Both the position numbers and the translations under genes were made by a program. The notes below the pieces were generated by a model. It ran no database searches and was not told the origin of the DNA. It worked only from the letters and a program-made list of their open reading frames with translations. Of a stretch of DNA of 64,000 nt, positions 1 through 64,000 are shown in pieces. The DNA lies in the NCBI RefSeq assembly GCF_900156745.1, contig NZ_LT707065.1:3410001-3474000 (forward strand), in the 5' to 3' direction. Every line of letters starts with the position of its first letter. Position 1 is the first letter of the stretch. The DNA is from Achromobacter sp. MFA1 R4 (GTDB taxonomy: Bacteria > Pseudomonadota > Gammaproteobacteria > Burkholderiales > Burkholderiaceae_B).

Positions 1-114
1 CGCAACGCCAGGCGGCATTTACGTTGGCATACATCTTTAACAAATGAATAAGCGGGTGAATTTGATCTGACTTACGCTGCGCCACTTGAAATCTGACTAA
101 TCAGGGACATTCAG

Positions 115-2178
115 ATGCAATTACGGGGCGCGGGGCTATTTTTCGTTCTTGCCGCATTTGCCACCTCCGCGCACGCGGAGTACGAGCAGCAGCTCGGCCC
201 GCTGGCAGGCACCGTCAGGCAGCAGCTTCTGCAGGGGTGGCACGTGGGCGAACAGGATGGCTGGTTCACCCTGCGCAACAGCGACGTGCCCGGCGGCGAG
301 CAGACGTTCTATGTCAACGCGGGCCAGCCGCCCGAATCGGGCCGCATCATCGACGTCAACGTGGTGGTCAACTCAAAAAGCCCCAAGGCGTCCATTGGCG
401 TCGCGCTCAACAACAATGCGCGCAAGAGCCTGTGCCTGCTGGAGATCCGGGCGGACCGCAACACGCTGCTGTTCTGTCTCGAGGGCCAGAAGCGGCGCGA
501 CATCGCGTCGGTGCCCAATGTCGCGAAGCTGGACGGCACGGACCGCATCAAAGTGGTTGAAGTGCCGGGCGCGGCGCGTTTCATCGTCAATGGCCAGAAG
601 ATCGCCGACGTCGAGAACGAGCCCGCGCTGGGCAGCGAAGTCGGCATCATGGCCTACGATGAAGGCACCTTCGGCATCGCCGATTTCACGATCAATTCCA
701 ATCTGGCCACCCAGCCGGCCGGCGGCGGTGCGCAAGGCGGCGCAGGCGCAGGGGCAGGGGCTGGGTCAACCCGGGCGCCCGCCGCGGCGCCCGCGCCCGC
801 GAACAACACGCCCGCCTTGCCCGGCGCGGGGCCCTATCCCCGGTTCGGCGGCGACACGCTGCGCATCGTCGGCGTCTACGTCGGGATCATGCGCAGCATT
901 TTCCTGCACGAATTCGGCCATGCGCTGATCGGCGAGCTGGAACTGCCCGCGACGGGCGCGGAAGAAGACGCGGTCGACATGTATTCGGCGCTGCAGATCG
1001 TCGAGCCCACGATGTACCCGTCCAGCGACAAGGACGTGAACATCATGGCCCGCGAGGCCGCGACGTACGCCGCGCTGCAGTGGTACTACAGCGGCATGCT
1101 GGCGGAAAAGCGCGGCGCGTCGGCAAATTCGGCGTGGCAGGACGAGCACACGGGCGATCTCAAGCGTTTCCGCAACATGCTGTGCATCATGTACGGCGGC
1201 AACCCCTCGGTGTTCGAGCCGGTGGCTAAGCACGTGGGCTTCGAGGACCGGACCAAGGCGCGCTGCACGGACGAATTCAACAAGCAGAACCGCGCCTGGC
1301 GCCGGCTGCTGGCGCCGCACACCCGCGTCGGCGCGTGGACGCCCGACGGCCAACAGCCGGCCGACGCGCCGGGCGCGCCGGTCAATGTGGTGTTCGAGCC
1401 GTCCAAGCGCAAGATCGGCAATCTCTTTGCGAACAACCTGTCCGAGGCGATCACCAACAATATCAAGCTGCTGGGCCAGACCTACGTGCTGCCGCGGCCG
1501 GTCAACGTGGTGTTCAAGGACTGCGGCCAGCTGAACGCCTGGTACAGCCCCCGGGAAGGGTCGATCACCATGTGCTACGACCTGATCGAGAACATCGCGG
1601 TGATGATCTCCGACATTGAAACGGGCACCGTGGGCGGAGAAGTCGTGGCCAAGGATGGCGCGGCTCCCCGGCAGCCGCCAGCCGCCGGGCAGGGGATGCC
1701 CGCGCAGCCGAGCGGCACGTTCGATGAACTCAAGGACAGCGGCGTGCCGCCCACGTCCATGCTGTTCTCGTCCCCCTACAAGGGCCCGACGCCCAACAAG
1801 CACACCCGCGCCGAGGTCATCACGACCGCGGACCTGGTGCAGATGATCAACAAGGACAAGTCGATTCTCATCATCGACACCAGCGGCCTGCGGGACACGC
1901 TGCCCATTGCCTACCCGCTGGCGGACGCGGGCCAGGACGGCAGCGTCGCGGATCACCTGCAGGGCGCGCTCGACGCCTGGCTCCAGAAGAACACGGGCGG
2001 CCGGCGCGACGCACCCATCGTGTTCATGGGCGCGGGCATGAATGACCGTTCGTCCTATAACGCGGCGCTGCGTGCAGGCACACTGGGATGGCGCGCGTAT
2101 TGGTATCGCGGCGGCATGGAGGCCTGGGTGGCCAACGGCCTGCCCACCGCGCCGGTCAAGCCGGCCGCCGGAAAGTAG
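115..2178 (+). CDS. Secreted DUF4344-type metallopeptidase-like protein with C-terminal rhodanese-like domain
   Basis: The 687-residue product starts with a signal peptide (about residues 1-21, ending AHA), so it is probably periplasmic or secreted. A laminin-G/jellyroll-like N-terminal part is followed by an Ala/Gly/Pro-rich linker (about 200-235). The zinc-peptidase motif HEFGH lies at about 265-269, with acidic residues (EEDAVD) some 15 residues later, as in DUF4344 proteins. The last ~120 residues look rhodanese-like (YRGGMEAW motif), but the position of the active-site cysteine reads GAGMNDRSS, so sulfurtransferase activity is unlikely. The start is supported by an AGGGA-like ribosome-binding site. 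It stands alone ahead of a strong terminator. Biological role unknown; the peptidase activity is inferred only from the motif. Confidence 0.75.
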   Translation: MQLRGAGLFFVLAAFATSAHAEYEQQLGPLAGTVRQQLLQGWHVGEQDGWFTLRNSDVPGGEQTFYVNAGQPPESGRIIDVNVVVNSKSPKASIGVALNNNARKSLCLLEIRADRNTLLFCLEGQKRRDIASVPNVAKLDGTDRIKVVEVPGAARFIVNGQKIADVENEPALGSEVGIMAYDEGTFGIADFTINSNLATQPAGGGAQGGAGAGAGAGSTRAPAAAPAPANNTPALPGAGPYPRFGGDTLRIVGVYVGIMRSIFLHEFGHALIGELELPATGAEEDAVDMYSALQIVEPTMYPSSDKDVNIMAREAATYAALQWYYSGMLAEKRGASANSAWQDEHTGDLKRFRNMLCIMYGGNPSVFEPVAKHVGFEDRTKARCTDEFNKQNRAWRRLLAPHTRVGAWTPDGQQPADAPGAPVNVVFEPSKRKIGNLFANNLSEAITNNIKLLGQTYVLPRPVNVVFKDCGQLNAWYSPREGSITMCYDLIENIAVMISDIETGTVGGEVVAKDGAAPRQPPAAGQGMPAQPSGTFDELKDSGVPPTSMLFSSPYKGPTPNKHTRAEVITTADLVQMINKDKSILIIDTSGLRDTLPIAYPLADAGQDGSVADHLQGALDAWLQKNTGGRRDAPIVFMGAGMNDRSSYNAALRAGTLGWRAYWYRGGMEAWVANGLPTAPVKPAAGK

Positions 2179-2226
2179 CGGCGCGACGGGGGCGCCATCG
2201 CGCCGCCGTCCCTGACGCCATTAAGC

Positions 2227-2262
2227 AAAAAGCCCGCCTGCATCATGCAGGCGGGCTTTTTT
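2227..2262. terminator. Bidirectional intrinsic terminator between the metallopeptidase gene and ahpD
   Basis: A 12-bp perfect stem (2231-2242 pairing with 2246-2257) with a 3-nt loop is flanked by A-tracts on the left and T-tracts on the right. It can therefore end transcription from both converging genes. Confidence 0.9.
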
Positions 2263-2279
2263 CCGATCGGCGGAACCGC

Positions 2280-2798
2280 TTACTTGCCTTGGGCGGCCAG
2301 CGCCAGGGCAGCGGCGTTGACCACGGCGGCGATACGGCCGGCGTCGCGCAACTGTTCGGTCGACAGGCCGTCGTTCTTCAGGTTTTCATAGTGCGACGCA
2401 ACGCAGAAGTGGCACTTGCCGATGATGGAGGCCACCAGCGCAAAGAGCTCGAAACGCTTCTTCTCGACGCCGCCATGGGTGGCGTAGGCGTTCATGCGCA
2501 ACTGGGCCGGCAGGCTCTTGAGCTGGGCGTCGCCGGTCATCTCGACGTAGGGGTACCAGGTGTTGTTCATGCCCATGAGGGCGGATGCGGTCAGCGCGGC
2601 GTTCGCGTCGCCTTCCGACAGGCCGCTCTTGAAGGCTTCAACCAGCACCGGGCTGCGCGCGGCATAGGCGGCGGACAGGGCAGCGCCGATGGCGTCTTCG
2701 GGAGCCAGCGTCGAGCGGGCGATCACGGCGTCCAGATTCAGGCGGATGTCCTTGGCCCAATCCGGCAACTGTTCCTTAATGGTCGTAAGAAATTCCAT
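2280..2798 (-). CDS. ahpD: Alkyl hydroperoxide reductase AhpD
   Basis: AhpD (172 aa) is a thiol-disulfide protein of the carboxymuconolactone decarboxylase-like fold that reduces oxidised AhpC. The redox motif CHFC is visible (Cys129 and Cys132), followed by His136 in VASH, the usual proton-relay arrangement. Length matches the family (about 175 aa). It lies 73 bp downstream of ahpC on the same strand and is presumably cotranscribed with it. The pairing with an AhpC that has a CxC-type C-terminus, rather than with AhpF, matches the AhpC/AhpD system known from mycobacteria and Bordetella-type organisms. Confidence 0.93.
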   Translation of the reverse strand: MEFLTTIKEQLPDWAKDIRLNLDAVIARSTLAPEDAIGAALSAAYAARSPVLVEAFKSGLSEGDANAALTASALMGMNNTWYPYVEMTGDAQLKSLPAQLRMNAYATHGGVEKKRFELFALVASIIGKCHFCVASHYENLKNDGLSTEQLRDAGRIAAVVNAAALALAAQGK

Positions 2799-2871
2799 AG
2801 TTTTTACCTATAATCTAGCGCAGTTAAAGCCCGGGCGGGGCCTGCGAACAGGCCCCGGGCCGGGCTGGAAA

Positions 2872-3420
2872 TTACAGCGTGGCGCCGCCAACCGTACGGT
2901 TGCACGGGCAGAGCTCGTCGGTTTGCAGACCGTCGAGCAGACGCAGCACTTCTTCCGGGTTACGGCCGACGTTCAGGTTGTTCACCGAAACGTGCTGGAT
3001 CGTGTTGTCCGGGTCGACGATGAAGGTGGCGCGCAGGGCAACGCCAGCACCCTTCTCACGCACGCCGAGCTGGTCGATCAGCGCGCCGGTGGTGTCGCCG
3101 AATTGGTAGTGACCCAGCTTGTTCAGGTCCGGGTGCTCACGGCGCCAGGCCAGCTTGACGAATTCGTTGTCGGTCGAACCGCCCAGCAGGACGGCGTCGC
3201 GGTCTTCGAAGTCCTTGGCCAGCTTGTTGAAGCCGACGATTTCGGTCGGGCAAACAAACGTGAAGTCTTTCGGGTAGAAGTAAATCACCTTCCACTTGCC
3301 GGGGAAGGAGCTTTCGGTGATGTCTTCGAACGCCGACACGCCGTTTTCTTCGTGCTGGTTGAAGCCGGGCTTGACGCCGGTGACCTTGAAGGGTTCGAGT
3401 TTGTCGCCAACAGTTTTCAT
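2872..3420 (-). CDS. ahpC: Peroxiredoxin AhpC (AhpD-dependent type)
   Basis: AhpC (182 aa) is a 2-Cys peroxiredoxin that reduces hydrogen peroxide and organic hydroperoxides in the cytoplasm. The peroxidatic cysteine is Cys57 in FVCPTE. The C-terminal segment LCPCNRT carries two cysteines (171 and 173), resembling AhpC proteins that are recycled by AhpD. A GGGAG ribosome-binding site precedes the ATG. It is first gene of an ahpC-ahpD pair, downstream of the risAS operon with only 59 bp between risS and ahpC. Oxidative-stress control (OxyR type) would be expected from the family, but I do not claim a specific site. Confidence 0.95.
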   Translation of the reverse strand: MKTVGDKLEPFKVTGVKPGFNQHEENGVSAFEDITESSFPGKWKVIYFYPKDFTFVCPTEIVGFNKLAKDFEDRDAVLLGGSTDNEFVKLAWRREHPDLNKLGHYQFGDTTGALIDQLGVREKGAGVALRATFIVDPDNTIQHVSVNNLNVGRNPEEVLRLLDGLQTDELCPCNRTVGGATL

Positions 3421-3479
3421 GTTTACTCCCGTAGTTGTTGGGTGGAGATAAGGCAGTGCCTCAAACCATAAATTCTACG

Positions 3480-4919
3480 CTATGGATTATCGTTGTCTAA
3501 TTGATAATTCCTAAACTTGGCTTTGGGCAGCTCTATCCTTGCGGTAAGGCCGCCACCCTCGCGCGGCAGCATGCGCAACGAGCCGCCGACGTGCTTGAGC
3601 AGGCGTTCGACGATGGCCAGGCCCAGGCCCGCGCCGCTGACCCCGGTGCGCGCGGCTTCTCCACGGGAGAACGGGCGCAACAGGCGATCCACGTCCTCGG
3701 GGGCGATGCCGGGGCCGCGGTCGGAGACCTCGATGACGATCATGCTGCCTTCGGCCTGCAGCGTCATGTTCAAGTGCGCCAGGCCGTCGTCGGACCGGCC
3801 GTAGCGGCGCGCGTTTTCGATCAGGTTGCTGACGATGCGCTTGAGGTCCAAGGCGGTGATGCGGGCGCGCAGGCCGGGTTCCAGGACGGCTTCCAGATCG
3901 CCGCCCAGCGACGCGGTGTGGCTGCGCTCGCGTTCGTAGAGTTCGGCCAGCACCGCGGAAATGTCCGTGGCCAGTTGCGGCAGCGTGCCCGCGGGGCGGG
4001 CGTATTCCATGAGCTGGCCGATGCTGTGGTCGATCTGGCCGAGGTCTTCGTCGATGGCCTGGCGGGCGTCTTCGGACACGCCGCTCAGCTCGATTTCCAG
4101 CCGCATGCGCGCAAGCGGGGTGCGCAGGTCGTGCGAAATGCCGGCCAGCATGAGCTCGCGGTCGGCCTCGGCCTGGCGCAGGTCTTTGGCCATGCGGTTG
4201 AACGAGGCGTTCAGGTCGCGGATTTCGAGCGGCCCCTGTTCGGGCAGGGGGGCGGGCGTTTCACCGCGCGACAGGACCTGGGCGGCCCGGGCCAGGCGCG
4301 ATAGCGGCCGGTTGACGAACCCGACGCTGACCGCGGCCCCGACAAGGGACAGCAGCAGCGCGGTGGCGCCCCAGCCCAGCCATTCGATGCCGCCGGTCAG
4401 TCCGATCTGTTCGCGTTCGAACACCAGCCAGTACAGGTCTTTTTCTATCTGGAAGCTGACCCAGAAACCCGGCACCTGGTTCACGCCCCAGGCGATCTGC
4501 GTTTCCGGGCCGAAGCGCGTACGGATGTGCTGGGCCACGCGCTGCCAGTAGTCGTCGTCGGGGAGGGCTTCGGCAAAGTCGGTGACTTCGCGGGGATAGA
4601 CCTGGATGCCTTCATTGGTGGCCAGGTCGAGCAGAAGTTTGCTGCGTTCGCCGTTATGCGAATAGATCAGCGCGGTGCGCGTGATATTGACGGCCGTGAT
4701 CACCCGCTGCGCCATCTGATTGGCGCGCGGTCCCAGCTCCATGCTGAAAAATACTTGGAGCCACGCGCCCAGGCTGACCAGCATCAGTGCGGCGAGCAAA
4801 AGGAACGTGCGGCCGAATAAACCCAGCCGCAAACGTGATGTCAGGTTCCTGAATGTTCTGCGCAGGCGCGGCACGAAGCTGCGCTCCTGCCCGGGGCGGG
4901 CGAGTCGATCAGCTACCAC
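3480..4919 (-). CDS. risS: Sensor histidine kinase RisS (EnvZ family)
   Basis: This 479-aa membrane sensor kinase has a first transmembrane helix at about 37-57, a periplasmic sensor region, a second helix at about 180-205, a HAMP linker, and a DHp domain with the phospho-acceptor histidine near 263 (SHDLRTPL). It ends with an HATPase domain showing N (LIENARRYG), G1 (DRGPGI) and G2 (GAGLGLAI) boxes. It overlaps the 3' end of risA by 11 bp, so the two are translationally coupled. RisS phosphorylates the OmpR-type regulator RisA. In B. pertussis the orthologous gene is known to be disrupted; here the reading frame is complete. Confidence 0.93.
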   Translation of the reverse strand: MVADRLARPGQERSFVPRLRRTFRNLTSRLRLGLFGRTFLLLAALMLVSLGAWLQVFFSMELGPRANQMAQRVITAVNITRTALIYSHNGERSKLLLDLATNEGIQVYPREVTDFAEALPDDDYWQRVAQHIRTRFGPETQIAWGVNQVPGFWVSFQIEKDLYWLVFEREQIGLTGGIEWLGWGATALLLSLVGAAVSVGFVNRPLSRLARAAQVLSRGETPAPLPEQGPLEIRDLNASFNRMAKDLRQAEADRELMLAGISHDLRTPLARMRLEIELSGVSEDARQAIDEDLGQIDHSIGQLMEYARPAGTLPQLATDISAVLAELYERERSHTASLGGDLEAVLEPGLRARITALDLKRIVSNLIENARRYGRSDDGLAHLNMTLQAEGSMIVIEVSDRGPGIAPEDVDRLLRPFSRGEAARTGVSGAGLGLAIVERLLKHVGGSLRMLPREGGGLTARIELPKAKFRNYQLDNDNP

Positions 4920-5643
4920 CGTCCGGGACGAACACGTATCCCAGACCCCAGACCGTCTGGATGAATACGGGCTTGGACGGGTTCGGTTCGATCAGCTTGC
5001 GCAGGCGCGAGATCTGGACGTCGAGGCTGCGATCGAAGGCTTCGTATTCGCGGCCGCGGGCCAGTTCCATGAGCTTGTCGCGCGACAGGGGAATCTTCGG
5101 ATGGCGCGCAAACACCTTGAGCACCGAGAATTCACCCGTGGTGATGGGCACCTGTTCGCCGTTGCGCGTGAGCGTACGGGTGGACAGGTTCAGCACGTAA
5201 GGGCCGAAGGCGATGGACTCGTTCTCCTGGCTGGGGGCGCCGGGGTGTTCCTCGGTGCCGCGGCGGCGCAGAATCGCATTGATGCGCGCCAGCAGTTCCC
5301 GGGGATTGAACGGTTTGGACAGGTAGTCGTCCGCGCCCATCTCCAGCCCGACGATGCGGTCGATCTCTTCCGCCTTGGCCGTGAGCATGATGATGGGGGT
5401 GTTGTCGTGACCACCGCGCAGCCGGCGGCAGATGGACAGGCCATCCTCGCCGGGCAGCATCAGATCCAGCACGAGCAGGTCGAAATGCTCGCGTTGCCAG
5501 AGTTTGCCCATCTCTTTGGCGTCTTCGGCGACGAAAACGTTGAATCCCTGTTCGGACAAGTACCGGCGCAGCAGATCGCGCAAGCGCGGATCGTCGTCAA
5601 CGACGAGGATTTTTCGGGTGGGGGTGGTGTTTTGCGTATTCAT
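4909..5643 (-). CDS. risA: Response regulator RisA (OmpR family)
   Basis: RisA (244 aa) has a receiver domain (phospho-acceptor Asp60 in LVLDLMLPG, acidic pocket in VVDDD, Lys110) and a winged-helix OmpR/PhoB DNA-binding domain (about 140-240, ending QTVWGLGYVF). The sequence strongly resembles Bordetella RisA, which controls stress, motility and cyclic-di-GMP-linked genes. It is the first gene of the risA-risS operon and is divergent from the tsaB-rimI gene across a 131-bp intergenic region that must contain both promoters. Confidence 0.95.
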   Translation of the reverse strand: MNTQNTTPTRKILVVDDDPRLRDLLRRYLSEQGFNVFVAEDAKEMGKLWQREHFDLLVLDLMLPGEDGLSICRRLRGGHDNTPIIMLTAKAEEIDRIVGLEMGADDYLSKPFNPRELLARINAILRRRGTEEHPGAPSQENESIAFGPYVLNLSTRTLTRNGEQVPITTGEFSVLKVFARHPKIPLSRDKLMELARGREYEAFDRSLDVQISRLRKLIEPNPSKPVFIQTVWGLGYVFVPDGGS

Positions 5644-5774
5644 GGCCGGAAATGTAACAGTGACAAGAACCAGCGGCTAGTGGGCGTTCACAAGATATTA
5701 CACATTGCGAACCCTGGTTGAAATCCCCCTTACACCCGGGGGTAACAGCGGCTTATTTCGTACAATCTGCTTCT

Positions 5775-7031
5775 ATGGAACTAAACCTGCTGGCTCTGGA
5801 AACGTCGTCGTCGCGCTGTGGCGTGGCCCTTTTGCGGGCGGTCGACGGCCGCCTGGACATCCGCGTGCGCGAACACGAAGGCGCCCAGGAACACGCCGAG
5901 CGCCTCCTCCCTATGGCCGATGAGCTGCTGGCCGAAGCCGGCATCCCGCCGTCGGACCTGCATGCCGTGGCGTTCGGGCAGGGCCCCGGGGGGTTTACCG
6001 GTCTGCGCGTGGCCTGCGGCGTGGCCCAGGGCATGGCCCTCGGCCTGGGGATCCCGGTGTTGCCTATTGTTTCGCACCAGGCGGTGGCCGCCGAGGTCGC
6101 CGGGACGCCGGCCGATGCCATCGTCGTGGCCCTGGACGCCCGCATGAACGAGGTCTATCTGGCAGTCTACCGCCGCCGGGACGCGGCTGGCGAGGATTCC
6201 GTCTGGGACACCCTGCAGGCGCCGATGTTGATCGCCGCGGCCGAGGTGGTGCCCTGGACAGCGCATCATCTGCCGAACTGGTCGGCCCAGGCGGGGCAGC
6301 CGCTCGAACCGCTCCTGGCCGGGGACGCCTGGGAGGCTTATCCGGCCGACATGCGTTGCCCCGCGCAATGGCGCCGGGCCGGCGACGCGCAGCGGCCGCA
6401 GGCGGCCAGTGTGGCGCGGCTTGCGCGCCTGGGCTGGCTGCGAGGCGAAACCGTGGCGCCCGAGCTGGCCGCGCCGCTCTATGTCCGAGACAAAGTGGCA
6501 TTCACCACCGCCGAGCGGCTGCGTGGCGAGGGCGGCAATCCGAAGGCGCAGCCCTCGCTGGCGCCGCAGATCCCGCAGTCCATGACGCAGGCCGACCTGG
6601 ACGAGGTGGTTGCGCTGGAGGCGCACGTGCAGTCCTTTCCCTGGACGCGCGGCAATTTCTCGGACGCTCTGGCGGCAGGCTATGGCGCCTGGACCTTGCG
6701 GCGCGAGGGCAGGCTGGCGGGCTTCGCCATTCTCATGTTTGCGCCTGACGTGGCGCATCTGCTGGTGATCGCCGTGGCCCGGGACCTGCACCGCCAGGGC
6801 CTGGGCGGCGTGCTGCTCGACTGGTGCGAACAGCAGGCGCGCGAGCGCGGGCTGGAGGGCCTGCTGCTGGAGGTCCGGCCGTCCAACACGTCCGCCATCA
6901 GTTTCTATAAGCGCCACGGCTATCTGCAGATCGGCGTGCGGCGCGCGTATTACCCGGCCGAGAAGGGCGGCCGCGAGGACGCCCTGGTCATGCAGAAACG
7001 CTTCAGCGACACGGGCGGGGGACCGGCATGA
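5775..7031 (+). CDS. tsaB-rimI: TsaB-RimI fusion: tRNA t6A37 complex subunit / ribosomal-protein N-acetyltransferase
   Basis: A single 418-aa frame joins two usually separate proteins. Residues ~1-235 are TsaB (ALETSSSRCG start, GQGPGGFTGLR motif), the non-catalytic ASKHA-fold partner of TsaD in threonylcarbamoylation of tRNA A37. Residues ~270-410 are a GNAT domain with RimI hallmarks (acetyl-CoA loop RQGLGGVLL, then LEVRPSN, ISFYKRHGY and a late EDA), which acetylates ribosomal protein S18. I chose the ATG at 5775 because TsaB homology begins there; an in-frame ATG at 5718 would add 19 unconserved residues. No clear ribosome-binding site precedes 5775, and a TACAAT box at 5761-5766 suggests a very short or absent leader. 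It overlaps the next gene by 4 bp. Confidence 0.9.
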   Translation: MELNLLALETSSSRCGVALLRAVDGRLDIRVREHEGAQEHAERLLPMADELLAEAGIPPSDLHAVAFGQGPGGFTGLRVACGVAQGMALGLGIPVLPIVSHQAVAAEVAGTPADAIVVALDARMNEVYLAVYRRRDAAGEDSVWDTLQAPMLIAAAEVVPWTAHHLPNWSAQAGQPLEPLLAGDAWEAYPADMRCPAQWRRAGDAQRPQAASVARLARLGWLRGETVAPELAAPLYVRDKVAFTTAERLRGEGGNPKAQPSLAPQIPQSMTQADLDEVVALEAHVQSFPWTRGNFSDALAAGYGAWTLRREGRLAGFAILMFAPDVAHLLVIAVARDLHRQGLGGVLLDWCEQQARERGLEGLLLEVRPSNTSAISFYKRHGYLQIGVRRAYYPAEKGGREDALVMQKRFSDTGGGPA

Positions 7032-8005
7032 GCCCCATGGATGCCGTGCCGCGGCCGGCGCCGCCGCGTATCAACCCCTTGCAGCGCATCTGGCTGCGCG
7101 AGATCGGCATGGAGCGGCTTTGGCTGCGCACCCCGCCGGTTGCGCCGCCAGCCATGGCGCCGGTCACGGCGCGTGTCGTCGCGCCGGAGGCGGCGTCCGC
7201 GGTGCCGCCTGCCTCGCCAGTTAAATCTGCAGTGGTCCCCCCGGCGTCCACCGCCGAGCCGGCCGCCGTACCCAAACCCGCGCCGGCTGCCGCGGCAAGC
7301 CCCGCGGCCGAGCCGGCATCGGGTCGCGCCTCGGCCATCCCCGCCTCGATCCTGAACCGCAGCGGCCCGCCGCCGCGTCCCGCGCCGAAGGTCGAGGTCA
7401 AGGAAGAAGCGCCGCCGCCCATCCCGGTGGCCGAGGCGGTCAAGGATGCCGATCTGGAGCAATTGGCCGCGCAGGTCGTGGCGTGCGCCGCCTGCGGCCT
7501 GTGCCAGGGCCGTCGCCATGCGGTGGTGGGCCACGGCGCGCAGCCGACCCGCTGGCTGGTGGTGGGCGAGGCCCCCGGCGAACAGGAAGATCGCCAGGGC
7601 CAACCCTTCGTGGGGCGGTCGGGCCAGTTGCTGGACGCCATGCTGGCGGCCGTGGGCATGAGCCGGGAGCGCGACGTATTCATCACCAACGTGATCAAGT
7701 GCCGCCCGCCCGGAAACCGGAATCCCAAGCCCGAGGAGATCGCCGCCTGCAGTCCGTACCTGATGCGGCAGATCGCCCTGCTCAAGCCCGAACGCATCCT
7801 GGTGCTCGGCCGCTTCGCGGCGCAGACGCTGCTGGGCACTGACGCCACCATCGGCAGCCTGCGCGGCCGCGTCCATCACTTGAAGACGGACGAGGGTGCG
7901 CAGATTCCGGTCGTGGTCAGCTACCATCCGGCCTATCTGCTGCGCAGCCCCTCCGAGAAGGCACGCGCCTGGCAGGACCTGAAGCTGGCTGCGCGCGACC
8001 TCTAG
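7028..8005 (+). CDS. Uracil-DNA glycosylase, family 4 (iron-sulfur type), with long Pro/Ala-rich N-terminus
   Basis: This 325-aa protein removes uracil from DNA to start base-excision repair. The C-terminal ~185 residues hold the family-4 signature: GEAPGEQED (water-activating region), FVGRSGQLLD, TNVIKCRPPGNRNP, and the second motif SYHPAYLLR. Four cysteines fitting an iron-sulfur cluster are visible (CAACGLC near 152-158, and CRPP...AAC). Residues ~40-140 are a low-complexity Pro/Ala/Val-rich extension absent from minimal family members. The ATG overlaps the tsaB-rimI stop (ATGA), indicating translational coupling. It converges on lplT across a terminator. Confidence 0.9.
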   Translation: MSPMDAVPRPAPPRINPLQRIWLREIGMERLWLRTPPVAPPAMAPVTARVVAPEAASAVPPASPVKSAVVPPASTAEPAAVPKPAPAAAASPAAEPASGRASAIPASILNRSGPPPRPAPKVEVKEEAPPPIPVAEAVKDADLEQLAAQVVACAACGLCQGRRHAVVGHGAQPTRWLVVGEAPGEQEDRQGQPFVGRSGQLLDAMLAAVGMSRERDVFITNVIKCRPPGNRNPKPEEIAACSPYLMRQIALLKPERILVLGRFAAQTLLGTDATIGSLRGRVHHLKTDEGAQIPVVVSYHPAYLLRSPSEKARAWQDLKLAARDL

Positions 8006-8021
8006 CCCGCACCGGCCACAA

Positions 8022-8050
8022 AGAAAAACACCCGGGCGCGCCCGGGTGTT
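8022..8050 (-). terminator. Intrinsic terminator of lplT, also facing the uracil-DNA glycosylase gene
   Basis: A perfect 24-bp palindrome occupies 8027-8050. On the minus strand it is followed by a T-rich run (complement of 8021-8028), as expected for the end of lplT. On the plus strand only two T residues follow, so it is probably weaker in that direction. Confidence 0.8.
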
Positions 8051-8086
8051 GTCATTGGCGGCGCAGCGCGTGCGCGGCGCACCGGG

Positions 8087-9400
8087 TCAGTGTGTCGAAT
8101 CCAGCGCGCGGCCGTGGCCTTCCTGGCCGATCTGGTCGTGCAGGTCCGGATTGGCCAGCATGTTGCGCTTGCTCCAGCGCATGAACACGACCATCAGCAC
8201 GGCCACGACGGTGCCGAAGATCACGATGATGATGTTGATCGGCAGCTCCAGCCAAAGCAGCAGCGTATACATGGCCACCATGAGCAGGATGTTGAGCTGT
8301 TCGTTGAAGTTCTGGACGGCGATGGAATGGCCGGCCGACAGCAGCACGTGGCCGCGATGCTGGAGCAGGGCGTTCATGGGCACGACGAAGAAGCCGGCCA
8401 GACCGCCCGTCAGCAGCAACAGGAGATAGACGCTCCAAGGCTGGTAGACCAGCGGCATCAGCAGCACGACCAGGCCCATGGCGGCGCCCACCGGCAGCAC
8501 GGCCAGCGCGCGGCGCAGCGGGATGCGGCCCGCCAGGATGGACCCGACCACCGTGCCCAGCGCAGCCACGCCCATCAGCATTGAAGCCTTGTCGAGCTGG
8601 TAGCCCAGATGGCTGCGGCCCCATTCGATGACGATGAGCTGCAGCGTGGCCCCCGCGCCCCAGAAGAGCGTGGTGACGGCCAGGGAGATCTGTCCCAGCT
8701 TGTCCTTCCAGAGCACGCAGACATAGCCCCAGAAGGTGCGCACGAGCCGCACGGGGTTTTTCTGCTGCGGCGGATAGCGCACGTGCGTGTGGGGGATCAG
8801 CAGGTTGCACAGCGCCGCCAGCAGGTACACGAAGGCGATGACCAGGATGGCCGCCTCGGCGGGCGTGCTGACCAGCTTGCCGATGAAGGAATGGCTCAGC
8901 AGGGCGCTGGAGACGGACGACGATATCAGCAGTCCACCCAGGACGGTGCCCAGGATGATGGAGAAGACCGTCAGGCCCTCGATCCAGCTGTTGCCCTTGA
9001 CCAGCAGCGCCGGGGGGAGCATTTCGGTCACGATGCCGTATTTGGCGGGGGAGTAGGCGGCGGCGCCGATGCCCACCACGCCGTAGGCCGCGCACACCAG
9101 CCAGGTCTGGTATTGCGGGGCGATGCCCAGGCTGGCATACGAGAACATCAGCAGACAGCCCGCGACCTTGAGGGCATTGGTCGAGAACATGACGCGGCCC
9201 TTGGGATAGGAATCCGCCAGGGCGCCGACGAATGCGGCCAGCACGACGTAGGCCAGCGCGAACGACCATTTCATCATGGGCGCCAACCAGTCAGGACCGT
9301 GCAGTTCCTGTATCAAGGCGATTGCTGCGATGAACAGCGCATTGTCCGCCAATGACGAGAAGGCCTGCGCGGCCATGACCAGATAGAAACCACGTTTCAA
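8087..9400 (-). CDS. lplT: Lysophospholipid transporter LplT (MFS)
   Basis: The 437-aa product is a major-facilitator permease with about 12 membrane segments. LplT flips lysophospholipids across the inner membrane for re-acylation by Aas. The N-terminus (KRGFYLVMAAQAFS) is typical of the family. I place the start at the TTG at 9400 because a GGGGAC ribosome-binding site sits just upstream and conservation begins there; no ATG is available nearby. The open frame continues upstream through the whole antisense strand of smc, which is not part of the protein. No aas gene is adjacent. The gene is divergent from smc. Confidence 0.85.
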   Translation of the reverse strand: MKRGFYLVMAAQAFSSLADNALFIAAIALIQELHGPDWLAPMMKWSFALAYVVLAAFVGALADSYPKGRVMFSTNALKVAGCLLMFSYASLGIAPQYQTWLVCAAYGVVGIGAAAYSPAKYGIVTEMLPPALLVKGNSWIEGLTVFSIILGTVLGGLLISSSVSSALLSHSFIGKLVSTPAEAAILVIAFVYLLAALCNLLIPHTHVRYPPQQKNPVRLVRTFWGYVCVLWKDKLGQISLAVTTLFWGAGATLQLIVIEWGRSHLGYQLDKASMLMGVAALGTVVGSILAGRIPLRRALAVLPVGAAMGLVVLLMPLVYQPWSVYLLLLLTGGLAGFFVVPMNALLQHRGHVLLSAGHSIAVQNFNEQLNILLMVAMYTLLLWLELPINIIIVIFGTVVAVLMVVFMRWSKRNMLANPDLHDQIGQEGHGRALDSTH

Positions 9401-9580
9401 GAATGTCCCCGTTCTTCGGCCAGAGGCTGACCAGTCCGCTTGAAGATGATGTGTCGTGCCAAAAAGTGTCAGGGAGTATAGCCGGAGCCTTGCGCCGGGC
9501 CATCGCGCGTTTGCCCGCGGGTTGACCGGTGCCAACCTCTGGGGACAGACCGCCTGCGGTATCATACGGTCCATATGAGA

Positions 9581-9600
9581 GCCGGCCCTTTTTGGGCCGG
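9581..9600. other. Short GC hairpin in the lplT-smc divergent region
   Basis: CCGGCCC (9582-9588) pairs with GGGCCGG (9594-9600) around a TTTTT loop. It lies about 65 bp before smc and is followed by only three T residues. It could act on the smc leader, but its function is unknown. Confidence 0.5.
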
Positions 9601-9664
9601 TTTGCAATCTGTGCGGCAGGTCCGTTAACGCCTTTCGTTCAACCCACCCCGTCGTCATCGTACT

Positions 9665-12600
9665 GTGCGCCTTACTCAGCTCAAACTCGCCGGCTTCAAG
9701 TCCTTCGTCGACCCCACCGTGATCCCCGTGCCCAGCCAGCTGGTCGGCGTGGTGGGTCCCAATGGCTGCGGCAAGTCGAACATCATCGACGCCGTGCGCT
9801 GGGTGCTGGGCGAGGCCAAGGCATCGGAACTGCGCGGCGAGTCCATGCAGGACGTCATTTTCAACGGGTCCGGCAACCGCAAGCCCGCGGCGCGGGCGTC
9901 GGTGGAAATGGTGTTCGACAACAGCGAGGGGCGCGCCGCCGGCCAGTGGAGCAGCTACGCCGAAATCGCGGTGCGCCGCGTCCTGACCCGGGACGGCACC
10001 AGCAGTTATTTCGTCAACAACCAGCAGGTCCGCCGCCGCGACATCCACGACATCTTCCTGGGCACCGGCCTGGGCGCCCGCGGCTACGCCATCATCGGCC
10101 AGGGCATGATCAACCGCCTGATCGAAGCCCGGCCCGAAGAACTGCGCGTATTCCTGGAAGAAGCGGCCGGCGTGTCGCGCTACAAGGAACGCCGCCGGGA
10201 AACCGAGAACCGGCTGTCCGACACCCGCGAAAACCTCACCCGCGTCGAAGACATCCTGCGCGAACTGAACAGCCAGCTTGAAAAGCTGGAAGCCCAGGCC
10301 GAAGTGGCCACGCGCTACCGCGAACTCCAGGCCGACGGCGAAAAGAAGCAGCATTCGCTGTGGCTGCTGAAGGAGACGGGCGCCCGCGAGGAACGCGCCA
10401 GGAAGGCGCAGGAAATGGCGCAGGCCCAGAACGAACTGGAAGCCGCGATTGCCGGCCTGCGCGCAGGCGAGGCCGCGCTCGAATCCCGGCGTCAGGCCCA
10501 TTACGCCGCCAGCGACGCCGTTCACACCGCGCAGGGCGCGCTGTACGAAGCCAACGCCCAGGTCAGCCGCCTGGAGGCCGAGATCCGGCACGTCGTCGAT
10601 TCCCGCAACCGCCTGCAGTCGCGCCGCGACCAGTTGCAGCAGCAGATCGCCGAATGGACCAGCCAGCGGGAGCACTGCACCGAACAGATCGCCCAGGCCG
10701 AGGATGACCTGGCCACCGCCGCCGCGCGCACCGAAGAAGCGCGCGCCACCGCCGAAGACGCCCAGGCCGGCCTGCCGGCCGTCGAGCAGCGCGTCCGCGA
10801 AGCGGCCGCTGGCCGCGACGAAATGCGCGCCGCGCTGGCCCGCGTCGAGCAGAACCTCGCCCTGGTGGCGCAGACCCAGCGCGACGCCGACCGCCAGATG
10901 CAGACCCTGGACCAGCGGCGCGAACGCCTGCAGCAGGAACTGCGCGAACTGCACAGCCCCGATCCCGAGCGCCTGGAACAACTTGCCGGCGACCGCGCCG
11001 CGGGCGAAGACCAGCTCGAAGCGGCCCAGGAAGAACTGGCGGTCCTCGAGGGCCGCGTGCCCGAGGCCGACGCCGAGCGCAGCCGCGCCCAGGCCGCCGC
11101 CCAGACCGAAGCCCAGAACCTGGCCCGCCTGGAAGCCCGCCTGTCGGCGCTGGTGAAGCTGCAGGAAGACGTGCAGAAGCAGGGCGCGCTGGAGCCCTGG
11201 CTGGCCAAGCACGAGCTGGCCGGGCTGTCGCGCCTGTGGCAGAAGCTGCACGTCGAGCCGGGCTGGGAAACCGCCCTGGAATCCGCGCTGCGCGAGCGCA
11301 TGGCCTCGATCGAAGTGCGCACCCTGGACTGGGCGCGCGCCTTCGCCGAGGACGCGCCGCCCGCCCGCCTGGCATTTCACCAGTTGCCCGTCGCGGCCCC
11401 GACGCCGCCCGCGCCTGCCGGCTTCACGCCGCTGGCCAGCCTGCTGCGCATCACCGATCCCGACCTGCGCACGCTGCTGAACGAATGGCTGTCCGGCGTC
11501 TACGCCGCCAATGACCTCACCCAGGCGCTGTCCCTGCGGGCCACCTTGCCCGCGGGCGCCGCCTGCGTGGTCAAGGCCGGTCACCTCATCGACGCGCACA
11601 GCGTGCGCTTCTACGCGCCTGACTCCGAACAGGCGGGCCTGCTGGCCCGCCAGCAGGAAATCGAAAACCTGCAGCGCGAGATCAAGGCCCAGCAGCTCAT
11701 CACCGACCAGGCGCGTGCCGCGGTCGCCCGGGCCGAAGCCGCCTGGCAGCAGGTGTCCCAGGCCATCTCCCCGGCGCGCACGCGCGTGGCCGAGGTCACG
11801 CGCCGGGTGCACGACATCCAGCTCGAACATTCCCGGCTGCAGCAGCAGGCCGAACAGTCCGGCGAGCGCGCCTCGCGCCTGCGCCAGGACCTGGAAGAAA
11901 TCAAGGCGCACGAGGAAGACCTGCGCGCCACCCGCGAAGAGGCCGAGGCCCGCTTCGAGGCCCTGGACGAAGAGCTTGCCGAGCACCAGTCCCGGTTTGC
12001 CGACGCCGAAATGGACGGCGAGACGCTGGCCGCGCAGGCCGAGGCGGCCCGCACCCGGTTGCGGGAACTGGAGCGCGCCGCCCAGGAGGCCGAATTCGCC
12101 GAGCGCGGCATCCAGGTCCGCATCACCGACCTGCAACGCAACCGGCAACTGGCCGCGGACCAGAGCCAGCGCGGCGCGGTCGAGCTGGAACAGCTGATGG
12201 GCGACCTGGCGGAACTCGACGCGTCCGCGTCGCAGGCCGGCCTGCAGGACGCGCTGGAAATGCGCGCCGAGCGCGAGGAAGCGCTGTCGCGCGCGCGCCA
12301 GGAACTCGAAAACCTGGCGGCGCTGCTGCGCGGCGCCGATGAAGACCGGCAGCAGCAGGAGCAGACCCTGGAGCCGCGCCGTGCGCGCATCATGGAATTG
12401 CAATTGCAGGAGCAGGCCGCGCGCCTGGCCGAAGAGCAGTTCACCGAGCAGCTCAACGCCCGGGAAGTCGACCGCGAGGAACTGGCCCAGTTCCTGGCCA
12501 ACCAGCCCGACGAATGGCGCCGCGCAAGCTGGCTGCAACAGGAAGTCGGACGCATCTCGCGCCAGATCGAGGCCCTGGGCTCGGTCAACCTGGCCGCGCT

Positions 12601-13198
12601 GGACGAATTGAACACCTCGCGCGAGCGCAAGGGCTTCCTGGATTCGCAGCATCAGGACCTGATGACGGCCATCGACACCCTGGAAGACGCCATCCGCAAG
12701 ATCGACCGCGAAACCCGCGAGCTGCTGCAAGAGACCTTCAACATCGTCAACGGGCACTTCGGCGAACTCTTCCCCAAGCTGTTCGGCGGGGGCGAGGCCA
12801 AGCTCAGCATGACCGGCGAGGAAATCCTCGATGCCGGCGTGCAGGTGATGGCCCAGCCGCCCGGCAAACGCAACAGCACGATTCACCTGCTGTCGGGCGG
12901 GGAAAAGGCGCTGACCGCCACCGCGCTGGTGTTCGCGCTGTTCAAGTTGAACCCCGCGCCGTTCTGCCTGCTCGACGAGGTGGACGCGCCGCTGGACGAC
13001 GCCAACACCGAGCGCTACGCGAACCTTGTCGCCAACATGAGCGAGCAGACGCAGTTCCTGTTCATCTCGCACAACAAGATCGCGATGCAGATGGCCAAGC
13101 AATTGATCGGCGTGACCATGCAAGAGCAAGGGGTTTCGCGTATCGTTGCGGTAGACATAGATTCGGCCGTCCAGATGATGGCCTCCGAAGCGGCATAA
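9665..13198 (+). CDS. smc: Chromosome segregation ATPase SMC
   Basis: SMC (1177 aa) is the core of the bacterial condensin and compacts and segregates chromosomes. It shows the Walker A motif GPNGCGKSN near residues 33-41, long coiled coils (~170-480 and ~650-1000) around a hinge (~500-640), then the ABC signature LSGGEKALTA and Walker B CLLDEVDAPLDD near the C-terminus. The start is GTG at 9665, where the conserved N-terminus RLTQLKLAGFKSF begins; the ribosome-binding site is weak. It is followed 45 bp later by zipA, and smc-zipA-ligA look like one transcription unit. Confidence 0.96.
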   Translation: MRLTQLKLAGFKSFVDPTVIPVPSQLVGVVGPNGCGKSNIIDAVRWVLGEAKASELRGESMQDVIFNGSGNRKPAARASVEMVFDNSEGRAAGQWSSYAEIAVRRVLTRDGTSSYFVNNQQVRRRDIHDIFLGTGLGARGYAIIGQGMINRLIEARPEELRVFLEEAAGVSRYKERRRETENRLSDTRENLTRVEDILRELNSQLEKLEAQAEVATRYRELQADGEKKQHSLWLLKETGAREERARKAQEMAQAQNELEAAIAGLRAGEAALESRRQAHYAASDAVHTAQGALYEANAQVSRLEAEIRHVVDSRNRLQSRRDQLQQQIAEWTSQREHCTEQIAQAEDDLATAAARTEEARATAEDAQAGLPAVEQRVREAAAGRDEMRAALARVEQNLALVAQTQRDADRQMQTLDQRRERLQQELRELHSPDPERLEQLAGDRAAGEDQLEAAQEELAVLEGRVPEADAERSRAQAAAQTEAQNLARLEARLSALVKLQEDVQKQGALEPWLAKHELAGLSRLWQKLHVEPGWETALESALRERMASIEVRTLDWARAFAEDAPPARLAFHQLPVAAPTPPAPAGFTPLASLLRITDPDLRTLLNEWLSGVYAANDLTQALSLRATLPAGAACVVKAGHLIDAHSVRFYAPDSEQAGLLARQQEIENLQREIKAQQLITDQARAAVARAEAAWQQVSQAISPARTRVAEVTRRVHDIQLEHSRLQQQAEQSGERASRLRQDLEEIKAHEEDLRATREEAEARFEALDEELAEHQSRFADAEMDGETLAAQAEAARTRLRELERAAQEAEFAERGIQVRITDLQRNRQLAADQSQRGAVELEQLMGDLAELDASASQAGLQDALEMRAEREEALSRARQELENLAALLRGADEDRQQQEQTLEPRRARIMELQLQEQAARLAEEQFTEQLNAREVDREELAQFLANQPDEWRRASWLQQEVGRISRQIEALGSVNLAALDELNTSRERKGFLDSQHQDLMTAIDTLEDAIRKIDRETRELLQETFNIVNGHFGELFPKLFGGGEAKLSMTGEEILDAGVQVMAQPPGKRNSTIHLLSGGEKALTATALVFALFKLNPAPFCLLDEVDAPLDDANTERYANLVANMSEQTQFLFISHNKIAMQMAKQLIGVTMQEQGVSRIVAVDIDSAVQMMASEAA

Positions 13199-13243
13199 AC
13201 CCAATATTGAGAAAGGCGCCGCCTTCTGGCGCGGGATTTACAC

Positions 13244-16413
<3,170 letters not shown>

Positions 16414-16473
16414 TCGGGGTCTCCCGATCAGGCCTGCCTGTCTGCCTGCACCGCGAACGCCCGCGCGTCGCGC

Positions 16474-16508
16474 AAAAAAAAACTGCCCGCTTCAAGCGGG
16501 CAGTTTTT
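16474..16508. terminator. Bidirectional intrinsic terminator between ligA and the parvulin gene
   Basis: A 10-bp stem (16481-16490 with 16496-16505) around a TTCAA loop is flanked by nine A residues on the left and a T-run on the right. It serves the two converging genes. Confidence 0.9.
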
Positions 16509-16522
16509 CGTCTGGCGGGGCC

Positions 16523-17299
16523 TTACTGGACCTTGGCCTTTTCGCGCAGTTGCTTCTGGTAGTCGGCCAGGGTTTGCTGGCGCATCATTTCTTCCAGTTG
16601 CGGGCGAACCTGATCCATCGGCGGGAATTCGACCGGGCGGGTGTCGTCAACCATGATGATGTGCCAGCCGAACTGGGTCTGGACCGGCTTGTCGACCACT
16701 TGACCCTTCTTGAGCTGCGTCACGGCTTGCGCGAACGGCTGCACGTAGTTGGTCGGGGGCGCCCAACCCAGGTCGCCACCCTTTTCGGCGCTGCCGGGGT
16801 CCTTGGAGTTCTTCTTGGCCAGGTCGTCGAACTTGCCCTTGTTGCTCTTGATCTGGGCCAGCAGGTCATTCGCCGTCTTCTCGTCCTGGACGAGGATGTG
16901 ACGGACCTTGTATTCCATCTTGCCGGCCTGTTCCTTCTTGATCTTCTCGTATTCGGCGGTGACCTGGGCATCGGTGACCGGGTGCTTGGCCAGGTAGTCG
17001 GCCATCAGCGCGCGGACCAGGATGCCTTGGCGGGCCAGTTCGATTTCGGTCTGGACGTCCGCCTGCTTGGCGATGCCGCCGGATTCGGCGGCCTGCACGA
17101 AGATCTGGCGGTTGATCATTTCCTGCTTGACCTGTTCGCGCAGTTGCGGCGAATCGGTGGCGCCCTGGCCGACCAGGAGCTTGACGAATTGATCCAGGCT
17201 CTTTTGCGTGATGGCCTTACCGTTGACGGTAGCCACGTTTTGCGCAAAAGCAGGCACGGCGATGACGCAGGCCGCAGCCAGCATGACGATGCGTTTCAT
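16523..17299 (-). CDS. Periplasmic parvulin-type peptidyl-prolyl isomerase (Par27-like)
   Basis: The 258-aa protein carries a signal peptide (about 1-19, cut after AFA). An N-terminal chaperone-like helical region (~20-120) is followed by one parvulin (PpiC/SurA-type) domain at ~125-225 (VRHILV, GGDLGW, TQFGWHII) and a C-terminal helical tail. The architecture matches the Bordetella periplasmic chaperone/isomerase Par27, which helps outer-membrane protein folding. It is followed 17 bp before by bolA on the same strand, with yciB and msrB further upstream, so it could be the last gene of that run. PrsA/PpiD-type alternatives are less likely because of length. Confidence 0.88.
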   Translation of the reverse strand: MKRIVMLAAACVIAVPAFAQNVATVNGKAITQKSLDQFVKLLVGQGATDSPQLREQVKQEMINRQIFVQAAESGGIAKQADVQTEIELARQGILVRALMADYLAKHPVTDAQVTAEYEKIKKEQAGKMEYKVRHILVQDEKTANDLLAQIKSNKGKFDDLAKKNSKDPGSAEKGGDLGWAPPTNYVQPFAQAVTQLKKGQVVDKPVQTQFGWHIIMVDDTRPVEFPPMDQVRPQLEEMMRQQTLADYQKQLREKAKVQ

Positions 17300-17316
17300 G
17301 AATATCCTTTTACTTT

Positions 17317-17586
17317 CTATTTGGGAGCCTGGGCGTCAAGCGCAAGCGCATGAATCGGATAGGGGATCAAATCTTGCAAATGATGATACACCAGCCTATG
17401 CCGCGCGACGGGCGAGAGCCCCGCAAAGCAAGGCGCCACGATGATCACGCGATAATGGCCGGCGCCGTTTTTACTGCCTTCGTGGCCGGCATGCAAATGG
17501 GAGTCGTCCAGGATCTCCAGGCTGAGGGGTTCCAGGGCGGCTAGCCGTTCCCGGATCAGGGCAATGCGATCGGTGGTTTCTGACAT
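17317..17586 (-). CDS. bolA: BolA family protein
   Basis: This 89-aa protein has the BolA fold: a central HAGHEGSKNGAGHYRVIIV stretch with the conserved histidines, then the helix RHRLVYHHL and the IHALAL strand. BolA proteins bind iron-sulfur glutaredoxins and can act in regulation and cluster trafficking. It lies between yciB (upstream) and the parvulin gene (downstream), all on the minus strand. Which of the BolA subgroups it belongs to cannot be decided from sequence reading alone. Confidence 0.88.
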   Translation of the reverse strand: MSETTDRIALIRERLAALEPLSLEILDDSHLHAGHEGSKNGAGHYRVIIVAPCFAGLSPVARHRLVYHHLQDLIPYPIHALALDAQAPK

Positions 17587-17664
17587 GGGAGCAAGGGGGA
17601 AGTTCCGGCGCGGCGGCCCCGCTTCGGGGGCGCGCGCGCCTGGGAGGAGGGCGGCGCAGGAGGC

Positions 17665-18249
17665 TCAGGGCTTGCCGGGCGGCGTGGTGCCCGGGCCGGC
17701 CGGGGTGTTTTCCTCGGTCTGGATGTGCTTGCCCAGCCACAGGGACTGGCCGACCACGAAGACGATCATCAGGCCCATCAGGCCGAAGGCCTTGAAGCTG
17801 ACCCACTGCGACTCGGTGAAGTGCCCGGAGAACGCGACATAGAGGTTGAGGGCGCCGGCCACCAGAAAGAAGGCGGCCCAGAGCATGTTGAGCCGGTCCC
17901 AGGCCGTGTCGGGTAATTGGATCTGCTTTTCCATCAGGCGGCGGATCAGGTTGCGACCGAACAACAGGCGGGCGAAGACCAGCGCGCCGCCGAACATCCA
18001 GTACAGCACCGTCGGCTTCCATTTGATGAAGACGTCGCTGTGCAGCCAGATGGTGGCGCCGCCGAACACCAGGATGACGGTCAGGTTGATCCAGTGCATG
18101 GCTTCGGTGGGGCGGCCGGTGGCCTTGAGCCAGACGATCTGCGCCACGGCCGCCGCCATGGCGACGCCCGTGGCGATGAAGATGTCCGTAAACCTGTAGG
18201 CGATGAAGAACAGGAGCAGCGGGAACAGGTCGAACAGAAACTTCTTCAT
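17665..18249 (-). CDS. yciB: Inner membrane septation protein YciB (IspZ)
   Basis: The 194-aa polytopic membrane protein starts with [15 protein letters not shown] and has about five membrane segments with the conserved internal piece KPTVLYWMFG. It belongs to the YciB/IspZ family, which is linked to cell-envelope synthesis and septation. A short hydrophilic Pro/Thr-rich tail ends the protein. Its ATG overlaps the msrB stop codon by one base (TGATG on the minus strand), so the two genes are coupled. Confidence 0.92.
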   Translation of the reverse strand: MKKFLFDLFPLLLFFIAYRFTDIFIATGVAMAAAVAQIVWLKATGRPTEAMHWINLTVILVFGGATIWLHSDVFIKWKPTVLYWMFGGALVFARLLFGRNLIRRLMEKQIQLPDTAWDRLNMLWAAFFLVAGALNLYVAFSGHFTESQWVSFKAFGLMGLMIVFVVGQSLWLGKHIQTEENTPAGPGTTPPGKP

Positions 18250-18647
18250 CAGTCTTCTAGGGGTTCAAACGTCATCGACAGGGAATTGATGCAGTAGCGC
18301 AGGCCGGTGGGCTCGGGGCCGTCGGGAAAGACGTGGCCCAGGTGCGCGTCGCACACATTGCACAGCACCTCGGTACGCACCATGCCGTGGCTGGTGTCGC
18401 GTTCTTCGCGGACCAGTTCGGGATCCAGCGCCTGGAAGTAGCTGGGCCAGCCGCAACCCGCGTCGAATTTGGTGTCGGATGCGAAGAGCGCCGTGCCACA
18501 GCCCACGCAGCGGTAGATGCCGGGCGTGAAGGTATCCCAGTAGCGTCCGGTGAACGCGCGTTCGGTACCCTTTTGCCGGGTGACCACGTATTCTTCGGGG
18601 GAAAGCTGGGCGCGCCATTCGGCGTCGGTTTTGCGTACTTTTTCCAT
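18249..18647 (-). CDS. msrB: Peptide-methionine (R)-S-oxide reductase MsrB
   Basis: MsrB (132 aa) repairs methionine-R-sulfoxide in proteins. The zinc-binding cysteines are in CVGC (47, 50) and CNVC (96, 99), the catalytic cysteine is Cys119 in RYCINS, and GCGWPS and HLGHVF are family motifs. I chose the ATG at 18647 because upstream in-frame codons are unconserved. It is the first gene of the msrB-yciB-bolA-parvulin run and is divergent from bioM across 52 bp. Confidence 0.95.
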
Positions 18648-18666
18648 ATGAGCTCTTGGAGTCGCG

Positions 18667-18688
18667 ATGCCCGAAATGGTTCGGGCAT
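18667..18688. promoter_or_regulatory. Perfect inverted repeat in the msrB-bioM divergent promoter region
   Basis: ATGCCCGAA at 18667-18675 and TTCGGGCAT at 18680-18688 form a perfect 9-bp inverted repeat around a 4-nt centre. The right arm runs into CATAAT (18686-18691), a possible -10 box for bioM. If so, the transcript would begin at or very near the bioM ATG (18700). The site could be an operator or an RNA hairpin; it does not match the BirA or BioR consensus known to me. Confidence 0.55.
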
Positions 18689-18699
18689 AATCCCGCCCC

Positions 18700-19377
18700 A
18701 TGTTAATCGAGTTTGACCAGGCGGTAGTATCCACGCCCCAGGCGGAAGTGTTGCGCGGGGTGAGCGTCACCCTGGCCGAACGCCGCATCGGCATCGTCGG
18801 CCCCAACGGCGCCGGCAAGAGCACGCTGGCGCGCCTGGTCAACGGGCTGGTGATTCCGTCCTCGGGCAAGGTGCGGGTGGACGGGCTGGATACGCGGCAC
18901 GACCTGAAGGCCGTGCGCGCGCGCGTCGGCTTTGTCTTTCAGAACCCGGAAAACCAGATCGTCTTTCCCATCGTGCGCGAGGACCTGGCCTTCGGGCTCA
19001 AGCGCCTGGCGCCGGACCGCCGGCAGCGCGAGGCCCGCATCGAGTCCGGGCTGGACAGCCTGGGCGTCGGCCACCTGGCCGACCGCAGCAGCCACACGCT
19101 GTCCGGCGGCGAGCGCCAGCTGGTGGCCCTGGCTGCCGTGCTGGTCATGGAGCCCGCGCTCATCGTCTTTGACGAACCCACCACCCAACTCGACCTGCGC
19201 AATCGCAACCGCGTGCGCGCCGCCATTGCCGGGCTGCCCCATGATGCCATCGTTGTCAGCCACGACCTGGAGCTGCTCGAGGACTTTGACCGCGTGCTGG
19301 TCGTGCGCGACGGCGCGATCGCGGCCGACGACACGCCCGCGGCCGCGCTGCGCTGGTACCGGGAGCACTGCGGATGA
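18700..19377 (+). CDS. bioM: Biotin transporter ATPase BioM (ECF type)
   Basis: BioM (225 aa) is the energising ATPase of the biotin importer. It has Walker [10 protein letters not shown] (Lys40), Q-loop FVFQNPENQ (the QNP form typical of ECF ATPases), signature LSGGERQ, Walker B LIVFDEP and switch histidine VVSHD. The next two genes encode BioN and BioY, which makes the biotin assignment firm. There is no recognisable ribosome-binding site, which fits a leaderless or near-leaderless transcript. It overlaps bioN by 4 bp. Confidence 0.93.
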
Positions 19378-19970
19378 TGGAGCCGCTGTACGTCCCGGGC
19401 GCCACGCCGCTGCACCGCCTGCCGGCGTGGATCAAGCTGCTGGCCCTGATGGCGGCCGGCGCGGGGCTCTTCCTGCTGCGCGACCCGGTCTGGCTGGCGC
19501 TGGCGTTGGGATTTTCCGCGGCGCTGGTCTGGTCGACCGGCGTCGGCGCCGCCGCGGTCTGGCGCCAGGTGCGCGGACTGATCTGGATATTGCTCGCCGT
19601 GGCGTCGTTCACCGGCTGGTTTCAGGGGCCAGCCGACGCCCTGGCCGTCGTGCTGCGGGTGGCGGCCATGGTCGGCCTGGCGCTGGCCGTGACGCTGGCC
19701 ACGCGCACCTCGGACCTGATCGCCGTCTGTGAAGGGGCGCTGCGGCCGCTGGAGCGCACGGGCCTTGTCGATGCCGAAAAGGTGGCGCTGGCCCTGGCGC
19801 TGGCGCTGCGCTTCGTGCCGGAAATCTGGCGTAATTTCCAGGAGATCCGCGAAGCGCAGGCCGCGCGGGGACTGGGCGCCAACCCGGTCGCGCTGATCGT
19901 GCCGCTGATCGTCCTGACCTTGAAGCGGGCCCAGGAAGTTTCCGAAGCGATCGATGCGCGCAGCGTCTGA
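19374..19970 (+). CDS. bioN: Biotin transporter transmembrane subunit BioN
   Basis: BioN (198 aa) is the ECF T-component that couples BioM to the substrate-binding BioY. About five hydrophobic helices are followed by the coupling motif AARGLG near residue 164 and a C-terminal DARSV, the two Ala-Arg-Gly/Ser signatures of the family. It overlaps bioM by 4 bp and ends 39 bp before bioY. Confidence 0.92.
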   Translation: MMEPLYVPGATPLHRLPAWIKLLALMAAGAGLFLLRDPVWLALALGFSAALVWSTGVGAAAVWRQVRGLIWILLAVASFTGWFQGPADALAVVLRVAAMVGLALAVTLATRTSDLIAVCEGALRPLERTGLVDAEKVALALALALRFVPEIWRNFQEIREAQAARGLGANPVALIVPLIVLTLKRAQEVSEAIDARSV

Positions 19971-20009
19971 CGGCGGCGCGCCGTAACCATCAACAAAGGG
20001 GGAAAAGCC

Positions 20010-20567
20010 ATGAAATCCAGTAACACGGTGCTGGTCGCGCTCTTCGCGGCGCTGATCGTCGTCTTGAGCCTGATGCCGCCGATTCCGATGCCCGGCATTC
20101 CGGTGCCCATCACCCTGCAGACGCTGGGCGCCATGCTGGCCGGGGCGATGCTGGGCCCGGTGCGCGGCGCGCTGGCGTGCCTGCTGTACCTGGCGCTGGC
20201 GGCGGTCGGCCTGCCGGTGCTGCCCGGCGGCCGGGGCGGTCTGGGCGCGTTCTTCGGTCCCACCGGCGGGTTTCTGGTCGGCATGGTGGCGGGCGCCTTC
20301 GTGACGGGCTGGCTGGCGCGCCGCCTGGCCGCCCGCCAATCGGGCACCTGGATGGGCCTGGCCGGCTATGTGGCCGCCTGCGTCGTGGGCGGCATTGCCG
20401 TGGTGTATGCGTTCGGCGTGCCGTGGCTGTCGGCGGTGGCGAAGATGGACCTGGCCAAGGCCGCAGCGGCGGTCGCCGTGTTCCTGCCCGGCGACCTGGT
20501 CAAGGCCGTCGTGGCCGCCTGGGTGGCGTCGCGCGTCGAGCGGGTGTGGCCGATGCTGGGCCGCTGA
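20010..20567 (+). CDS. bioY: Biotin-binding S-component BioY
   Basis: BioY (185 aa) is the integral-membrane biotin-binding subunit. Six hydrophobic segments are seen, along with the family features PITLQTLGAMLAG and the Gly-rich GGRGGLGAFFGPTGG. A GGGGGAAAA-like ribosome-binding site precedes the ATG. bioMNY forms a tripartite importer for the cofactor needed by biotin carboxylases such as the one at 33.5-36.7 kb, though the loci are not adjacent. Confidence 0.95.
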   Translation: MKSSNTVLVALFAALIVVLSLMPPIPMPGIPVPITLQTLGAMLAGAMLGPVRGALACLLYLALAAVGLPVLPGGRGGLGAFFGPTGGFLVGMVAGAFVTGWLARRLAARQSGTWMGLAGYVAACVVGGIAVVYAFGVPWLSAVAKMDLAKAAAAVAVFLPGDLVKAVVAAWVASRVERVWPMLGR

Positions 20568-20755
20568 GGCTGGCGCAGCCCGGGCAAAGATCCAATCATC
20601 CCAAGGGAATCCCCCAACTGACGCTCGCCACCCTTTCAAGTACAAGTTCGCCATTAACAAATGCGTTAGACAGATCGTGGTTTCCGGAGCACATTTCCGT
20701 AGCACATCAGGGAATTACCGTAGTTGCGCCAGGTCATCTGATACTGTTTTAACCA

Positions 20756-20761
20756 TATAAT
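20756..20761 (+). promoter_or_regulatory. Candidate -10 box upstream of the first Liv-type operon
   Basis: A consensus TATAAT sits about 80 bp before the binding-protein ATG, within a locally AT-rich stretch (about 20740-20785). No convincing -35 box is found at the usual spacing, so this is only a candidate. Confidence 0.35.
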
Positions 20762-20840
20762 ATTTTTTTCTGTATAACTTTAAACAGGCTCGCTTCGCCT
20801 CGTTCGAGGCACACAAGAGCCATACACAGGAGACAAAAAC

Positions 20841-22004
20841 ATGCGCAAGCACTTCGGCTTGTCCGCGGCCGCCGCCGCTGTAGCCCTGACTCTGCCGCTT
20901 CTGGCGAGCGCACAGGTCAAGGTGGGCGTCACGGTGGCCAGCACCGGTCCCGCCGCCTCCCTGGGCATCCCCGAGCGCAACACCGTGGCCCTGCTGCCCA
21001 AGGAAGTTGCCGGCCAGAAAATCGAATGGATCGTCCTGGACGACGCCACCGACACGACCCAAGCCGTCAAGAACTCGCGCAAGCTGGCGTCGGACGACAA
21101 GGTCGACGTGCTGATCGGCACCTCCATCACGCCGGGATCGCTGGCCATGGTGGACGTGGCCGCCGAGGCCAAGGTGCCGATGATCAGCGTGGCCGCCAGC
21201 GCCAAGATCGTTGAGCCCGTGGACGACAAGCGCCGCTGGGTCTTCAAGACTCCCCAGAACGACGCGCTGATGGCAAGCGCCCTGGCCGACGCGATGGCCA
21301 AGTCCAAGGTCAAGACGCTGGGCTTCATCGGCTTTGCCGACGCCTATGGCGACGGCTGGCTGGACGTGATGCAGAAGGCCGCCAAGGCCAAGGGCATCGA
21401 GATCGTCGCCGTCGAAAAGTACGGCCGCACCGACACCAGCGTCACGGGCCAGGTGCTCAAGCTGGTCGGCGCCAAGCCCGACGCCATCCTGATCGCCGGC
21501 GCCGGCACCCCGTCCGCGCTGCCGCAAAAGGAACTGAAGGCGCGCAACTACGGCGGCACCATCTACCAGACCCACGGCGCCGCCAACAACGACGTGCTGC
21601 GCGTCTGCGGCAAGGACTGCAACGGCATGTTGCTGCCGGCCGGCCCGCTGCTGGTCGCCGCGCAATTGCCCGACAGCAACCCGGTCAAGAAGTCGGCCCT
21701 GGCCTACGTCGAAACCTACGAAAAGGCCCACGGCGCCGGTTCGACCAACACGTTCGGCGGCCACATGTGGGACGCCGGCCAACTGGTCGTGGCCGCCTTG
21801 CCCGTGGCCCTGAAGACGGGCGCCAAGCCCGGCACGCCGGAATTCCGCGCCGCGATGCGCGACGCGCTGGAAGGCGTGAAGGACCTGGCCGTTTCGCAAG
21901 GCGTGTTCAACATGTCGCCCACGGACCACGCCGGCTTTGACGAGCGTTCGCGCGTCATGGTCAAGGTGGAAAACGGCAAGTGGGTCTACCAGCCCGGCCT
22001 GTGA
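20841..22004 (+). CDS. Periplasmic branched-chain-amino-acid-type (LivK-like) binding protein
   Basis: The 387-aa product has a signal peptide (about 1-25, ending ASA) and the type I periplasmic-binding fold of LivK/HAAT proteins (VKVGVTVASTGPAASLG at the mature start). It is the ligand receptor for the permease and ATPase genes that follow at 22221-25859. A GGAGAC ribosome-binding site precedes the ATG. The ligand cannot be predicted; members bind branched-chain amino acids, amides, aromatic acids or other organic acids. Confidence 0.9.
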   Translation: MRKHFGLSAAAAAVALTLPLLASAQVKVGVTVASTGPAASLGIPERNTVALLPKEVAGQKIEWIVLDDATDTTQAVKNSRKLASDDKVDVLIGTSITPGSLAMVDVAAEAKVPMISVAASAKIVEPVDDKRRWVFKTPQNDALMASALADAMAKSKVKTLGFIGFADAYGDGWLDVMQKAAKAKGIEIVAVEKYGRTDTSVTGQVLKLVGAKPDAILIAGAGTPSALPQKELKARNYGGTIYQTHGAANNDVLRVCGKDCNGMLLPAGPLLVAAQLPDSNPVKKSALAYVETYEKAHGAGSTNTFGGHMWDAGQLVVAALPVALKTGAKPGTPEFRAAMRDALEGVKDLAVSQGVFNMSPTDHAGFDERSRVMVKVENGKWVYQPGL

Positions 22005-22023
22005 TTCCCCAGATTGCCCGCGA

Positions 22024-22083
22024 TCGGGCCGCCCGGTCGCGGGTAGCCCTATCGCGGGCAGCCCTATCCCGGGCCGCCCTATC
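22024..22083. repeat. Four 15-bp tandem repeats between the binding-protein and permease genes
   Basis: Four consecutive units run at 22024-22038, 22039-22053, 22054-22068 and 22069-22083. The last three share the pattern NCGGGNNGCCCTATC, and the first is more diverged (about 12 of 15 matching unit four). Each unit contains a small GGGC/GCCC inverted repeat. The array lies in the 216-bp gap inside the Liv-type operon. Confidence 0.85.
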
Positions 22084-22140
22084 CAAGGGCGCTCGGCGCG
22101 CGGCGGCTCACCGTTTGCCGCGCAGCCCGTCAGTACGTCG

Positions 22141-22161
22141 CACCGGCCTTTCCGGCCGGTG
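22141..22161. other. Hairpin upstream of the Liv-type permease gene
   Basis: CACCGGCC (22141-22148) pairs with GGCCGGTG (22154-22161) around TTTCC, immediately after the tandem-repeat zone. No T-tract follows, so it may stabilise or process the mRNA rather than terminate it. Confidence 0.5.
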
Positions 22162-22220
22162 TGTCGTATCAGTGTTCCGAATGGGGTCGGGACACCAAGA
22201 AACCACAAGGTAGTTGTTCG

Positions 22221-23258
22221 ATGGATTCATCAATTGCGCTGATCCTGCTGCAAGACGGTGTCGTCAACGGCGCCATCTATGCCCTGCTGGGCATGGCTCT
22301 GGTGCTGGTTTTCGCCGTCACGCGCGTCATTTTCATTCCCCAGGGCGAGTTCGTGGCGTTCGGCGCCCTGACCCTGGCCATGCTGGTGGACGGCAAAGTG
22401 CCGGGCACCGCCTATCTGCTGCCGCTGCTGGGACTCGTCTGCCTGGCGCTCGAACTGCTGCGGGCGCTGCGCACCCGCAACGCCGCGGGCCTGCCTCAAA
22501 CCATTGCCACCTGCGTCGTGCTGCCGCTGGCGCTGTTCTGGCTGACCAAGAGCTACACCGCCCCGGACAACTCGCTGTGGCTGAACATGCTGCTGACGCT
22601 GTTCCTGGTGATCCCCATGGGTCCGATGGTCTATCGCATCGTCTACCAGCCGCTCGCCGAAGCCACCGTGCTGGTGCTGCTGATCGTCTCGGTCGCCGTG
22701 CACTTCGCGTTGATGGGCCTGGCGCTCGTGTTCTTCGGCGCCGAGGGCTGGCGCACGCCGGCGTTCGTCAGCGGGCAGGTCGACCTGGGATTCATGTCCT
22801 GGTCGGCGCAAAGCCTCTTCGTGGTCGCCACCTGCGCGCTGCTCATCCTGGCCCTGTGGCTGTTCTTCGGCAAGACGCTGTACGGCCGCGCGCTGCGCGC
22901 CACCGCCGTCAACCGCCGCGGCGCGCGGCTGGTGGGCATCAGCACCAATATGTCGGGTACGCTGACGTTCACGCTGGCCGTGGGCATCGGCGCGGTGTCC
23001 GGCATGCTGATCGCGCCCATCACCACCGTTTACTACGACACCGGTTTCCTCATCGGCCTGAAGGGCTTCGTGGGCGCCATCATCGGCGGCCTGGCCAGCT
23101 ATCCCATCGCGGCGGCGGGCTCGCTGCTCGTCGGCGTGCTGGAATCGTTCTCTTCGTTCTGGGCCAGCGCCTACAAGGAAGTGATCGTCTTCACCCTGAT
23201 CATTCCGGTTCTCGTCTGGCGTTCGTTCAGCACCCATCACGCGGACGAAGAGGAATAA
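22221..23258 (+). CDS. Branched-chain-amino-acid-type ABC permease (LivH-like)
   Basis: The 345-aa membrane protein belongs to the LivH group (N-terminal GAIYALLGMALVLVFAVTRV with the following GEFVAFGAL). About eight to nine membrane helices are present. I chose the ATG at 22221 over an in-frame ATG at 22161 because LivH homology begins with the hydrophobic helix directly after 22221. It pairs with the fused permease-ATPase starting 4 bp downstream. Confidence 0.9.
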   Translation: MDSSIALILLQDGVVNGAIYALLGMALVLVFAVTRVIFIPQGEFVAFGALTLAMLVDGKVPGTAYLLPLLGLVCLALELLRALRTRNAAGLPQTIATCVVLPLALFWLTKSYTAPDNSLWLNMLLTLFLVIPMGPMVYRIVYQPLAEATVLVLLIVSVAVHFALMGLALVFFGAEGWRTPAFVSGQVDLGFMSWSAQSLFVVATCALLILALWLFFGKTLYGRALRATAVNRRGARLVGISTNMSGTLTFTLAVGIGAVSGMLIAPITTVYYDTGFLIGLKGFVGAIIGGLASYPIAAAGSLLVGVLESFSSFWASAYKEVIVFTLIIPVLVWRSFSTHHADEEE

Positions 23259-23262
23259 AGCC

Positions 23263-25098
23263 ATGAACCGCATTCTGCTTGCCGTATTTCTCGTCGTCCT
23301 GGCGGGCCTGCCGCTGGTGTCGGCCACGCCCGAGTTCTGGGTGACACAGCTCAACTACATCGGTCTGGCCAGCCTGGTCGTGCTGGGCCTCGTCCTGCTG
23401 ACCGGCGTGGGCGGCCTGACGTCCTTCGGCCAGGCGGCCTTCGTGGGCCTGGGCGCCTACACCACCGCCTACCTGACCACGCAATACGACGTGTCGCCCT
23501 GGCTGGCGCTGCCCGCCGGCCTGGTGCTGACCGCCGTGGTGGCCTACCTGCTGGGCGCGATCACGCTGCGCCTGTCCGGCCATTACCTGCCGCTGGGCAC
23601 CATCGCCTGGGGCCTGTCGCTGTATTACCTCTTTGGCAACATCGACTGGCTGGGCAAGCATGACGGCATTGCCGGCATCGAGCCCATCAGCATCTTCGGC
23701 ATCTCGCTGGCCAGCGGCCGCCACATCTACTACCTGATCTGGGTGTTCGTGCTGCTGGCGCTGTGGGCCACCCGAAACCTGCTCAACTCGCGTCCGGGCC
23801 GGGCCATCCGCGCCCTCAAGAGCGGGGCGGGCATGGCCGAGTCCATGGGCGTCAACACGGCGGCCTACAAGATTGTGATCTTCGTGTGGGCGGCCTTGCT
23901 GGCCTGCGTGTCGGGCTGGCTGTATGCCCACATGCAGCGCGCCGTCAGTCCCAGCCCCTTCGGCCTGAACTACGGCATCGAATACCTGTTCATGGCGGTG
24001 GTCGGCGGCGCCGGCTACGTCTGGGGCGCCTTGCTCGGCTCCAGCGTCATCCTGGTGCTGAAAGACCAGTTGCAGAACCTGCTGCCCAGGCTGCTGGACA
24101 CCAACGCCAACTTCGAGATGATCGTCTTCGGCGTGCTGTTGATCCTGATGCTGCAGTTCGCCCGCAACGGCCTGTGGCCGATCCTGGCGGGCTGGTGGGG
24201 CAGCGTCACCGGCGCGGACGGATCGCGCCGCAACCTGGCGCCGCCCGCATCGGCGCCGGCGCTGCCGTCGCGCGAGCGCCCGCAAGCCGGCCAGGTGGTG
24301 CTGGAGGTCGACGCCATCCGCAAGGAATTCGGCGGACTGGTCGCCGTCAACGACATTTCCTTCAAGGTCAGCTCCGGCGAGATCATGGGCCTGATCGGCC
24401 CGAACGGCGCCGGCAAGAGCACCACCTTCAACCTGATCAGCGGCGTGCTGCCGGTGACGCGCGGCCAGGTCACGTTCATGGGCCAACGCATCGACAACCG
24501 CTCGGCGCGCGAGATCGCCAAGATGGGCGTGGGCCGCACGTTCCAGCACGTCCAGCTCCTGCCGGGCATGACCGTGCTGGAAAACGTGGCGCTGGGCGCG
24601 CATCTGCGCTCGGACGTCGGCGTGCTGTCCGGCGCCCTGCACTCGGACCGCGCCCGCGAGGCGCAGCTCCTGCATGAAGCTGCCCAGCAGCTCAAGCGGG
24701 TGGGCCTGGGCGAATTCCTGTACGAGCAGGCGGGCAACCTTGCGCTCGGCCAGCAGCGCATCCTGGAAATCGCGCGGGCGCTTGCCTGCGATCCGGTGCT
24801 GCTGCTGCTGGACGAACCGGCTGCCGGCTTGCGCTACAAGGAAAAGCAGGACCTGGCGCGCGTGCTGGAACAGCTTCGCGCGGAAGGCATGAGCATTCTG
24901 CTCGTCGAACATGACATGGATTTTGTGATGCGCCTGACCAACCACCTCGTGGTGATGGATTTCGGCACGAAGCTGGCCGAAGGCGTGCCGGCCGACGTGC
25001 AAAAGAACCCGGCGGTGCTGGAAGCCTATCTTGGCGGCATCGACGACGACCTGCCCGAAGCGGACCAGGCCAAGCCCGTGCCCGCGGGAGGCGTGTGA
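23263..25098 (+). CDS. Fused LivM permease-LivG ATPase
   Basis: One 611-aa frame contains a LivM-type permease (about 1-320; [20 protein letters not shown]), a Pro/Ala-rich linker (about 325-345) and a LivG-type ATPase (about 346-595; Walker [10 protein letters not shown], signature LALGQQR, Walker [12 protein letters not shown], switch VEHDMDFV). The two subunits are separate proteins in the other two Liv systems of this window. The fusion fixes their stoichiometry. It is followed by a LivF-type ATPase whose start overlaps its stop. Confidence 0.92.
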
Positions 25099-25859
25099 TG
25101 AACGCAACGACGACTCCCGTTCTCGAAGTCAGCAACCTGTCGGCGCGCTATGGCAAGGTCGGTGCGCTGGCGGGCGCCACGCTCAGCGTGCCTGCCGGCA
25201 GCATCGTCACCGTGATCGGCGCCAACGGCGCCGGCAAGTCCACCATGCTCAACGCCATCATGGGCTCTTTGCCGCAGACCGGTCACGCGGCCGGCACGGT
25301 GCAGTATGCCGGCGCGGACGTGTCGGGCTGGATGGTCGAGCGCCGCGTGGCGGCCGGCATGTCGCTGGTGCCCGAACGCCGCGAGCTCTTCGGCACCATG
25401 TCGGTGGAAGACAACCTGCTGCTGGGCGGCTTTCGCCGCTACCGCGCCCGCGAAAGCGGCTGGCGCGACACGCTGAACGAAGTGTTCGACCTGTTCCCGC
25501 GCCTGCGCGAGCGGCGCGCCCAGCAGGCCGGCACCCTGTCCGGCGGCGAACGCCAGATGCTGGCCGTGGGGCGCGCGCTCATGGCCAAGCCCAGCCTGCT
25601 GATGCTGGACGAGCCCAGCCTGGGGCTTGCGCCGCGCATCGTGCGCGAGATCTTCCACATCATCGCGCGGCTGCGCGAGACCGGCGTGGCGATCCTGCTG
25701 GTCGAGCAGAACGCCCGCGCGGCGCTGCAGGTGGCCGATTACGGCTACGTGCTGGAAACCGGCGAGGTCATCCTGCACGGCCCGGCGCGCGAACTGGCCG
25801 GCGATCCCAAGGTCATCGAAAGCTACCTGGGGTTGGGCAAGGGCGCCGAGGCGGCCTGA
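25098..25859 (+). CDS. Branched-chain-amino-acid-type ABC ATPase (LivF-like)
   Basis: The 253-aa cytoplasmic ATPase shows Walker [10 protein letters not shown], signature LSGGERQML, Walker [14 protein letters not shown] and the switch region VEQNARAAL, all LivF-type. The ATG at 25098 overlaps the previous stop; a GTG directly before it is an alternative that adds one residue. It completes the binding protein-LivH-LivMG-LivF operon, which ends in an intrinsic terminator. Confidence 0.93.
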
Positions 25860-25882
25860 TCGGGGACCGCACCGCGCGCAAG

Positions 25883-25917
25883 AACGCCGGCCGCCGAGAG
25901 GCGCCGGCGTTTTCTTT
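25883..25917 (+). terminator. Intrinsic terminator of the first Liv-type operon
   Basis: AACGCCGGC (25883-25891) pairs with GCCGGCGTT (25903-25911), followed by a T-rich tail (TTTTCTTT, 25910-25917). It stands between the convergent livF-like and phospholipase C genes. Confidence 0.85.
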
Positions 25918-25928
25918 GGCCGGCCCGT

Positions 25929-28076
25929 TCAGGGCAGCGGCGTCCATTGCAGGATCAATTCGTTGCCCATTGCGGGATCCGACGTGGCGTGCGCGCCGGT
26001 TTCGATGCGCCCGGCCAGGCGTCGCAGGAAGGCCGCGTCGTCCCCATCGTGCACGCTGATGTCGTACCAGCCGCCGCTCGCGGACATGTCCCAGGTGAGC
26101 TCGCGCGTCTCGCCGGGAGCCAGCGCGACCTCGGTTGTGCCTGGGTGGCCGTAGGCATTGGCGGCGATGCGGCAGGCGCGCGGCCGCGCGTCGGGATTAT
26201 GCAGCGACAGTCGCAACAGCGCGCCAGCGCCTGGGTAGGCCGCCGTCACGTCCAGCGCGGGTGACGCGGGCCGGACCTGTCCGGCGCAGTGCCGGTGAAA
26301 GCCATTGGGGCCCAGCACCCAAAGGTCATAGCGGCCGTGCGGCGCGGTGTTCCATGCGCCTTCCAGTACCTTGCCCGCCTCGACCGTGTAGCGCCGCGGC
26401 CCGCTTGCGAGGTCAAGCCGGTCGTACACGTGCAGCACCGCGCCCGCGGCGCCCGTGTTTTCGAACCGCAGGAACACGCGGCCGTCTTCGACGCGGGCGT
26501 GGGCATGCAGCGCATAGGGCAGGGCGCGCGACGGCCGCACGCCGGGATGCTGGCGTGCCGGCGCGGGCGCGAGCGGCGCCGGCGGCTTGACGGTGCCGGG
26601 CAGGGCTGCGGCGCGCGCCGCGCGCTCGGCGGTGGCGGGCAGGGTGCGCAGCAGGTCCTGGTCGTCCGGCGCGGCGAAATCGAACACGGACATGAGGTCG
26701 CCGCAGACCGCCCGGCGCCACGGCGAGATGTTCGGCTCGTCCACCCCGAAGCGCTGCGTGACAAAGCGCAGCACCGAGGTGTGATCGAAGACCTGCGAAT
26801 TGACCCAGCCGCCCTTCGTCCAGGGCGACAGCACGTACATCGGCACGCGCGGACCCAGCCCGTAGACGCCGTGCAGGTGCGCGGGCGTGTCGTCCTGTTC
26901 GACGCCGGAAAGATGTTCGTGATATTCGCCCCGGGTGTCGACGGTGGACGCGCCGGCCAGTTCGCCCGCGGCGTTGCGCGACGGCGGCGCGGGCGGCGGC
27001 ATGTGATCGAAAAAGCCGTCGTTCTCGTCGAACATCAGCAGCAGCACGGTCTTGCTCCACACCGCGGGATTGGCGGTCAGCGCATCGAGCACGCGCGCGG
27101 TGTAGTCCGCGCCCTGGGCCGGGCTGGACGGGCTGGGATGTTCGGAGCCGGCGCGGGTCGCGCAGATCCACGATACCTGCGGCAGCGTGCCGTCAAGCAC
27201 GTCCTGGCGCAGCAGATCCAGGCCGCGCGTGGTCAGCGCCTTGTCCTTCAATGCCGCGACGGCGCCGGGCAGGCCGCGATACGCGTCGCGGTAGGCCTTG
27301 AACCCGGCGGTGGGATTGAGCGAGTAGTTGTCCGCCATGTCCTGGTAGATGCGCCAACTGACGCCGGCGCGTTCCAGCCGTTCGGGATACGTGGTCCAGG
27401 TATAGGCGCGCGCCGGATCGCCGCCGGTGAGCTTGTTGTACGCATTGCCCAGCGCCGGGCCGTTGCCTTGCGCCAGGCCGTCGTTGGTGCCGGTCCAGAG
27501 GAACAGGCGGTTGGTGTTGGTGCCGCCGGTGAACGAGCAATGGTAGGCGTCGCACACGGTGAAGGCGCGCGCCATTGCGTACTGGAAGGGCAGGTCGGCC
27601 TCGCCGTAGTAGGCCATCGAGTGGTTTTTCTTGGCGGCCGGCCAGTTGCCCATGCGGCCGACGTCCCAGGCGTCCTGCGCGTTGGACCAGGTGTGCGGTG
27701 TGCTGGCCAGGCGCATGGCCTCGTAGGCCGCCCGCGTGTCCAGCCGGTACGGCAGCACGGTGCGCGGCGCCCCTTCGTCCGGTCTGTCGTTGTACTGGGC
27801 CCAGACGGTGCGGTGACGCGCCTGCGGGCTGTCGGGCACCGGTATTGGAAAGCGGTCGCCAAAGCCACGCACCCCTTCCAGGCCGCCGAAATAATGGTCA
27901 AACGACCGGTTTTCCTGCATGAAGATCACGATGTGCTCCACATCGCGGATCGACCCGGTACGGCGGTTGGCCGGGATGGCCAGGGCGCGGCGGATGGCTG
28001 CGGGAAACAGCGCCAGCGCGCTGCCGGCGCCTGCCAGGGTGGCGCTGCCGCGCAGGAAATCGCGTCTGCTGTGCAT
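25929..28076 (-). CDS. Tat-exported phosphocholine-specific phospholipase C
   Basis: The 715-aa enzyme cleaves phospholipids such as phosphatidylcholine outside the cytoplasm. It begins with a twin-arginine signal (SRRDFLRG at about 3-10, hydrophobic stretch, ALA cut site). The phosphoesterase domain follows, with FMQENRSFDHYFG near 60 and DENDGFFDHMPP near 355. Two repeated C-terminal beta domains (about 520-610 and 630-710) complete it, as in bacterial non-haemolytic PLC. I chose the ATG at 28076, where the Tat motif starts; the open frame extends nine codons upstream. It is downstream of the IclR gene on the same strand, but the 47-bp gap leaves cotranscription open. Confidence 0.9.
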   Translation of the reverse strand: MHSRRDFLRGSATLAGAGSALALFPAAIRRALAIPANRRTGSIRDVEHIVIFMQENRSFDHYFGGLEGVRGFGDRFPIPVPDSPQARHRTVWAQYNDRPDEGAPRTVLPYRLDTRAAYEAMRLASTPHTWSNAQDAWDVGRMGNWPAAKKNHSMAYYGEADLPFQYAMARAFTVCDAYHCSFTGGTNTNRLFLWTGTNDGLAQGNGPALGNAYNKLTGGDPARAYTWTTYPERLERAGVSWRIYQDMADNYSLNPTAGFKAYRDAYRGLPGAVAALKDKALTTRGLDLLRQDVLDGTLPQVSWICATRAGSEHPSPSSPAQGADYTARVLDALTANPAVWSKTVLLLMFDENDGFFDHMPPPAPPSRNAAGELAGASTVDTRGEYHEHLSGVEQDDTPAHLHGVYGLGPRVPMYVLSPWTKGGWVNSQVFDHTSVLRFVTQRFGVDEPNISPWRRAVCGDLMSVFDFAAPDDQDLLRTLPATAERAARAAALPGTVKPPAPLAPAPARQHPGVRPSRALPYALHAHARVEDGRVFLRFENTGAAGAVLHVYDRLDLASGPRRYTVEAGKVLEGAWNTAPHGRYDLWVLGPNGFHRHCAGQVRPASPALDVTAAYPGAGALLRLSLHNPDARPRACRIAANAYGHPGTTEVALAPGETRELTWDMSASGGWYDISVHDGDDAAFLRRLAGRIETGAHATSDPAMGNELILQWTPLP

Positions 28077-28123
28077 GGGCTGGGCTCGCGGTCCAAAGCC
28101 CACAGCTTACGCCCGCCTTCCTG

Positions 28124-28840
28124 TTATTTGCCTGACGGCCAGCGGCCGCCCAGCGCGCGCGTGGCCTCGGCCGCCGCGTCCTGCACGAGCTTGCCCATTT
28201 TCTTGACGGCAGCGGGCGAATAGCGCTCTTTCGGACCGGACAGGGAAATGGCGCCGCACAGGTCCCCGTCGGGGCCGAACACGGGGCTGGCCACCGCGGC
28301 GCAGTTGGGATCGCGCTCGCCCATGGACGTGAGCATCAGGCCGGCCTCGGCGGGGGATTTGCCGTCGACCAGGTAGGCCGTCAGCAGCTTGCCTGCCGCG
28401 CCCTTGTCCAGCGGCAGCAGGTCGCCGACGCGGATGCGATCCAGCGTGGAGTGGTGCGAATCCACCCGCAGCAGGCACACGCGCGTCTGCGCGTCGTGGT
28501 AGACGTGGAACGACGCGCTTTCAGTGCCTTTGTCGACCAGCGCCTGCAGCAGCGGCAGGATGGTTTCGGTCAGGCGATAGGTGGCCTCGTAGGCGCGGCC
28601 CAGGTGGTGGGCGTAGGGGCCGAGGGCATAGCGCCCGTCGGCGCGGCGCACCACCAGGGCGGCCTTTTCCAATGAAGCGATGAGCCGCAAGAGCGTGCTC
28701 TTGTAGAACCCCGTGGCCCGGGAAAGATCGGCAAGCGTGATGGGATCGGTGCGTTGCGCGACCGCCCCGACGATGGTCAGGGCGCGTTCGACGGCGGCGA
28801 CGCCGTCGGTGGAATTATCCTGAGTAGGGGTACGACTCAT
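28124..28840 (-). CDS. IclR-family transcriptional regulator
   Basis: The 238-aa protein has an N-terminal winged helix (about 13-75, ADLSRATGFYKSTLLRLIASLE) and an IclR effector-binding domain (about 90-230). It is encoded at the end of a leftward unit after an aldehyde dehydrogenase and a beta-hydroxyacid dehydrogenase. The two neighbouring rightward operons carry identical-format inverted repeats (CGTTC-N9-GAACG) just downstream of their promoters, which is typical of IclR operators in size and symmetry. I infer that this protein is their repressor and that a pathway intermediate is the effector. Confidence 0.9.
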   Translation of the reverse strand: MSRTPTQDNSTDGVAAVERALTIVGAVAQRTDPITLADLSRATGFYKSTLLRLIASLEKAALVVRRADGRYALGPYAHHLGRAYEATYRLTETILPLLQALVDKGTESASFHVYHDAQTRVCLLRVDSHHSTLDRIRVGDLLPLDKGAAGKLLTAYLVDGKSPAEAGLMLTSMGERDPNCAAVASPVFGPDGDLCGAISLSGPKERYSPAAVKKMGKLVQDAAAEATRALGGRWPSGK

Positions 28841-28858
28841 GGGAAAGATAGGGGGTGA

Positions 28859-29755
28859 TTACGTGGGGGTTCCCGACTCCGGATCGATCACCCGGCTGAT
28901 GACCGGGAAATAGCGGTTGCCGTGCCCCTGGGCGATCGCTGCGTCGAACCAGTGATCCACGTTGCGGGCTCCCAGCGCCTGTACGCCGGTCTGTTCCGCC
29001 AGCGCCAGCGCATAGCGCAGGTCTTTGCGGGCGTAGTCCACGGGGAAGGCTTTTTCGGGAAAGTCTGCGGGCAGGATAGCCTTTAAGCCGTGGTTGCGCA
29101 ACGCGAAGCTGTCCGCCGATCCGCGCGTGAAGGTCTCCAGCAGCACGCGCGGATCGACCCCCGAACGGTGCGCGATCGCACGGGCTTCGGACAGCGCCAG
29201 CACGGTTTCGAACAGCACCATGTTGTTCAGGATCTTCACGACCTGGCCGCTGCCGATGGGGCCGCAATGCGTGATTTCGTTCGCAAAGGTCGAGACCAGC
29301 GGCTTGACGCGCGCGAACGACGCTTCATTCCCGCCGATCATGACCGACAGCGTGCCGGCTTCGGCCGCGGCGCGCGTGCGGGCCACGGGCGCGTCGATGA
29401 AGGTCGCGCCCTTGGCGGCGAACTCGCCGGCCAATTCGCGCGTCACGTCGACAGGCGAGGTGCTCAGGTCCACGATCAACTGGCCGCTGCGCGCATTCGC
29501 CAGCAGCCCGTCGGCCGCGCGGGCAAGCTGCGCGACGACTTCGCCGGACGGCAAGGACAGGAACACCACGTCGCATTCGCGCATGATCTGCGGTGCTGTC
29601 GCCGCGGCCACGTTGTGCGGCGCCAGGCGCTGCAAGGGGGCGGGGTCGTTGTCGCAGCCCAGCACGGGCACGCCGCCCTTGGCGGCCAGGTTGCGGCAGA
29701 TGGGTTCGCCCATGACGCCCAGGCCGATGAAGCCGGCTCGTTGGAATTCAGGCAT
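28859..29755 (-). CDS. NAD(P)-dependent beta-hydroxyacid dehydrogenase (3-hydroxyisobutyrate dehydrogenase family)
   Basis: The 298-aa oxidoreductase has a Rossmann motif GFIGLGVMG at its N-terminus, the substrate motif DAPVARTRAAAEAGTLS near 120 (a variant of the usual DAPVSGG form) and the catalytic lysine segment GSGQVVKILNN near 170. The family oxidises or reduces 3-hydroxyisobutyrate, tartronate semialdehyde and related short acids. I chose the ATG at 29755, preceded by GGAGA, over an upstream in-frame start. It follows the aldehyde dehydrogenase by 75 bp and is followed by iclR 18 bp later, so it is part of that leftward unit. Exact substrate unknown. Confidence 0.87.
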   Translation of the reverse strand: MPEFQRAGFIGLGVMGEPICRNLAAKGGVPVLGCDNDPAPLQRLAPHNVAAATAPQIMRECDVVFLSLPSGEVVAQLARAADGLLANARSGQLIVDLSTSPVDVTRELAGEFAAKGATFIDAPVARTRAAAEAGTLSVMIGGNEASFARVKPLVSTFANEITHCGPIGSGQVVKILNNMVLFETVLALSEARAIAHRSGVDPRVLLETFTRGSADSFALRNHGLKAILPADFPEKAFPVDYARKDLRYALALAEQTGVQALGARNVDHWFDAAIAQGHGNRYFPVISRVIDPESGTPT

Positions 29756-29830
29756 GAGGATGGTCTCCGATGAGGTAATGGATAGGCCGCGGCGCGCGGC
29801 CATGATTGGTCTTGGGAAAAGGCGCGCGGC

Positions 29831-31285
29831 CTACATGCCGAAGTAGATGCCCTTGGACTGCTGGTACAGGCGCAGCCCGCTCACGCCTTTCTCGCGGCCG
29901 ATGCCGCTCTGCTTGAAGCCGCCGAAGGGCGTGGAGATGGAGAGCTGCTTGTAGGTGTTGATCCACACGCTGCCCGCTTCCAGGCGTTTGGCAACGCGCC
30001 AGGCGCGGCGGTAGTCCGCCGTCCAGATGCCCGAGGCCAGGCCATACGCGCTGTCGTTGGCCTGATCGACCAGGTCGTCCTCGTCCTCGAAGGTCAGCGC
30101 GCACAGCACCGGCCCGAAGATCTCTTCGCGGACCACGTGCGCGTCGCGCGACAGGCCGCCGAGGATGGTGGGGCGGTAGAACGCGCCCGCCGCAAGCGCA
30201 TCGCCGCCGGGCCGTTCTCCGCCCAGCAGGACGTGCGCGCCGTCGCGCCGCGCGGCATCGATCATGCCTTCGATCTTCTCGCGGTGACCAAAGGACGCGA
30301 TCGGCCCCATCTGCGCGCCGTCGGCGTCGGGCAGGTCGACCTTCAGGCGGCTGGCGCGCGCCACGAGCTTTTCGATGAAGGCCTTTGCGATGCTGCGCTG
30401 GACATACAGCCGCGAGCCCGCCACGCAGGACTGTCCGCTGCCTTCGAAGATGCCGCCGATGACGCCTTCAATGGCGGCGTCCTGGTCCGCGTCTTCGAAC
30501 ACAATGTGCGGCGACTTGCCGCCCAGCTCCAGGGCCACGGGCATCAGCTTTTCGGCCGCCGCATGCGCGATCGCGCGGCCGCTGGCGGTGCCGCCCGTGA
30601 ACGACACCATGCGCACGCCGGGGTGTTCGACGAGGCGCCGGCCCACCGTCGCGCCGAGTCCGGTCACGACGTTCAGAATGCCCGGCGGCAGCCCGGCTTC
30701 GAGCGCGATGCGTCCCAGCGCCAGCGCGGGCGACGAGGTGATCTCGGACGGCTTGAGGATCACGGCGTTGCCCGCGGCCAGCGCCGGCGCGACCTTCTGC
30801 GCCTCCATCGTGAGCGGCGAGTTCCACGGCGTGATCGCCACGACGACGCCATACGGGTCGTAATGCGTCATGGACAGGTAATTGCCGCGCGGCGGCGTGA
30901 CTTCCGCGCCCAGCGTCTCGCACACGCCGGCGTAGTAGCGGAAGGTGGCGGCGGCGCTGGCGACCTGGGCCTTGCATTCGGCCCACACCTTGCCGTTCTC
31001 GATCATCTGCAGGCGGGCGAGCAGGGGCGCGTTCTGGTCCATGCCGTCGGCGATGCGGCGCAGGATCGCGGCGCGCTGGTGCGGCAGCATGTCGCGCCAC
31101 GCGGGCTGGCGCTGCGCTTGCCAGGCGGCCTCCACCGCCTGGTCGACCTGGGCCTCGGAGGCCGCGCTGATCAGGTAGTTGCGGGCCCCGGTGGCGGGGT
31201 TGACGGATTCGAACGCGGCGTCTTCCTGCGCGATCCATTCGCCGCCGATCAACATGGATTTAAGGGTTTCCGATGATTCGGACAT
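29831..31285 (-). CDS. NAD(P)-dependent aldehyde dehydrogenase
   Basis: The 484-aa enzyme of the aldehyde dehydrogenase superfamily oxidises an aldehyde to the acid. It shows the general base region ELGGKSPHIVFED and the catalytic cysteine in GSGQSCVAGSR, with the C-terminal IGREKGVSGL element. The ATG at 31285 is preceded by GAGAGGAA; the open frame extends further upstream across the promoter region and that part is not coding. It is first gene of the leftward unit with the HIBADH-like and iclR genes, divergent from operon A. Confidence 0.92.
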   Translation of the reverse strand: MSESSETLKSMLIGGEWIAQEDAAFESVNPATGARNYLISAASEAQVDQAVEAAWQAQRQPAWRDMLPHQRAAILRRIADGMDQNAPLLARLQMIENGKVWAECKAQVASAAATFRYYAGVCETLGAEVTPPRGNYLSMTHYDPYGVVVAITPWNSPLTMEAQKVAPALAAGNAVILKPSEITSSPALALGRIALEAGLPPGILNVVTGLGATVGRRLVEHPGVRMVSFTGGTASGRAIAHAAAEKLMPVALELGGKSPHIVFEDADQDAAIEGVIGGIFEGSGQSCVAGSRLYVQRSIAKAFIEKLVARASRLKVDLPDADGAQMGPIASFGHREKIEGMIDAARRDGAHVLLGGERPGGDALAAGAFYRPTILGGLSRDAHVVREEIFGPVLCALTFEDEDDLVDQANDSAYGLASGIWTADYRRAWRVAKRLEAGSVWINTYKQLSISTPFGGFKQSGIGREKGVSGLRLYQQSKGIYFGM

Positions 31286-31353
31286 GAAGTGTCGTTCCTC
31301 TCTTGATGGGCTCTGTTTCGCCCCGGCGGCAAACGGCCGGGCGCATTTATTCG

Positions 31354-31382
31354 TTGACAGCCTGGGTTTGAAAAAATATAAA
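31354..31382 (+). promoter_or_regulatory. Sigma-70-type promoter of catabolic operon A
   Basis: TTGACA at 31354-31359 and TATAAA at 31377-31382 are separated by 17 bp, a near-consensus promoter in an AT-rich island of an otherwise GC-rich region. Transcription would begin near 31389, about 70 bp before the first Bug gene. Confidence 0.8.
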
Positions 31383-31392
31383 ATAGAATAAG

Positions 31393-31411
31393 CGTTCTGC
31401 CTAATGGAACG
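31393..31411. promoter_or_regulatory. Putative IclR-type operator of operon A
   Basis: The inverted repeat CGTTC-N9-GAACG begins about 10 bp after the -10 box, so a bound protein would block initiation or escape. The same repeat with the same 9-bp spacing is found at the promoter of operon B. The site also lies within the divergent region toward the aldehyde dehydrogenase gene. Confidence 0.65.
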
Positions 31412-31458
31412 ATAAGAATAAACCGAATCTTCAACCGATGACAAGAGGAGACCTACCC

Positions 31459-32427
31459 ATGCAATGCAATTGGCTGCGCGCGCTGGCTTGTGCCGCGACC
31501 CTGTTCGCGGCGACGGCGCACGCCGACACCTATCCCTCGAAACCCGTGACGATGGTCGTGCCCTATCCGGCCGGCGGCGCGACCGACGTGGTCGCGCGCG
31601 CCGTGGCCGAACGCCTCACCCAGTCGTGGGGGCAATCGGTCATCGTCGAAAACCGCGCTGGCGCAGGCACGACGATCGGCGCAAGCTCCGTGGCGCGCTC
31701 GAAGGGCGACGGCTACACGCTGTTCATGACCACGTCCGCGCACACGATCAGCGGTCATCTGTACAACAAGCTGAGCTACGACCCGGTCAAGGATTTCGCG
31801 CCGATCACGCTGGTCACCAAGGTGCCTTTGGTGCTGGTGGTCAACCCCGCCGTTCCGGCGAAGACCTTGCCGGAATTTCTGGCCTACCTGAAGCAGAACG
31901 GCGGCTCGGTGAACTTCGCCTCGCCCGGCAACGGCACGGCGCAGCACCTGAGCGGCGAGCTCTTCAAGATCGCCACGCAATCGGGCATCACCCACGTGCC
32001 GTACCGCGGCGACGCGCCCGCCTTCACGGATCTCGCGGGCGGACAGGTGCAGATGATGCTGGCCACCATCACGTCGGCGCTGCCGCTGATCGAATCCGGC
32101 AAGCTGCGCGCGCTGGCCGTCGCCAACGGCAAGCGGGTGCAGGCGCTGCGCAACGTGCCCACGTTCGCCGAAGCCGGCATGCCGGGATTCGAGGCCGCGA
32201 CGTGGTTCGGCCTGCTGGCGCCGGCGTCGATCCCGCAGGAACAGGCGCAGCGCATCTATGAAGACGTGTCCCGGATCGTCGCCACGCCGGACATGCAGAA
32301 GCGCCTCGAAGGGCTGGGCGGAGAAGTCGTGAACAGCACACCCAAGGCGTTCGCCGCGTTCATGAACCAGGAAGAGGAGAAATGGGGCCAGGCCGTCAAG
32401 GCTTCCGGCGCCGTCGCAGCGCAGTAG
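31459..32427 (+). CDS. Bug-type (TctC family) periplasmic binding protein 1
   Basis: The 322-aa product has a signal peptide (about 1-22, ending AHA) followed by YPSKPVTMVVPYPAGG, the classic start of a mature Bug protein. It ends with the family C-terminal helices. Bug proteins bind organic acids for tripartite tricarboxylate transporters. No TctA or TctB gene is nearby, so it is an orphan binding protein. I chose the ATG at 31459, which has AGAGGAGA upstream, over an ATG at 31438. It leads operon A. Confidence 0.92.
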   Translation: MQCNWLRALACAATLFAATAHADTYPSKPVTMVVPYPAGGATDVVARAVAERLTQSWGQSVIVENRAGAGTTIGASSVARSKGDGYTLFMTTSAHTISGHLYNKLSYDPVKDFAPITLVTKVPLVLVVNPAVPAKTLPEFLAYLKQNGGSVNFASPGNGTAQHLSGELFKIATQSGITHVPYRGDAPAFTDLAGGQVQMMLATITSALPLIESGKLRALAVANGKRVQALRNVPTFAEAGMPGFEAATWFGLLAPASIPQEQAQRIYEDVSRIVATPDMQKRLEGLGGEVVNSTPKAFAAFMNQEEEKWGQAVKASGAVAAQ

Positions 32428-32502
32428 ACACCCACGCAATCCGCAGCCACGCGCCTATGCAGCGCCCGGCGCGGATCCATGCAGACACGGAGGAGACACA
32501 TC

Positions 32503-33483
32503 ATGGCAGTTGCAAAATGGCTGGCAGCAGGCGCGCTCGCGTGGTGCGCCGCATTACCCGCGGCGTCCGGCGCCGCCGAATATCCCAATGCCCCGGTCAA
32601 GTTCGTCGTGGGCTTCAGCCCCGGCAGCACGATCGATCTGGTGGCGCGCATCGTCGGCGATGCGCTGTCCACGCGCATGGGGCAGACATTCGTGGTGGAA
32701 AACCGGACCGGCGCGAACGGCATGATCGCCGCGCGCATGGTGGCGCAGGCCAAGCCCGACGGCTACACCATCCTGGTCAGCAATTCCAGCTCTATCACCG
32801 TCAATCCTTTGCTCTACAAGGACCTGCAGTACCACCCGCTGAAGGATTTCGAGCCGATCACCACGGTGGTCTCGGTGCCCTTCATCCTCACCATCAACGC
32901 CGAGAATCCGCGGGTGGCAGGGGTCGATGACGTCAAGTCGCTGGTCGAACTGGCGCGGCGCAATCCCAACACCGTCAGCTACGGTTCCGCCGGCAACGGC
33001 AACCTGATGCACCTGGCGGGCGCCCAGCTCGCCACGATGTCGAATGTGCAGATGCTGCATGTCCCCTACCGGGGCGCGGCGCCGATGGAGGCGGGCCTGC
33101 TGTCCCGGGAGGTCGATTTTGGCTTCGACACGCTGTCGGGCGTGCCGCTCATCAAGTCGGGAAAATTGAAGGCGCTGGCGGTCTCCACCGCGCAGCGCTG
33201 GCATGACCTGCCCGACGTGCCCGCTGTGGCCGAGTTGGGTTATCCGGAGTTCGACATTTCGTTCTGGGTGGGCGTGTTTGCGCCGGTGGGCACGCCGCCG
33301 GCCATCGTGGAGCGGCTGAACCGGGAGATCGCCTCGGTCGCCAAGGACCCCGCCGTGCGAGCGCGGCTGGCGGCGCAGGGCAATCCGTCGACGCAATCGC
33401 CCAAGGAATTCCGGCAGAAGATCGCCGACGAGCTCAAGCAGAACGAATCGCTCATCAAGCGCGCAAACATCACGATCGACTGA
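32503..33483 (+). CDS. Bug-type (TctC family) periplasmic binding protein 2
   Basis: The 326-aa protein has a signal peptide (about 1-25) and the mature start EYPNAPVKFVVGFSPGS, typical of Bug proteins. It is a second, clearly different paralogue next to the first, suggesting two ligands or a sensing role. The ATG at 32503 is preceded by GGAGGAGA; an in-frame ATG eight codons upstream is less likely. It is followed by the carboxylase genes. Confidence 0.92.
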   Translation: MAVAKWLAAGALAWCAALPAASGAAEYPNAPVKFVVGFSPGSTIDLVARIVGDALSTRMGQTFVVENRTGANGMIAARMVAQAKPDGYTILVSNSSSITVNPLLYKDLQYHPLKDFEPITTVVSVPFILTINAENPRVAGVDDVKSLVELARRNPNTVSYGSAGNGNLMHLAGAQLATMSNVQMLHVPYRGAAPMEAGLLSREVDFGFDTLSGVPLIKSGKLKALAVSTAQRWHDLPDVPAVAELGYPEFDISFWVGVFAPVGTPPAIVERLNREIASVAKDPAVRARLAAQGNPSTQSPKEFRQKIADELKQNESLIKRANITID

Positions 33484-33527
33484 CCGGCGCGCGGACCGCG
33501 TCGGCAACTGGCAGGAAGGAGCACAAG

Positions 33528-35072
33528 GTGTCCTGGGAAAAAGAACTGCGGGAACTGGCGTCGCGCAAGGAGTTGGCGGCGCGCATGGGGGGCGAGGCGA
33601 AGGTGCGCCGGCATCGCGAGGGCGGCAAGCTGCCGGTGCGCGAACGTATCGGCAGGATGGTCGATCCGGAATCGTTCCGGGAAGTGGGGGCGCTGGCGGG
33701 CAGCGGGGAATATGACGCCGAAGGTCGCCTGACGGACTTTACGCCGTCTAACCTGCTGATTGGCCGGGCCAAGGTCGATGGCCGCCCGGTGGTCGTCGCG
33801 GCCGATGACTTCACCGTGCGTGGCGGCGCCAACGATGGCGCCGTCGGCGACAAGCTGGTCGAATCCGAGCGCATGGCGCAGGACCTGCGCCTGCCGCTCA
33901 TCCGGCTGGTCGACGGCACGGGCGGAGGGGGCTCGGTGCGCAGCATCGAGATCAAGGGTCACACCCTGCTGCCTAAGCTGCGCATGTGGCCGCTGATGGC
34001 GCAAAACCTCGCGACCGTGCCTGTCGCGTCGCTCGCGCTGGGCTCGGTGGCCGGCCTGGGTGCGGCGCGGGTGGCGGCCAGCCACTATTCGGTCATGGTG
34101 CGCGACACCTCGCAGCTCTTCATCGCGGGACCGCCCGTCGTCGCCCGCATCGGCCAGAACCTGGACAAGAACGAGCTGGGCGGGAGCGATATCCATACCC
34201 GCAACGGCGTAGTGGACGACGAGGCCGATTCCGAAGAGGCCGCCTTCGCGATGGTCCGGCGCTTCCTGTCCTACCTGCCGCGCTCGGTGCACGAACTGCC
34301 GCCGCGCGCCGCCGAGTCCGGCCAGGCGGGCGCGCAAGACTGGCTGCGTGCGGCCATCCCCACCGACCCACGCGCGGTCTACAAGATGCGGCCCATCGTC
34401 GAGGCGCTGGTCGACGCAGGCTCTTTCATGGAGATCGGCAGGCGCTGGGGGCGCGCCGTCATTACCGGCCTGGCGCGCATCGACGGCTGGCCGGTGGCCG
34501 TGTTCGGGAGCGATCCCTATCACTACGGCGGTGGCTGGGACGGGCCGGCGGCCGAGAAATTCACCCGTCTGCTGGACCTGGCCGAGACCTTTCATCTGCC
34601 GGTCGTGAACCTGGTCGACGTGCCCGGATTCCAGATCGGGCTCAGTGCCGAAAAGGCCGGCGCCATGCGCTACGGCGTGCGCGCGCTGACGGCTGTCGCG
34701 CAATCCACGGTGCCATGGTGCTCGATCATTGTGCGCAAGGCATTCGGCGTGGCGGCGGGCGGACACCAGAGTGCGGGCCGCTTCAATTTCCGCTACGCGT
34801 GGCCATCGGCCCAGTGGGGCTCGTTGCCGGTCGAGGGTGGGCTGGAGGTCGCGTACAAGGCCGAGATCGAAGCCGCCGAGGATCCCCAGGCCAAGATGCG
34901 CGAAATCGAAGCGCGCGTGCGCAGCCTGACCTCGCCGTTCCGCAGCGCCGAAGCCTTCGTCGTGGAAGACATCATCGATCCCGCCGCGACCCGCCAGGTG
35001 CTGGAGGAATTCGTGGAACTGGTGGCGCCGCTGCGCGAACCCGGCCCGCGCGCCTTCGGCTACCGTCCGTGA
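33528..35072 (+). CDS. Acyl-CoA carboxylase, carboxyltransferase subunit
   Basis: The 514-aa protein matches the carboxyltransferase (beta) subunit of propionyl-, methylcrotonyl- and geranyl-CoA carboxylases, with both crotonase-like halves: N-terminal GRAKVDGRPVVVAADDFTVRGG and C-terminal VDVPGFQIGLSAEKAG. It transfers carboxybiotin CO2 to an acyl-CoA. The GTG start at 33528 has AAGGAG upstream. Biotin carboxylase and a carrier protein follow directly. Which acyl-CoA is used is unknown. Confidence 0.9.
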   Translation: MSWEKELRELASRKELAARMGGEAKVRRHREGGKLPVRERIGRMVDPESFREVGALAGSGEYDAEGRLTDFTPSNLLIGRAKVDGRPVVVAADDFTVRGGANDGAVGDKLVESERMAQDLRLPLIRLVDGTGGGGSVRSIEIKGHTLLPKLRMWPLMAQNLATVPVASLALGSVAGLGAARVAASHYSVMVRDTSQLFIAGPPVVARIGQNLDKNELGGSDIHTRNGVVDDEADSEEAAFAMVRRFLSYLPRSVHELPPRAAESGQAGAQDWLRAAIPTDPRAVYKMRPIVEALVDAGSFMEIGRRWGRAVITGLARIDGWPVAVFGSDPYHYGGGWDGPAAEKFTRLLDLAETFHLPVVNLVDVPGFQIGLSAEKAGAMRYGVRALTAVAQSTVPWCSIIVRKAFGVAAGGHQSAGRFNFRYAWPSAQWGSLPVEGGLEVAYKAEIEAAEDPQAKMREIEARVRSLTSPFRSAEAFVVEDIIDPAATRQVLEEFVELVAPLREPGPRAFGYRP

Positions 35073-35092
35073 CGCCTCGCCAGGAGCCCAAC

Positions 35093-36448
35093 ATGAAACG
35101 AGTCATCGTGGCCAACCGGGGCGCCGTCGCCCGCCGCGTCATCCGCGCCTTGCGCGCGCTCGGCATCGAGTCGGTCGCGGTCCATGCCGAGGCCGATCGC
35201 GACATGCCCTACCTGTCCGAAGCGGACCTGGCCGTGCCGATCGGGCCATCGCCCGCGGTGCAGAGCTACCTGAACCAGGAGACCTTGTTGCGCGTCGCGC
35301 GCGAAACTGGCGCGGACGGCCTGCACCCGGGATATGGCTTCCTCTCCGAGAACGCGGCGTTCGCCGAGGCCGTGGAGCAGGCGGGCCTGATCTTCGTGGG
35401 CCCGTCGCCGCGCTGGATCCGCATGCTCGGGCACAAGACCCAGGCGCGCGACGCGATGCGCGCGCTGGGCATGCCGATGGCGCCCAGCAGCGCGGTGCTG
35501 GGCGATGACCTCGCGGCGCTGCGCCAGGCCGCCGGAGACCTGGGGTACCCGGTGCTGATCAAGCCGGCTTCGGGCGGCGGCGGGATCGGCATGATCCCGT
35601 TGCAGGGGCCGCAGGATGCCGAAGCGCAGTGGGCGCGCGCGCGGCAGATTTCAGAACGCAGCTTCGGCGGCGGCTCCGATCTTTACCTGGAAAAACTGCT
35701 GCGCAACCCGCGCCACGTCGAATTCCAGTTCCTGGCTGACCGCCACGGGCAGGTGCGCTGCCTGTACGAGCGCGACTGCTCCACGCAGCGCCGCCACCAG
35801 AAGGTGCTGGAGGAGGCGCCCGCGCCCGGGTTGCCACGTGCGGCGCTCAAGGAGATGGGCGCGCGGCTGGAAGCCATGCTGGCGGGCATGGGGTACGACG
35901 TGATCGGCACGGTGGAGATGCTGTATACGCCCGAATCGGGCTTCTCCTTCCTGGAGATCAACACCCGCCTGCAGGTCGAGCACGCCGTGACCGAAGCCGT
36001 GACGGGCGTGGACATCGTGGCCGCGCAGTTGAGGCTGGCGGCCGGCGACCGCATGCAGGACGTGCTGCCGCAGGTCCCGCCACTGGACGGACACGCCGTC
36101 GAGGCACGCGTCTACGCCGAGGATCCGGTGCGATTCCTGCCTTCGCCCGGCCTGTTGCGGGTGTTCCAGCCGCCCGCGATGCCTGGCGTGCGTGTCGAAA
36201 CGGGCTACGCCGAAGGCTGCCGTGTGTCGAGCCACTACGACCCGATGCTGGCCAAAGTGATCGCGCATGCCGCCACTCGCGAGCAGGCGCTCGATCTGCT
36301 GAGGTCGGCGCTGGCGCAGTTCCGCGTGGAAGGCGTCAAGACCAACATTCCGTTCGTGCTCCGGGTGGTCGAGGACCCGGAGTTCCGCGCCGGGCGGGTC
36401 AGCACCGGCATGGCGGAGCGCATTCTCGCCGAGGCGCAGCCCGCCTAG
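35093..36448 (+). CDS. Biotin carboxylase subunit of the acyl-CoA carboxylase
   Basis: The 451-aa ATP-grasp enzyme carboxylates biotin using bicarbonate and ATP. Family motifs are KRVIVANRGAVARRV at the N-terminus, the glycine-rich loop KPASGGGGIGMI near 160-170 and INTRLQVEHAVTE near 285-297. The ATG at 35093 is preceded by AGGAG; the frame is open far upstream but that overlaps the carboxyltransferase gene. Unlike the MccA, PccA or AtuF types, it has no C-terminal biotin carrier domain; this is supplied by the next gene. Confidence 0.92.
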   Translation: MKRVIVANRGAVARRVIRALRALGIESVAVHAEADRDMPYLSEADLAVPIGPSPAVQSYLNQETLLRVARETGADGLHPGYGFLSENAAFAEAVEQAGLIFVGPSPRWIRMLGHKTQARDAMRALGMPMAPSSAVLGDDLAALRQAAGDLGYPVLIKPASGGGGIGMIPLQGPQDAEAQWARARQISERSFGGGSDLYLEKLLRNPRHVEFQFLADRHGQVRCLYERDCSTQRRHQKVLEEAPAPGLPRAALKEMGARLEAMLAGMGYDVIGTVEMLYTPESGFSFLEINTRLQVEHAVTEAVTGVDIVAAQLRLAAGDRMQDVLPQVPPLDGHAVEARVYAEDPVRFLPSPGLLRVFQPPAMPGVRVETGYAEGCRVSSHYDPMLAKVIAHAATREQALDLLRSALAQFRVEGVKTNIPFVLRVVEDPEFRAGRVSTGMAERILAEAQPA

Positions 36449-36489
36449 GCCGTTCGCAGGTTCAAACCGACAACTATCAGGAGCAGACA

Positions 36490-36702
36490 ATGTTCAAAGT
36501 GGAAACCCCCGTGGTCGGCCGCGTGGTCGCCGTCACCGTCAGCCCGGGCCAGCGCGTCGAGGCGGGCGACAGCGTGGCCAAGGTCGAATCGATGAAGATG
36601 GAAATTCCCGTGGAGGCGGAACGCGCGGGCGTCGTGGCGCGCGTACTCGTCGGCGAGGGCGACGAGGTGGACGAAGGCCAGGTCGTGGTCGAGCTGGAGT
36701 GA
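36490..36702 (+). CDS. Stand-alone biotinyl carrier protein (70 aa)
   Basis: This minimal biotinyl-lipoyl domain carries the biotinylation site ESMKMEIP with Lys36. It has no extra N-terminal linker, so it is only the swinging-domain part of a carboxylase. An AGGAG ribosome-binding site lies upstream. It lies 41 bp after the biotin carboxylase gene and 7 bp before the bifunctional hydratase/dehydrogenase gene, so the carboxylase consists of three separate polypeptides. Confidence 0.92.
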   Translation: MFKVETPVVGRVVAVTVSPGQRVEAGDSVAKVESMKMEIPVEAERAGVVARVLVGEGDEVDEGQVVVELE

Positions 36703-36709
36703 GACCGCC

Positions 36710-38797
36710 ATGCTGATCCATACGGAACGGATGGAAGGAGGGCGCGTCGCATTGCTGGCGCTGCGCAATCCGCCGGTCAACAGCATGAGCGCGGCGCTGC
36801 GCGCCGAACTGCATGCGGCGATCGACGCCGCGCTGGCCAACGACACGGTAAGCGCCCTGGTGCTGGCGGGTGACGGCGACTTTTTTTGCTGCGGCGCCGA
36901 GATCCGTGAATTCAACACGCCACTGTCGACGCGCGAACCGACGCTGCGGTCCGTCATCGCCCGGATTGAGGAAGCCGGCAAGCCCGTGGTGGCGGCCATC
37001 CACGGCGCGGCGCTGGGCGGAGGCCTGGAGCTGGCGCTGGGCTGCCATTACCGCGTCGCGCTTGCCGGCGCGTCGCTGGGCCTGCCCGAAGTGAAGCTGG
37101 GCGTGCTGCCCGGCGCGGGCGGCACGCAGCGCCTGCCACGCATTGTGGGCGTCGAGCGGGCGCTGTCGATGATCTGCGGCGGCGATCCCGTCGACGCCAG
37201 CCTGGCTCGGGACTGGGGACTGGTCGACGAAGTCTATGCGGACGGCCTCAGAACGCGGGCGGCGGCCTATGCGCTGGCGATCGCCGACGCGCCGCTGGCC
37301 GATCGCAACGTGGGTGCGCGGCCAGTACCGGCGCCCGCCGACCCCGGCGTCTATGAACGCGCCCGGCAGGAGGCTGCGCGGCGCTACCGCGGTTGCGTGG
37401 CGCCGCTCGCCTGCGTGGACTGCGTGGAATACGCCACTCGGGCCCCGCTGGGCGACGGGCTCGCTTTCGAGCGCGAGCGCTTCCTGGAGTTGGTCAACGG
37501 CAGCCAGTCCAAGGCGCAGCGCCACCTGTTCTTCGCCGAGCGCGCCGCGGTCAAGCTGCCGGCTGAATGGCGCGCGGCGGCGCCCATCGCCTCGGTGGGG
37601 GTGGTCGGCGCGGGCACGATGGGCGGCGGCATCGCCATGAGCCTGTCCAATGCGGGGTTCGACGTGGTGCTGGTCGAGCGCGAGGCGCAGGCGCTGGAGC
37701 GCGGCTGGTCGGTGATTGCGAAGAACTACGCCGCTACGGCGGCCAAGGGCAATCTGACCGCCGCGCAGGTCGCGGAACGTCAGGCGCGTATCCGCCCCAG
37801 CCTGGACATGGAAGACCTGCGCGACGTCGACCTGGTGATCGAGGCCGCGTTCGAGGACATGGGCGTCAAGCGCCAGATATTCCAGCTGCTGGCCCGCGTC
37901 TGCAAGCCAGGCGCGATCCTCGCGTCGAACACGTCGCGGTTGGATATCGACGAAATCGCCGGGTTCACCGACCGTCCTGCCCAGGTACTGGGCATGCACT
38001 TCTTCAGTCCCGCGAACGTCATGCGGCTGCTGGAAGTGGTGAAGGGCCGCGAAACCGATGGCAACGTCGTCGCTGCCGTGTTTCGTCTCGCGCGCAGGAT
38101 GGGCAAGCTGCCCGTGCTGGTAGGGGTGTGCGACGGGTTCGTCGGCAACCGCATGGTCAGTCCCTACACGCGCGAGGCGCACTTCCTGCTGGAGGAGGGC
38201 GCGACGCCGGCGCAGGTGGACGGCGCGCTGCAACGCTTCGGCCTGGCGATGGGGCCGCTGCGCATGGCCGACATGGCGGGGCTGGACATCAGTTGGGCGT
38301 TTCGCAAGCGCACGGCGCCCACCCGGCCGGCCCATGTCCGCTACTCGCGCGTGGCCGACCGCCTCTGCGAGCAGGGGCGCTTGGGGCAAAAGACCGGCGG
38401 CGGCTTCTACCGCTATGAGGCAGGCAGTCGCGCGCCGCTGGAAGATCCGGACGTGCTGGCGCTGATCGAGACCTGCGCGCGCGAAGACGGCGTCGCGCGC
38501 CGCGCGATCTCCGACGAGGAAATCGTGCAGCGCACGATGTATGCGCTGGTCAACGAAGCCGCGCGCATCCTGGACGAGGGCATCGCGCGCCGCGCGTCGG
38601 ACATCGACGTCATCTACGTCAACGGCTACGGCTTTCCCGTGCACCGTGGCGGGCCGTTGTTCTATGCCGACCAGCAGGGACTGCCGCAGGTGCTGGCGAC
38701 GATCCGGCGCTTTCACGCCGAACATGGCGAACTCTGGCGCCCCGCGCCTTTGCTCGAACGGTTGGTCGCGCAGGGGCGCACCTTCGCGGAATTGTGA
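36710..38797 (+). CDS. Bifunctional enoyl-CoA hydratase / 3-hydroxyacyl-CoA dehydrogenase (FadB/FadJ-like)
   Basis: The 695-aa protein has an N-terminal crotonase domain (about 1-190; oxyanion loop [12 protein letters not shown], second motif [14 protein letters not shown]). An NAD-binding domain follows (about 293-475; [14 protein letters not shown], catalytic HFFSPA near 430), with C-terminal dehydrogenase domains to about 690. It would hydrate an enoyl-CoA and oxidise the 3-hydroxyacyl-CoA. It starts 7 bp after the carrier gene in operon A. It is similar in size to the ~700-aa FadJ-like proteins of betaproteobacteria. Confidence 0.92.
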
Positions 38798-38846
38798 TGG
38801 ACAAGGGGCGTTGACGCGCCCCGCAAAAGAATCAGGAGACCAGGAA

Positions 38847-39245
38847 ATGCAGAGGGAACAGGCGGGCGCCGCGCCACGCGGGCCGCAGGAACAGTATTTT
38901 TCGAAGCTGGCCGAAGGCCATTTCCAGATCCAGCGCTGCACGGCTTGCGGCGCGCATCAGTTCTTTCCGCGCGTCCTGTGCATGCATTGCGGCGCGCAGG
39001 ACCTGGCGTGGACCGAGCCATCGGGCGCCGGCACGGTCTATTCGTTCAGCATTGTGCGGCGCAAGCCTGAGTCGGGCGGCGACTACAACGTGGCGCTGGT
39101 CGACCTGCAGGAAGGAGTGCGGATGATGAGCCGCGTCGACGGCGTCGCGCTGGACAGCCTGCGGATCGGCATGCCGGTCCGGGCACGCGTGCTGCGCGGC
39201 GAGGGTCAGCCGCTGGTCGTGTTCGTTCCCGCGGAGGACGCATGA
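38847..39245 (+). CDS. DUF35 zinc-ribbon/OB-fold protein, partner of the thiolase-like protein
   Basis: This 132-aa protein has the DUF35 layout: an N-terminal helix (EQYFSKLAEGHFQIQRC), a rubredoxin-like zinc ribbon with CTAC and CMHC, then an OB fold (GTVYSFSIVRR). DUF35 proteins typically bind acyl-CoA and pair with thiolase-like subunits, as in the steroid aldolase Ltp2-ChsH2. I chose the ATG at 38847, after CAGGAGACCAGG. It overlaps the thiolase-like gene by 4 bp (ATGA), supporting a complex. Confidence 0.88.
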   Translation: MQREQAGAAPRGPQEQYFSKLAEGHFQIQRCTACGAHQFFPRVLCMHCGAQDLAWTEPSGAGTVYSFSIVRRKPESGGDYNVALVDLQEGVRMMSRVDGVALDSLRIGMPVRARVLRGEGQPLVVFVPAEDA

Positions 39246-40417
39246 TGTCGCTGGAATCGCTGCGCGGCCAGGTCGCCATCGCTGGCGTGGGGCACGCGGG
39301 CCTGGGCGAAGCCCATGGCCATACGGAAATGGAAGTGCTGGCGCAGGCCGCCGCGCGCGCGGTGGCGGACGCCGGCCTCACCATGCGCGACATCGATGGG
39401 CTGGCGACGTGCAGCTCTTCGGCCACGATGTGGAGCATGCCCGTCGCCGAATACCTGGGCTTGAGGCCGCGCTATATCGAGGCGACGATGTTGGGCGGGT
39501 CCAGCTTCGTCTCGCACCTGCTGCCTTCGGTGATGGCGCTGGTTTCCGGACAATGCAACGCGGTGCTGGTCTGCTACGGCAGCACGCAGAAGACGGCGAC
39601 GTTCGGGCGCAAGGAGGGCGTAAAGGCGCGCACGCTGCTGGACCCGCAGCCGTTGGAACACCCGTATTCGCCTCTGCAACCGGTGACATCCTATGCGCTG
39701 GCTGCCGCGCGGCATATGCACCAATACGGTACCACGCGCGAACAGCTTGCCGAGGTGGCGGTCGCGGCGCGTGCCTGGGCGCGGCTCAATCCGGAGGCCG
39801 CGATGCGCGATCCATTGTCGATCGCCGACGTGCTGGCCTCGCGTCCCGTATCGGATCCCCTGACGGTGCGCGACTGCTGCCTGGTGAGCGATGGCGGCGG
39901 CGCGTACGTGATGGTGCGGGCGGACCGTGCGCGGCAGCTCAAGCAACCGCCGGTCTATGTGCTGGGCAGTGCGACCGCCGTGTGGAACCGGCAGATCTCG
40001 TCGATGGAGGACCTGACGGTCACCGCGGCAGCGGAATCGGGCAAGCGCGCGCTCGCCATGGCGGGACTGAACGTCGCCGACGTCGACGTGGCCGAGCTCT
40101 ACGACGCCTTCACGATCAATACGCTGCTGTTCCTGGAAGACCTGGGCTTCTGCAAGAAGGGCGAGGGCGGCGCGTTCGTGCAGGACGGGGCTATCGCGCC
40201 GGGCGGCCGGCTGCCCGTCAACACGAACGGCGGCGGGCTGTCCTGCGTGCATCCCGGCATGTACGGCATTTTCCTGGTCATCGAGGCTGTGCGCCAGCTT
40301 CGGGCGCAGGCGGGCGAACGGCAGGTGCGGGGCGCCGACATTGCGCTGGTGCACGGCAACGGCGGCACGCTGTCCAGCCAGTCCACCGCCATCCTGGGCG
40401 GCCCTGCCACGCGTTGA
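39242..40417 (+). CDS. Thiolase-like protein (SCP-x type) lacking the canonical nucleophilic cysteine
   Basis: The 391-aa protein has a thiolase fold with C-terminal motifs ELYDAFT, NGGGLSCVHPG and HGNGG in the usual places. Around residue 85 the stretch MLGGSSF replaces the normal cysteine-containing loop, and the late catalytic CxG motif is HGN, so ordinary Claisen thiolysis is doubtful. Thiolase-like proteins of this kind with a DUF35 partner include retro-aldolases such as Ltp2. Here it could cleave a carbon-carbon bond in a hydroxyacyl-CoA; this is inference. It overlaps the DUF35 gene and precedes the CoA-transferase genes. Confidence 0.85.
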   Translation: MMSLESLRGQVAIAGVGHAGLGEAHGHTEMEVLAQAAARAVADAGLTMRDIDGLATCSSSATMWSMPVAEYLGLRPRYIEATMLGGSSFVSHLLPSVMALVSGQCNAVLVCYGSTQKTATFGRKEGVKARTLLDPQPLEHPYSPLQPVTSYALAAARHMHQYGTTREQLAEVAVAARAWARLNPEAAMRDPLSIADVLASRPVSDPLTVRDCCLVSDGGGAYVMVRADRARQLKQPPVYVLGSATAVWNRQISSMEDLTVTAAAESGKRALAMAGLNVADVDVAELYDAFTINTLLFLEDLGFCKKGEGGAFVQDGAIAPGGRLPVNTNGGGLSCVHPGMYGIFLVIEAVRQLRAQAGERQVRGADIALVHGNGGTLSSQSTAILGGPATR

Positions 40418-40447
40418 ACCACGGCTTCCCTCGAAGGAGAGCAATCC

Positions 40448-41140
40448 ATGCTGGACAAGATAGTCGATACCCTGGCGGACGCGGTGGCGGGTGTGCAGGA
40501 CGGGGCGGTAATCCTCATCGGCGGGTTCGGCGCCTCGGGCGTGCCGACCGAACTGGTCTGCGCGCTGCTGGACCAGGGCGCGCGCGAACTGACCATCGTC
40601 AACAACAACGCCGGCAACGGCAAGCGCGGCCTGAGCGAGCTGGTGCAGGCCGGGAGGGTGCGCAAGATGGTCTGCTCGTTCGCGCGCTCGTCAGACCGCA
40701 AGAATCCAAACGCGGCCGCCTTCGCAGAGGCCTATCGGGCCGGCAAGGTCGAGCTCGAATGCGTGCCGCAGGGCACGATGGCCGAGCGCATGCGCGCGGC
40801 AGGCGCCGGCCTGGGTCCATTCTTTACGCCGACTGCGTTCGGCACGCCGCTGGCCCGTGGCAAGGAGACGCGAATCATCGACGGCGTGGGCTACGTGTTG
40901 GAGTCGCCGCTCAAGGGCGACTATGCCTTCGTCAAGGCGCGGACGGCGGACCGCTGGGGCAACCTGACGTACCGCTATGCGGGCCGCAATTTCGCGCCAG
41001 TCATGTGCATGGCGGCCGCCATGACAGTGGCGCAGGTCGATGAGATCGTGGAACTGGGCGGCATAGCGCCCGAGCAGGTCATGACGCCAGGAATCTTCGT
41101 CAAGCGGGTGGTGCAAGTGGGAGCGGGTCATGGGCTATGA
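40448..41140 (+). CDS. 3-oxoacid (3-oxoadipate-type) CoA-transferase subunit A
   Basis: The 230-aa alpha subunit has GGFGASGVPTELV near the N-terminus and VPQGTMAERMRA and DRWGNLTYR downstream, all as in PcaI-type subunits. With subunit B it would move CoA from succinyl-CoA to a 3-oxoacid or similar carboxylate. The last codons overlap subunit B by 11 bp. No other beta-ketoadipate gene is nearby, so a different acid is likely the substrate. Confidence 0.9.
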   Translation: MLDKIVDTLADAVAGVQDGAVILIGGFGASGVPTELVCALLDQGARELTIVNNNAGNGKRGLSELVQAGRVRKMVCSFARSSDRKNPNAAAFAEAYRAGKVELECVPQGTMAERMRAAGAGLGPFFTPTAFGTPLARGKETRIIDGVGYVLESPLKGDYAFVKARTADRWGNLTYRYAGRNFAPVMCMAAAMTVAQVDEIVELGGIAPEQVMTPGIFVKRVVQVGAGHGL

Positions 41141-41801
41141 AAAACTCAGCCGGCGCGGCATTGCGCGCCTCGTCGCGGCGGATATCGAGGATGGCGCCTA
41201 CGTAAACCTGGGCATCGGCATTCCGACGCTGGTGTCGGCATTTCTGCCCCGGGGGCGCGACGTGATCCTGCACACCGAGAACGGGATTGTCGGCATGGGG
41301 CCCGGCGATCCTGACGCGCCGCTGGACCTGGACCTCATCAATGCCAGCAAAGAGGCCGTAACCCTGCTGCCCGGCGCGTCCATCACGGACCACGTGGTGT
41401 CGTTCGCCATGATGCGCGGCGGACATCTTGACCTGACCGTGCTGGGCGCGTTCCAGGTGTCCGAAAAGGGCGATCTCGCCAACTGGGACACGGGCGCCGC
41501 GGACACGATCCCAGCTGTCGGCGGCGCGATGGATCTCGTGGCCGGGGCGCGCCAGGTCTACATCACGATGGAGCACGTCACCAAGGACGGTCAGCCCAAG
41601 ATCGTGCGCGAATGTACCTATCCCCTGACCGGCGCGGGTGTCGTGGACCGCATTTATACCGACCTGGCGATCATCGATGTGGCGCCGGCAGGCATGCGGG
41701 TGAGGGCGATGGTCGCCGGGCTGAGATTCGAGGATCTGCAGGCGCTTACAGGCTGCCCGCTGGCACTGGCTCCCGATTGCCGGACGCTGGCGGCGGAATA
41801 A
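41130..41801 (+). CDS. 3-oxoacid (3-oxoadipate-type) CoA-transferase subunit B
   Basis: The 223-aa beta subunit carries the catalytic glutamate in TENGIVGMGP and the family segments AYVNLGIGIPTL and MMRGGHLDLTVLGAFQVS. It resembles PcaJ. It is the last gene of operon A; the promoter of operon B begins about 65 bp after its stop. Confidence 0.92.
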   Translation: MGYEKLSRRGIARLVAADIEDGAYVNLGIGIPTLVSAFLPRGRDVILHTENGIVGMGPGDPDAPLDLDLINASKEAVTLLPGASITDHVVSFAMMRGGHLDLTVLGAFQVSEKGDLANWDTGAADTIPAVGGAMDLVAGARQVYITMEHVTKDGQPKIVRECTYPLTGAGVVDRIYTDLAIIDVAPAGMRVRAMVAGLRFEDLQALTGCPLALAPDCRTLAAE

Positions 41802-41866
41802 GCGGCGGCGATTGCGGCGGGGCGCTTGCAGGCGGCGGCACCAGCCCTTTTCGTGCTTTCCCCGTG

Positions 41867-41896
41867 TTGACACCGATCGTTTTGGCTCCTTAGAAT
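41867..41896 (+). promoter_or_regulatory. Sigma-70-type promoter of catabolic operon B
   Basis: TTGACA at 41867-41872 and TAGAAT at 41891-41896 are 18 bp apart. Transcription would start near 41903, about 50 bp before the first gene. Confidence 0.75.
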
Positions 41897-41897
41897 G

Positions 41898-41935
41898 TTC
41901 TTACAGAAAGAATAATCGTTCTGCTGAAAAGAACG
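41898..41935. promoter_or_regulatory. Putative tandem IclR-type operators of operon B
   Basis: CGTTC-N9-GAACG at 41917-41935 is the same inverted repeat, with the same spacing, as at operon A. A second repeat, TTCTT-N5-AAGAA, lies at 41898-41912 across the predicted start site. The two centres are 21 bp apart, about two helical turns, so two dimers could bind on the same DNA face. Confidence 0.6.
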
Positions 41936-41954
41936 ACAAATACAGGAAGAGACA

Positions 41955-42350
41955 ATGCAGAACCAAGCCATGCCCGCGCGGGAAGCTGGCGGCGCGCAGC
42001 TCGCGCAGCGCTTTTGCCGCTGCGCGCTGTCGTTTTCGCGGCCACGCCAGGTCGACATGGACCTGCTGGTCGGGTTCGGCGCCCATCCCGTCCTCGTGCG
42101 CATCCGCGAGGGCCGGGTCACCGCCGCCGAGTTTCCCGCTGTTCCGCTGCCGTCGTGCGACATTGCCCTGCGCGCCTCCGAGCAAGCCTGGACGCGATTC
42201 TGGCAGGTCGTGCCGGACGCGGGCTGGCACGACATCTTCGCGCTCAGCAAGCGCGGCGAGCTATCCATCGATGGCAATCTTCAGCCGCTGATGGCGCACC
42301 TGCAATTCGTGAAGGACCTGCTGGCCTCGGCCAGGGAGGCGCGGGCATGA
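41955..42350 (+). CDS. Small SCP2-like (sterol-carrier-type) protein
   Basis: The 131-aa soluble protein has no signal peptide. Its C-terminal half (DIFALSKRGELSIDGNLQ then MAHLQFVKDLL) resembles the end of SCP2 lipid-binding domains, which bind fatty acyl or hydrophobic ligands. The match is by pattern only. AGGAAGAG precedes the ATG. It opens operon B and overlaps the alpha/beta-hydrolase gene by 4 bp, so the two proteins probably work on the same hydrophobic substrate. Confidence 0.65.
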   Translation: MQNQAMPAREAGGAQLAQRFCRCALSFSRPRQVDMDLLVGFGAHPVLVRIREGRVTAAEFPAVPLPSCDIALRASEQAWTRFWQVVPDAGWHDIFALSKRGELSIDGNLQPLMAHLQFVKDLLASAREARA

Positions 42351-43195
42351 GCGCTGCACTGGAACCCATCGTCGGACGCTATGTGTCGTTCGATATCGCC
42401 GGCAAGCGCTGCCGCGTCTATTTCGAGGAAGCGGGCGAGGGCATTCCGCTCGTATGCCTGCACACGGCAGGCGCGGACGGCCGCCAGTACCGCCACATGA
42501 TGTGCGACCCGGAGATCACGTCGCGCTTTCGCGTCATCGCCTTCGACATGCCCTGGCACGGCAAGTCCTACCCGCCTGAAGGCTGGCAGGACCAGGAATA
42601 CCGTCTCTCCACCGAGCTGTACGTCGAAACCGTGATGGCCTTCTGCCAGGCGCTGGATCTGGACCGCCCCGCGCTCATCGGCTGCTCCATCGGCGGGCGC
42701 ATCGTGCTACAGCTCGCGCATCTGCATTCCGACGCGTTTCGCGCTCTGATCGGCGTCGAGGCGGCCGACCACCAGCAGCCCTGGTACGACACGTCCTGGC
42801 TGCACCGCGGCGACGTGCACGGCGGCGAAGTCTGCGCGGCGCTGGTGTCCGGGCTGGTCGCCCCGCAGTCGCCCGACGTGCATCGCCATGAGACGCTGTG
42901 GCAATACATGCAGGGCGGTCCCGGCGTCTTCCGCGGCGACCTGTACTTCTACCGCGTGGACAGCGATCTGCGTGGACGCCTGGACGGCATCCGCACCGAC
43001 CGATGCCCGCTCTACCTGCTGACGGGGGAATACGACTTCTCCTGCACGCCGGAAGACACCTTGCGCACCGCGGCAGGCATTCCCGGCGCGCAGGTGACCA
43101 TCATGCGCGAATTGGGCCATTTTCCGATGAGCGAAAACCCGGGTCAGTTCCGCAGCTATGTGCTGCCGGTGCTGGACGCCATCGCCCGCCAATAG
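42347..43195 (+). CDS. Alpha/beta-hydrolase
   Basis: The 282-aa protein has the hydrolase fold: an oxyanion region (LHTAGADG, about 39-45), the nucleophile elbow GCSIGGR with Ser114, a candidate acid in LTGEYDFS and a histidine in ELGHFPMSENP. It may hydrolyse an ester, lactone or thioester, or a C-C bond. I chose the ATG at 42347, which overlaps the previous stop (ATGA); the frame stays open upstream inside the SCP2-like gene. Substrate unknown. Confidence 0.88.
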   Translation: MSAALEPIVGRYVSFDIAGKRCRVYFEEAGEGIPLVCLHTAGADGRQYRHMMCDPEITSRFRVIAFDMPWHGKSYPPEGWQDQEYRLSTELYVETVMAFCQALDLDRPALIGCSIGGRIVLQLAHLHSDAFRALIGVEAADHQQPWYDTSWLHRGDVHGGEVCAALVSGLVAPQSPDVHRHETLWQYMQGGPGVFRGDLYFYRVDSDLRGRLDGIRTDRCPLYLLTGEYDFSCTPEDTLRTAAGIPGAQVTIMRELGHFPMSENPGQFRSYVLPVLDAIARQ

Positions 43196-43246
43196 AGCAG
43201 GCAATACCGACGGGCCGCTGCCGCCCGCATTTCCCCAGGAGACAAC

Positions 43247-44410
43247 ATGCGTTATCCGATCATCCTGGCCAGCGCTTTCGCGCTGGCCGCAGCTTCCAAC
43301 GCCCACGCCCAAGAGACGCTGAAGCTGGGCGCGCTGGTCACGCTTTCTGGCGCCGGCGCGGCCTGGGGCCAGGGCATGAAAAACGCCGCGGAGGTCGCCG
43401 CCGACCAGGTGAACGAGGCGGGCGGCCTGGAAGTGGGCGGCAAGAAGTACCGCGTGCAGGTGGTGGCCTACGACGACAAGTACCAGGCAAACGAGGCCGT
43501 CACCGTGGCGAACCGCCTGGTGTTCGAGGACAAGGTGCGCTATGTGATCGGCCCCGTCGGGTCCGCGCCCGTGCTCGCCATCCAGCCGATGACCGAAAAG
43601 AACAAGGTCATCGTGCTGACGCTGGGATTCACGGCCAAAGCCCTGGCCGGCGACAAGCCCTATACCTTCCGCCCCAACGTCACCACCGCCGAGGTCTCGC
43701 AGCCGCAGATCGACTGGCTCGTCAAGGCGCAGGGCCTGCGCAAGGTCGGCGCGCTGTTCCCCAACGACGAAACCGGCCAGCAGATCGCGCTGGACCTGGA
43801 GGCCGCCTACAAGAAAGCGGGCGCGGCGCTGGCCACCAAGGAATTCTTCGAGCGCGACCGCGTCGACTTCGTGCCGCTCCTGACCCGCATGATGGCGCGC
43901 GGCATCGACGCCATTGAACTGGACGGCAATTCCCCCACCACCGCGGGCCTCATCGTCAAGCAGGCGCGCGAACTGGGATTCGAAGGCAAGATCGTACGCA
44001 CGGGCGGCCCTGCCACCCAGGAGATCGTCAACGTGGCCGGCAAGCAGGCGACCGAAGGCATGCTGGTCCATACGCCGATCGATCCGGAACTGCCCGCCAC
44101 CCAGGCCTATGCCCAGCGCTACGCGGCCAAGTACAAGCACCCGATGAACGGCTTCAGCCCCGCCTTCTATGACGGCACCAACATGCTGTTCGAGGCCATG
44201 CGGCGCGCCGGCACGGTGGAGGACACGGAACGCGTGCGCGTCGAACTGGAGAAGCTGGACGATTTCGAGGGCTCACTGGGCAAGCTGAGCTGGACCGGCA
44301 AGGCCAGGTACGGCATCGATCACCAGCTCAATGCGCCGTTCTACGTCGCCGAGGTCAAGGATGGCCGCGAGGTCATCCGCGCCCGCTGCACGGTCGAAGG
44401 ATGCCGCTAG
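43247..44410 (+). CDS. LivK-like periplasmic binding protein of catabolic operon B
   Basis: The 387-aa protein has a signal peptide (about 1-21, ending AHA) and the type I binding-protein fold (ETLKLGALVTLSGAGAAWG). It is the receptor for the permeases and ATPases at 44429-47755. The operon otherwise encodes catabolic enzymes, so its ligand is probably the pathway substrate or a precursor rather than a branched-chain amino acid. An AGGAGA ribosome-binding site is present. Confidence 0.9.
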   Translation: MRYPIILASAFALAAASNAHAQETLKLGALVTLSGAGAAWGQGMKNAAEVAADQVNEAGGLEVGGKKYRVQVVAYDDKYQANEAVTVANRLVFEDKVRYVIGPVGSAPVLAIQPMTEKNKVIVLTLGFTAKALAGDKPYTFRPNVTTAEVSQPQIDWLVKAQGLRKVGALFPNDETGQQIALDLEAAYKKAGAALATKEFFERDRVDFVPLLTRMMARGIDAIELDGNSPTTAGLIVKQARELGFEGKIVRTGGPATQEIVNVAGKQATEGMLVHTPIDPELPATQAYAQRYAAKYKHPMNGFSPAFYDGTNMLFEAMRRAGTVEDTERVRVELEKLDDFEGSLGKLSWTGKARYGIDHQLNAPFYVAEVKDGREVIRARCTVEGCR

Positions 44411-44428
44411 CGCGGCGGAGGAAACGAC

Positions 44429-45298
44429 GTGGATTGGAGCATTCTGCTGGCGCAGGCCACGATAAATGGCTTGATCGTGGGGCTGCTGTACCTGCTGATG
44501 GCGGTGGGCTTTACGCTGGTGTTCGGCGTGATGCGGATGGTGAACTTCGCGCACGGCGAGTTCTACATGCTGGGCGCGTTCGGCGCGTACTACCTGACCA
44601 CCCAGGCGGGCTTTGCCTTTCTGCCTGCCGTGGCCCTTACCTTTGCATTGGCGGTGGCGGGGGGCGCGGTGCTGGAGTGGGGCGTCCTCAAGCCGTTCCG
44701 GCGCGACGAACTCAACGGCATGATCGCTACCATCGGCCTGGCGATGATCCTGCAGAACCTCGCGCTGATGTTCTTTGGCCCCGACCCGCTGTCGATGCCG
44801 GCCGTCGCCCAGGGCACGGCCCGAATGGGCAAGGTGGTGATGCCGCTTTCGCGGCTGTACGTGGTGCTGTTCGCGCTGCTGGCGCTGGCGCTGCTGTACG
44901 GCTTCCTGCGGTATTCGCGGCCCGGGCGCGCGCTGCGCGCGGTGGTCGAGGATTTCGAGATCGCCGCCATCCAGGGCATCCGTTCGCGCATCTACTATCC
45001 GCTGGGCTTCGGCCTGGGGGTGGGGCTGGCGGCCGTGGCCGGCGCGCTGATGGCGCCGCTGTTCTCGGTGTCGCCGTTCGTGGGCGCCACGCCGCTGCTC
45101 AAGGCGTTCATCGTGGTGATCCTGGGCGGACTGGGCAGCATTCCGGGCGCCGCCGTGGCAGGGCTGGCGCTGGGGTTGGCGGAAAGCTACGGCAGCCTGC
45201 TGTTCGAAAGCAGCACCGCGGACATGCTCATCTTTGCCATCGTGATCGTGATGCTGGTCGTGCGGCCCAAGGGGCTGCTGGGACGGGGGGAGGCCTGA
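44429..45298 (+). CDS. LivH-like ABC permease of catabolic operon B
   Basis: The 289-aa inner-membrane protein shows the LivH pattern (INGLIVGLLYLLMAVGFTL, then MVNFAHGEFYMLGAF). The start is GTG at 44429, with GGAGGAAA upstream. About eight helices are expected. It ends 3 bp before the LivM-like gene. Confidence 0.92.
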   Translation: MDWSILLAQATINGLIVGLLYLLMAVGFTLVFGVMRMVNFAHGEFYMLGAFGAYYLTTQAGFAFLPAVALTFALAVAGGAVLEWGVLKPFRRDELNGMIATIGLAMILQNLALMFFGPDPLSMPAVAQGTARMGKVVMPLSRLYVVLFALLALALLYGFLRYSRPGRALRAVVEDFEIAAIQGIRSRIYYPLGFGLGVGLAAVAGALMAPLFSVSPFVGATPLLKAFIVVILGGLGSIPGAAVAGLALGLAESYGSLLFESSTADMLIFAIVIVMLVVRPKGLLGRGEA

Positions 45299-45301
45299 GC
45301 C

Positions 45302-46276
45302 ATGACAGTAATTTCGCTTGAAGCCGGCATGGCGCGGCCCGCGCCCGTGCAGTGGTTGCTATGGCTGGCGCTGGCGGCCATCGCCGCGACGCCATGGTTC
45401 GCCGGACCTTTCGTACAGCACCTGGCGGTGTTGACCTGCCTGAACGTCCTGATCGTGAATGGCCTGGCGCTGATCGCCCGCTGCGGCCAGTTGTCGCTGG
45501 GGCACGCGGCCTTCGTCGCGGTGGGGGCCTATGGCTCGGTGCTGGCCGCGCGCCACCTGGGCTGGAGCTTCGTGCCGTCCACGCTGGCCGGGGTGGCGCT
45601 GACCGCCGTGATCGCGCTGGTGCTGGGCGCCATCATTCTGCGCTTGAAGGGGGTGTACTTCGTGTTGGTGACGTTCGCATTCGGTGAGCTGGTGCGCCTG
45701 GTGCTACTTGATGGGTCGTCCTGGTCAGGCGGCGCCAACGGCGTCACGGGCATCCAGCCCGCGGCGCTGGCGGGCGTGACGTTCGACACGCGCGCCAGCT
45801 TCTACGGCCTGGCGCTGTGCGTCGCGCTGGGTTCCGTGGCGCTGCTGGCCGCGGTGGCGCGGCGCCCGTTCGGCCACGCCATCGACGCCGTCGCGGAAAA
45901 CCCCGCGCTGGCGGAATCCACCGGTTTGAGCGTGCGGCGCATCCAGCTGTGCGCTTTCGTGGGCGGTTGCGCGCTGGCCGCGGCCGGTGGCGCATTGCAG
46001 GCGCGTTACGTGGGCTATGTGTCGCCGGAGTCCTTCAACGCCAGCATATCCATCGGCTTCATCATCATGCTGGTCATCGGGGGGCGGCGTTCGGTCTGGG
46101 GAGGACTGATCGGCGCCATGGTCCTGACGCCCCTGCCCGAACTTTTCCGTGGGGCGGTTCAGACGCAGCATATCTTTTATGGCGCGGCGCTGATCCTGAT
46201 CCTGCGTTTTCTACCCGCCGGCCTGGCCGGCCTGCTGGGGCCCTGGCAGGCGCGCCGGGGCAAGGAGCCACAATGA
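45302..46276 (+). CDS. LivM-like ABC permease of catabolic operon B
   Basis: The 324-aa permease contains the LivM segment ALIARCGQLSLGHAAFVAVGA near residue 60 and the EAA-like region VAENPALAESTGL near 200. With the LivH-like protein it forms the membrane channel. The last 4 bp overlap the LivG-like start (ATGA). Confidence 0.92.
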   Translation: MTVISLEAGMARPAPVQWLLWLALAAIAATPWFAGPFVQHLAVLTCLNVLIVNGLALIARCGQLSLGHAAFVAVGAYGSVLAARHLGWSFVPSTLAGVALTAVIALVLGAIILRLKGVYFVLVTFAFGELVRLVLLDGSSWSGGANGVTGIQPAALAGVTFDTRASFYGLALCVALGSVALLAAVARRPFGHAIDAVAENPALAESTGLSVRRIQLCAFVGGCALAAAGGALQARYVGYVSPESFNASISIGFIIMLVIGGRRSVWGGLIGAMVLTPLPELFRGAVQTQHIFYGAALILILRFLPAGLAGLLGPWQARRGKEPQ

Positions 46277-47055
46277 GCCAACCTCTATTACAGGTGAGAA
46301 GCCTGTCGCGCAGTTTCGGCGGCCTGACTGCCTTGCGCGGCCTGGAGTTCGCTGTCGCGCAGGGAGAGATCGTCGGACTGATCGGACCCAACGGCGCGGG
46401 CAAGACCACCGCCTTCAACGTCATCAGCGGAGCCATGCCGCCCAGCGCGGGGTCGGTCCACTTCGACGGCCTCGATATTTCGGGGGCGCCGCCAAGCCGC
46501 GTGGTGGTGCACGGGCTGGCACGCACTTTCCAGTCCACGTCCACCTATCCCGACGTCACGGTGGCCGAAAATATCCATCGCGGCATGCTGTCGCGCGTGC
46601 GGCATTCCTGGCTGCGGCGCCTGGCGGGACGCAGCGAGGACCTGCTGTCGTCTGCCGAGGTCGCGCGCGAGGTCGATCGCCTGCTCACGCTGCTGGACCT
46701 GCAGGCTTGGCGCGACGCGCCTGCTGGCTCGCTGGCCTACGGTCTGCAGAAGAAGCTGGGCATCGCGGTCGCGCTGGCCTGCCGGCCCCGCATGCTGCTG
46801 CTGGACGAGCCCGCGGCCGGCCTGAACCATGAAGAATGCAACGAGCTGGGCCGGCTGCTGCGGCGGCTGCAAGACGAAGAAGGGCTGACGATGCTGCTGG
46901 TCGAGCATCACATGGCGCTGGTCATGGAACTCTGCCATCGCATCGTCGTGCTGGTGCAGGGCGAGAAGATCGCCGAAGGCACGCCGCAATCCATCCGCGA
47001 CAACCCGGTCGTGATCGAAGCCTATCTGGGAGCCCCCGACTATGCCCATGCTTGA
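46273..47055 (+). CDS. LivG-like ABC ATPase of catabolic operon B
   Basis: The 260-aa ATPase has Walker A GPNGAGKTT, signature-like AYGLQKKLGIA, Walker [13 protein letters not shown] and switch VEHHMALVM. The signature is modified but follows the LivG style. I chose the ATG at 46273; upstream in-frame codons lie within the LivM gene. It overlaps the LivF-like gene by 14 bp. Confidence 0.92.
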   Translation: MSQPLLQVRSLSRSFGGLTALRGLEFAVAQGEIVGLIGPNGAGKTTAFNVISGAMPPSAGSVHFDGLDISGAPPSRVVVHGLARTFQSTSTYPDVTVAENIHRGMLSRVRHSWLRRLAGRSEDLLSSAEVAREVDRLLTLLDLQAWRDAPAGSLAYGLQKKLGIAVALACRPRMLLLDEPAAGLNHEECNELGRLLRRLQDEEGLTMLLVEHHMALVMELCHRIVVLVQGEKIAEGTPQSIRDNPVVIEAYLGAPDYAHA

Positions 47056-47755
47056 AGTCCAGGATCTGCATGTGCGTTATGGGCAGCTGGAGGCGGTGCG
47101 TGGCGTCAGTTTCAACGTCGAGCAGGGCGAAATCGTTGCGCTGGTCGGGTCGAACGGGGCGGGCAAGAGTTCCACGCTCAAAGCGCTGATCGGACTGGCG
47201 GCCGTGGCGAGCGGGCGCGTACGCTTCGAAGGACGCGACTTCACCCGATTGGGATCGGCAGCGCGCGTCTCGGCTGGCCTGGCGCTCTCGCCGGAGGGAC
47301 GGCGGCTGTTCGGGCGGATGACCGTCCTGGACAACCTGCTGGCGGGAGCCCACGCGGTCGGCTCGCGTGCGGGCGTGCGGACGCGGCTGGACGAGATCTA
47401 CGCGCTGTTCCCGCGGGTTCAGGAGCGGCGTGCCCAGCTCGCGGGTTCTCTCTCCGGCGGCGAACAGCAGATGGTGGCCATCGGACGTGCGATGATGGCG
47501 CAACCCCGCCTGCTGATGCTGGACGAGCCGTCGCTGGGGATCGCGCCCAAGATCGTGGCCGAGATCGCGGGCGCCATCCAGCGCATCAACCGTGAAAGCG
47601 GTATCGCCATTGTGCTGGTGGAGCAGAACGCGCGCCTGGCCCTGCGCCTTGCGCACCAGGCTTACGCATTCGAGCACGGCGAAGTGGTCCGCAGCGGCAA
47701 GGGCGACGAGCTGCTGGCGGATCCTTTCGTGCAAAAGGCCTATCTTGGAATCTGA
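47042..47755 (+). CDS. LivF-like ABC ATPase of catabolic operon B
   Basis: The 237-aa ATPase has Walker A GSNGAGKSS, signature LSGGEQQMVAIGR, Walker [14 protein letters not shown] and switch VEQNARLAL. It pairs with the LivG-like subunit and completes the five-gene transporter. The lactonase-like gene begins one base after its stop codon. Confidence 0.93.
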   Translation: MPMLEVQDLHVRYGQLEAVRGVSFNVEQGEIVALVGSNGAGKSSTLKALIGLAAVASGRVRFEGRDFTRLGSAARVSAGLALSPEGRRLFGRMTVLDNLLAGAHAVGSRAGVRTRLDEIYALFPRVQERRAQLAGSLSGGEQQMVAIGRAMMAQPRLLMLDEPSLGIAPKIVAEIAGAIQRINRESGIAIVLVEQNARLALRLAHQAYAFEHGEVVRSGKGDELLADPFVQKAYLGI

Positions 47756-47756
47756 T

Positions 47757-48569
47757 ATGAGCTCGGCAACGCCAATGACGCTACCCGAGTACGAGGTCTA
47801 TGCCGTCCGCTACGCCCAAATGGCGCGACGGCGGCGCGACAATTTCCTGGGCGGCGATCCGCACGACGGCGATATGCCCATGGATTTCTTCGTGTGGCTG
47901 GTGCGTGGGGCGGGCCGCGTCGTGTTGGTCGATACGGGCTTCAATTCGGACATGGCGCGCAAGCGGCAGCGCGACCTCATCCACTGCCCGATCGGCGCGC
48001 TGGCGGAACTGGGTGTGCAGCCCGGGGATGTGCAGCACGTGGTGCTGACGCATCTGCATTATGACCACGCGGGCAACCTGGACCTGTTGCCCGAAGCGAA
48101 ATTCCACGTGCAGGATGACGAAATGGACTACGCCACGGGCCGCTGCATGTGCCTTCAGCCCCTGCGGCACGCCTACGCGGTCGAGGACGTGGTGTCGCTG
48201 GTCAGGCGGGTGTACGAGGACCGCGTGGTGTTCCATGACGGCGACGAGGCGCTCCTGCCGGGCATCGAACTATTGAAGATAGGCGGCCACACCAAAGGCC
48301 TGCAATCGGTGCGCGTGCACACGACGCGCGGCTGGGTGGTGCTGGCGTCGGACGCCAGCCACTACTACGAGAACATGGAGCGGGAGCGCCCGTTCCCCAT
48401 CGTCTACAACACCGCGCAGATGCTGTCGGGCTATGCCAGGCTGCAGGCGGCCGCGCAGTCCGACCAGCACGTGGTGCCAGGCCATGATCCGGCGGTGCTG
48501 CAGCGCTACCCGCGATGGGAGGACTCCCCCCACGTGGCGATGCTGCATCTGCCGCCGCGGGAGGAATGA
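47757..48569 (+). CDS. Metallo-beta-lactamase-fold hydrolase (AHL-lactonase-like)
   Basis: The 270-aa protein has the dizinc motif HLHYDH at 99-104 followed by AGNL, a later GGHTKG histidine site, ASDASHYY and PGHDP. The arrangement resembles the N-acyl-homoserine-lactone lactonase family (AttM/AiiB-like). No signal peptide is visible. As the last gene of operon B, immediately after the transporter, it may open a lactone imported or formed in the pathway. True quorum-quenching activity is possible but not shown. It converges on the aminotransferase gene with an 11-bp gap. Confidence 0.85.
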   Translation: MSSATPMTLPEYEVYAVRYAQMARRRRDNFLGGDPHDGDMPMDFFVWLVRGAGRVVLVDTGFNSDMARKRQRDLIHCPIGALAELGVQPGDVQHVVLTHLHYDHAGNLDLLPEAKFHVQDDEMDYATGRCMCLQPLRHAYAVEDVVSLVRRVYEDRVVFHDGDEALLPGIELLKIGGHTKGLQSVRVHTTRGWVVLASDASHYYENMERERPFPIVYNTAQMLSGYARLQAAAQSDQHVVPGHDPAVLQRYPRWEDSPHVAMLHLPPREE

Positions 48570-48580
48570 GCCGGACGCGA

Positions 48581-49426
48581 TCAGCCCCGGCGGGTGCTTT
48601 CCGCGTAATCCATGTACAGCTTGTGGGCGCGGCGCGCCATCGGGCCGTATTCCAGCGTGCGCGATTCGACGCGGTTCACGTGCACCACCTTGCCGTAATT
48701 GCCCGACGAGAACACTTCGTCGGCTTCCTCGACGTCGGCGCGCGTCAGGCTGCGCTCCTGGACCTCGACGCCGTCGGCCTTGAGCAGGGCCAGCACGCGG
48801 CGGCGGGTGATGCCGTTCAGGAAGGTGCCGTTGTCCACGGGCGTGGACACGACGCCGTCCTTGGCCAGCCACAGATTGCTGGTGGCGAACTCGGCGATGT
48901 TGCCGGCGCCGTCCAGCATGATGGCGTTGTCGAAGCCTTTTTCAGCCGCTTCGCGGATGGCACGCTGGCCGTTCGGGTACAGGCAGGACGCCTTGGCGTC
49001 GGTGGGCGCCATGTTGGGCCACGAACGCGCAAAGCTGGAGAAGCAGGCCGAGAATCCCTGGTCGCCGGGCATCGGCACCTTGAAGACGTGCAGCACGAAC
49101 TGGGTCTTTTCGGCGTCAGGCAGCAGGAAACCGTCGGCGCAGAAGAACATGGGTTTGATGTAGAGCTCAGACCCTTCCGGAAACTTGGCAACGGCCTGCA
49201 GGCACAGGTCCTGGATCTCTTCCCAACCCATCTGCGGCTTCATCAGCATCTTTTCCGCCGAGCGCACGACGCGCTGGCAGTGCAGGTCCAGGTCCGGGGT
49301 CAGGCCGCGGAATGCGCGCGCGCCGTCGAAGACCATGCTGGCCATCCAGAAGGCGTGGTCGGCCGGGCCGAGCAGTTTGGGGTTTTCGGTGGTCCAGTGA
49401 CCTTTGTGCCAGAACAAGGCATCCAT
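48581..49426 (-). CDS. Class IV aminotransferase (branched-chain aminotransferase-like)
   Basis: The 281-aa PLP enzyme has the fold-type IV layout. The lysine in TDAKASCLYPNG matches the position of the Schiff-base lysine, followed by GFDNAIMLD, NIAEFATSNLW and NGITRRRVL. At 281 aa it is shorter than typical IlvE (about 308) and resembles the shorter BCAT-like or D-amino acid aminotransferase-like proteins. The ATG at 49426 fits the conserved start. The Liv-type transporter downstream in the window supports a branched-chain amino acid role, but is not proof. Confidence 0.85.
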   Translation of the reverse strand: MDALFWHKGHWTTENPKLLGPADHAFWMASMVFDGARAFRGLTPDLDLHCQRVVRSAEKMLMKPQMGWEEIQDLCLQAVAKFPEGSELYIKPMFFCADGFLLPDAEKTQFVLHVFKVPMPGDQGFSACFSSFARSWPNMAPTDAKASCLYPNGQRAIREAAEKGFDNAIMLDGAGNIAEFATSNLWLAKDGVVSTPVDNGTFLNGITRRRVLALLKADGVEVQERSLTRADVEEADEVFSSGNYGKVVHVNRVESRTLEYGPMARRAHKLYMDYAESTRRG

Positions 49427-49541
49427 GATTGTGTTCCTTCGCGTGAATCGGGTTGGCGCTCGCGGCGCCTCGGCGGCCGCGCGCAGGCGGCCCCGCCTCG
49501 GCACCCCGCCGAAACGCCAGGATACATGATCCGGGGGGGCG

Positions 49542-50564
49542 CTATTCCTTGGCCAGCGCCGCCTGCACGCGGTCGGCGACATCCGCGGGCATCCATTGCC
49601 GCCAGACCGGGCCGTACTGCTTGAGGAAATAGCGCGCGGCGTCCTCGGGTTCCTTGCCCTCGTTTTCCAGCCAGCCCAGCGTGGCATCGATGGCCTCGTC
49701 GGGCACGGTCAGCTTGGACAGGAATTCGGTGACGCGCGGCGCGGCCTTCGCGAAATCGGCGTTCATGCCCGTGACGACCGGATTGGGCTTGAATTCGGTG
49801 GCCACGGGGTTGGCGCACTTGGGATCGGTCATGCAGGTGTAGGCCGCCTGGTCGAACGCCGGCAGTTGCAGCTTCACCAGGTCCAGCGCACCGACCAGCG
49901 ACGTGGGCGTCCAGTAATAAAAGACGATGTCGCGCTTGCGCTTGTAGGCCGACACGATGGCGGCCTTTTGGGCGGCGCCGGAACCGGGGGCGAACAGGGT
50001 GTAGTCCTTGTCCAGCTTCAGGGCGCGCAGCAGGTTGTCGTTCAGCGTGCCGCAGGCCCAGCCCGCCGGGCAGCCGTAGATGCGGCCGCGGCCGGGATCC
50101 TCGGGATCGGCAAACACCTCCTTGAAGCGCGCCAGGTCGGCGGCGGACTTCAGGTCCGGGTGCCGTTCGGCCGTGTAGCGGGGGATGTACCAGCCTTCGC
50201 CAGCGTCATAGACATGGCCCACGCCCAGTACCTTGCCGCTGGCCAGCGCCTTCTTCCAGGCGCCTTCGATCTGGCCGGGCCACACTTCGGGCGTGACGTC
50301 GACGTCGCCGCGTTGCAGCGCGGCCAGCATCGGCAGGGTTTCGCCGATTTCAACCGTGGTCTTGCAGCCGTAGCCGTGTTCCAGCACGTAGCGTTCGATG
50401 CCGGCCAGGACCAGGTTGGATTCCCAGTTCAGGCCGCTGAAACGCACGGGGCGGTCGACTTCGCAAGTTGGGGCGGCGGGGGCGGCGTGGGCCGCCAGGG
50501 GGGACAGCAGGGCGGCGGCCAGCGCGAGCGCGCCGAGGCCGGAAACGAGATGCGTGTTGCGCAT
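49542..50564 (-). CDS. Glycine-betaine/choline-type (OpuAC-like) periplasmic binding protein, orphan
   Basis: The 340-aa product has a signal peptide (about 1-27, ending AHA) and an OpuAC/ProX-like domain (LNWESN start, GEWP-like VTPEVWPGQ, FYYWTPTSL). Several cysteines are paired closely in sequence (CPAGWAC, CMTDPKC and two near the mature N-terminus), suggesting disulfides. No matching permease or ATPase is adjacent; it sits between the aminotransferase and the third Liv operon. I chose the ATG at 50564, where the signal peptide begins. Confidence 0.88.
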   Translation of the reverse strand: MRNTHLVSGLGALALAAALLSPLAAHAAPAAPTCEVDRPVRFSGLNWESNLVLAGIERYVLEHGYGCKTTVEIGETLPMLAALQRGDVDVTPEVWPGQIEGAWKKALASGKVLGVGHVYDAGEGWYIPRYTAERHPDLKSAADLARFKEVFADPEDPGRGRIYGCPAGWACGTLNDNLLRALKLDKDYTLFAPGSGAAQKAAIVSAYKRKRDIVFYYWTPTSLVGALDLVKLQLPAFDQAAYTCMTDPKCANPVATEFKPNPVVTGMNADFAKAAPRVTEFLSKLTVPDEAIDATLGWLENEGKEPEDAARYFLKQYGPVWRQWMPADVADRVQAALAKE

Positions 50565-50629
50565 GGTCGGCACCTGTGTAGTGGAGTGCCTGACATTGTA
50601 CGGGGCGCTCCCCGCGCGCCCCAATGCAG

Positions 50630-50652
50630 CGGGGCCGCTGTGCGCGGCCCCG
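50630..50652. other. Strong hairpin downstream of the third Liv-type operon
   Basis: CGGGGCCGC (50630-50638) pairs perfectly with GCGGCCCCG (50644-50652) around a 5-nt loop. It lies after the livM stop and before the OpuAC-like gene on the minus strand. No T-tract follows, so it could be a weak terminator or an mRNA-stabilising structure. Confidence 0.5.
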
Positions 50653-50677
50653 TGGGTCATGCTGCGGCGACCGAACC

Positions 50678-51661
50678 TCAGGCCCGCGCGGCGCGGCGCC
50701 GGTTGAACAGCGCGCCCAGTTCGCCCACGATGCCGCGCCGGAAGGCCAGCACGCAGATCACGAAGATCAGGCCGCTCACGATCGTGACGGACTCGCCCAG
50801 GCGCAGGAACCATTCCACGCCGGTCCACTTGGCCATCATCTGGCCGAAGTCGCCCACCTTGTTCTCGAGCAGCACGACGATGAACGCGCCCAGCACGGGG
50901 CCGGTCAGCGTGCCCAGTCCACCGATCAGCGTCATCAGGATCACCAGCCCGGACATCTGCCAGGTGGCGTCCGACAGCGTGGCGGACACGAACACCAGCG
51001 TCTTCGTGGCGCCCGCCAGCCCGGCCAGCGCGGCCGACAGCACGAAGGCCACCAGCTTGAAGCGGTCCACGTCGTACCCCAGCGAAATCGCGCGGGGTTC
51101 GTTCTCGCGCACGGCCTGCAGCACCTGCCCGAAAGGCGAGTGCACCGTGCGCCAGATGATGAAGTAGCCAATGATGAAGATGGCCATCACCAGGTAGTAC
51201 AGGTTCAGGTCGTTGGACAGATCGACGATTCCCAGCAGGGTGCCGCGCGGCACGCTTTGCAGGCCGTCCTCGCCGCCCGTGAAGCCGGCTTGCAGGAAGA
51301 AGAAGAACACCATCTGCGCCAGCGCCAGCGTGATCATGGCGAAGTAGATGCCGCTGCGTCGGATGGCGACGGCGCCCATGGCCAGGCCCAGCAGCGCCGC
51401 CACGCCCACGCCAAAGAGCAGGCCGAGTTCGGTCGGCAGGCCCCAGACCTTCATGCTGTGCCCGGCGGCGTAGGCCGCGCTGCCCAGGAAGGCGGCATGG
51501 CCGAAGGACAGGAGTCCCGTGAAGCCCAACAGCAGATTGAAGGCGCAGGCAAAGAGCGCGTAGCACATGACCTTCATGGCGAAGATCGGGTACACGCCCA
51601 TGAAGGGGAGCGCGGCCACCACGACCGCCAGGACCGCATAGCCCAGGAATTGACGATTCAT
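50678..51661 (-). CDS. LivM-like ABC permease (third Liv system)
   Basis: The 327-aa permease has the LivM segment LLGFTGLLSFGHAAFLGSAAY near 45-65 and the EAA-like RENEPRAISLGYD. It overlaps the LivH-like gene by 4 bp. It is the last gene of a leftward G-F-K-H-M operon and ends before a hairpin. Confidence 0.93.
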   Translation of the reverse strand: MNRQFLGYAVLAVVVAALPFMGVYPIFAMKVMCYALFACAFNLLLGFTGLLSFGHAAFLGSAAYAAGHSMKVWGLPTELGLLFGVGVAALLGLAMGAVAIRRSGIYFAMITLALAQMVFFFFLQAGFTGGEDGLQSVPRGTLLGIVDLSNDLNLYYLVMAIFIIGYFIIWRTVHSPFGQVLQAVRENEPRAISLGYDVDRFKLVAFVLSAALAGLAGATKTLVFVSATLSDATWQMSGLVILMTLIGGLGTLTGPVLGAFIVVLLENKVGDFGQMMAKWTGVEWFLRLGESVTIVSGLIFVICVLAFRRGIVGELGALFNRRRAARA

Positions 51662-52545
51662 TTTTCTTTTCCGAACAGCCCGGCCGGGCGGATCAACAGA
51701 ACAATGGCCATGATGATGAAGACGACCGTGCTGGACGCTTCGGGCCAGAACACCTTGGTGAGGCCCTCGATCACGCCCAGGCCCAGCCCGGTGACGATGG
51801 CGCCGAGAATCGACCCCATGCCCCCGATCACGACCACCGCGAACACGACGATGATGAGGTTGGACCCCATCAGCGGCGAAATCTGCAGCACCGGCGCGGC
51901 CAGCACGCCGGCAAAACCCGCCAGCGCGACGCCGAAGCCGTACGTCAGCGTGATCATGCGCGGCACGTTCACGCCGAAGGATTCCACCAGCCGCGGATTT
52001 TCGGTGCCGGCGCGCAGCAGGGCGCCCAGCCGCGTGCGTTCAATGACGAACCACGTGGCAAAGCACACGATGATCGAAGCCGCCACGACCCAGCCGCGGT
52101 AGTTCGGCAGGATCATGAAGCCCAGGTTGGTCGCGCCGCGCAGGGCGTCGGGCGTGGGGTAGGGCTGGCCCGAGACGCCGTAGAAACTGCGGAACAGCCC
52201 CTCGATCAGCAGCGTCAGCCCAAACGTGAGCAGCAGGCCGTACAGGTGGTCCAGCTTGTACAGGTGCTTGAGCAGCAACTTTTCGATGATGATGCCGAAC
52301 AGCCCCACGATCAGCGGCGCCAGGATCAGCATGATCCAGTAATTCAGGCCGAAGTACGACAGCCCCATCCAGGCGATGAAGGCGCCCAGCATGTAGAGGG
52401 CGCCGTGAGCGAAGTTGATGACGTTCAGCAGCCCGAAGATAACGGCAAGTCCGAGCGACAGCATTGCATAGAAGGAACCGTTGACCAGGCCCAGTAATAA
52501 CTGGCCGAACAAGGCCTGTATGGGGATGCCGAAAATGTCAGTCAT
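51658..52545 (-). CDS. LivH-like ABC permease (third Liv system)
   Basis: The 295-aa permease shows the LivH hallmarks LLGLVNGSFYAMLSLGLAV and NVINFAHGALYMLGAF. About eight membrane helices are expected. It follows the binding-protein gene by 99 bp and is coupled by overlap to the LivM-like gene. Confidence 0.93.
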   Translation of the reverse strand: MTDIFGIPIQALFGQLLLGLVNGSFYAMLSLGLAVIFGLLNVINFAHGALYMLGAFIAWMGLSYFGLNYWIMLILAPLIVGLFGIIIEKLLLKHLYKLDHLYGLLLTFGLTLLIEGLFRSFYGVSGQPYPTPDALRGATNLGFMILPNYRGWVVAASIIVCFATWFVIERTRLGALLRAGTENPRLVESFGVNVPRMITLTYGFGVALAGFAGVLAAPVLQISPLMGSNLIIVVFAVVVIGGMGSILGAIVTGLGLGVIEGLTKVFWPEASSTVVFIIMAIVLLIRPAGLFGKEK

Positions 52546-52644
52546 CTTGTGAAAATCCTGCGCGGTACGGAAGGAAGCGAGCTAGTCAGGATGAAGGCGG
52601 CCGGGCTGTCTGCCCGGACCGCCGCCGGGATCACATCGGCTGGT

Positions 52645-53859
52645 TTATTTCTTGACCAGCTTGCAGGTGGATTCGGACAACTTGGTGTAGACCTCGTCGC
52701 CGGGCAGCGTCGCCACCACCTTGTAGTAGTCCCACGGACCCTTGGACTCGGCCGGGGTCTTCACTTGCATCAGGTACATGTCGTGGATCATGCGGCCGTC
52801 TTCGCGCACAAAGCCGCCCTGGGCGAAGAAATCGTTCACCTTGTTCGACTTCATCCACTTCATGACGTCGTCGCCGTTGTCCGAACCCGTCGCCTTGACG
52901 GCATTCAGGTAGAAGGTCGCCGACGAGTAGTCGCCCGCCTGCAGCATGGACGGCTTGCGGCCGACCTTGGACTCGAACTTCTTGGCCCAGGCGCGCGAGG
53001 CGTCGGATTGGTCCCAATACCAGCCATCGGTCAGGTACATGCCCTTGGTGGCTTCCAGTCCGAGCGAGTGCACGTCGTTGATGAACACCAGCAGTCCGGC
53101 CAGCTTCATGGTCTGGGTCACGCCGAATTCATTGGCGGCCTTGACCGTGTTGATGGTGTCGCCGCCCGCATTGGCCATGCCCAGGATCTGCGCCTTGGAG
53201 GCCTGCGCCTGCAGCAGGAAGGACGAGAAGTCGGAGGCGCCCAGCGGTGCGCGGACCTGGCCCTTCACGTCGCCGCCGTTGGCCTTGACGACCGCCATCG
53301 TGTCGCGCTCCAGCGCGTGGCCGAAGGCGTAGTCGGCCGTCAGGAAGAACCAGCTCTTGCCGCCGTCCTTGACCACCGCCGACCCGGTGCCGCGCGCCAG
53401 CGCCACGGTGTCGTAGGCGTAGTGCACGGTGTAGGGCGAACACTGGGCATTGGTCAGGTCGGACGAGCCGGCGCCGACCGCGATGAACGGCTTTTTCTTT
53501 TCGGCGGCGACGGCCGCCATGGCCAGGCTGGTGGCCGAGTTGGTGCCGGCGATGATGACATCGACCTTCTGCTGGTCGAACCATTCGCGGGCACGGGCCG
53601 ATGCCACGTCGGCCTTGTTCTGGTGGTCGGCGGAGACCACTTCGATCTTCTTGCCGTTGACCGAGCCGCCGAAATCCTCGATCGCCATGCGGACCGCGTC
53701 CAGGCCGGCCTTGCCGTCGATGTCGGAGTAGACGCCCGACATGTCGGTGATGAATCCGATGCGGATGACATCGTCGGAGATACCTTGAGCGTGGGCGGTT
53801 GCCCCCGCGAATCCCAGGCCCGCCATGGCCAGTGCAGCAGTGATGGTGTGCAGCTTCAT
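52645..53859 (-). CDS. LivK-like periplasmic binding protein (third Liv system)
   Basis: The 404-aa protein has a signal peptide (about 1-24, ending AHA) and the type I binding-protein fold (DDVIRIGFITDMSGVYSDIDG). The length and pattern are close to binding proteins for amides, urea-like compounds or hydrophobic amino acids. It is located between the ATPase genes and the permease genes of the same operon. A GGAGT ribosome-binding site is present. Confidence 0.9.
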   Translation of the reverse strand: MKLHTITAALAMAGLGFAGATAHAQGISDDVIRIGFITDMSGVYSDIDGKAGLDAVRMAIEDFGGSVNGKKIEVVSADHQNKADVASARAREWFDQQKVDVIIAGTNSATSLAMAAVAAEKKKPFIAVGAGSSDLTNAQCSPYTVHYAYDTVALARGTGSAVVKDGGKSWFFLTADYAFGHALERDTMAVVKANGGDVKGQVRAPLGASDFSSFLLQAQASKAQILGMANAGGDTINTVKAANEFGVTQTMKLAGLLVFINDVHSLGLEATKGMYLTDGWYWDQSDASRAWAKKFESKVGRKPSMLQAGDYSSATFYLNAVKATGSDNGDDVMKWMKSNKVNDFFAQGGFVREDGRMIHDMYLMQVKTPAESKGPWDYYKVVATLPGDEVYTKLSESTCKLVKK

Positions 53860-53921
53860 GGGATGACTCCTCTTCCCTACGGTGTGGTGTTTGCCGGGGT
53901 TCCGGCGGATGACAGGTTGTT

Positions 53922-54632
53922 TTAGACGCCCAACAGTTCGTTGAGCGTGTCCTGTTTTTCTGAAAGTTCGGCCGCTTCGAAATGCTCGACGATCTGGCCG
54001 TGCTCCATGACATAGAAGCGGTCGGCCAGCGGCGCGGCGAAGCGGAAGTTCTGCTCCACCATGACGATCGTGTAGCCGCGCTGCTTGAGCGCGGTGATCA
54101 TGCGGGCCAGCGCCTGCACGATGACGGGCGCGAGGCCTTCGGAGATCTCATCGAGCAGCAGCAGGTTCGCGCCGGTGCGCAGGATGCGCGCGACGGCGAG
54201 CATCTGCTGTTCGCCGCCCGACAGGCGCGTGCCCGGGGAATTCCGGCGCTCCAGCAGGTTGGGGAACATGTCGTAGATCTCGGCCAGCGACATGCCGCCG
54301 CCCAGCGAGCCCACGACGGGCGGAAGCAGCAGGTTCTCTTCGCACGAAAGGCTGGCGAAGATGCCGCGTTCCTCGGGGCAGTAGCCCACGCCCAGGTGGG
54401 CGATCTTGTAGGTGGGCAGGTCGATGGCCTCGGTGCCGTGGATGCGCACGGAACCCTTGCGCGAGCCGGTCAGGCCCAGGATCGCGCGCAACGTCGTGGT
54501 GCGGCCGGCGCCATTGCGGCCCAGCAGCGTGACGACCTCGCCCTGTCCCACGCGCATGTCCACGCCGTGCAGGATATGCGATTCCCCGTACCAGGCATGC
54601 AGTCCCGAGATTTCGAGTGCGGGGGTGCTCAT
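53922..54632 (-). CDS. LivF-like ABC ATPase with Lys-to-Arg Walker A change (third Liv system)
   Basis: The 236-aa ATPase has the normal LivF signature LSGGEQQMLAVAR, Walker B LLLLDEISEGLAP and switch VEQNFRFA. Its P-loop, however, reads GRNGAGRTT, with arginine in place of the invariant lysine. Arginine often reduces or abolishes ATP hydrolysis, so this site may be non-hydrolytic while the LivG partner stays active. It overlaps livG by 4 bp. Confidence 0.9.
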   Translation of the reverse strand: MSTPALEISGLHAWYGESHILHGVDMRVGQGEVVTLLGRNGAGRTTTLRAILGLTGSRKGSVRIHGTEAIDLPTYKIAHLGVGYCPEERGIFASLSCEENLLLPPVVGSLGGGMSLAEIYDMFPNLLERRNSPGTRLSGGEQQMLAVARILRTGANLLLLDEISEGLAPVIVQALARMITALKQRGYTIVMVEQNFRFAAPLADRFYVMEHGQIVEHFEAAELSEKQDTLNELLGV

Positions 54633-55402
54633 GCGTGCGCTCCTTGAAGTTCGCCGTCGGTCGTGCCCATGTAAGCCTGCATCACGGCCGGATGGCGGGA
54701 GACTTCGGCGTAGGAACCTTCAGCCAGCACCGAACCGCGCGCCAGCACGGTGATGGTGTTGGCAATGGAGGACACGACATTCATGTTGTGTTCCACCATG
54801 AGGATGGTGCGCCCGGCGCTGACGCGCTTGATGAGTTGCGTGACGCGATGCACGTCTTCGTGGCCCATGCCCTGGGTGGGTTCGTCCAGCAGCATGAGCT
54901 CGGGCTCCATCGCCAGCGTGGTGGCGATCTCGAGCGCGCGCTTGCGGCCGTACGGCAAATTGACGGTGGTCTCGTCGGCGAAGTCGCCCAGGTCCACTTG
55001 TTCGAGCAGCGCGCGGGCCGGCTCGTTCAGGACGTCCAGGCGCTTGGCGCTTTGCCAGAAGTGATATGACAGGCCCGTCTTGCGCTGCAGCCCGATCCGC
55101 ACGTTCTCCAGCACGGTCAGGTGCGGGAACACGGCCGAGATCTGGAATGAACGGATGATGCCGCGCCGGGCGATCTGCGCTGGCCGCTCGCCGGTAATGT
55201 CGATACCGTTGAACTTGATGCTTCCCGAAGTGGGAGAGAGAAATTTCGTAAGCAGGTTGAAGCATGTGGTCTTGCCCGCGCCGTTAGGCCCGATCAAGGC
55301 ATGAATCTCGCCCCGCTTGATACGCAAATCGACCCCATTGACCGCGACGAAGCCGCGGAATTCCTTGGTGAGGCCTTTTGTCTCCAGGATTGTGTCATCC
55401 AT
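54629..55402 (-). CDS. LivG-like ABC ATPase (third Liv system)
   Basis: The 257-aa ATPase has Walker A GPNGAGKTT, signature-like LPYGRKRALEIA, Walker B LMLLDEPTQGM and switch VEHNMNVV. It is the first gene of the leftward operon; its promoter must lie in the 362-bp region to its right. The first-gene position of the ATPase is less common than a binding-protein-first order. Confidence 0.93.
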   Translation of the reverse strand: MDDTILETKGLTKEFRGFVAVNGVDLRIKRGEIHALIGPNGAGKTTCFNLLTKFLSPTSGSIKFNGIDITGERPAQIARRGIIRSFQISAVFPHLTVLENVRIGLQRKTGLSYHFWQSAKRLDVLNEPARALLEQVDLGDFADETTVNLPYGRKRALEIATTLAMEPELMLLDEPTQGMGHEDVHRVTQLIKRVSAGRTILMVEHNMNVVSSIANTITVLARGSVLAEGSYAEVSRHPAVMQAYMGTTDGELQGAHA

Positions 55403-55472
55403 GTTCGCTGCACCAGCGTTGTATTTATATGGTCTCCACCTGGCGTCGTTGCGTCAGGCCCCCGCAGGGTTG

Positions 55473-55498
55473 GAAAACTGTCTGCGTGCACAGTTTTC
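55473..55498. other. A/T-stemmed hairpin in the livG upstream region
   Basis: GAAAACTGT (55473-55481) pairs with ACAGTTTTC (55490-55498) around an 8-nt loop. It lies about 70 bp ahead of livG on the minus strand and could be an operator or a leader structure. Confidence 0.55.
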
Positions 55499-55581
55499 TT
55501 ATGAGTTGCCGGCGAGTATGCGGACGTCGCAATCAAAATTCCATGAGGGTTTGTCATAGGTTTTGCACTGCGGAAAGGCCA

Positions 55582-55613
55582 ATTGTCGGCATGCCGACAA
55601 TGCTGTGCCGACA
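55582..55613. promoter_or_regulatory. Perfect 20-bp palindrome plus a third half-site upstream of livG
   Basis: Positions 55582-55601 form a perfect 20-bp palindrome with half-site TGCCGACA. A third identical half-site, TGCCGACA, follows at 55606-55613. The arrangement suits a dimeric regulator with an accessory half-site. The cognate regulator is unknown and no regulator gene is adjacent. Confidence 0.65.
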
Positions 55614-55764
55614 TGGGAAGAAAGCCTTTCCAATATGGAAATGCGATGCAGCAAATACGCATTGACCGTCATCAGGATGACATGCGATCGACGGCCAGGG
55701 AAAACCCGGTTTTTGGTTCGCGCCGCGGGCCTTTGAAATGCAGCGCGGCAATATGCGGGAAGAT

Positions 55765-56400
55765 TCAGGCGGGCGTTTTCTGCTTGAATTCGCAGAGATC
55801 GGAGATGCCGCATTGCGGGCATTTGGGCTTGCGCGCCACGCAGACATAACGGCCATGCAGGATGAGCCAGTGATGGGCATCCAGCAGATATTCGCGGGGC
55901 ACGAATTTCTCGAGTTTCAGCTCGACTTCCAGCACATTTTTTCCGGGCGCGATTCCGGTGCGATTCGCGACGCGGAATATGTGCGTGTCCACCGCCATCG
56001 TCGGTTGTCCGAACGCGGTATTGAGCACGACGTTTGCGGTCTTGCGGCCCACGCCGGGCAGGGCTTCCAGCGCCTCGCGGGTTTGCGGCACCTGGCCGCC
56101 ATGCTGCTCGATCAGGATCTTGCAGGTGGCGATCGCGTTCTTTGCCTTGGTGCGGAACAGGCCGATGGTCTTGATGTAGTCGGCAAGGCCTTCTTCGCCC
56201 AGCGCCAGCAGCGTCTCGGGCGTGCCGTACTGCGGGAAGAACTTGCGCGTGGCGATGTTGACCGACTTGTCCGTGGCCTGCGCCGACAGCAGCACGGCGA
56301 TCAGCAACTGGAACGGCGTGGCGTATTCCAGTTCGGTGGTGGGGGTGGGATTGGCCGCGTGCAGGCGGGCGAAGATTTCTCGGCGTTTGGCGGCGTTCAT
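55765..56400 (-). CDS. nth: Endonuclease III
   Basis: Nth (211 aa) is a DNA glycosylase/AP lyase that removes oxidised pyrimidines. It has the helix-hairpin-helix [13 protein letters not shown] with the catalytic lysine, the catalytic aspartate in [11 protein letters not shown], and the C-terminal 4Fe-4S site C-x6-C-x2-C-x5-C ([11 protein letters not shown] then LC). It overlaps rnfB by 4 bp. In enterobacteria nth follows the whole rnf/rsx operon; here only rnfB is linked. Confidence 0.97.
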
Positions 56401-57032
56401 GACTGCGTGGGATTGCGGCGGGCCCGGGCGCGGGCCAGCGCGGATTCGATGGCCGAGCGCTTGCGGTCTTCCTTTTGCGTGTCGTCGGCGGCGGGCGCGG
56501 CGGGGGCGGGCGTTTCCGGCGCCATCAGGCGGGCGTTGTCGGCGGCCAGCCGCTCGGCGCGGGCCAGGTGATTGCGATGGCGCTGGCGACTGATCGCGGC
56601 GTCCTGGTCCGTCCAGGCGCGCCCGGCCGGGACCATCTGGATACAGTCGACCGGACAGGGCGCCACGCACAGGTCGCAACCGGTGCACCAGTCGTCCAGC
56701 ACGGTGTGCATGTGCTTGTTGGCGCCGACGATGGCGTCCACCGGACAGGCCTGGATGCACAGCGTACAGCCGATGCAATGCGATTCGTCGATGCGGGCGA
56801 CCAGCAGCGGGCCGGGTTCGCCGCGGGAAAGATCCAGCGGCAGGGCGGGAACGTCCAGCAGCGCGGACAGCGCGGCGATGCCTTCGTCGCCGCCCGGCGG
56901 GCAGCGGTTGATGGGCGCGGCGCCCTCGGCGATGGCCTCGGCATAGGGCCGGCAGCCGTCGTAACCGCACTTGGTGCACTGAGTCTGGGGCAGCAAGGCG
57001 TCAACGCGGTCGGCGAGTGAGCGACAGGACAT
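56397..57032 (-). CDS. rnfB: RnfB-like iron-sulfur protein without membrane anchor
   Basis: The 211-aa protein has the RnfB 4Fe-4S domain ([15 protein letters not shown], then CPPGG) and two ferredoxin-type clusters ([14 protein letters not shown] and [14 protein letters not shown]), then an Ala/Arg-rich tail. The N-terminal membrane helix found in RnfB of full Rnf complexes is missing, as only ~13 residues precede the first motif. No rnfA, C, D, G or E gene is nearby, so it is probably a soluble electron carrier. Its 3' end overlaps the nth start. Confidence 0.9.
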
Positions 57033-57048
57033 GTAAAGCCAATAATGG

Positions 57049-57068
57049 AAAAAGGGCCGCTCGGGCCC
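57049..57068 (-). terminator. Intrinsic terminator downstream of rnfB's neighbour phaZ boundary
   Basis: On the minus strand GGGCC-CGAGC-GGCCC is followed by TTTTT (complement of 57049-57053). It lies between phaZ (upstream on the minus strand) and rnfB, and probably ends phaZ transcription. The stem is only 5 bp but all G/C. Confidence 0.55.
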
Positions 57069-57144
57069 CGTGGATACGGATCAGGCTGCCGGCGGCGCCG
57101 GGCGCTTGCCCGTGCCCCGCCCGGCGGACGGAGCGCTGCCGCCC

Positions 57145-58371
57145 TTATGCCGATTGCCGGATGAACTCGGCAATTTTAGGACAGATCATTTCGCGCCAGC
57201 GGCGGCCCGAGAAAATCCCGTAGTGCCCGCAATTGGGCGCCGTGTAATGCGACTTGCGGTCGGCCGGGATGTTCTTGCACAGCTCGATGGCGGCGCGCGT
57301 CTGGCCCTGGCCCGAGATGTCGTCCAGTTCGCCTTCGATGGTGAACAGGGCGACGTCCTTGATGTCGGCCGGGCGCACCCGCTTGCCTTCGACTTCCCAG
57401 GTGCCGCTGGGCAGCGAGAAGTCCTGGAACACCATGCGGATCGTGTCCAGGTAGAACTCCGCCGGCATGTCCAGCACCGCGTTGTACTCGTCGTAGAAGC
57501 GGCGATGCGCTTCGGCGTCGCTGTCGTCGCCCCGCAGCAGGTCCAGGTAGAAGTCGTAATGGGACTTCATGTGGCGGTCGGGATTCATGGCCATGAATCC
57601 GGCATGCTGCAGGAACCCGGGGTAGACCTTGCGGCCCGCGCCCGGATAGCGGGGCGGCACGGGATGGATCACCTGGTTCTCGAACCAGGAATAAGGCTTG
57701 GTCGTGGCCAGGCGATTGACCTGCGTGGGCGACTGGCGCGGGTCGATGGGACCGCCCATCATCACCATGCTGCGCGGCTGGCAGGGATCGTTGGCGGAAG
57801 CCATGAGGGACACGGCGGCCAGCACCGGCACGGTGGGTTGGCAGACCGAAATGACATGCACGTCGGGGCCGAGCCGGCGGATGAAGTCCTGCACGTAGCG
57901 CACGTAGTCGTTCAGATGGAACGGACCGGCCGACAGCGGCACCATGCGGGCGTCGACCCAGTCGGTCACGTAGACGTCATGGTTGGGCAGCAGGGCGCGC
58001 ACGGTATCGCGCAGCAGGGTGGCGTGGTGCCCGGAAAGCGGGGCAACCAGCAGCACCTTGGGGTCGTTCTTGCCGGCCAGGCGGACGTCGCGCTGGAAAT
58101 GCACCAGGCGGCAGAAAGGCTTGTCCATGGCCACGGCTTCGATCACCCGGACGGACTTGCCGCCGATCTGGGTGGTGGGGAGGTTCCAGGCGGGCTTCTG
58201 GTATTCCTTGCCGATACGGGTCATCAGCTCATACCCGGCGGCCAACTGGCGCGAGATCGGGGTATAGGCGAGCGGGCTGTAGGGGCTGGAGAACAGCTGA
58301 GAACCGGCGTCCGTGAATGCAGCGAACGGAGTCAGGAAGGCGCGCTGCATTTCGTGCAATTGGTACAGCAT
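57145..58371 (-). CDS. phaZ: Intracellular polyhydroxyalkanoate depolymerase
   Basis: The 408-aa protein matches intracellular PHB depolymerases that mobilise storage polymer granules. The lipase-box-like motif has cysteine as nucleophile (SVCQPTVPVL, Cys177), the hallmark of the PhaZ1-type family, and SGHHATLL lies near 113. There is no signal peptide. The start at 58371 gives the familiar N-terminus MLYQLHEMQR. It appears to be a single-gene unit ending in a terminator. Confidence 0.9.
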   Translation of the reverse strand: MLYQLHEMQRAFLTPFAAFTDAGSQLFSSPYSPLAYTPISRQLAAGYELMTRIGKEYQKPAWNLPTTQIGGKSVRVIEAVAMDKPFCRLVHFQRDVRLAGKNDPKVLLVAPLSGHHATLLRDTVRALLPNHDVYVTDWVDARMVPLSAGPFHLNDYVRYVQDFIRRLGPDVHVISVCQPTVPVLAAVSLMASANDPCQPRSMVMMGGPIDPRQSPTQVNRLATTKPYSWFENQVIHPVPPRYPGAGRKVYPGFLQHAGFMAMNPDRHMKSHYDFYLDLLRGDDSDAEAHRRFYDEYNAVLDMPAEFYLDTIRMVFQDFSLPSGTWEVEGKRVRPADIKDVALFTIEGELDDISGQGQTRAAIELCKNIPADRKSHYTAPNCGHYGIFSGRRWREMICPKIAEFIRQSA

Positions 58372-58558
58372 TTCGGGGAAGTCCTTCTGGGTCGAGCGTG
58401 TGCCCCGATTATTGCTCCGGGGCGTATCGATATATCCAATCAGACTGAAGAATGTCGGGCAAAGTCCCGGTTTCTGTTGCTAAAAAGCGACCCGTCATGT
58501 GTTTGGCACCAGTTTAGGGCGGCTTTCATGCCTTGCGGTGATACCAAAAGGAGGATTT

Positions 58559-58639
58559 ATGCACTACGCCGGATCGTACGGCACTACCAGTAGTTTTCTA
58601 CTGCCAGGTTGCCCGGGATGCCGCGGCGGCCCGGTTTGA
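58559..58639 (+). CDS. Possible 26-codon small ORF with consensus ribosome-binding site
   Basis: An AAGGAGG sequence at about 58547-58553 precedes an ATG at 58559 with ideal spacing. The frame encodes 26 residues (MHYAGSYGTTSSF...) and stops at 58637-58639. It is antisense to the 3' end of fpr. Nothing about the peptide is recognisable, and chance occurrence of the site cannot be excluded. Confidence 0.3.
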   Translation: MHYAGSYGTTSSFLLPGCPGCRGGPV

Positions 58640-59384
58640 ACCCACGTTCACCCAGCAATTTTCGTGCCTCGGCCAACATGGCCGGGTTGCCGCACAGCAT
58701 GACCTTGGCGGTTTCCGGATCCAGCGGCTGGCCGGCAAGCTGCTCCAGGCGGCCGTCGGCAATGAGCGTGGTGATGCGTTCCTGCGGCATGCCGGGCACG
58801 GCTTCGCGCGTGGCGATGGGCAGGTAGACGAGCTTGCCGGGATCGGCCGCGAAGACGTCGGCCAGGGCCGGATCGCGGCGCCAGGACTCGATCTCGTCGC
58901 GATAGGCCAGTTCCGCCGCGGTGCGCACGCCGTGCACCAGGATGATGCGGCGGTAGGCGCGCCAGACGGCGGGGTCGCGCAGGATGGACAGGTAGGCCGA
59001 CAGGCCGGTGCCGGAGGCCAGCAGCCACAGGTCGCCCCCGGGGGCAAAGCGTTCCAGCGTCAGGAAGCCGTAGGGCGCCTTTTCGACATAGAGCGGATCG
59101 CCGGGCTGCAGGCGCGCCATGCGCGGGCTGAAGAGGCCCTCCGGGACGACGATCGAATAGAACTCCAGCCAGGGCTCGTGCGGCGCAGACACCATGGAGT
59201 AGGCGCGCCATATCGTGGGAGGACCGCTGGGGTCGTCCGCGCCAGGCAGGCCGACGCGGGCGAACTGGCCGGGCAGGAACGCAAACGCGTCATCCCGCGT
59301 CACGCGCACGGAGAAGAGTTTGTCCGGCACCCAGGTCTGGACGCTGGTGATGGTCTGGCGCGTATATTTGGAATCGTCGGTCAT
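58584..59384 (-). CDS. fpr: Ferredoxin-NADP reductase
   Basis: The 266-aa flavoenzyme transfers electrons between NADPH and ferredoxin or flavodoxin. It shows the FAD-binding motif RAYSMVSAP, the NADP-binding ASGTGLSAYLS and the HGVRTAAELAY helix. It is preceded by the ferredoxin gene fdxA 48 bp upstream on the same strand, an obvious redox pair. The C-terminus NYW resembles other bacterial Fpr proteins of this size. Confidence 0.93.
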   Translation of the reverse strand: MTDDSKYTRQTITSVQTWVPDKLFSVRVTRDDAFAFLPGQFARVGLPGADDPSGPPTIWRAYSMVSAPHEPWLEFYSIVVPEGLFSPRMARLQPGDPLYVEKAPYGFLTLERFAPGGDLWLLASGTGLSAYLSILRDPAVWRAYRRIILVHGVRTAAELAYRDEIESWRRDPALADVFAADPGKLVYLPIATREAVPGMPQERITTLIADGRLEQLAGQPLDPETAKVMLCGNPAMLAEARKLLGERGFKPGRRGIPGNLAVENYW

Positions 59385-59432
59385 CGGGGCATCGCACGAA
59401 GCGCCGGCCGCGTTGCGGCGGGCGCCTGCGGA

Positions 59433-59756
59433 TTACTTTTCCAGGTATTGCAGCTTGTCCTGCTTGCCGTTCCATTCGTCGGCGTCGGGCAGGGGCTTCT
59501 TGGCGCGGCTGATGCTGGCGAATTCCGGTGAAAGTTCGGCGTTCAGCGCGATGAAATTCAGTTGGTCCTGCGGCACGTCTTCTTCGGCGTAGATCGCGTT
59601 GGCGGGGCATTCGGGGATGCAGACCGCGCAGTCGATGCATTCGTCCGGGTCGATCACGAGGAAATTCGGACCCTCACGAAAACAGTCCACCGGGCACACG
59701 TCTACGCAATCGGTGTACTTGCACTTGATACAGTTTTCGGTGACTACGTGGGTCAT
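59433..59756 (-). CDS. fdxA: Ferredoxin FdxA (3Fe-4S/4Fe-4S type)
   Basis: The 107-aa seven-iron ferredoxin has [18 protein letters not shown] at the N-terminus (the 3Fe-4S type cysteine pattern) and [12 protein letters not shown] for the 4Fe-4S cluster. The remaining C-terminal half lacks cysteines, as in Azotobacter-type FdI. It precedes fpr and is divergent from pncB. Confidence 0.95.
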
Positions 59757-59912
59757 TCAGGAACTCCGGGGATCGGCGGCAGATGTGTCTTGATGTGCGA
59801 TTTTACCCAATGCCGCGCGGATGTGCCGGCAATACCCGTATTGACAGCGTGGCCCATCGTGCCGAAGGGCGTGTTCTCTATGCTATGGTGTCGCGAAACG
59901 AAACGCGCAATC

Positions 59913-61088
59913 ATGATTATTACTTCGCTGCTCGACACCGACCTGTACAAGTTCAGCATGATGCAGGTGGTGCTGCATCATTTTCCCGCTGCCCAGGTCG
60001 AGTACCGGTACAAATGCCGAACCCAGGGCGTCGACCTGCGCCCCTATCTGGACGAAATCCGCCAGGAAGTGCACCAGCTTTGCCAGTTGCGCTTCACGGA
60101 AGACGAACTGAAATATCTGGGCAGCTTGCGCTTCATCAAAAGCGACTTCGTTGATTTTCTGGGCCTGTTTCACATGCCCGAGCGCTGCATCCACATCGCC
60201 GAAGGCGAAGGACCCGGCGAGATCAGCATCGAGGTAAAGGGACCGTGGCTGCACACGATCCTGTTCGAGATCCCCGTGCTGGCCATCGTCAACGAGGTCT
60301 ATTTCCGCAACACGCGCAAGCATCCGGACTGGGAAGAGGGCCGCAAGCGGCTGCAGTCCAAGATGCACCTGGTGCTGGACGACCCCGCGCTGGCCGATTT
60401 CCGGGTGGCCGAATACGGCACACGGCGCCGCTTCTCCAAGGCCTGGCACGAAGAGATCGTCTCGACCATGAAGGCCGAGATGGGGCCGCACTTTGCCGGC
60501 ACCAGCAACGTGCTGCTCGCCAAGGAACATGACGTGCTACCGCTGGGCACCATGGGCCATGAATACCTGCAGGCGTGCCAGGCGCTGGGGCCGCGCCTGC
60601 GGGATTCGCAGGTGTTCGCGCTGGAGGTCTGGGCCAAGGAATACCGCGGCGACCTCGGCATCGCGCTGTCCGACGTCTACGGCATGGATGCGTTCCTGCG
60701 CGATTTCGACATGTACTTCTGCAAGCTGTTCGACGGCGCGCGCCACGATTCCGGCGATCCTTTCATCTGGGGCGAGCGCCTGCTCGAGCACTACCGCAAG
60801 AACCGCGTGGATCCGCGCGCCAAGACGCTGGTGTTCTCGGATGCGCTGACCTTTCCCCGTGCCATCGAACTGGCGCGCCAGTTCTCGGGCCGCTGCAAGG
60901 TGTCGTTCGGCATCGGCACAAACCTCACCAACGACCTGGGCCACGAGCCGCTGCAGATCGTCATGAAGATGGTCCGCTGCAACGGACAGCCGGTGGCCAA
61001 GGTGTCCGACGCGCCAGAAAAGACGATGTGCGACGATCCCGCCTACCTGGCCTACCTGCGCCAGGTGTTCCAGTTGCCGCCCGCCTGA
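59913..61088 (+). CDS. pncB: Nicotinate phosphoribosyltransferase
   Basis: The 391-aa enzyme makes nicotinate mononucleotide from nicotinate, PRPP and ATP in NAD salvage. Family motifs are [10 protein letters not shown] at the N-terminus, [29 protein letters not shown] and the late [11 protein letters not shown]. The ATG at 59913 is the first codon of conserved homology; the frame is open for 117 codons upstream, which is not coding. It is divergent from fdxA across 156 bp. Confidence 0.95.
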
Positions 61089-61161
61089 CGACGCCGAGGC
61101 GTCTGCGCGCGGGCATGTTTGCCCAGTTCCACCCACTCCACTCGACTCTAGGGGAATTTTC

Positions 61162-61512
61162 ATGAGCAGCATCAAGCGCTTTCACGTGGCCAAGCGCCTG
61201 TCGGACATGGCCGTGTACAACGGCGTTGCCTACCTGGCGGGCCAGGTGCCGGACGACGCCACGCTGGACATCACCGGCCAGACCGAGCAAGTGCTGGCCA
61301 CGATCGACCGCCTGCTGGCCGAAGCCGGCACCGACAAGACCAAGATCCTGATGGCCCAGATCTACGTGGCCAACATGAAGGAATTCGACGGCATGAACAA
61401 GGCCTGGGATGCGTGGGTCGCCGACGGCAATTCGCCTCCGCGCGCCACCGTCGAGGCCCGCCTGGCCAATCCCGACTACAAGGTCGAGATCGTGGTGACG
61501 GCCGCCCTCTGA
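61162..61512 (+). CDS. RidA family protein
   Basis: The 116-aa protein belongs to the RidA/YjgF/UK114 family (AYLAGQVPDD near 28, DKTKILMAQIYVANMKEF, PPRATVEA near 93 with the conserved arginine). Members hydrolyse reactive enamines and imines released by PLP enzymes. It follows pncB by 73 bp and is preceded by AGGGGAA. An intrinsic terminator follows. The RidA subgroup is not decided. Confidence 0.92.
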   Translation: MSSIKRFHVAKRLSDMAVYNGVAYLAGQVPDDATLDITGQTEQVLATIDRLLAEAGTDKTKILMAQIYVANMKEFDGMNKAWDAWVADGNSPPRATVEARLANPDYKVEIVVTAAL

Positions 61513-61547
61513 TTGCGCGGCCATGGCCGGCTGCGGCCGGCGCAGCG

Positions 61548-61584
61548 AAAAAAGCCCTCTGGCGCACGTGCCGAGGGCTTTTTT
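61548..61584 (+). terminator. Intrinsic terminator after the RidA-family gene
   Basis: AAAAAAGCCCTC (61548-61559) pairs with GAGGGCTTTTTT (61573-61584), with a short inner stem in the loop. The A- and T-tracts on either side make it usable in both directions, although on the minus strand it lies beyond the next gene's 3' end. Confidence 0.9.
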
Positions 61585-61631
61585 GTCGCGCAGCGCAAGG
61601 CGGCAGGACCAGGTGTCCAGGTGTCAGACAT

Positions 61632-61655
61632 CGTGCCCACCGTGCCCACCGTGCC
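61632..61655. repeat. Short 9-bp tandem repeat between ridA-like and flavodoxin-like genes
   Basis: CGTGCCCAC occurs twice head to tail (61632-61640, 61641-61649) followed by a third partial copy. A CCAGGTGT direct duplication lies just before it (about 61609-61626). Confidence 0.7.
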
Positions 61656-61671
61656 ACACCGCGCGACTTCC

Positions 61672-62181
61672 CTACGCGCCCATCAACACCATGCCCGCCA
61701 GCAGCCCGCCCAGTTCCTCGCAGCGGGCCAGGTCGGCGGCCGCCACCGTCTTGGGCGCCAGGATCTGGGCGGCGGTCTGCGCGCCCATGTTGACGATCAG
61801 CGCCGGCGCGATGGCGGTCAGGCGCCAGCCCGTGCAGATGCGTTCGACCTGCCGCGCCGCGCCCGAGCCGTCGCTGCCGGCGCTGATCATGGCGGCGTAG
61901 GGGCGGCCCTGGATGCGGTCCAGCACGGCGTAGTAGTTGCGGTCAAAGCATTCCTTCATCTCGCCGCTCAGGCTGGCAAGATTCTCGGGGGCGCAGAAAA
62001 GATAGCCCTGGCTGGCCAGCAACGCATCGGCATCGGCGTCCTGCGCCCGCCGCAGTTCGATCCGCAGATCGTCCGCCTGTTCCAGGGCCGCGGCCGCCGC
62101 CGCCGCGCCGCGCGCCGCAGCCTGGGCCATCTGCTGCGCCGCGCCGGTGCGCGAATGCCAGACGATCAGCAGCTGTTTCAT
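61672..62181 (-). CDS. Flavodoxin-like / NAD(P)H-dependent reductase family protein
   Basis: The 169-aa protein begins with the flavodoxin-type phosphate loop LLIVWHSRTGAAQQM, then FCAPENLASLSGEMKECFDR, the pattern of FMN-binding reductases. It is cytoplasmic and probably carries FMN. The ATG at 62181 overlaps the mtfA stop by 4 bp. Its physiological electron partner is unknown. Confidence 0.82.
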   Translation of the reverse strand: MKQLLIVWHSRTGAAQQMAQAAARGAAAAAAALEQADDLRIELRRAQDADADALLASQGYLFCAPENLASLSGEMKECFDRNYYAVLDRIQGRPYAAMISAGSDGSGAARQVERICTGWRLTAIAPALIVNMGAQTAAQILAPKTVAAADLARCEELGGLLAGMVLMGA

Positions 62182-63011
62182 GCGTAACGTTCCGCCGGGT
62201 CCTGCCGGTAGTAAGCCCGCAGCAGGGCATACCACTCGGGCAGGGCCTGCTGCATGGGGTGGGGGTCGACGAAGAAGTGTTCCGAGCTGACGGCAAAGAA
62301 CTCCGCTTCGTCCGTGGCGGCATACGGGTCCAGGGGCAACTGGCCATACCAGGCGTCCGCGTCCTCGCTTTCCGGGTCCACGTCGCGCGGAATGGCGGCT
62401 TCCACGGCGTCGACGGCGGCAATGAAACGGTCCAGGCTGTCGTCCAGCACCCGGCGCCAGGCGCGCGGATCGAGTTCGGGATGCGCCGCCAGCGACGGCA
62501 TGCCGTCCGCATCGCCCGAACGCAGGTCCAGCTTGTGCGCGAATTCGTGGATGACCACATTGAAGCCGCCTTCGGACAACTGCGTGTCTTCCCAGGACAG
62601 GACCAGCGGTCCGCCTTCCCAGGCCTCGCCCGCGGCGTCTTCGATGTATTCATGGACGACGCCGTCCTCGTCCTGGCGCGACCGGGGGATGCGGAAGCTG
62701 GCCGGATACACGATGATCTCGTCCCAGCCTTCGTACAGTTCTGGCGCGAGGTTCAGGATGGGCAGGCCGGCCTGCGCCGCGATGGACAGCCGCATGAAGT
62801 CCGAGACCGCCAGGCCCTGCGCGCCGTTGATGGTCTTGCTGGCCAGCAGCCAGGCGGCCCGCGCCTGCAACTGGGCGGTTTCGTCGGGGGTCAGCGCCGC
62901 CAAAAATGGGTAGGCGTCCAGCACCTGCCTCCAGAGTTCGGGCGGGATGCGGGCCTGCATGTCGGCCACCGCGGACGGGCGGGCGCCCCGGCCCTTCAGC
63001 CAGCGCAACAT
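62178..63011 (-). CDS. mtfA: MtfA-type zinc-dependent peptidase
   Basis: The 277-aa protein belongs to the MtfA family (in E. coli, a Mlc-binding aminopeptidase). The zinc motif HEFAHKLD lies at 155-162, with the third ligand region EFFAVSSEHFF near 240. Family segments YPASFRIP and SWEDTQLS are also visible. The following flavodoxin-like gene overlaps its stop. It is divergent from relA across about 108 bp. Confidence 0.92.
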   Translation of the reverse strand: MLRWLKGRGARPSAVADMQARIPPELWRQVLDAYPFLAALTPDETAQLQARAAWLLASKTINGAQGLAVSDFMRLSIAAQAGLPILNLAPELYEGWDEIIVYPASFRIPRSRQDEDGVVHEYIEDAAGEAWEGGPLVLSWEDTQLSEGGFNVVIHEFAHKLDLRSGDADGMPSLAAHPELDPRAWRRVLDDSLDRFIAAVDAVEAAIPRDVDPESEDADAWYGQLPLDPYAATDEAEFFAVSSEHFFVDPHPMQQALPEWYALLRAYYRQDPAERYA

Positions 63012-63119
63012 AAGCTTTGGTTCCTACGATATGCCGCGATGCGGCAGTGGGTTCAGGGTGACTGATGCCTAGTGTAGAGTGTCGGGATATTCAACCAAAC
63101 CCCCTGCGCTACGTCCGTT

Positions 63120-64000
63120 ATGTCCGCCCCGCCTGTTCCCGATGCGCCTTCGCCATTCGACGCTTCCTGGCGGCAGCAAGCCGGAGCCGGGCTGGATGAC
63201 GACGGCCTGGCGCTGATCGACCGTGCGGTGCAGTGGGCCGTGCCTCGCTTCGAGGGGCAGCAGGCGCTTACGGGCGAGCCGCTGGCAGAACACGGCGCCG
63301 GCGTGGTCCGTATCCTGGCCGGCCTGCACACCGACGCCGCCACGCGCGCCGCCGCGCTGCTGGCCGCCTTGCCCACCGACCTGATGGCCCCCGCGCCGTC
63401 CCTGCGCAATGACCCCATCGCCACGGCATTCGGGGCGGAGATCGCCCGTCTGGTGCAGGGCACCTATGCGCTGTTGCGGCTGGGCGTGGTGGCCCGCCAG
63501 GCCAGCGACGTGGCCGCGGAAAGCGGCTCGCAGAAGGAAATGCAGCGCAAGATGCTGCTGGCCATGGCGGCCGACCTGCGCATCGTGCTGATGCGCCTGG
63601 CCTCGCGGCTGCGCACGCTGCGCTGGCACGCCGAAAGCAAGGCGCCATGCTCGCCGGGCTTTGCGCGCGAAACCCTGGACCTGTATGCCCCCTTGGCCAA
63701 CCGGCTGGGCATCTGGCAGATCAAATGGGAAATGGAAGACCTGTCGTTCCGCTTCCTGGAGCCCGAAAAATACAAGCAGATCGCCCGCCTGCTCGAAGAA
63801 AAGCGGGTCGAGCGCGAGGCCTTCATCGCCGGGGCCATCGCGCGCCTGCAGCAGGCGCTGGCCAAGGGCGGCATCGACGCCGAAGTCAGCGGGCGTCCCA
63901 AGCACATCTACAGCATCTGGAACAAGATGCGCGTCAAGCGCCTGGACTTCGCCCAGATGTACGACCTGCGCGCGCTGCGCGTCATCGTGGAGGACGTGCG
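63120..64000 (+). CDS. relA: GTP pyrophosphokinase RelA (partial, 5' part)
   Basis: The first ~293 codons are present and the gene runs off the window. The N-terminal pseudo-hydrolase domain lacks the HD motif (the place reads LLAALPTDL), typical of synthetase-only RelA rather than SpoT. DLYAPLANRLGIWQIKWEMEDL is a conserved signature of the family. The synthetase domain begins at GRPKHIYSIWNKM and MYDLRALRVIV. The ATG at 63120 fits conservation, but the ribosome-binding site is poor. RelA makes (p)ppGpp in response to uncharged tRNA. Confidence 0.92.
   Translation, partial: MSAPPVPDAPSPFDASWRQQAGAGLDDDGLALIDRAVQWAVPRFEGQQALTGEPLAEHGAGVVRILAGLHTDAATRAAALLAALPTDLMAPAPSLRNDPIATAFGAEIARLVQGTYALLRLGVVARQASDVAAESGSQKEMQRKMLLAMAADLRIVLMRLASRLRTLRWHAESKAPCSPGFARETLDLYAPLANRLGIWQIKWEMEDLSFRFLEPEKYKQIARLLEEKRVEREAFIAGAIARLQQALAKGGIDAEVSGRPKHIYSIWNKMRVKRLDFAQMYDLRALRVIVEDV

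Follow-up and report, generated by a model that had tools for sequence, protein, structure and literature searches.

Two neighbouring gene runs of Achromobacter sp. MFA1 R4 each carry the inverted repeat CGTTC-N9-GAACG at their promoter, and a gene for an IclR-type regulator lies nearby. Is this repeat the operator of one regulon under that regulator? An earlier note had proposed so, and the proposal was followed in the window (the whole stretch of 64,000 nt that was analysed), in the complete 6.23-Mb genome and in 268 genomes of the family.

Gene content and the IclR-family regulator

Operon 1 comprised 10 rightward genes from position 31459, and operon 2 comprised 8 rightward genes from 41955. 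Intergenic gaps within both runs were at most 51 nt, and 153 nt separated the two, so that each repeat heads a long rightward gene run, by its spacing a predicted operon. On the plus strand, operon 1 encoded TctC-type solute-binding protein 1 (TctC1; 31459-32427, Pfam TctC), TctC-type solute-binding protein 2 (32479-33483, Pfam TctC), which heads module B where this module stands separately in relatives, an acyl-CoA carboxylase-type carboxyltransferase (33528-35072, Carboxyl_trans), biotin carboxylase (35093-36448, Biotin_carb_N, CPSase_L_D2 and Biotin_carb_C), a 70-aa biotin carrier protein (36490-36702, Biotin_lipoyl), an enoyl-CoA hydratase/3-hydroxyacyl-CoA dehydrogenase fusion (36710-38797, ECH_1, 3HCDH_N and 3HCDH), a ChsH2-type zinc ribbon/OB-fold protein (38829-39245, start codon approximate, zf-ChsH2 and OB_ChsH2_C), a thiolase-family protein (39242-40417, Thiolase_C_1; NCBIfam NF004811, 669.8 bits against a cut-off of 421), and CoA-transferase subunits A (40448-41140) and B (41130-41801), which together span 40448-41801 (CoA_trans). 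Operon 2, also on the plus strand, began with a 131-aa protein (41955-42350) labelled SCP, in name only, which had relatives in other genomes and matched no Pfam or NCBIfam model. It was followed by an alpha/beta hydrolase (42347-43195, Abhydrolase_1), a branched-chain-type ABC transporter LivK-H-M-G-F (43247-47755, Peripla_BP_6, two BPD_transp_2 and two ABC_tran genes) and, as the last gene, a metallo-beta-lactamase-fold (MBL) hydrolase resembling lactonases (47757-48569, start approximate, Lactamase_B), which matched the AiiA, AttM and 4-pyridoxolactonase models below cut-off only. To judge by these domains, both clusters probably serve the uptake and breakdown of an organic compound.

A divergent run on the minus strand consisted of an aldehyde dehydrogenase (ALDH; 29831-31285, Aldedh), a 3-hydroxyisobutyrate dehydrogenase-like protein (HIBADH; 28859-29803, NAD_binding_2 and NAD_binding_11) and, at its end, the regulator of 238 aa that is the proposed repressor (28124-28840). 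By its domains the regulator is a member of the IclR transcription factor family, with an N-terminal helix-turn-helix (HTH_IclR, PF09339, 32.3 bits, cut-off 22, residues 16-65) and a C-terminal effector domain (IclR_C, PF01614, 41.2 bits, cut-off 24), whose best stretch covered residues 172-225 only. No NCBIfam model was matched above its cut-off. BhcR is tied to the beta-hydroxyaspartate cycle; its model (NF045644) was the best NCBIfam match of the regulator, and this identity was rejected, the score of 87.7 bits falling short of the required 350. Assignment to the PcaR/PcaU/PobR subfamily (TIGR02431) was likewise discarded, at 66.2 bits against 284.75. A Pfam scan of 36 distinct genes between 22161 and 63011 found the iclR gene to be the sole transcription-factor-like gene, which agrees with the claim that it is the only regulator gene of the region. 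No description of this regulator was recognised in the literature searched, which for Suvorova and Gelfand 2021 (PMC8222616) comprised the main text.

Box elements behind promoters A and C

Both repeats lay just downstream of near-consensus sigma-70 promoters, as had been claimed, each matching 11 of the 12 consensus positions. Promoter A (31354-31382, plus strand) has TTGACA at 31354-31359 and TATAAA at 31377-31382, separated by 17 nt; promoter C (41867-41896, plus strand) has TTGACA at 41867-41872 and TAGAAT at 41891-41896, separated by 18 nt. A consensus promoter scan found promoter C and missed promoter A because it accepts only T as the last base of the -10 hexamer.

The window contained two exact copies of CGTTC-N9-GAACG, those at 31393-31411 and 41917-41935 that the earlier note had reported, and no third. 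Versions with up to two mismatches were uninformative, since 34 matches were observed in the window and 39.9 were expected from shuffles. A genome-wide scan, which the note had offered as a check, was misleading for the bare motif: it occurred exactly at 15 places compared with 10 for a reversed-pattern control, so that it is hardly enriched, and it was dropped both as evidence and as the shared operator. What the two promoters share is, from its sequence, a longer element of three boxes at site A and four at site C. The pattern AGAAY-N4-GTTCT-N7-RGAAY with up to two mismatches gave 3 matches in the window with 0.11 expected, a number reached in 0 of 100 shuffles, and its two perfect matches in the 6.23-Mb genome were sites A and C. 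The sole one-mismatch match in the genome was an overlapping reverse copy at site C, which reveals the fourth box there; matches were ranked by mismatches, and those with fewer than three were listed in full. A check by short palindrome can thus mislead, whereas the full box grammar was decisive. Two looser patterns were also uninformative, namely GTTCTG-N6-RGAAC with one mismatch (88 matches, 111 for the control) and the three-box pattern at three mismatches (220 and 240, respectively).

Operator A (31385-31410, plus strand) reads AGAAT-N4-GTTCT-N7-GGAAC and has a predicted extent of roughly -4 to +22. Operator C (41897-41934, plus strand) reads GTTCT-N7-AGAAT-N4-GTTCT-N7-AGAAC and forms two palindromes, the centres of which are spaced by 21 bp. 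Both begin directly behind the -10 and run downstream. Site A has no fourth box, and the -10 region occupies its place. Within the genus, the boxes of site A were conserved at 1.00 and its spacers at 0.85-0.92, compared with 0.98-1.00 and 0.69-0.75, respectively, for site C. The third box did not vary among 13 sequences of site A or among 12 of site C. At site A the whole block from the -10 through the third box was invariant in 13 of 13 sequences, so that constraint on the promoter and constraint on the operator are inseparable there.

Three-box sites beside catabolic genes are known for PcaU, PobR and HmgR, and the Achromobacter locus differs from these in gene content. All three are cited for such sites by Suvorova and Gelfand 2021 (PMC8222616), who analysed 181 orthologue groups. 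In the main text of that paper, group 1 operators of the IclR family are 17-bp palindromes of the form GTT-11-AAC with the consensus GKTYCRYW3-4RYGRAMC, three-box operators carry a third box in alternating direction at group-2 spacing, and the centres of tandem palindromes lie 18-22 nt apart. The GTT-11-AAC arm spacing was found at site A (GTTCTGCCTAATGGAAC) and at site C (GTTCTGCTGAAAAGAAC). Both sites carry AGAAT-N4-GTTCT with the alternating third box at group-2 spacing, both lie just upstream of a gene start, and the 21 nt between the palindrome centres of site C fall within the published range. In contrast to the GTTYC of the consensus, the arms read GTTCT. Each site deviates from the full consensus at one position in the centre; in the arms, site A deviates once (T for C) and site C three times, and relatives such as GTTCTGTTAAACAGAAC retain T in both arms. 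The departure in the arms looks consistent and group-specific, and the fit imperfect. The main text of PMC8222616 mentions neither Bordetella nor Achromobacter.

Predicted operator, regulator and gene modules in relatives

The exact three-box operator was found in 41 of the 43 family genomes with an orthologue of the IclR regulator, compared with 4 of the 225 without one (Fisher p = 3e-41, uncorrected for the relatedness of the genomes, which makes p-values overstate independence). IclR-bearing genomes of 11 genera carried it. Within Achromobacter alone it was present in 13/13 genomes with the regulator and 1/30 without, and the reversed-pattern control occurred in 4 of all 268 genomes. Two of the four matches in genomes with no IclR detected stood at module heads, one before the operon 2 head (G028) and one before an MBL-PrpD-TctC run (G129); these assemblies are 78% and 90% complete, respectively, so that an IclR gene may have escaped assembly. 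The other two (G178 and G196) look like chance. One genus (g43) keeps operon 2 and lacks the regulator: none of its 32 genomes (G236-G267) had the exact three-box operator, and none of 12 operon 2 heads had it at up to two mismatches. One g43 head (L193) carried a one-mismatch two-box and another (L188) a three-mismatch three-box.

The position of the site was followed in 43 fetched IclR loci. Of 40 ALDH heads, 36 had the exact three-box upstream, and with at most one mismatch it preceded 21 of 23 operon 2 heads. Four ALDH heads (L061, L072, L075 and L085) had no site at up to two mismatches; at L061 and L072 a site lies farther away, before other genes. Two operon 2 heads (L066 and L067) had no site, and for these the model needs the added assumption of co-transcription with TctC1. 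Where module B is fused behind TctC1, no three-box was present at up to three mismatches in 12 of 12 loci; where it stands apart, one with at most one mismatch was present in four of seven, and the other three heads (L087, L088 and L230) had only a three-mismatch version. Two fused heads (L050 and L052) carried a one-mismatch two-box. The operator thus moves with the gene modules: it heads most of those that stand separately and is absent from modules fused to a preceding one. These counts leave out three loci with no recognisable ALDH (L071, L082 and L086), loci with no operon 2 head at 45% identity or more, two whose contigs stop short of the module B head (L231 and L232) and five repeats of other loci (L238 and L234-L237). 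The ALDH count omits the distant ALDH and TctC1 copies of L233 (57% and 60%), both of which lacked a site. Three further operon 2 heads were positive and fall outside the 21/23: L233 and L239 with the exact site, and L084 with one mismatch and a head slightly below the identity cut.

Proposed control and its alternatives

On these grounds we consider it very likely that the IclR protein represses a single catabolic regulon at this locus, acting through the predicted operators A and C. Such control is well supported and of an ordinary bacterial kind. The protein would bind the three-box operator at promoter A and the four-box tandem operator at promoter C. Since the operators start immediately after the -10 and reach about +22 or +32, the protein would, whether bound as a dimer or as a tetramer, obstruct RNA polymerase. 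Its release would come from an inducer, which is probably either a pathway intermediate or an organic acid or lactone brought in by the TctC or Liv systems; the 10 genes of operon 1 and 8 of operon 2, very probably one jointly switched set, would then be induced in concert. Site A is situated in the divergent region and probably governs the ALDH-HIBADH-iclR run as well, which would amount to autoregulation. The earlier proposal of a single regulon under the local IclR protein thus agrees with the co-occurrence and with the 10 and 8 genes, but its size of about 18 genes is probably 21, since the divergent run shares site A.

It is unlikely that the protein binds these operators as an activator or dual regulator. 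PobR and PcaU act in this way, so the family offers precedent, and position alone leaves the sign of control undecided. PcaU is moreover cited in the main text of PMC8222616 as requiring the third box. Against activation, both operators begin a few bases behind the -10 and run downstream, where an activator would obstruct, and two promoters so close to consensus (11 of 12 positions) call for restraint, not assistance. Less probable still is another reader of the boxes, with IclR a mere neighbour: although the two genomes with no detected IclR (G028 and G129) retain the site at a module head, both are incomplete, the site tracks the orthologue across the family, no other gene in the scanned region resembles a transcription factor, and an operator with just two exact copies genome-wide implies a reader that serves this locus. 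Chance, or ancestral promoter similarity with no operator role, is hardly credible. The near-control frequency of the bare repeat and the merged constraint at site A would suit it, but the extended element is far above chance, recurs exactly in 11 genera with boxes better conserved than spacers, and is absent where a module is fused or the regulator lacking.

With IclR as the repressor, promoters A and C would form a natural matched pair, and it is possible, though rather doubtful, that the protein pairs differently on them, by alternative dimerisation on three boxes and as a tetramer on four. The three-box and four-box geometries are each found in several genera, even as the gene modules behind them become fused, split or relocated. 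Should the protein pair in this way, the locus would provide a test of the alternative dimerisation that the main text of PMC8222616 leaves to experiment, and graded induction of the two halves of one pathway would be possible.

ALDH, HIBADH, the alpha/beta hydrolase and the MBL hydrolase all scored below NCBIfam cut-offs that could have named a substrate, and PDB relatives were general and named none. Some relatives carry MmgE/PrpD, PEP-mutase/isocitrate-lyase-like, Asp/Glu-racemase-like, class II aldolase or 2-hydroxyacid dehydrogenase genes near or behind such sites. These neighbours point to hydroxy- or dicarboxylic acids and name no single substrate. Achromobacter, Bordetella and their relatives hold many TctC-type binding proteins with no known substrate, and they gain here a concrete, strongly conserved predicted operator with a candidate regulon of 21 genes. 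A set of genes that rises together would be a short route to the substrate, and the matched three-box and four-box pair may be useful for the study of IclR dimerisation on DNA.

Operator-like boxes behind the two promoters

The earlier note had reported two CGTTC-N9-GAACG inverted repeats; both were exact, and no further exact copy occurred in the window. In the whole genome (6.23 Mb), the bare repeat was found at 15 places against 10 for the reversed control, which is weak evidence alone. The AATAA described before each copy belongs to AGAATAA, whose AGAAT is an additional half-site. The longer three-box pattern, AGAAY-N4-GTTCT-N7-RGAAY, had three matches in the window at up to two mismatches, compared with 0.11 expected, and none of 100 shuffles reached three. 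Its only exact matches in the genome were sites A (31385-31410) and C (41897-41934), and the sole one-mismatch match was an overlapping reverse copy at site C. At up to three mismatches the pattern was at background level (220 against 240 in the control).

Promoter A consisted of TTGACA (31354), a 17-nt spacer and TATAAA (31377), and operator A of AGAAT, GTTCT and GGAAC at 31385, 31394 and 31406, respectively. Promoter C consisted of TTGACA (41867), an 18-nt spacer and TAGAAT (41891), and operator C of GTTCT, AGAAT, GTTCT and AGAAC at 41897, 41909, 41918 and 41930, respectively, forming two palindromes 21 bp apart. Assuming a transcription start about 7 nt behind the -10, operators A and C would span about -4 to +22 and -6 to +32, positions that would fit a repressor. 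A minus-strand consensus scan of the aldehyde dehydrogenase (ALDH) side gave two weak promoter-like places, both scoring 9/12: 31403-31375, overlapping operator A, and 31444-31415, ending four bases before it.

Within Achromobacter, 13 sequences were compared for site A and 12 for site C. At site A, mean column identity was 1.00 in the three boxes, 0.92 in N4, 0.85 in N7 and 0.73 downstream. At site C it was 1.00, 1.00 and 0.98 in the boxes compared with 0.75, 0.69 and 0.61 outside. The entire stretch from the -10 to the third box was also invariant at site A, so promoter and operator constraint are inseparable there.

PMC8222616 describes group-1 IclR-family sites including GTT-11-AAC, three-box sites in which the group-2 spacing is added, and sites repeated in tandem at 18-22 nt. 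Among the IclR-regulated genes it lists are AtoDA pairs, Liv transporters and COG3181. The window's sites agree with these operators in spacing, third box and tandem arrangement, but their arms are GTTCT rather than GTTYC.

Elsewhere in the same genome (G000), two overlapping AGAAC-N4-GTTCT-type matches with two and three mismatches (G000:C1:1517480-1517517) may be an operator of a different regulator. A GTTCC-type three-box with two mismatches (G000:C1:4590572-4590597) and the AT-rich palindrome CGTTCAAATTATTTGAACG (G000:C1:5403887-5403905) are candidate operators of other regulators.

Genes and modules of the locus

Leftward from the divergent region, on the minus strand, lie the genes for ALDH, a 3-hydroxyisobutyrate dehydrogenase-like protein (HIBADH) and IclR (28124-28840). 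On the plus strand, operon 1 (from 31459) holds ten genes, encoding the solute-binding proteins TctC1 and TctC2 (TctC being COG3181), carboxyltransferase, biotin carboxylase, biotin carrier, enoyl-CoA hydratase/3-hydroxyacyl-CoA dehydrogenase, a zinc-ribbon/OB protein, thiolase and CoA-transferase A and B. After a 153-nt gap holding site C, operon 2 (from 41955, plus strand) holds eight, encoding a 131-aa protein, an alpha/beta hydrolase, LivKHMGF and a metallo-beta-lactamase-fold (MBL) hydrolase. Since intergenic gaps within the runs are at most 51 nt, each run is predicted to be one transcript.

The IclR protein was assigned to the IclR family by Pfam, passed no NCBIfam cut-off and had only distant relatives among solved structures (best E 1.5e-15). 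The 131-aa protein (41955-42350) had no Pfam or NCBIfam match; its gene always adjoined the alpha/beta hydrolase gene in the mapped loci, and genus g43 retains this pair without the window's IclR. The MBL hydrolase (47757-48569) resembles N-acyl homoserine lactonases and 4-pyridoxolactonase, below every cut-off, and its gene lies near the IclR locus even without a visible rest of operon 2 (e.g., loci L055, L061 and L071). A phospholipase C-type phosphoesterase gene (25929-28103) directly follows iclR, also on the minus strand, and a fragment of it adjoins iclR in 6 of 43 fetched loci (L048, L054-L058), which mostly extend less than 1 kb past iclR.

At E <= 1e-60, IclR orthologues were detected in 43 of 268 family genomes (own included), covering 11 of 43 genera; in a separate scan the closest relatives were in Achromobacter, Bordetella, Candidimonas, Pollutimonas and kin. 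All 43 orthologue places outside the window were fetched, up to 20 kb each, two coming from one genome (G183) and one, L082, being only a 2.1-kb contig end. The map showed three modules: A (IclR-HIBADH-ALDH, mostly facing TctC1), B (TctC2 through CoA-transferase B) and C (131-aa protein through MBL). Modules B and C were independently present, absent, fused or inverted among relatives.

Co-occurrence of the three-box with IclR

Of 268 genomes, 45 contained the exact three-box, with C as last base, and 4 contained the reversed pattern. The exact three-box was present in 41 of 43 genomes with an IclR orthologue compared with 4 of 225 without (Fisher p = 3e-41, a value that ignores shared ancestry). 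The two IclR-bearing genomes lacking it were G081, where one-mismatch sites occur (L072), and G232, where the contig with IclR is truncated. Among the four genomes with a site but no IclR detected, G028 (78% complete) has it at the operon-2 head and G129 (90% complete) before MBL-PrpD-TctC. In G178 and G196 the site has no module gene within 3 kb of it, and in G196 it falls inside an open frame.

Genus g43 has module C but no IclR orthologue at E <= 1e-60. Its exact three-box count was 0 in 32 whole genomes, and none of 12 fetched module C heads (the g43 loci among 30 returned, further g43 genomes being listed without loci) had a three-box at up to two mismatches. One head, L193, carried a one-mismatch two-box and another, L188, a three-mismatch three-box. 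Wider stretches L234-L237, repeating four of the 12, contained no IclR relative at E 1e-6.

Of the 40 IclR loci having ALDH, 36 carried an exact three-box no more than 360 bp upstream of that gene; the other four were L061, L072, L075 (three mismatches) and L085. Module C heads of the IclR loci carried one at up to one mismatch in 21 of 23. In the remaining two, L066 and L067, module C may be co-transcribed with TctC1, because by map coordinates it lies directly or about 0.1 kb behind it. Behind TctC1, module B had no three-box at up to three mismatches in any of 12 loci, L050 and L052 having a one-mismatch two-box there. Separate module B had a three-box at up to one mismatch in four of seven (L076, L078, L229 and L086, not L087, L088 or L230).

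Predicted extent of the regulon

About 1.0 Mb of partly overlapping loci contained 107 three-box matches at up to two mismatches, 95 of them at module heads. Ten of the other 12 had at most one mismatch and mapped before other genes (L061, L072), MBL (L073), the operon-2 head (L084) or iclR (L086/L238, a single place counted twice). The remaining two, at one orthologous place in L049 and L051, look like chance. Operator-like sites on the iclR or ALDH side, at L086:1671 (= L238:3071) and near ALDH in L076, L078 and L083, suggest that the iclR operon may be autoregulated in some relatives. In the model, IclR would bind the operators, repress and respond to an inducer, and would also regulate its own operon; the operons and the positions where transcripts start are likewise predicted.

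In relatives the three-box is also found ahead of, or close to, genes for MmgE/PrpD, TctC, PEP-mutase/ICL-like and racemase-like proteins, class II aldolase and 2-hydroxyacid dehydrogenase. At L061:5858-6060, L301:6395, L303:5360, L299:6010 and L072:6807, what follows is MmgE/PrpD-TctC, MBL-PrpD-TctC, TctC-class II aldolase-2-hydroxyacid dehydrogenase or a racemase-like gene. These sites would extend the predicted regulon, hinting at hydroxy- or dicarboxylic acids. Because of these genes near the operator, and because ALDH and HIBADH stand beside the IclR gene in most loci, our guess is that the pathway breaks down a hydroxy- or dicarboxylic acid.
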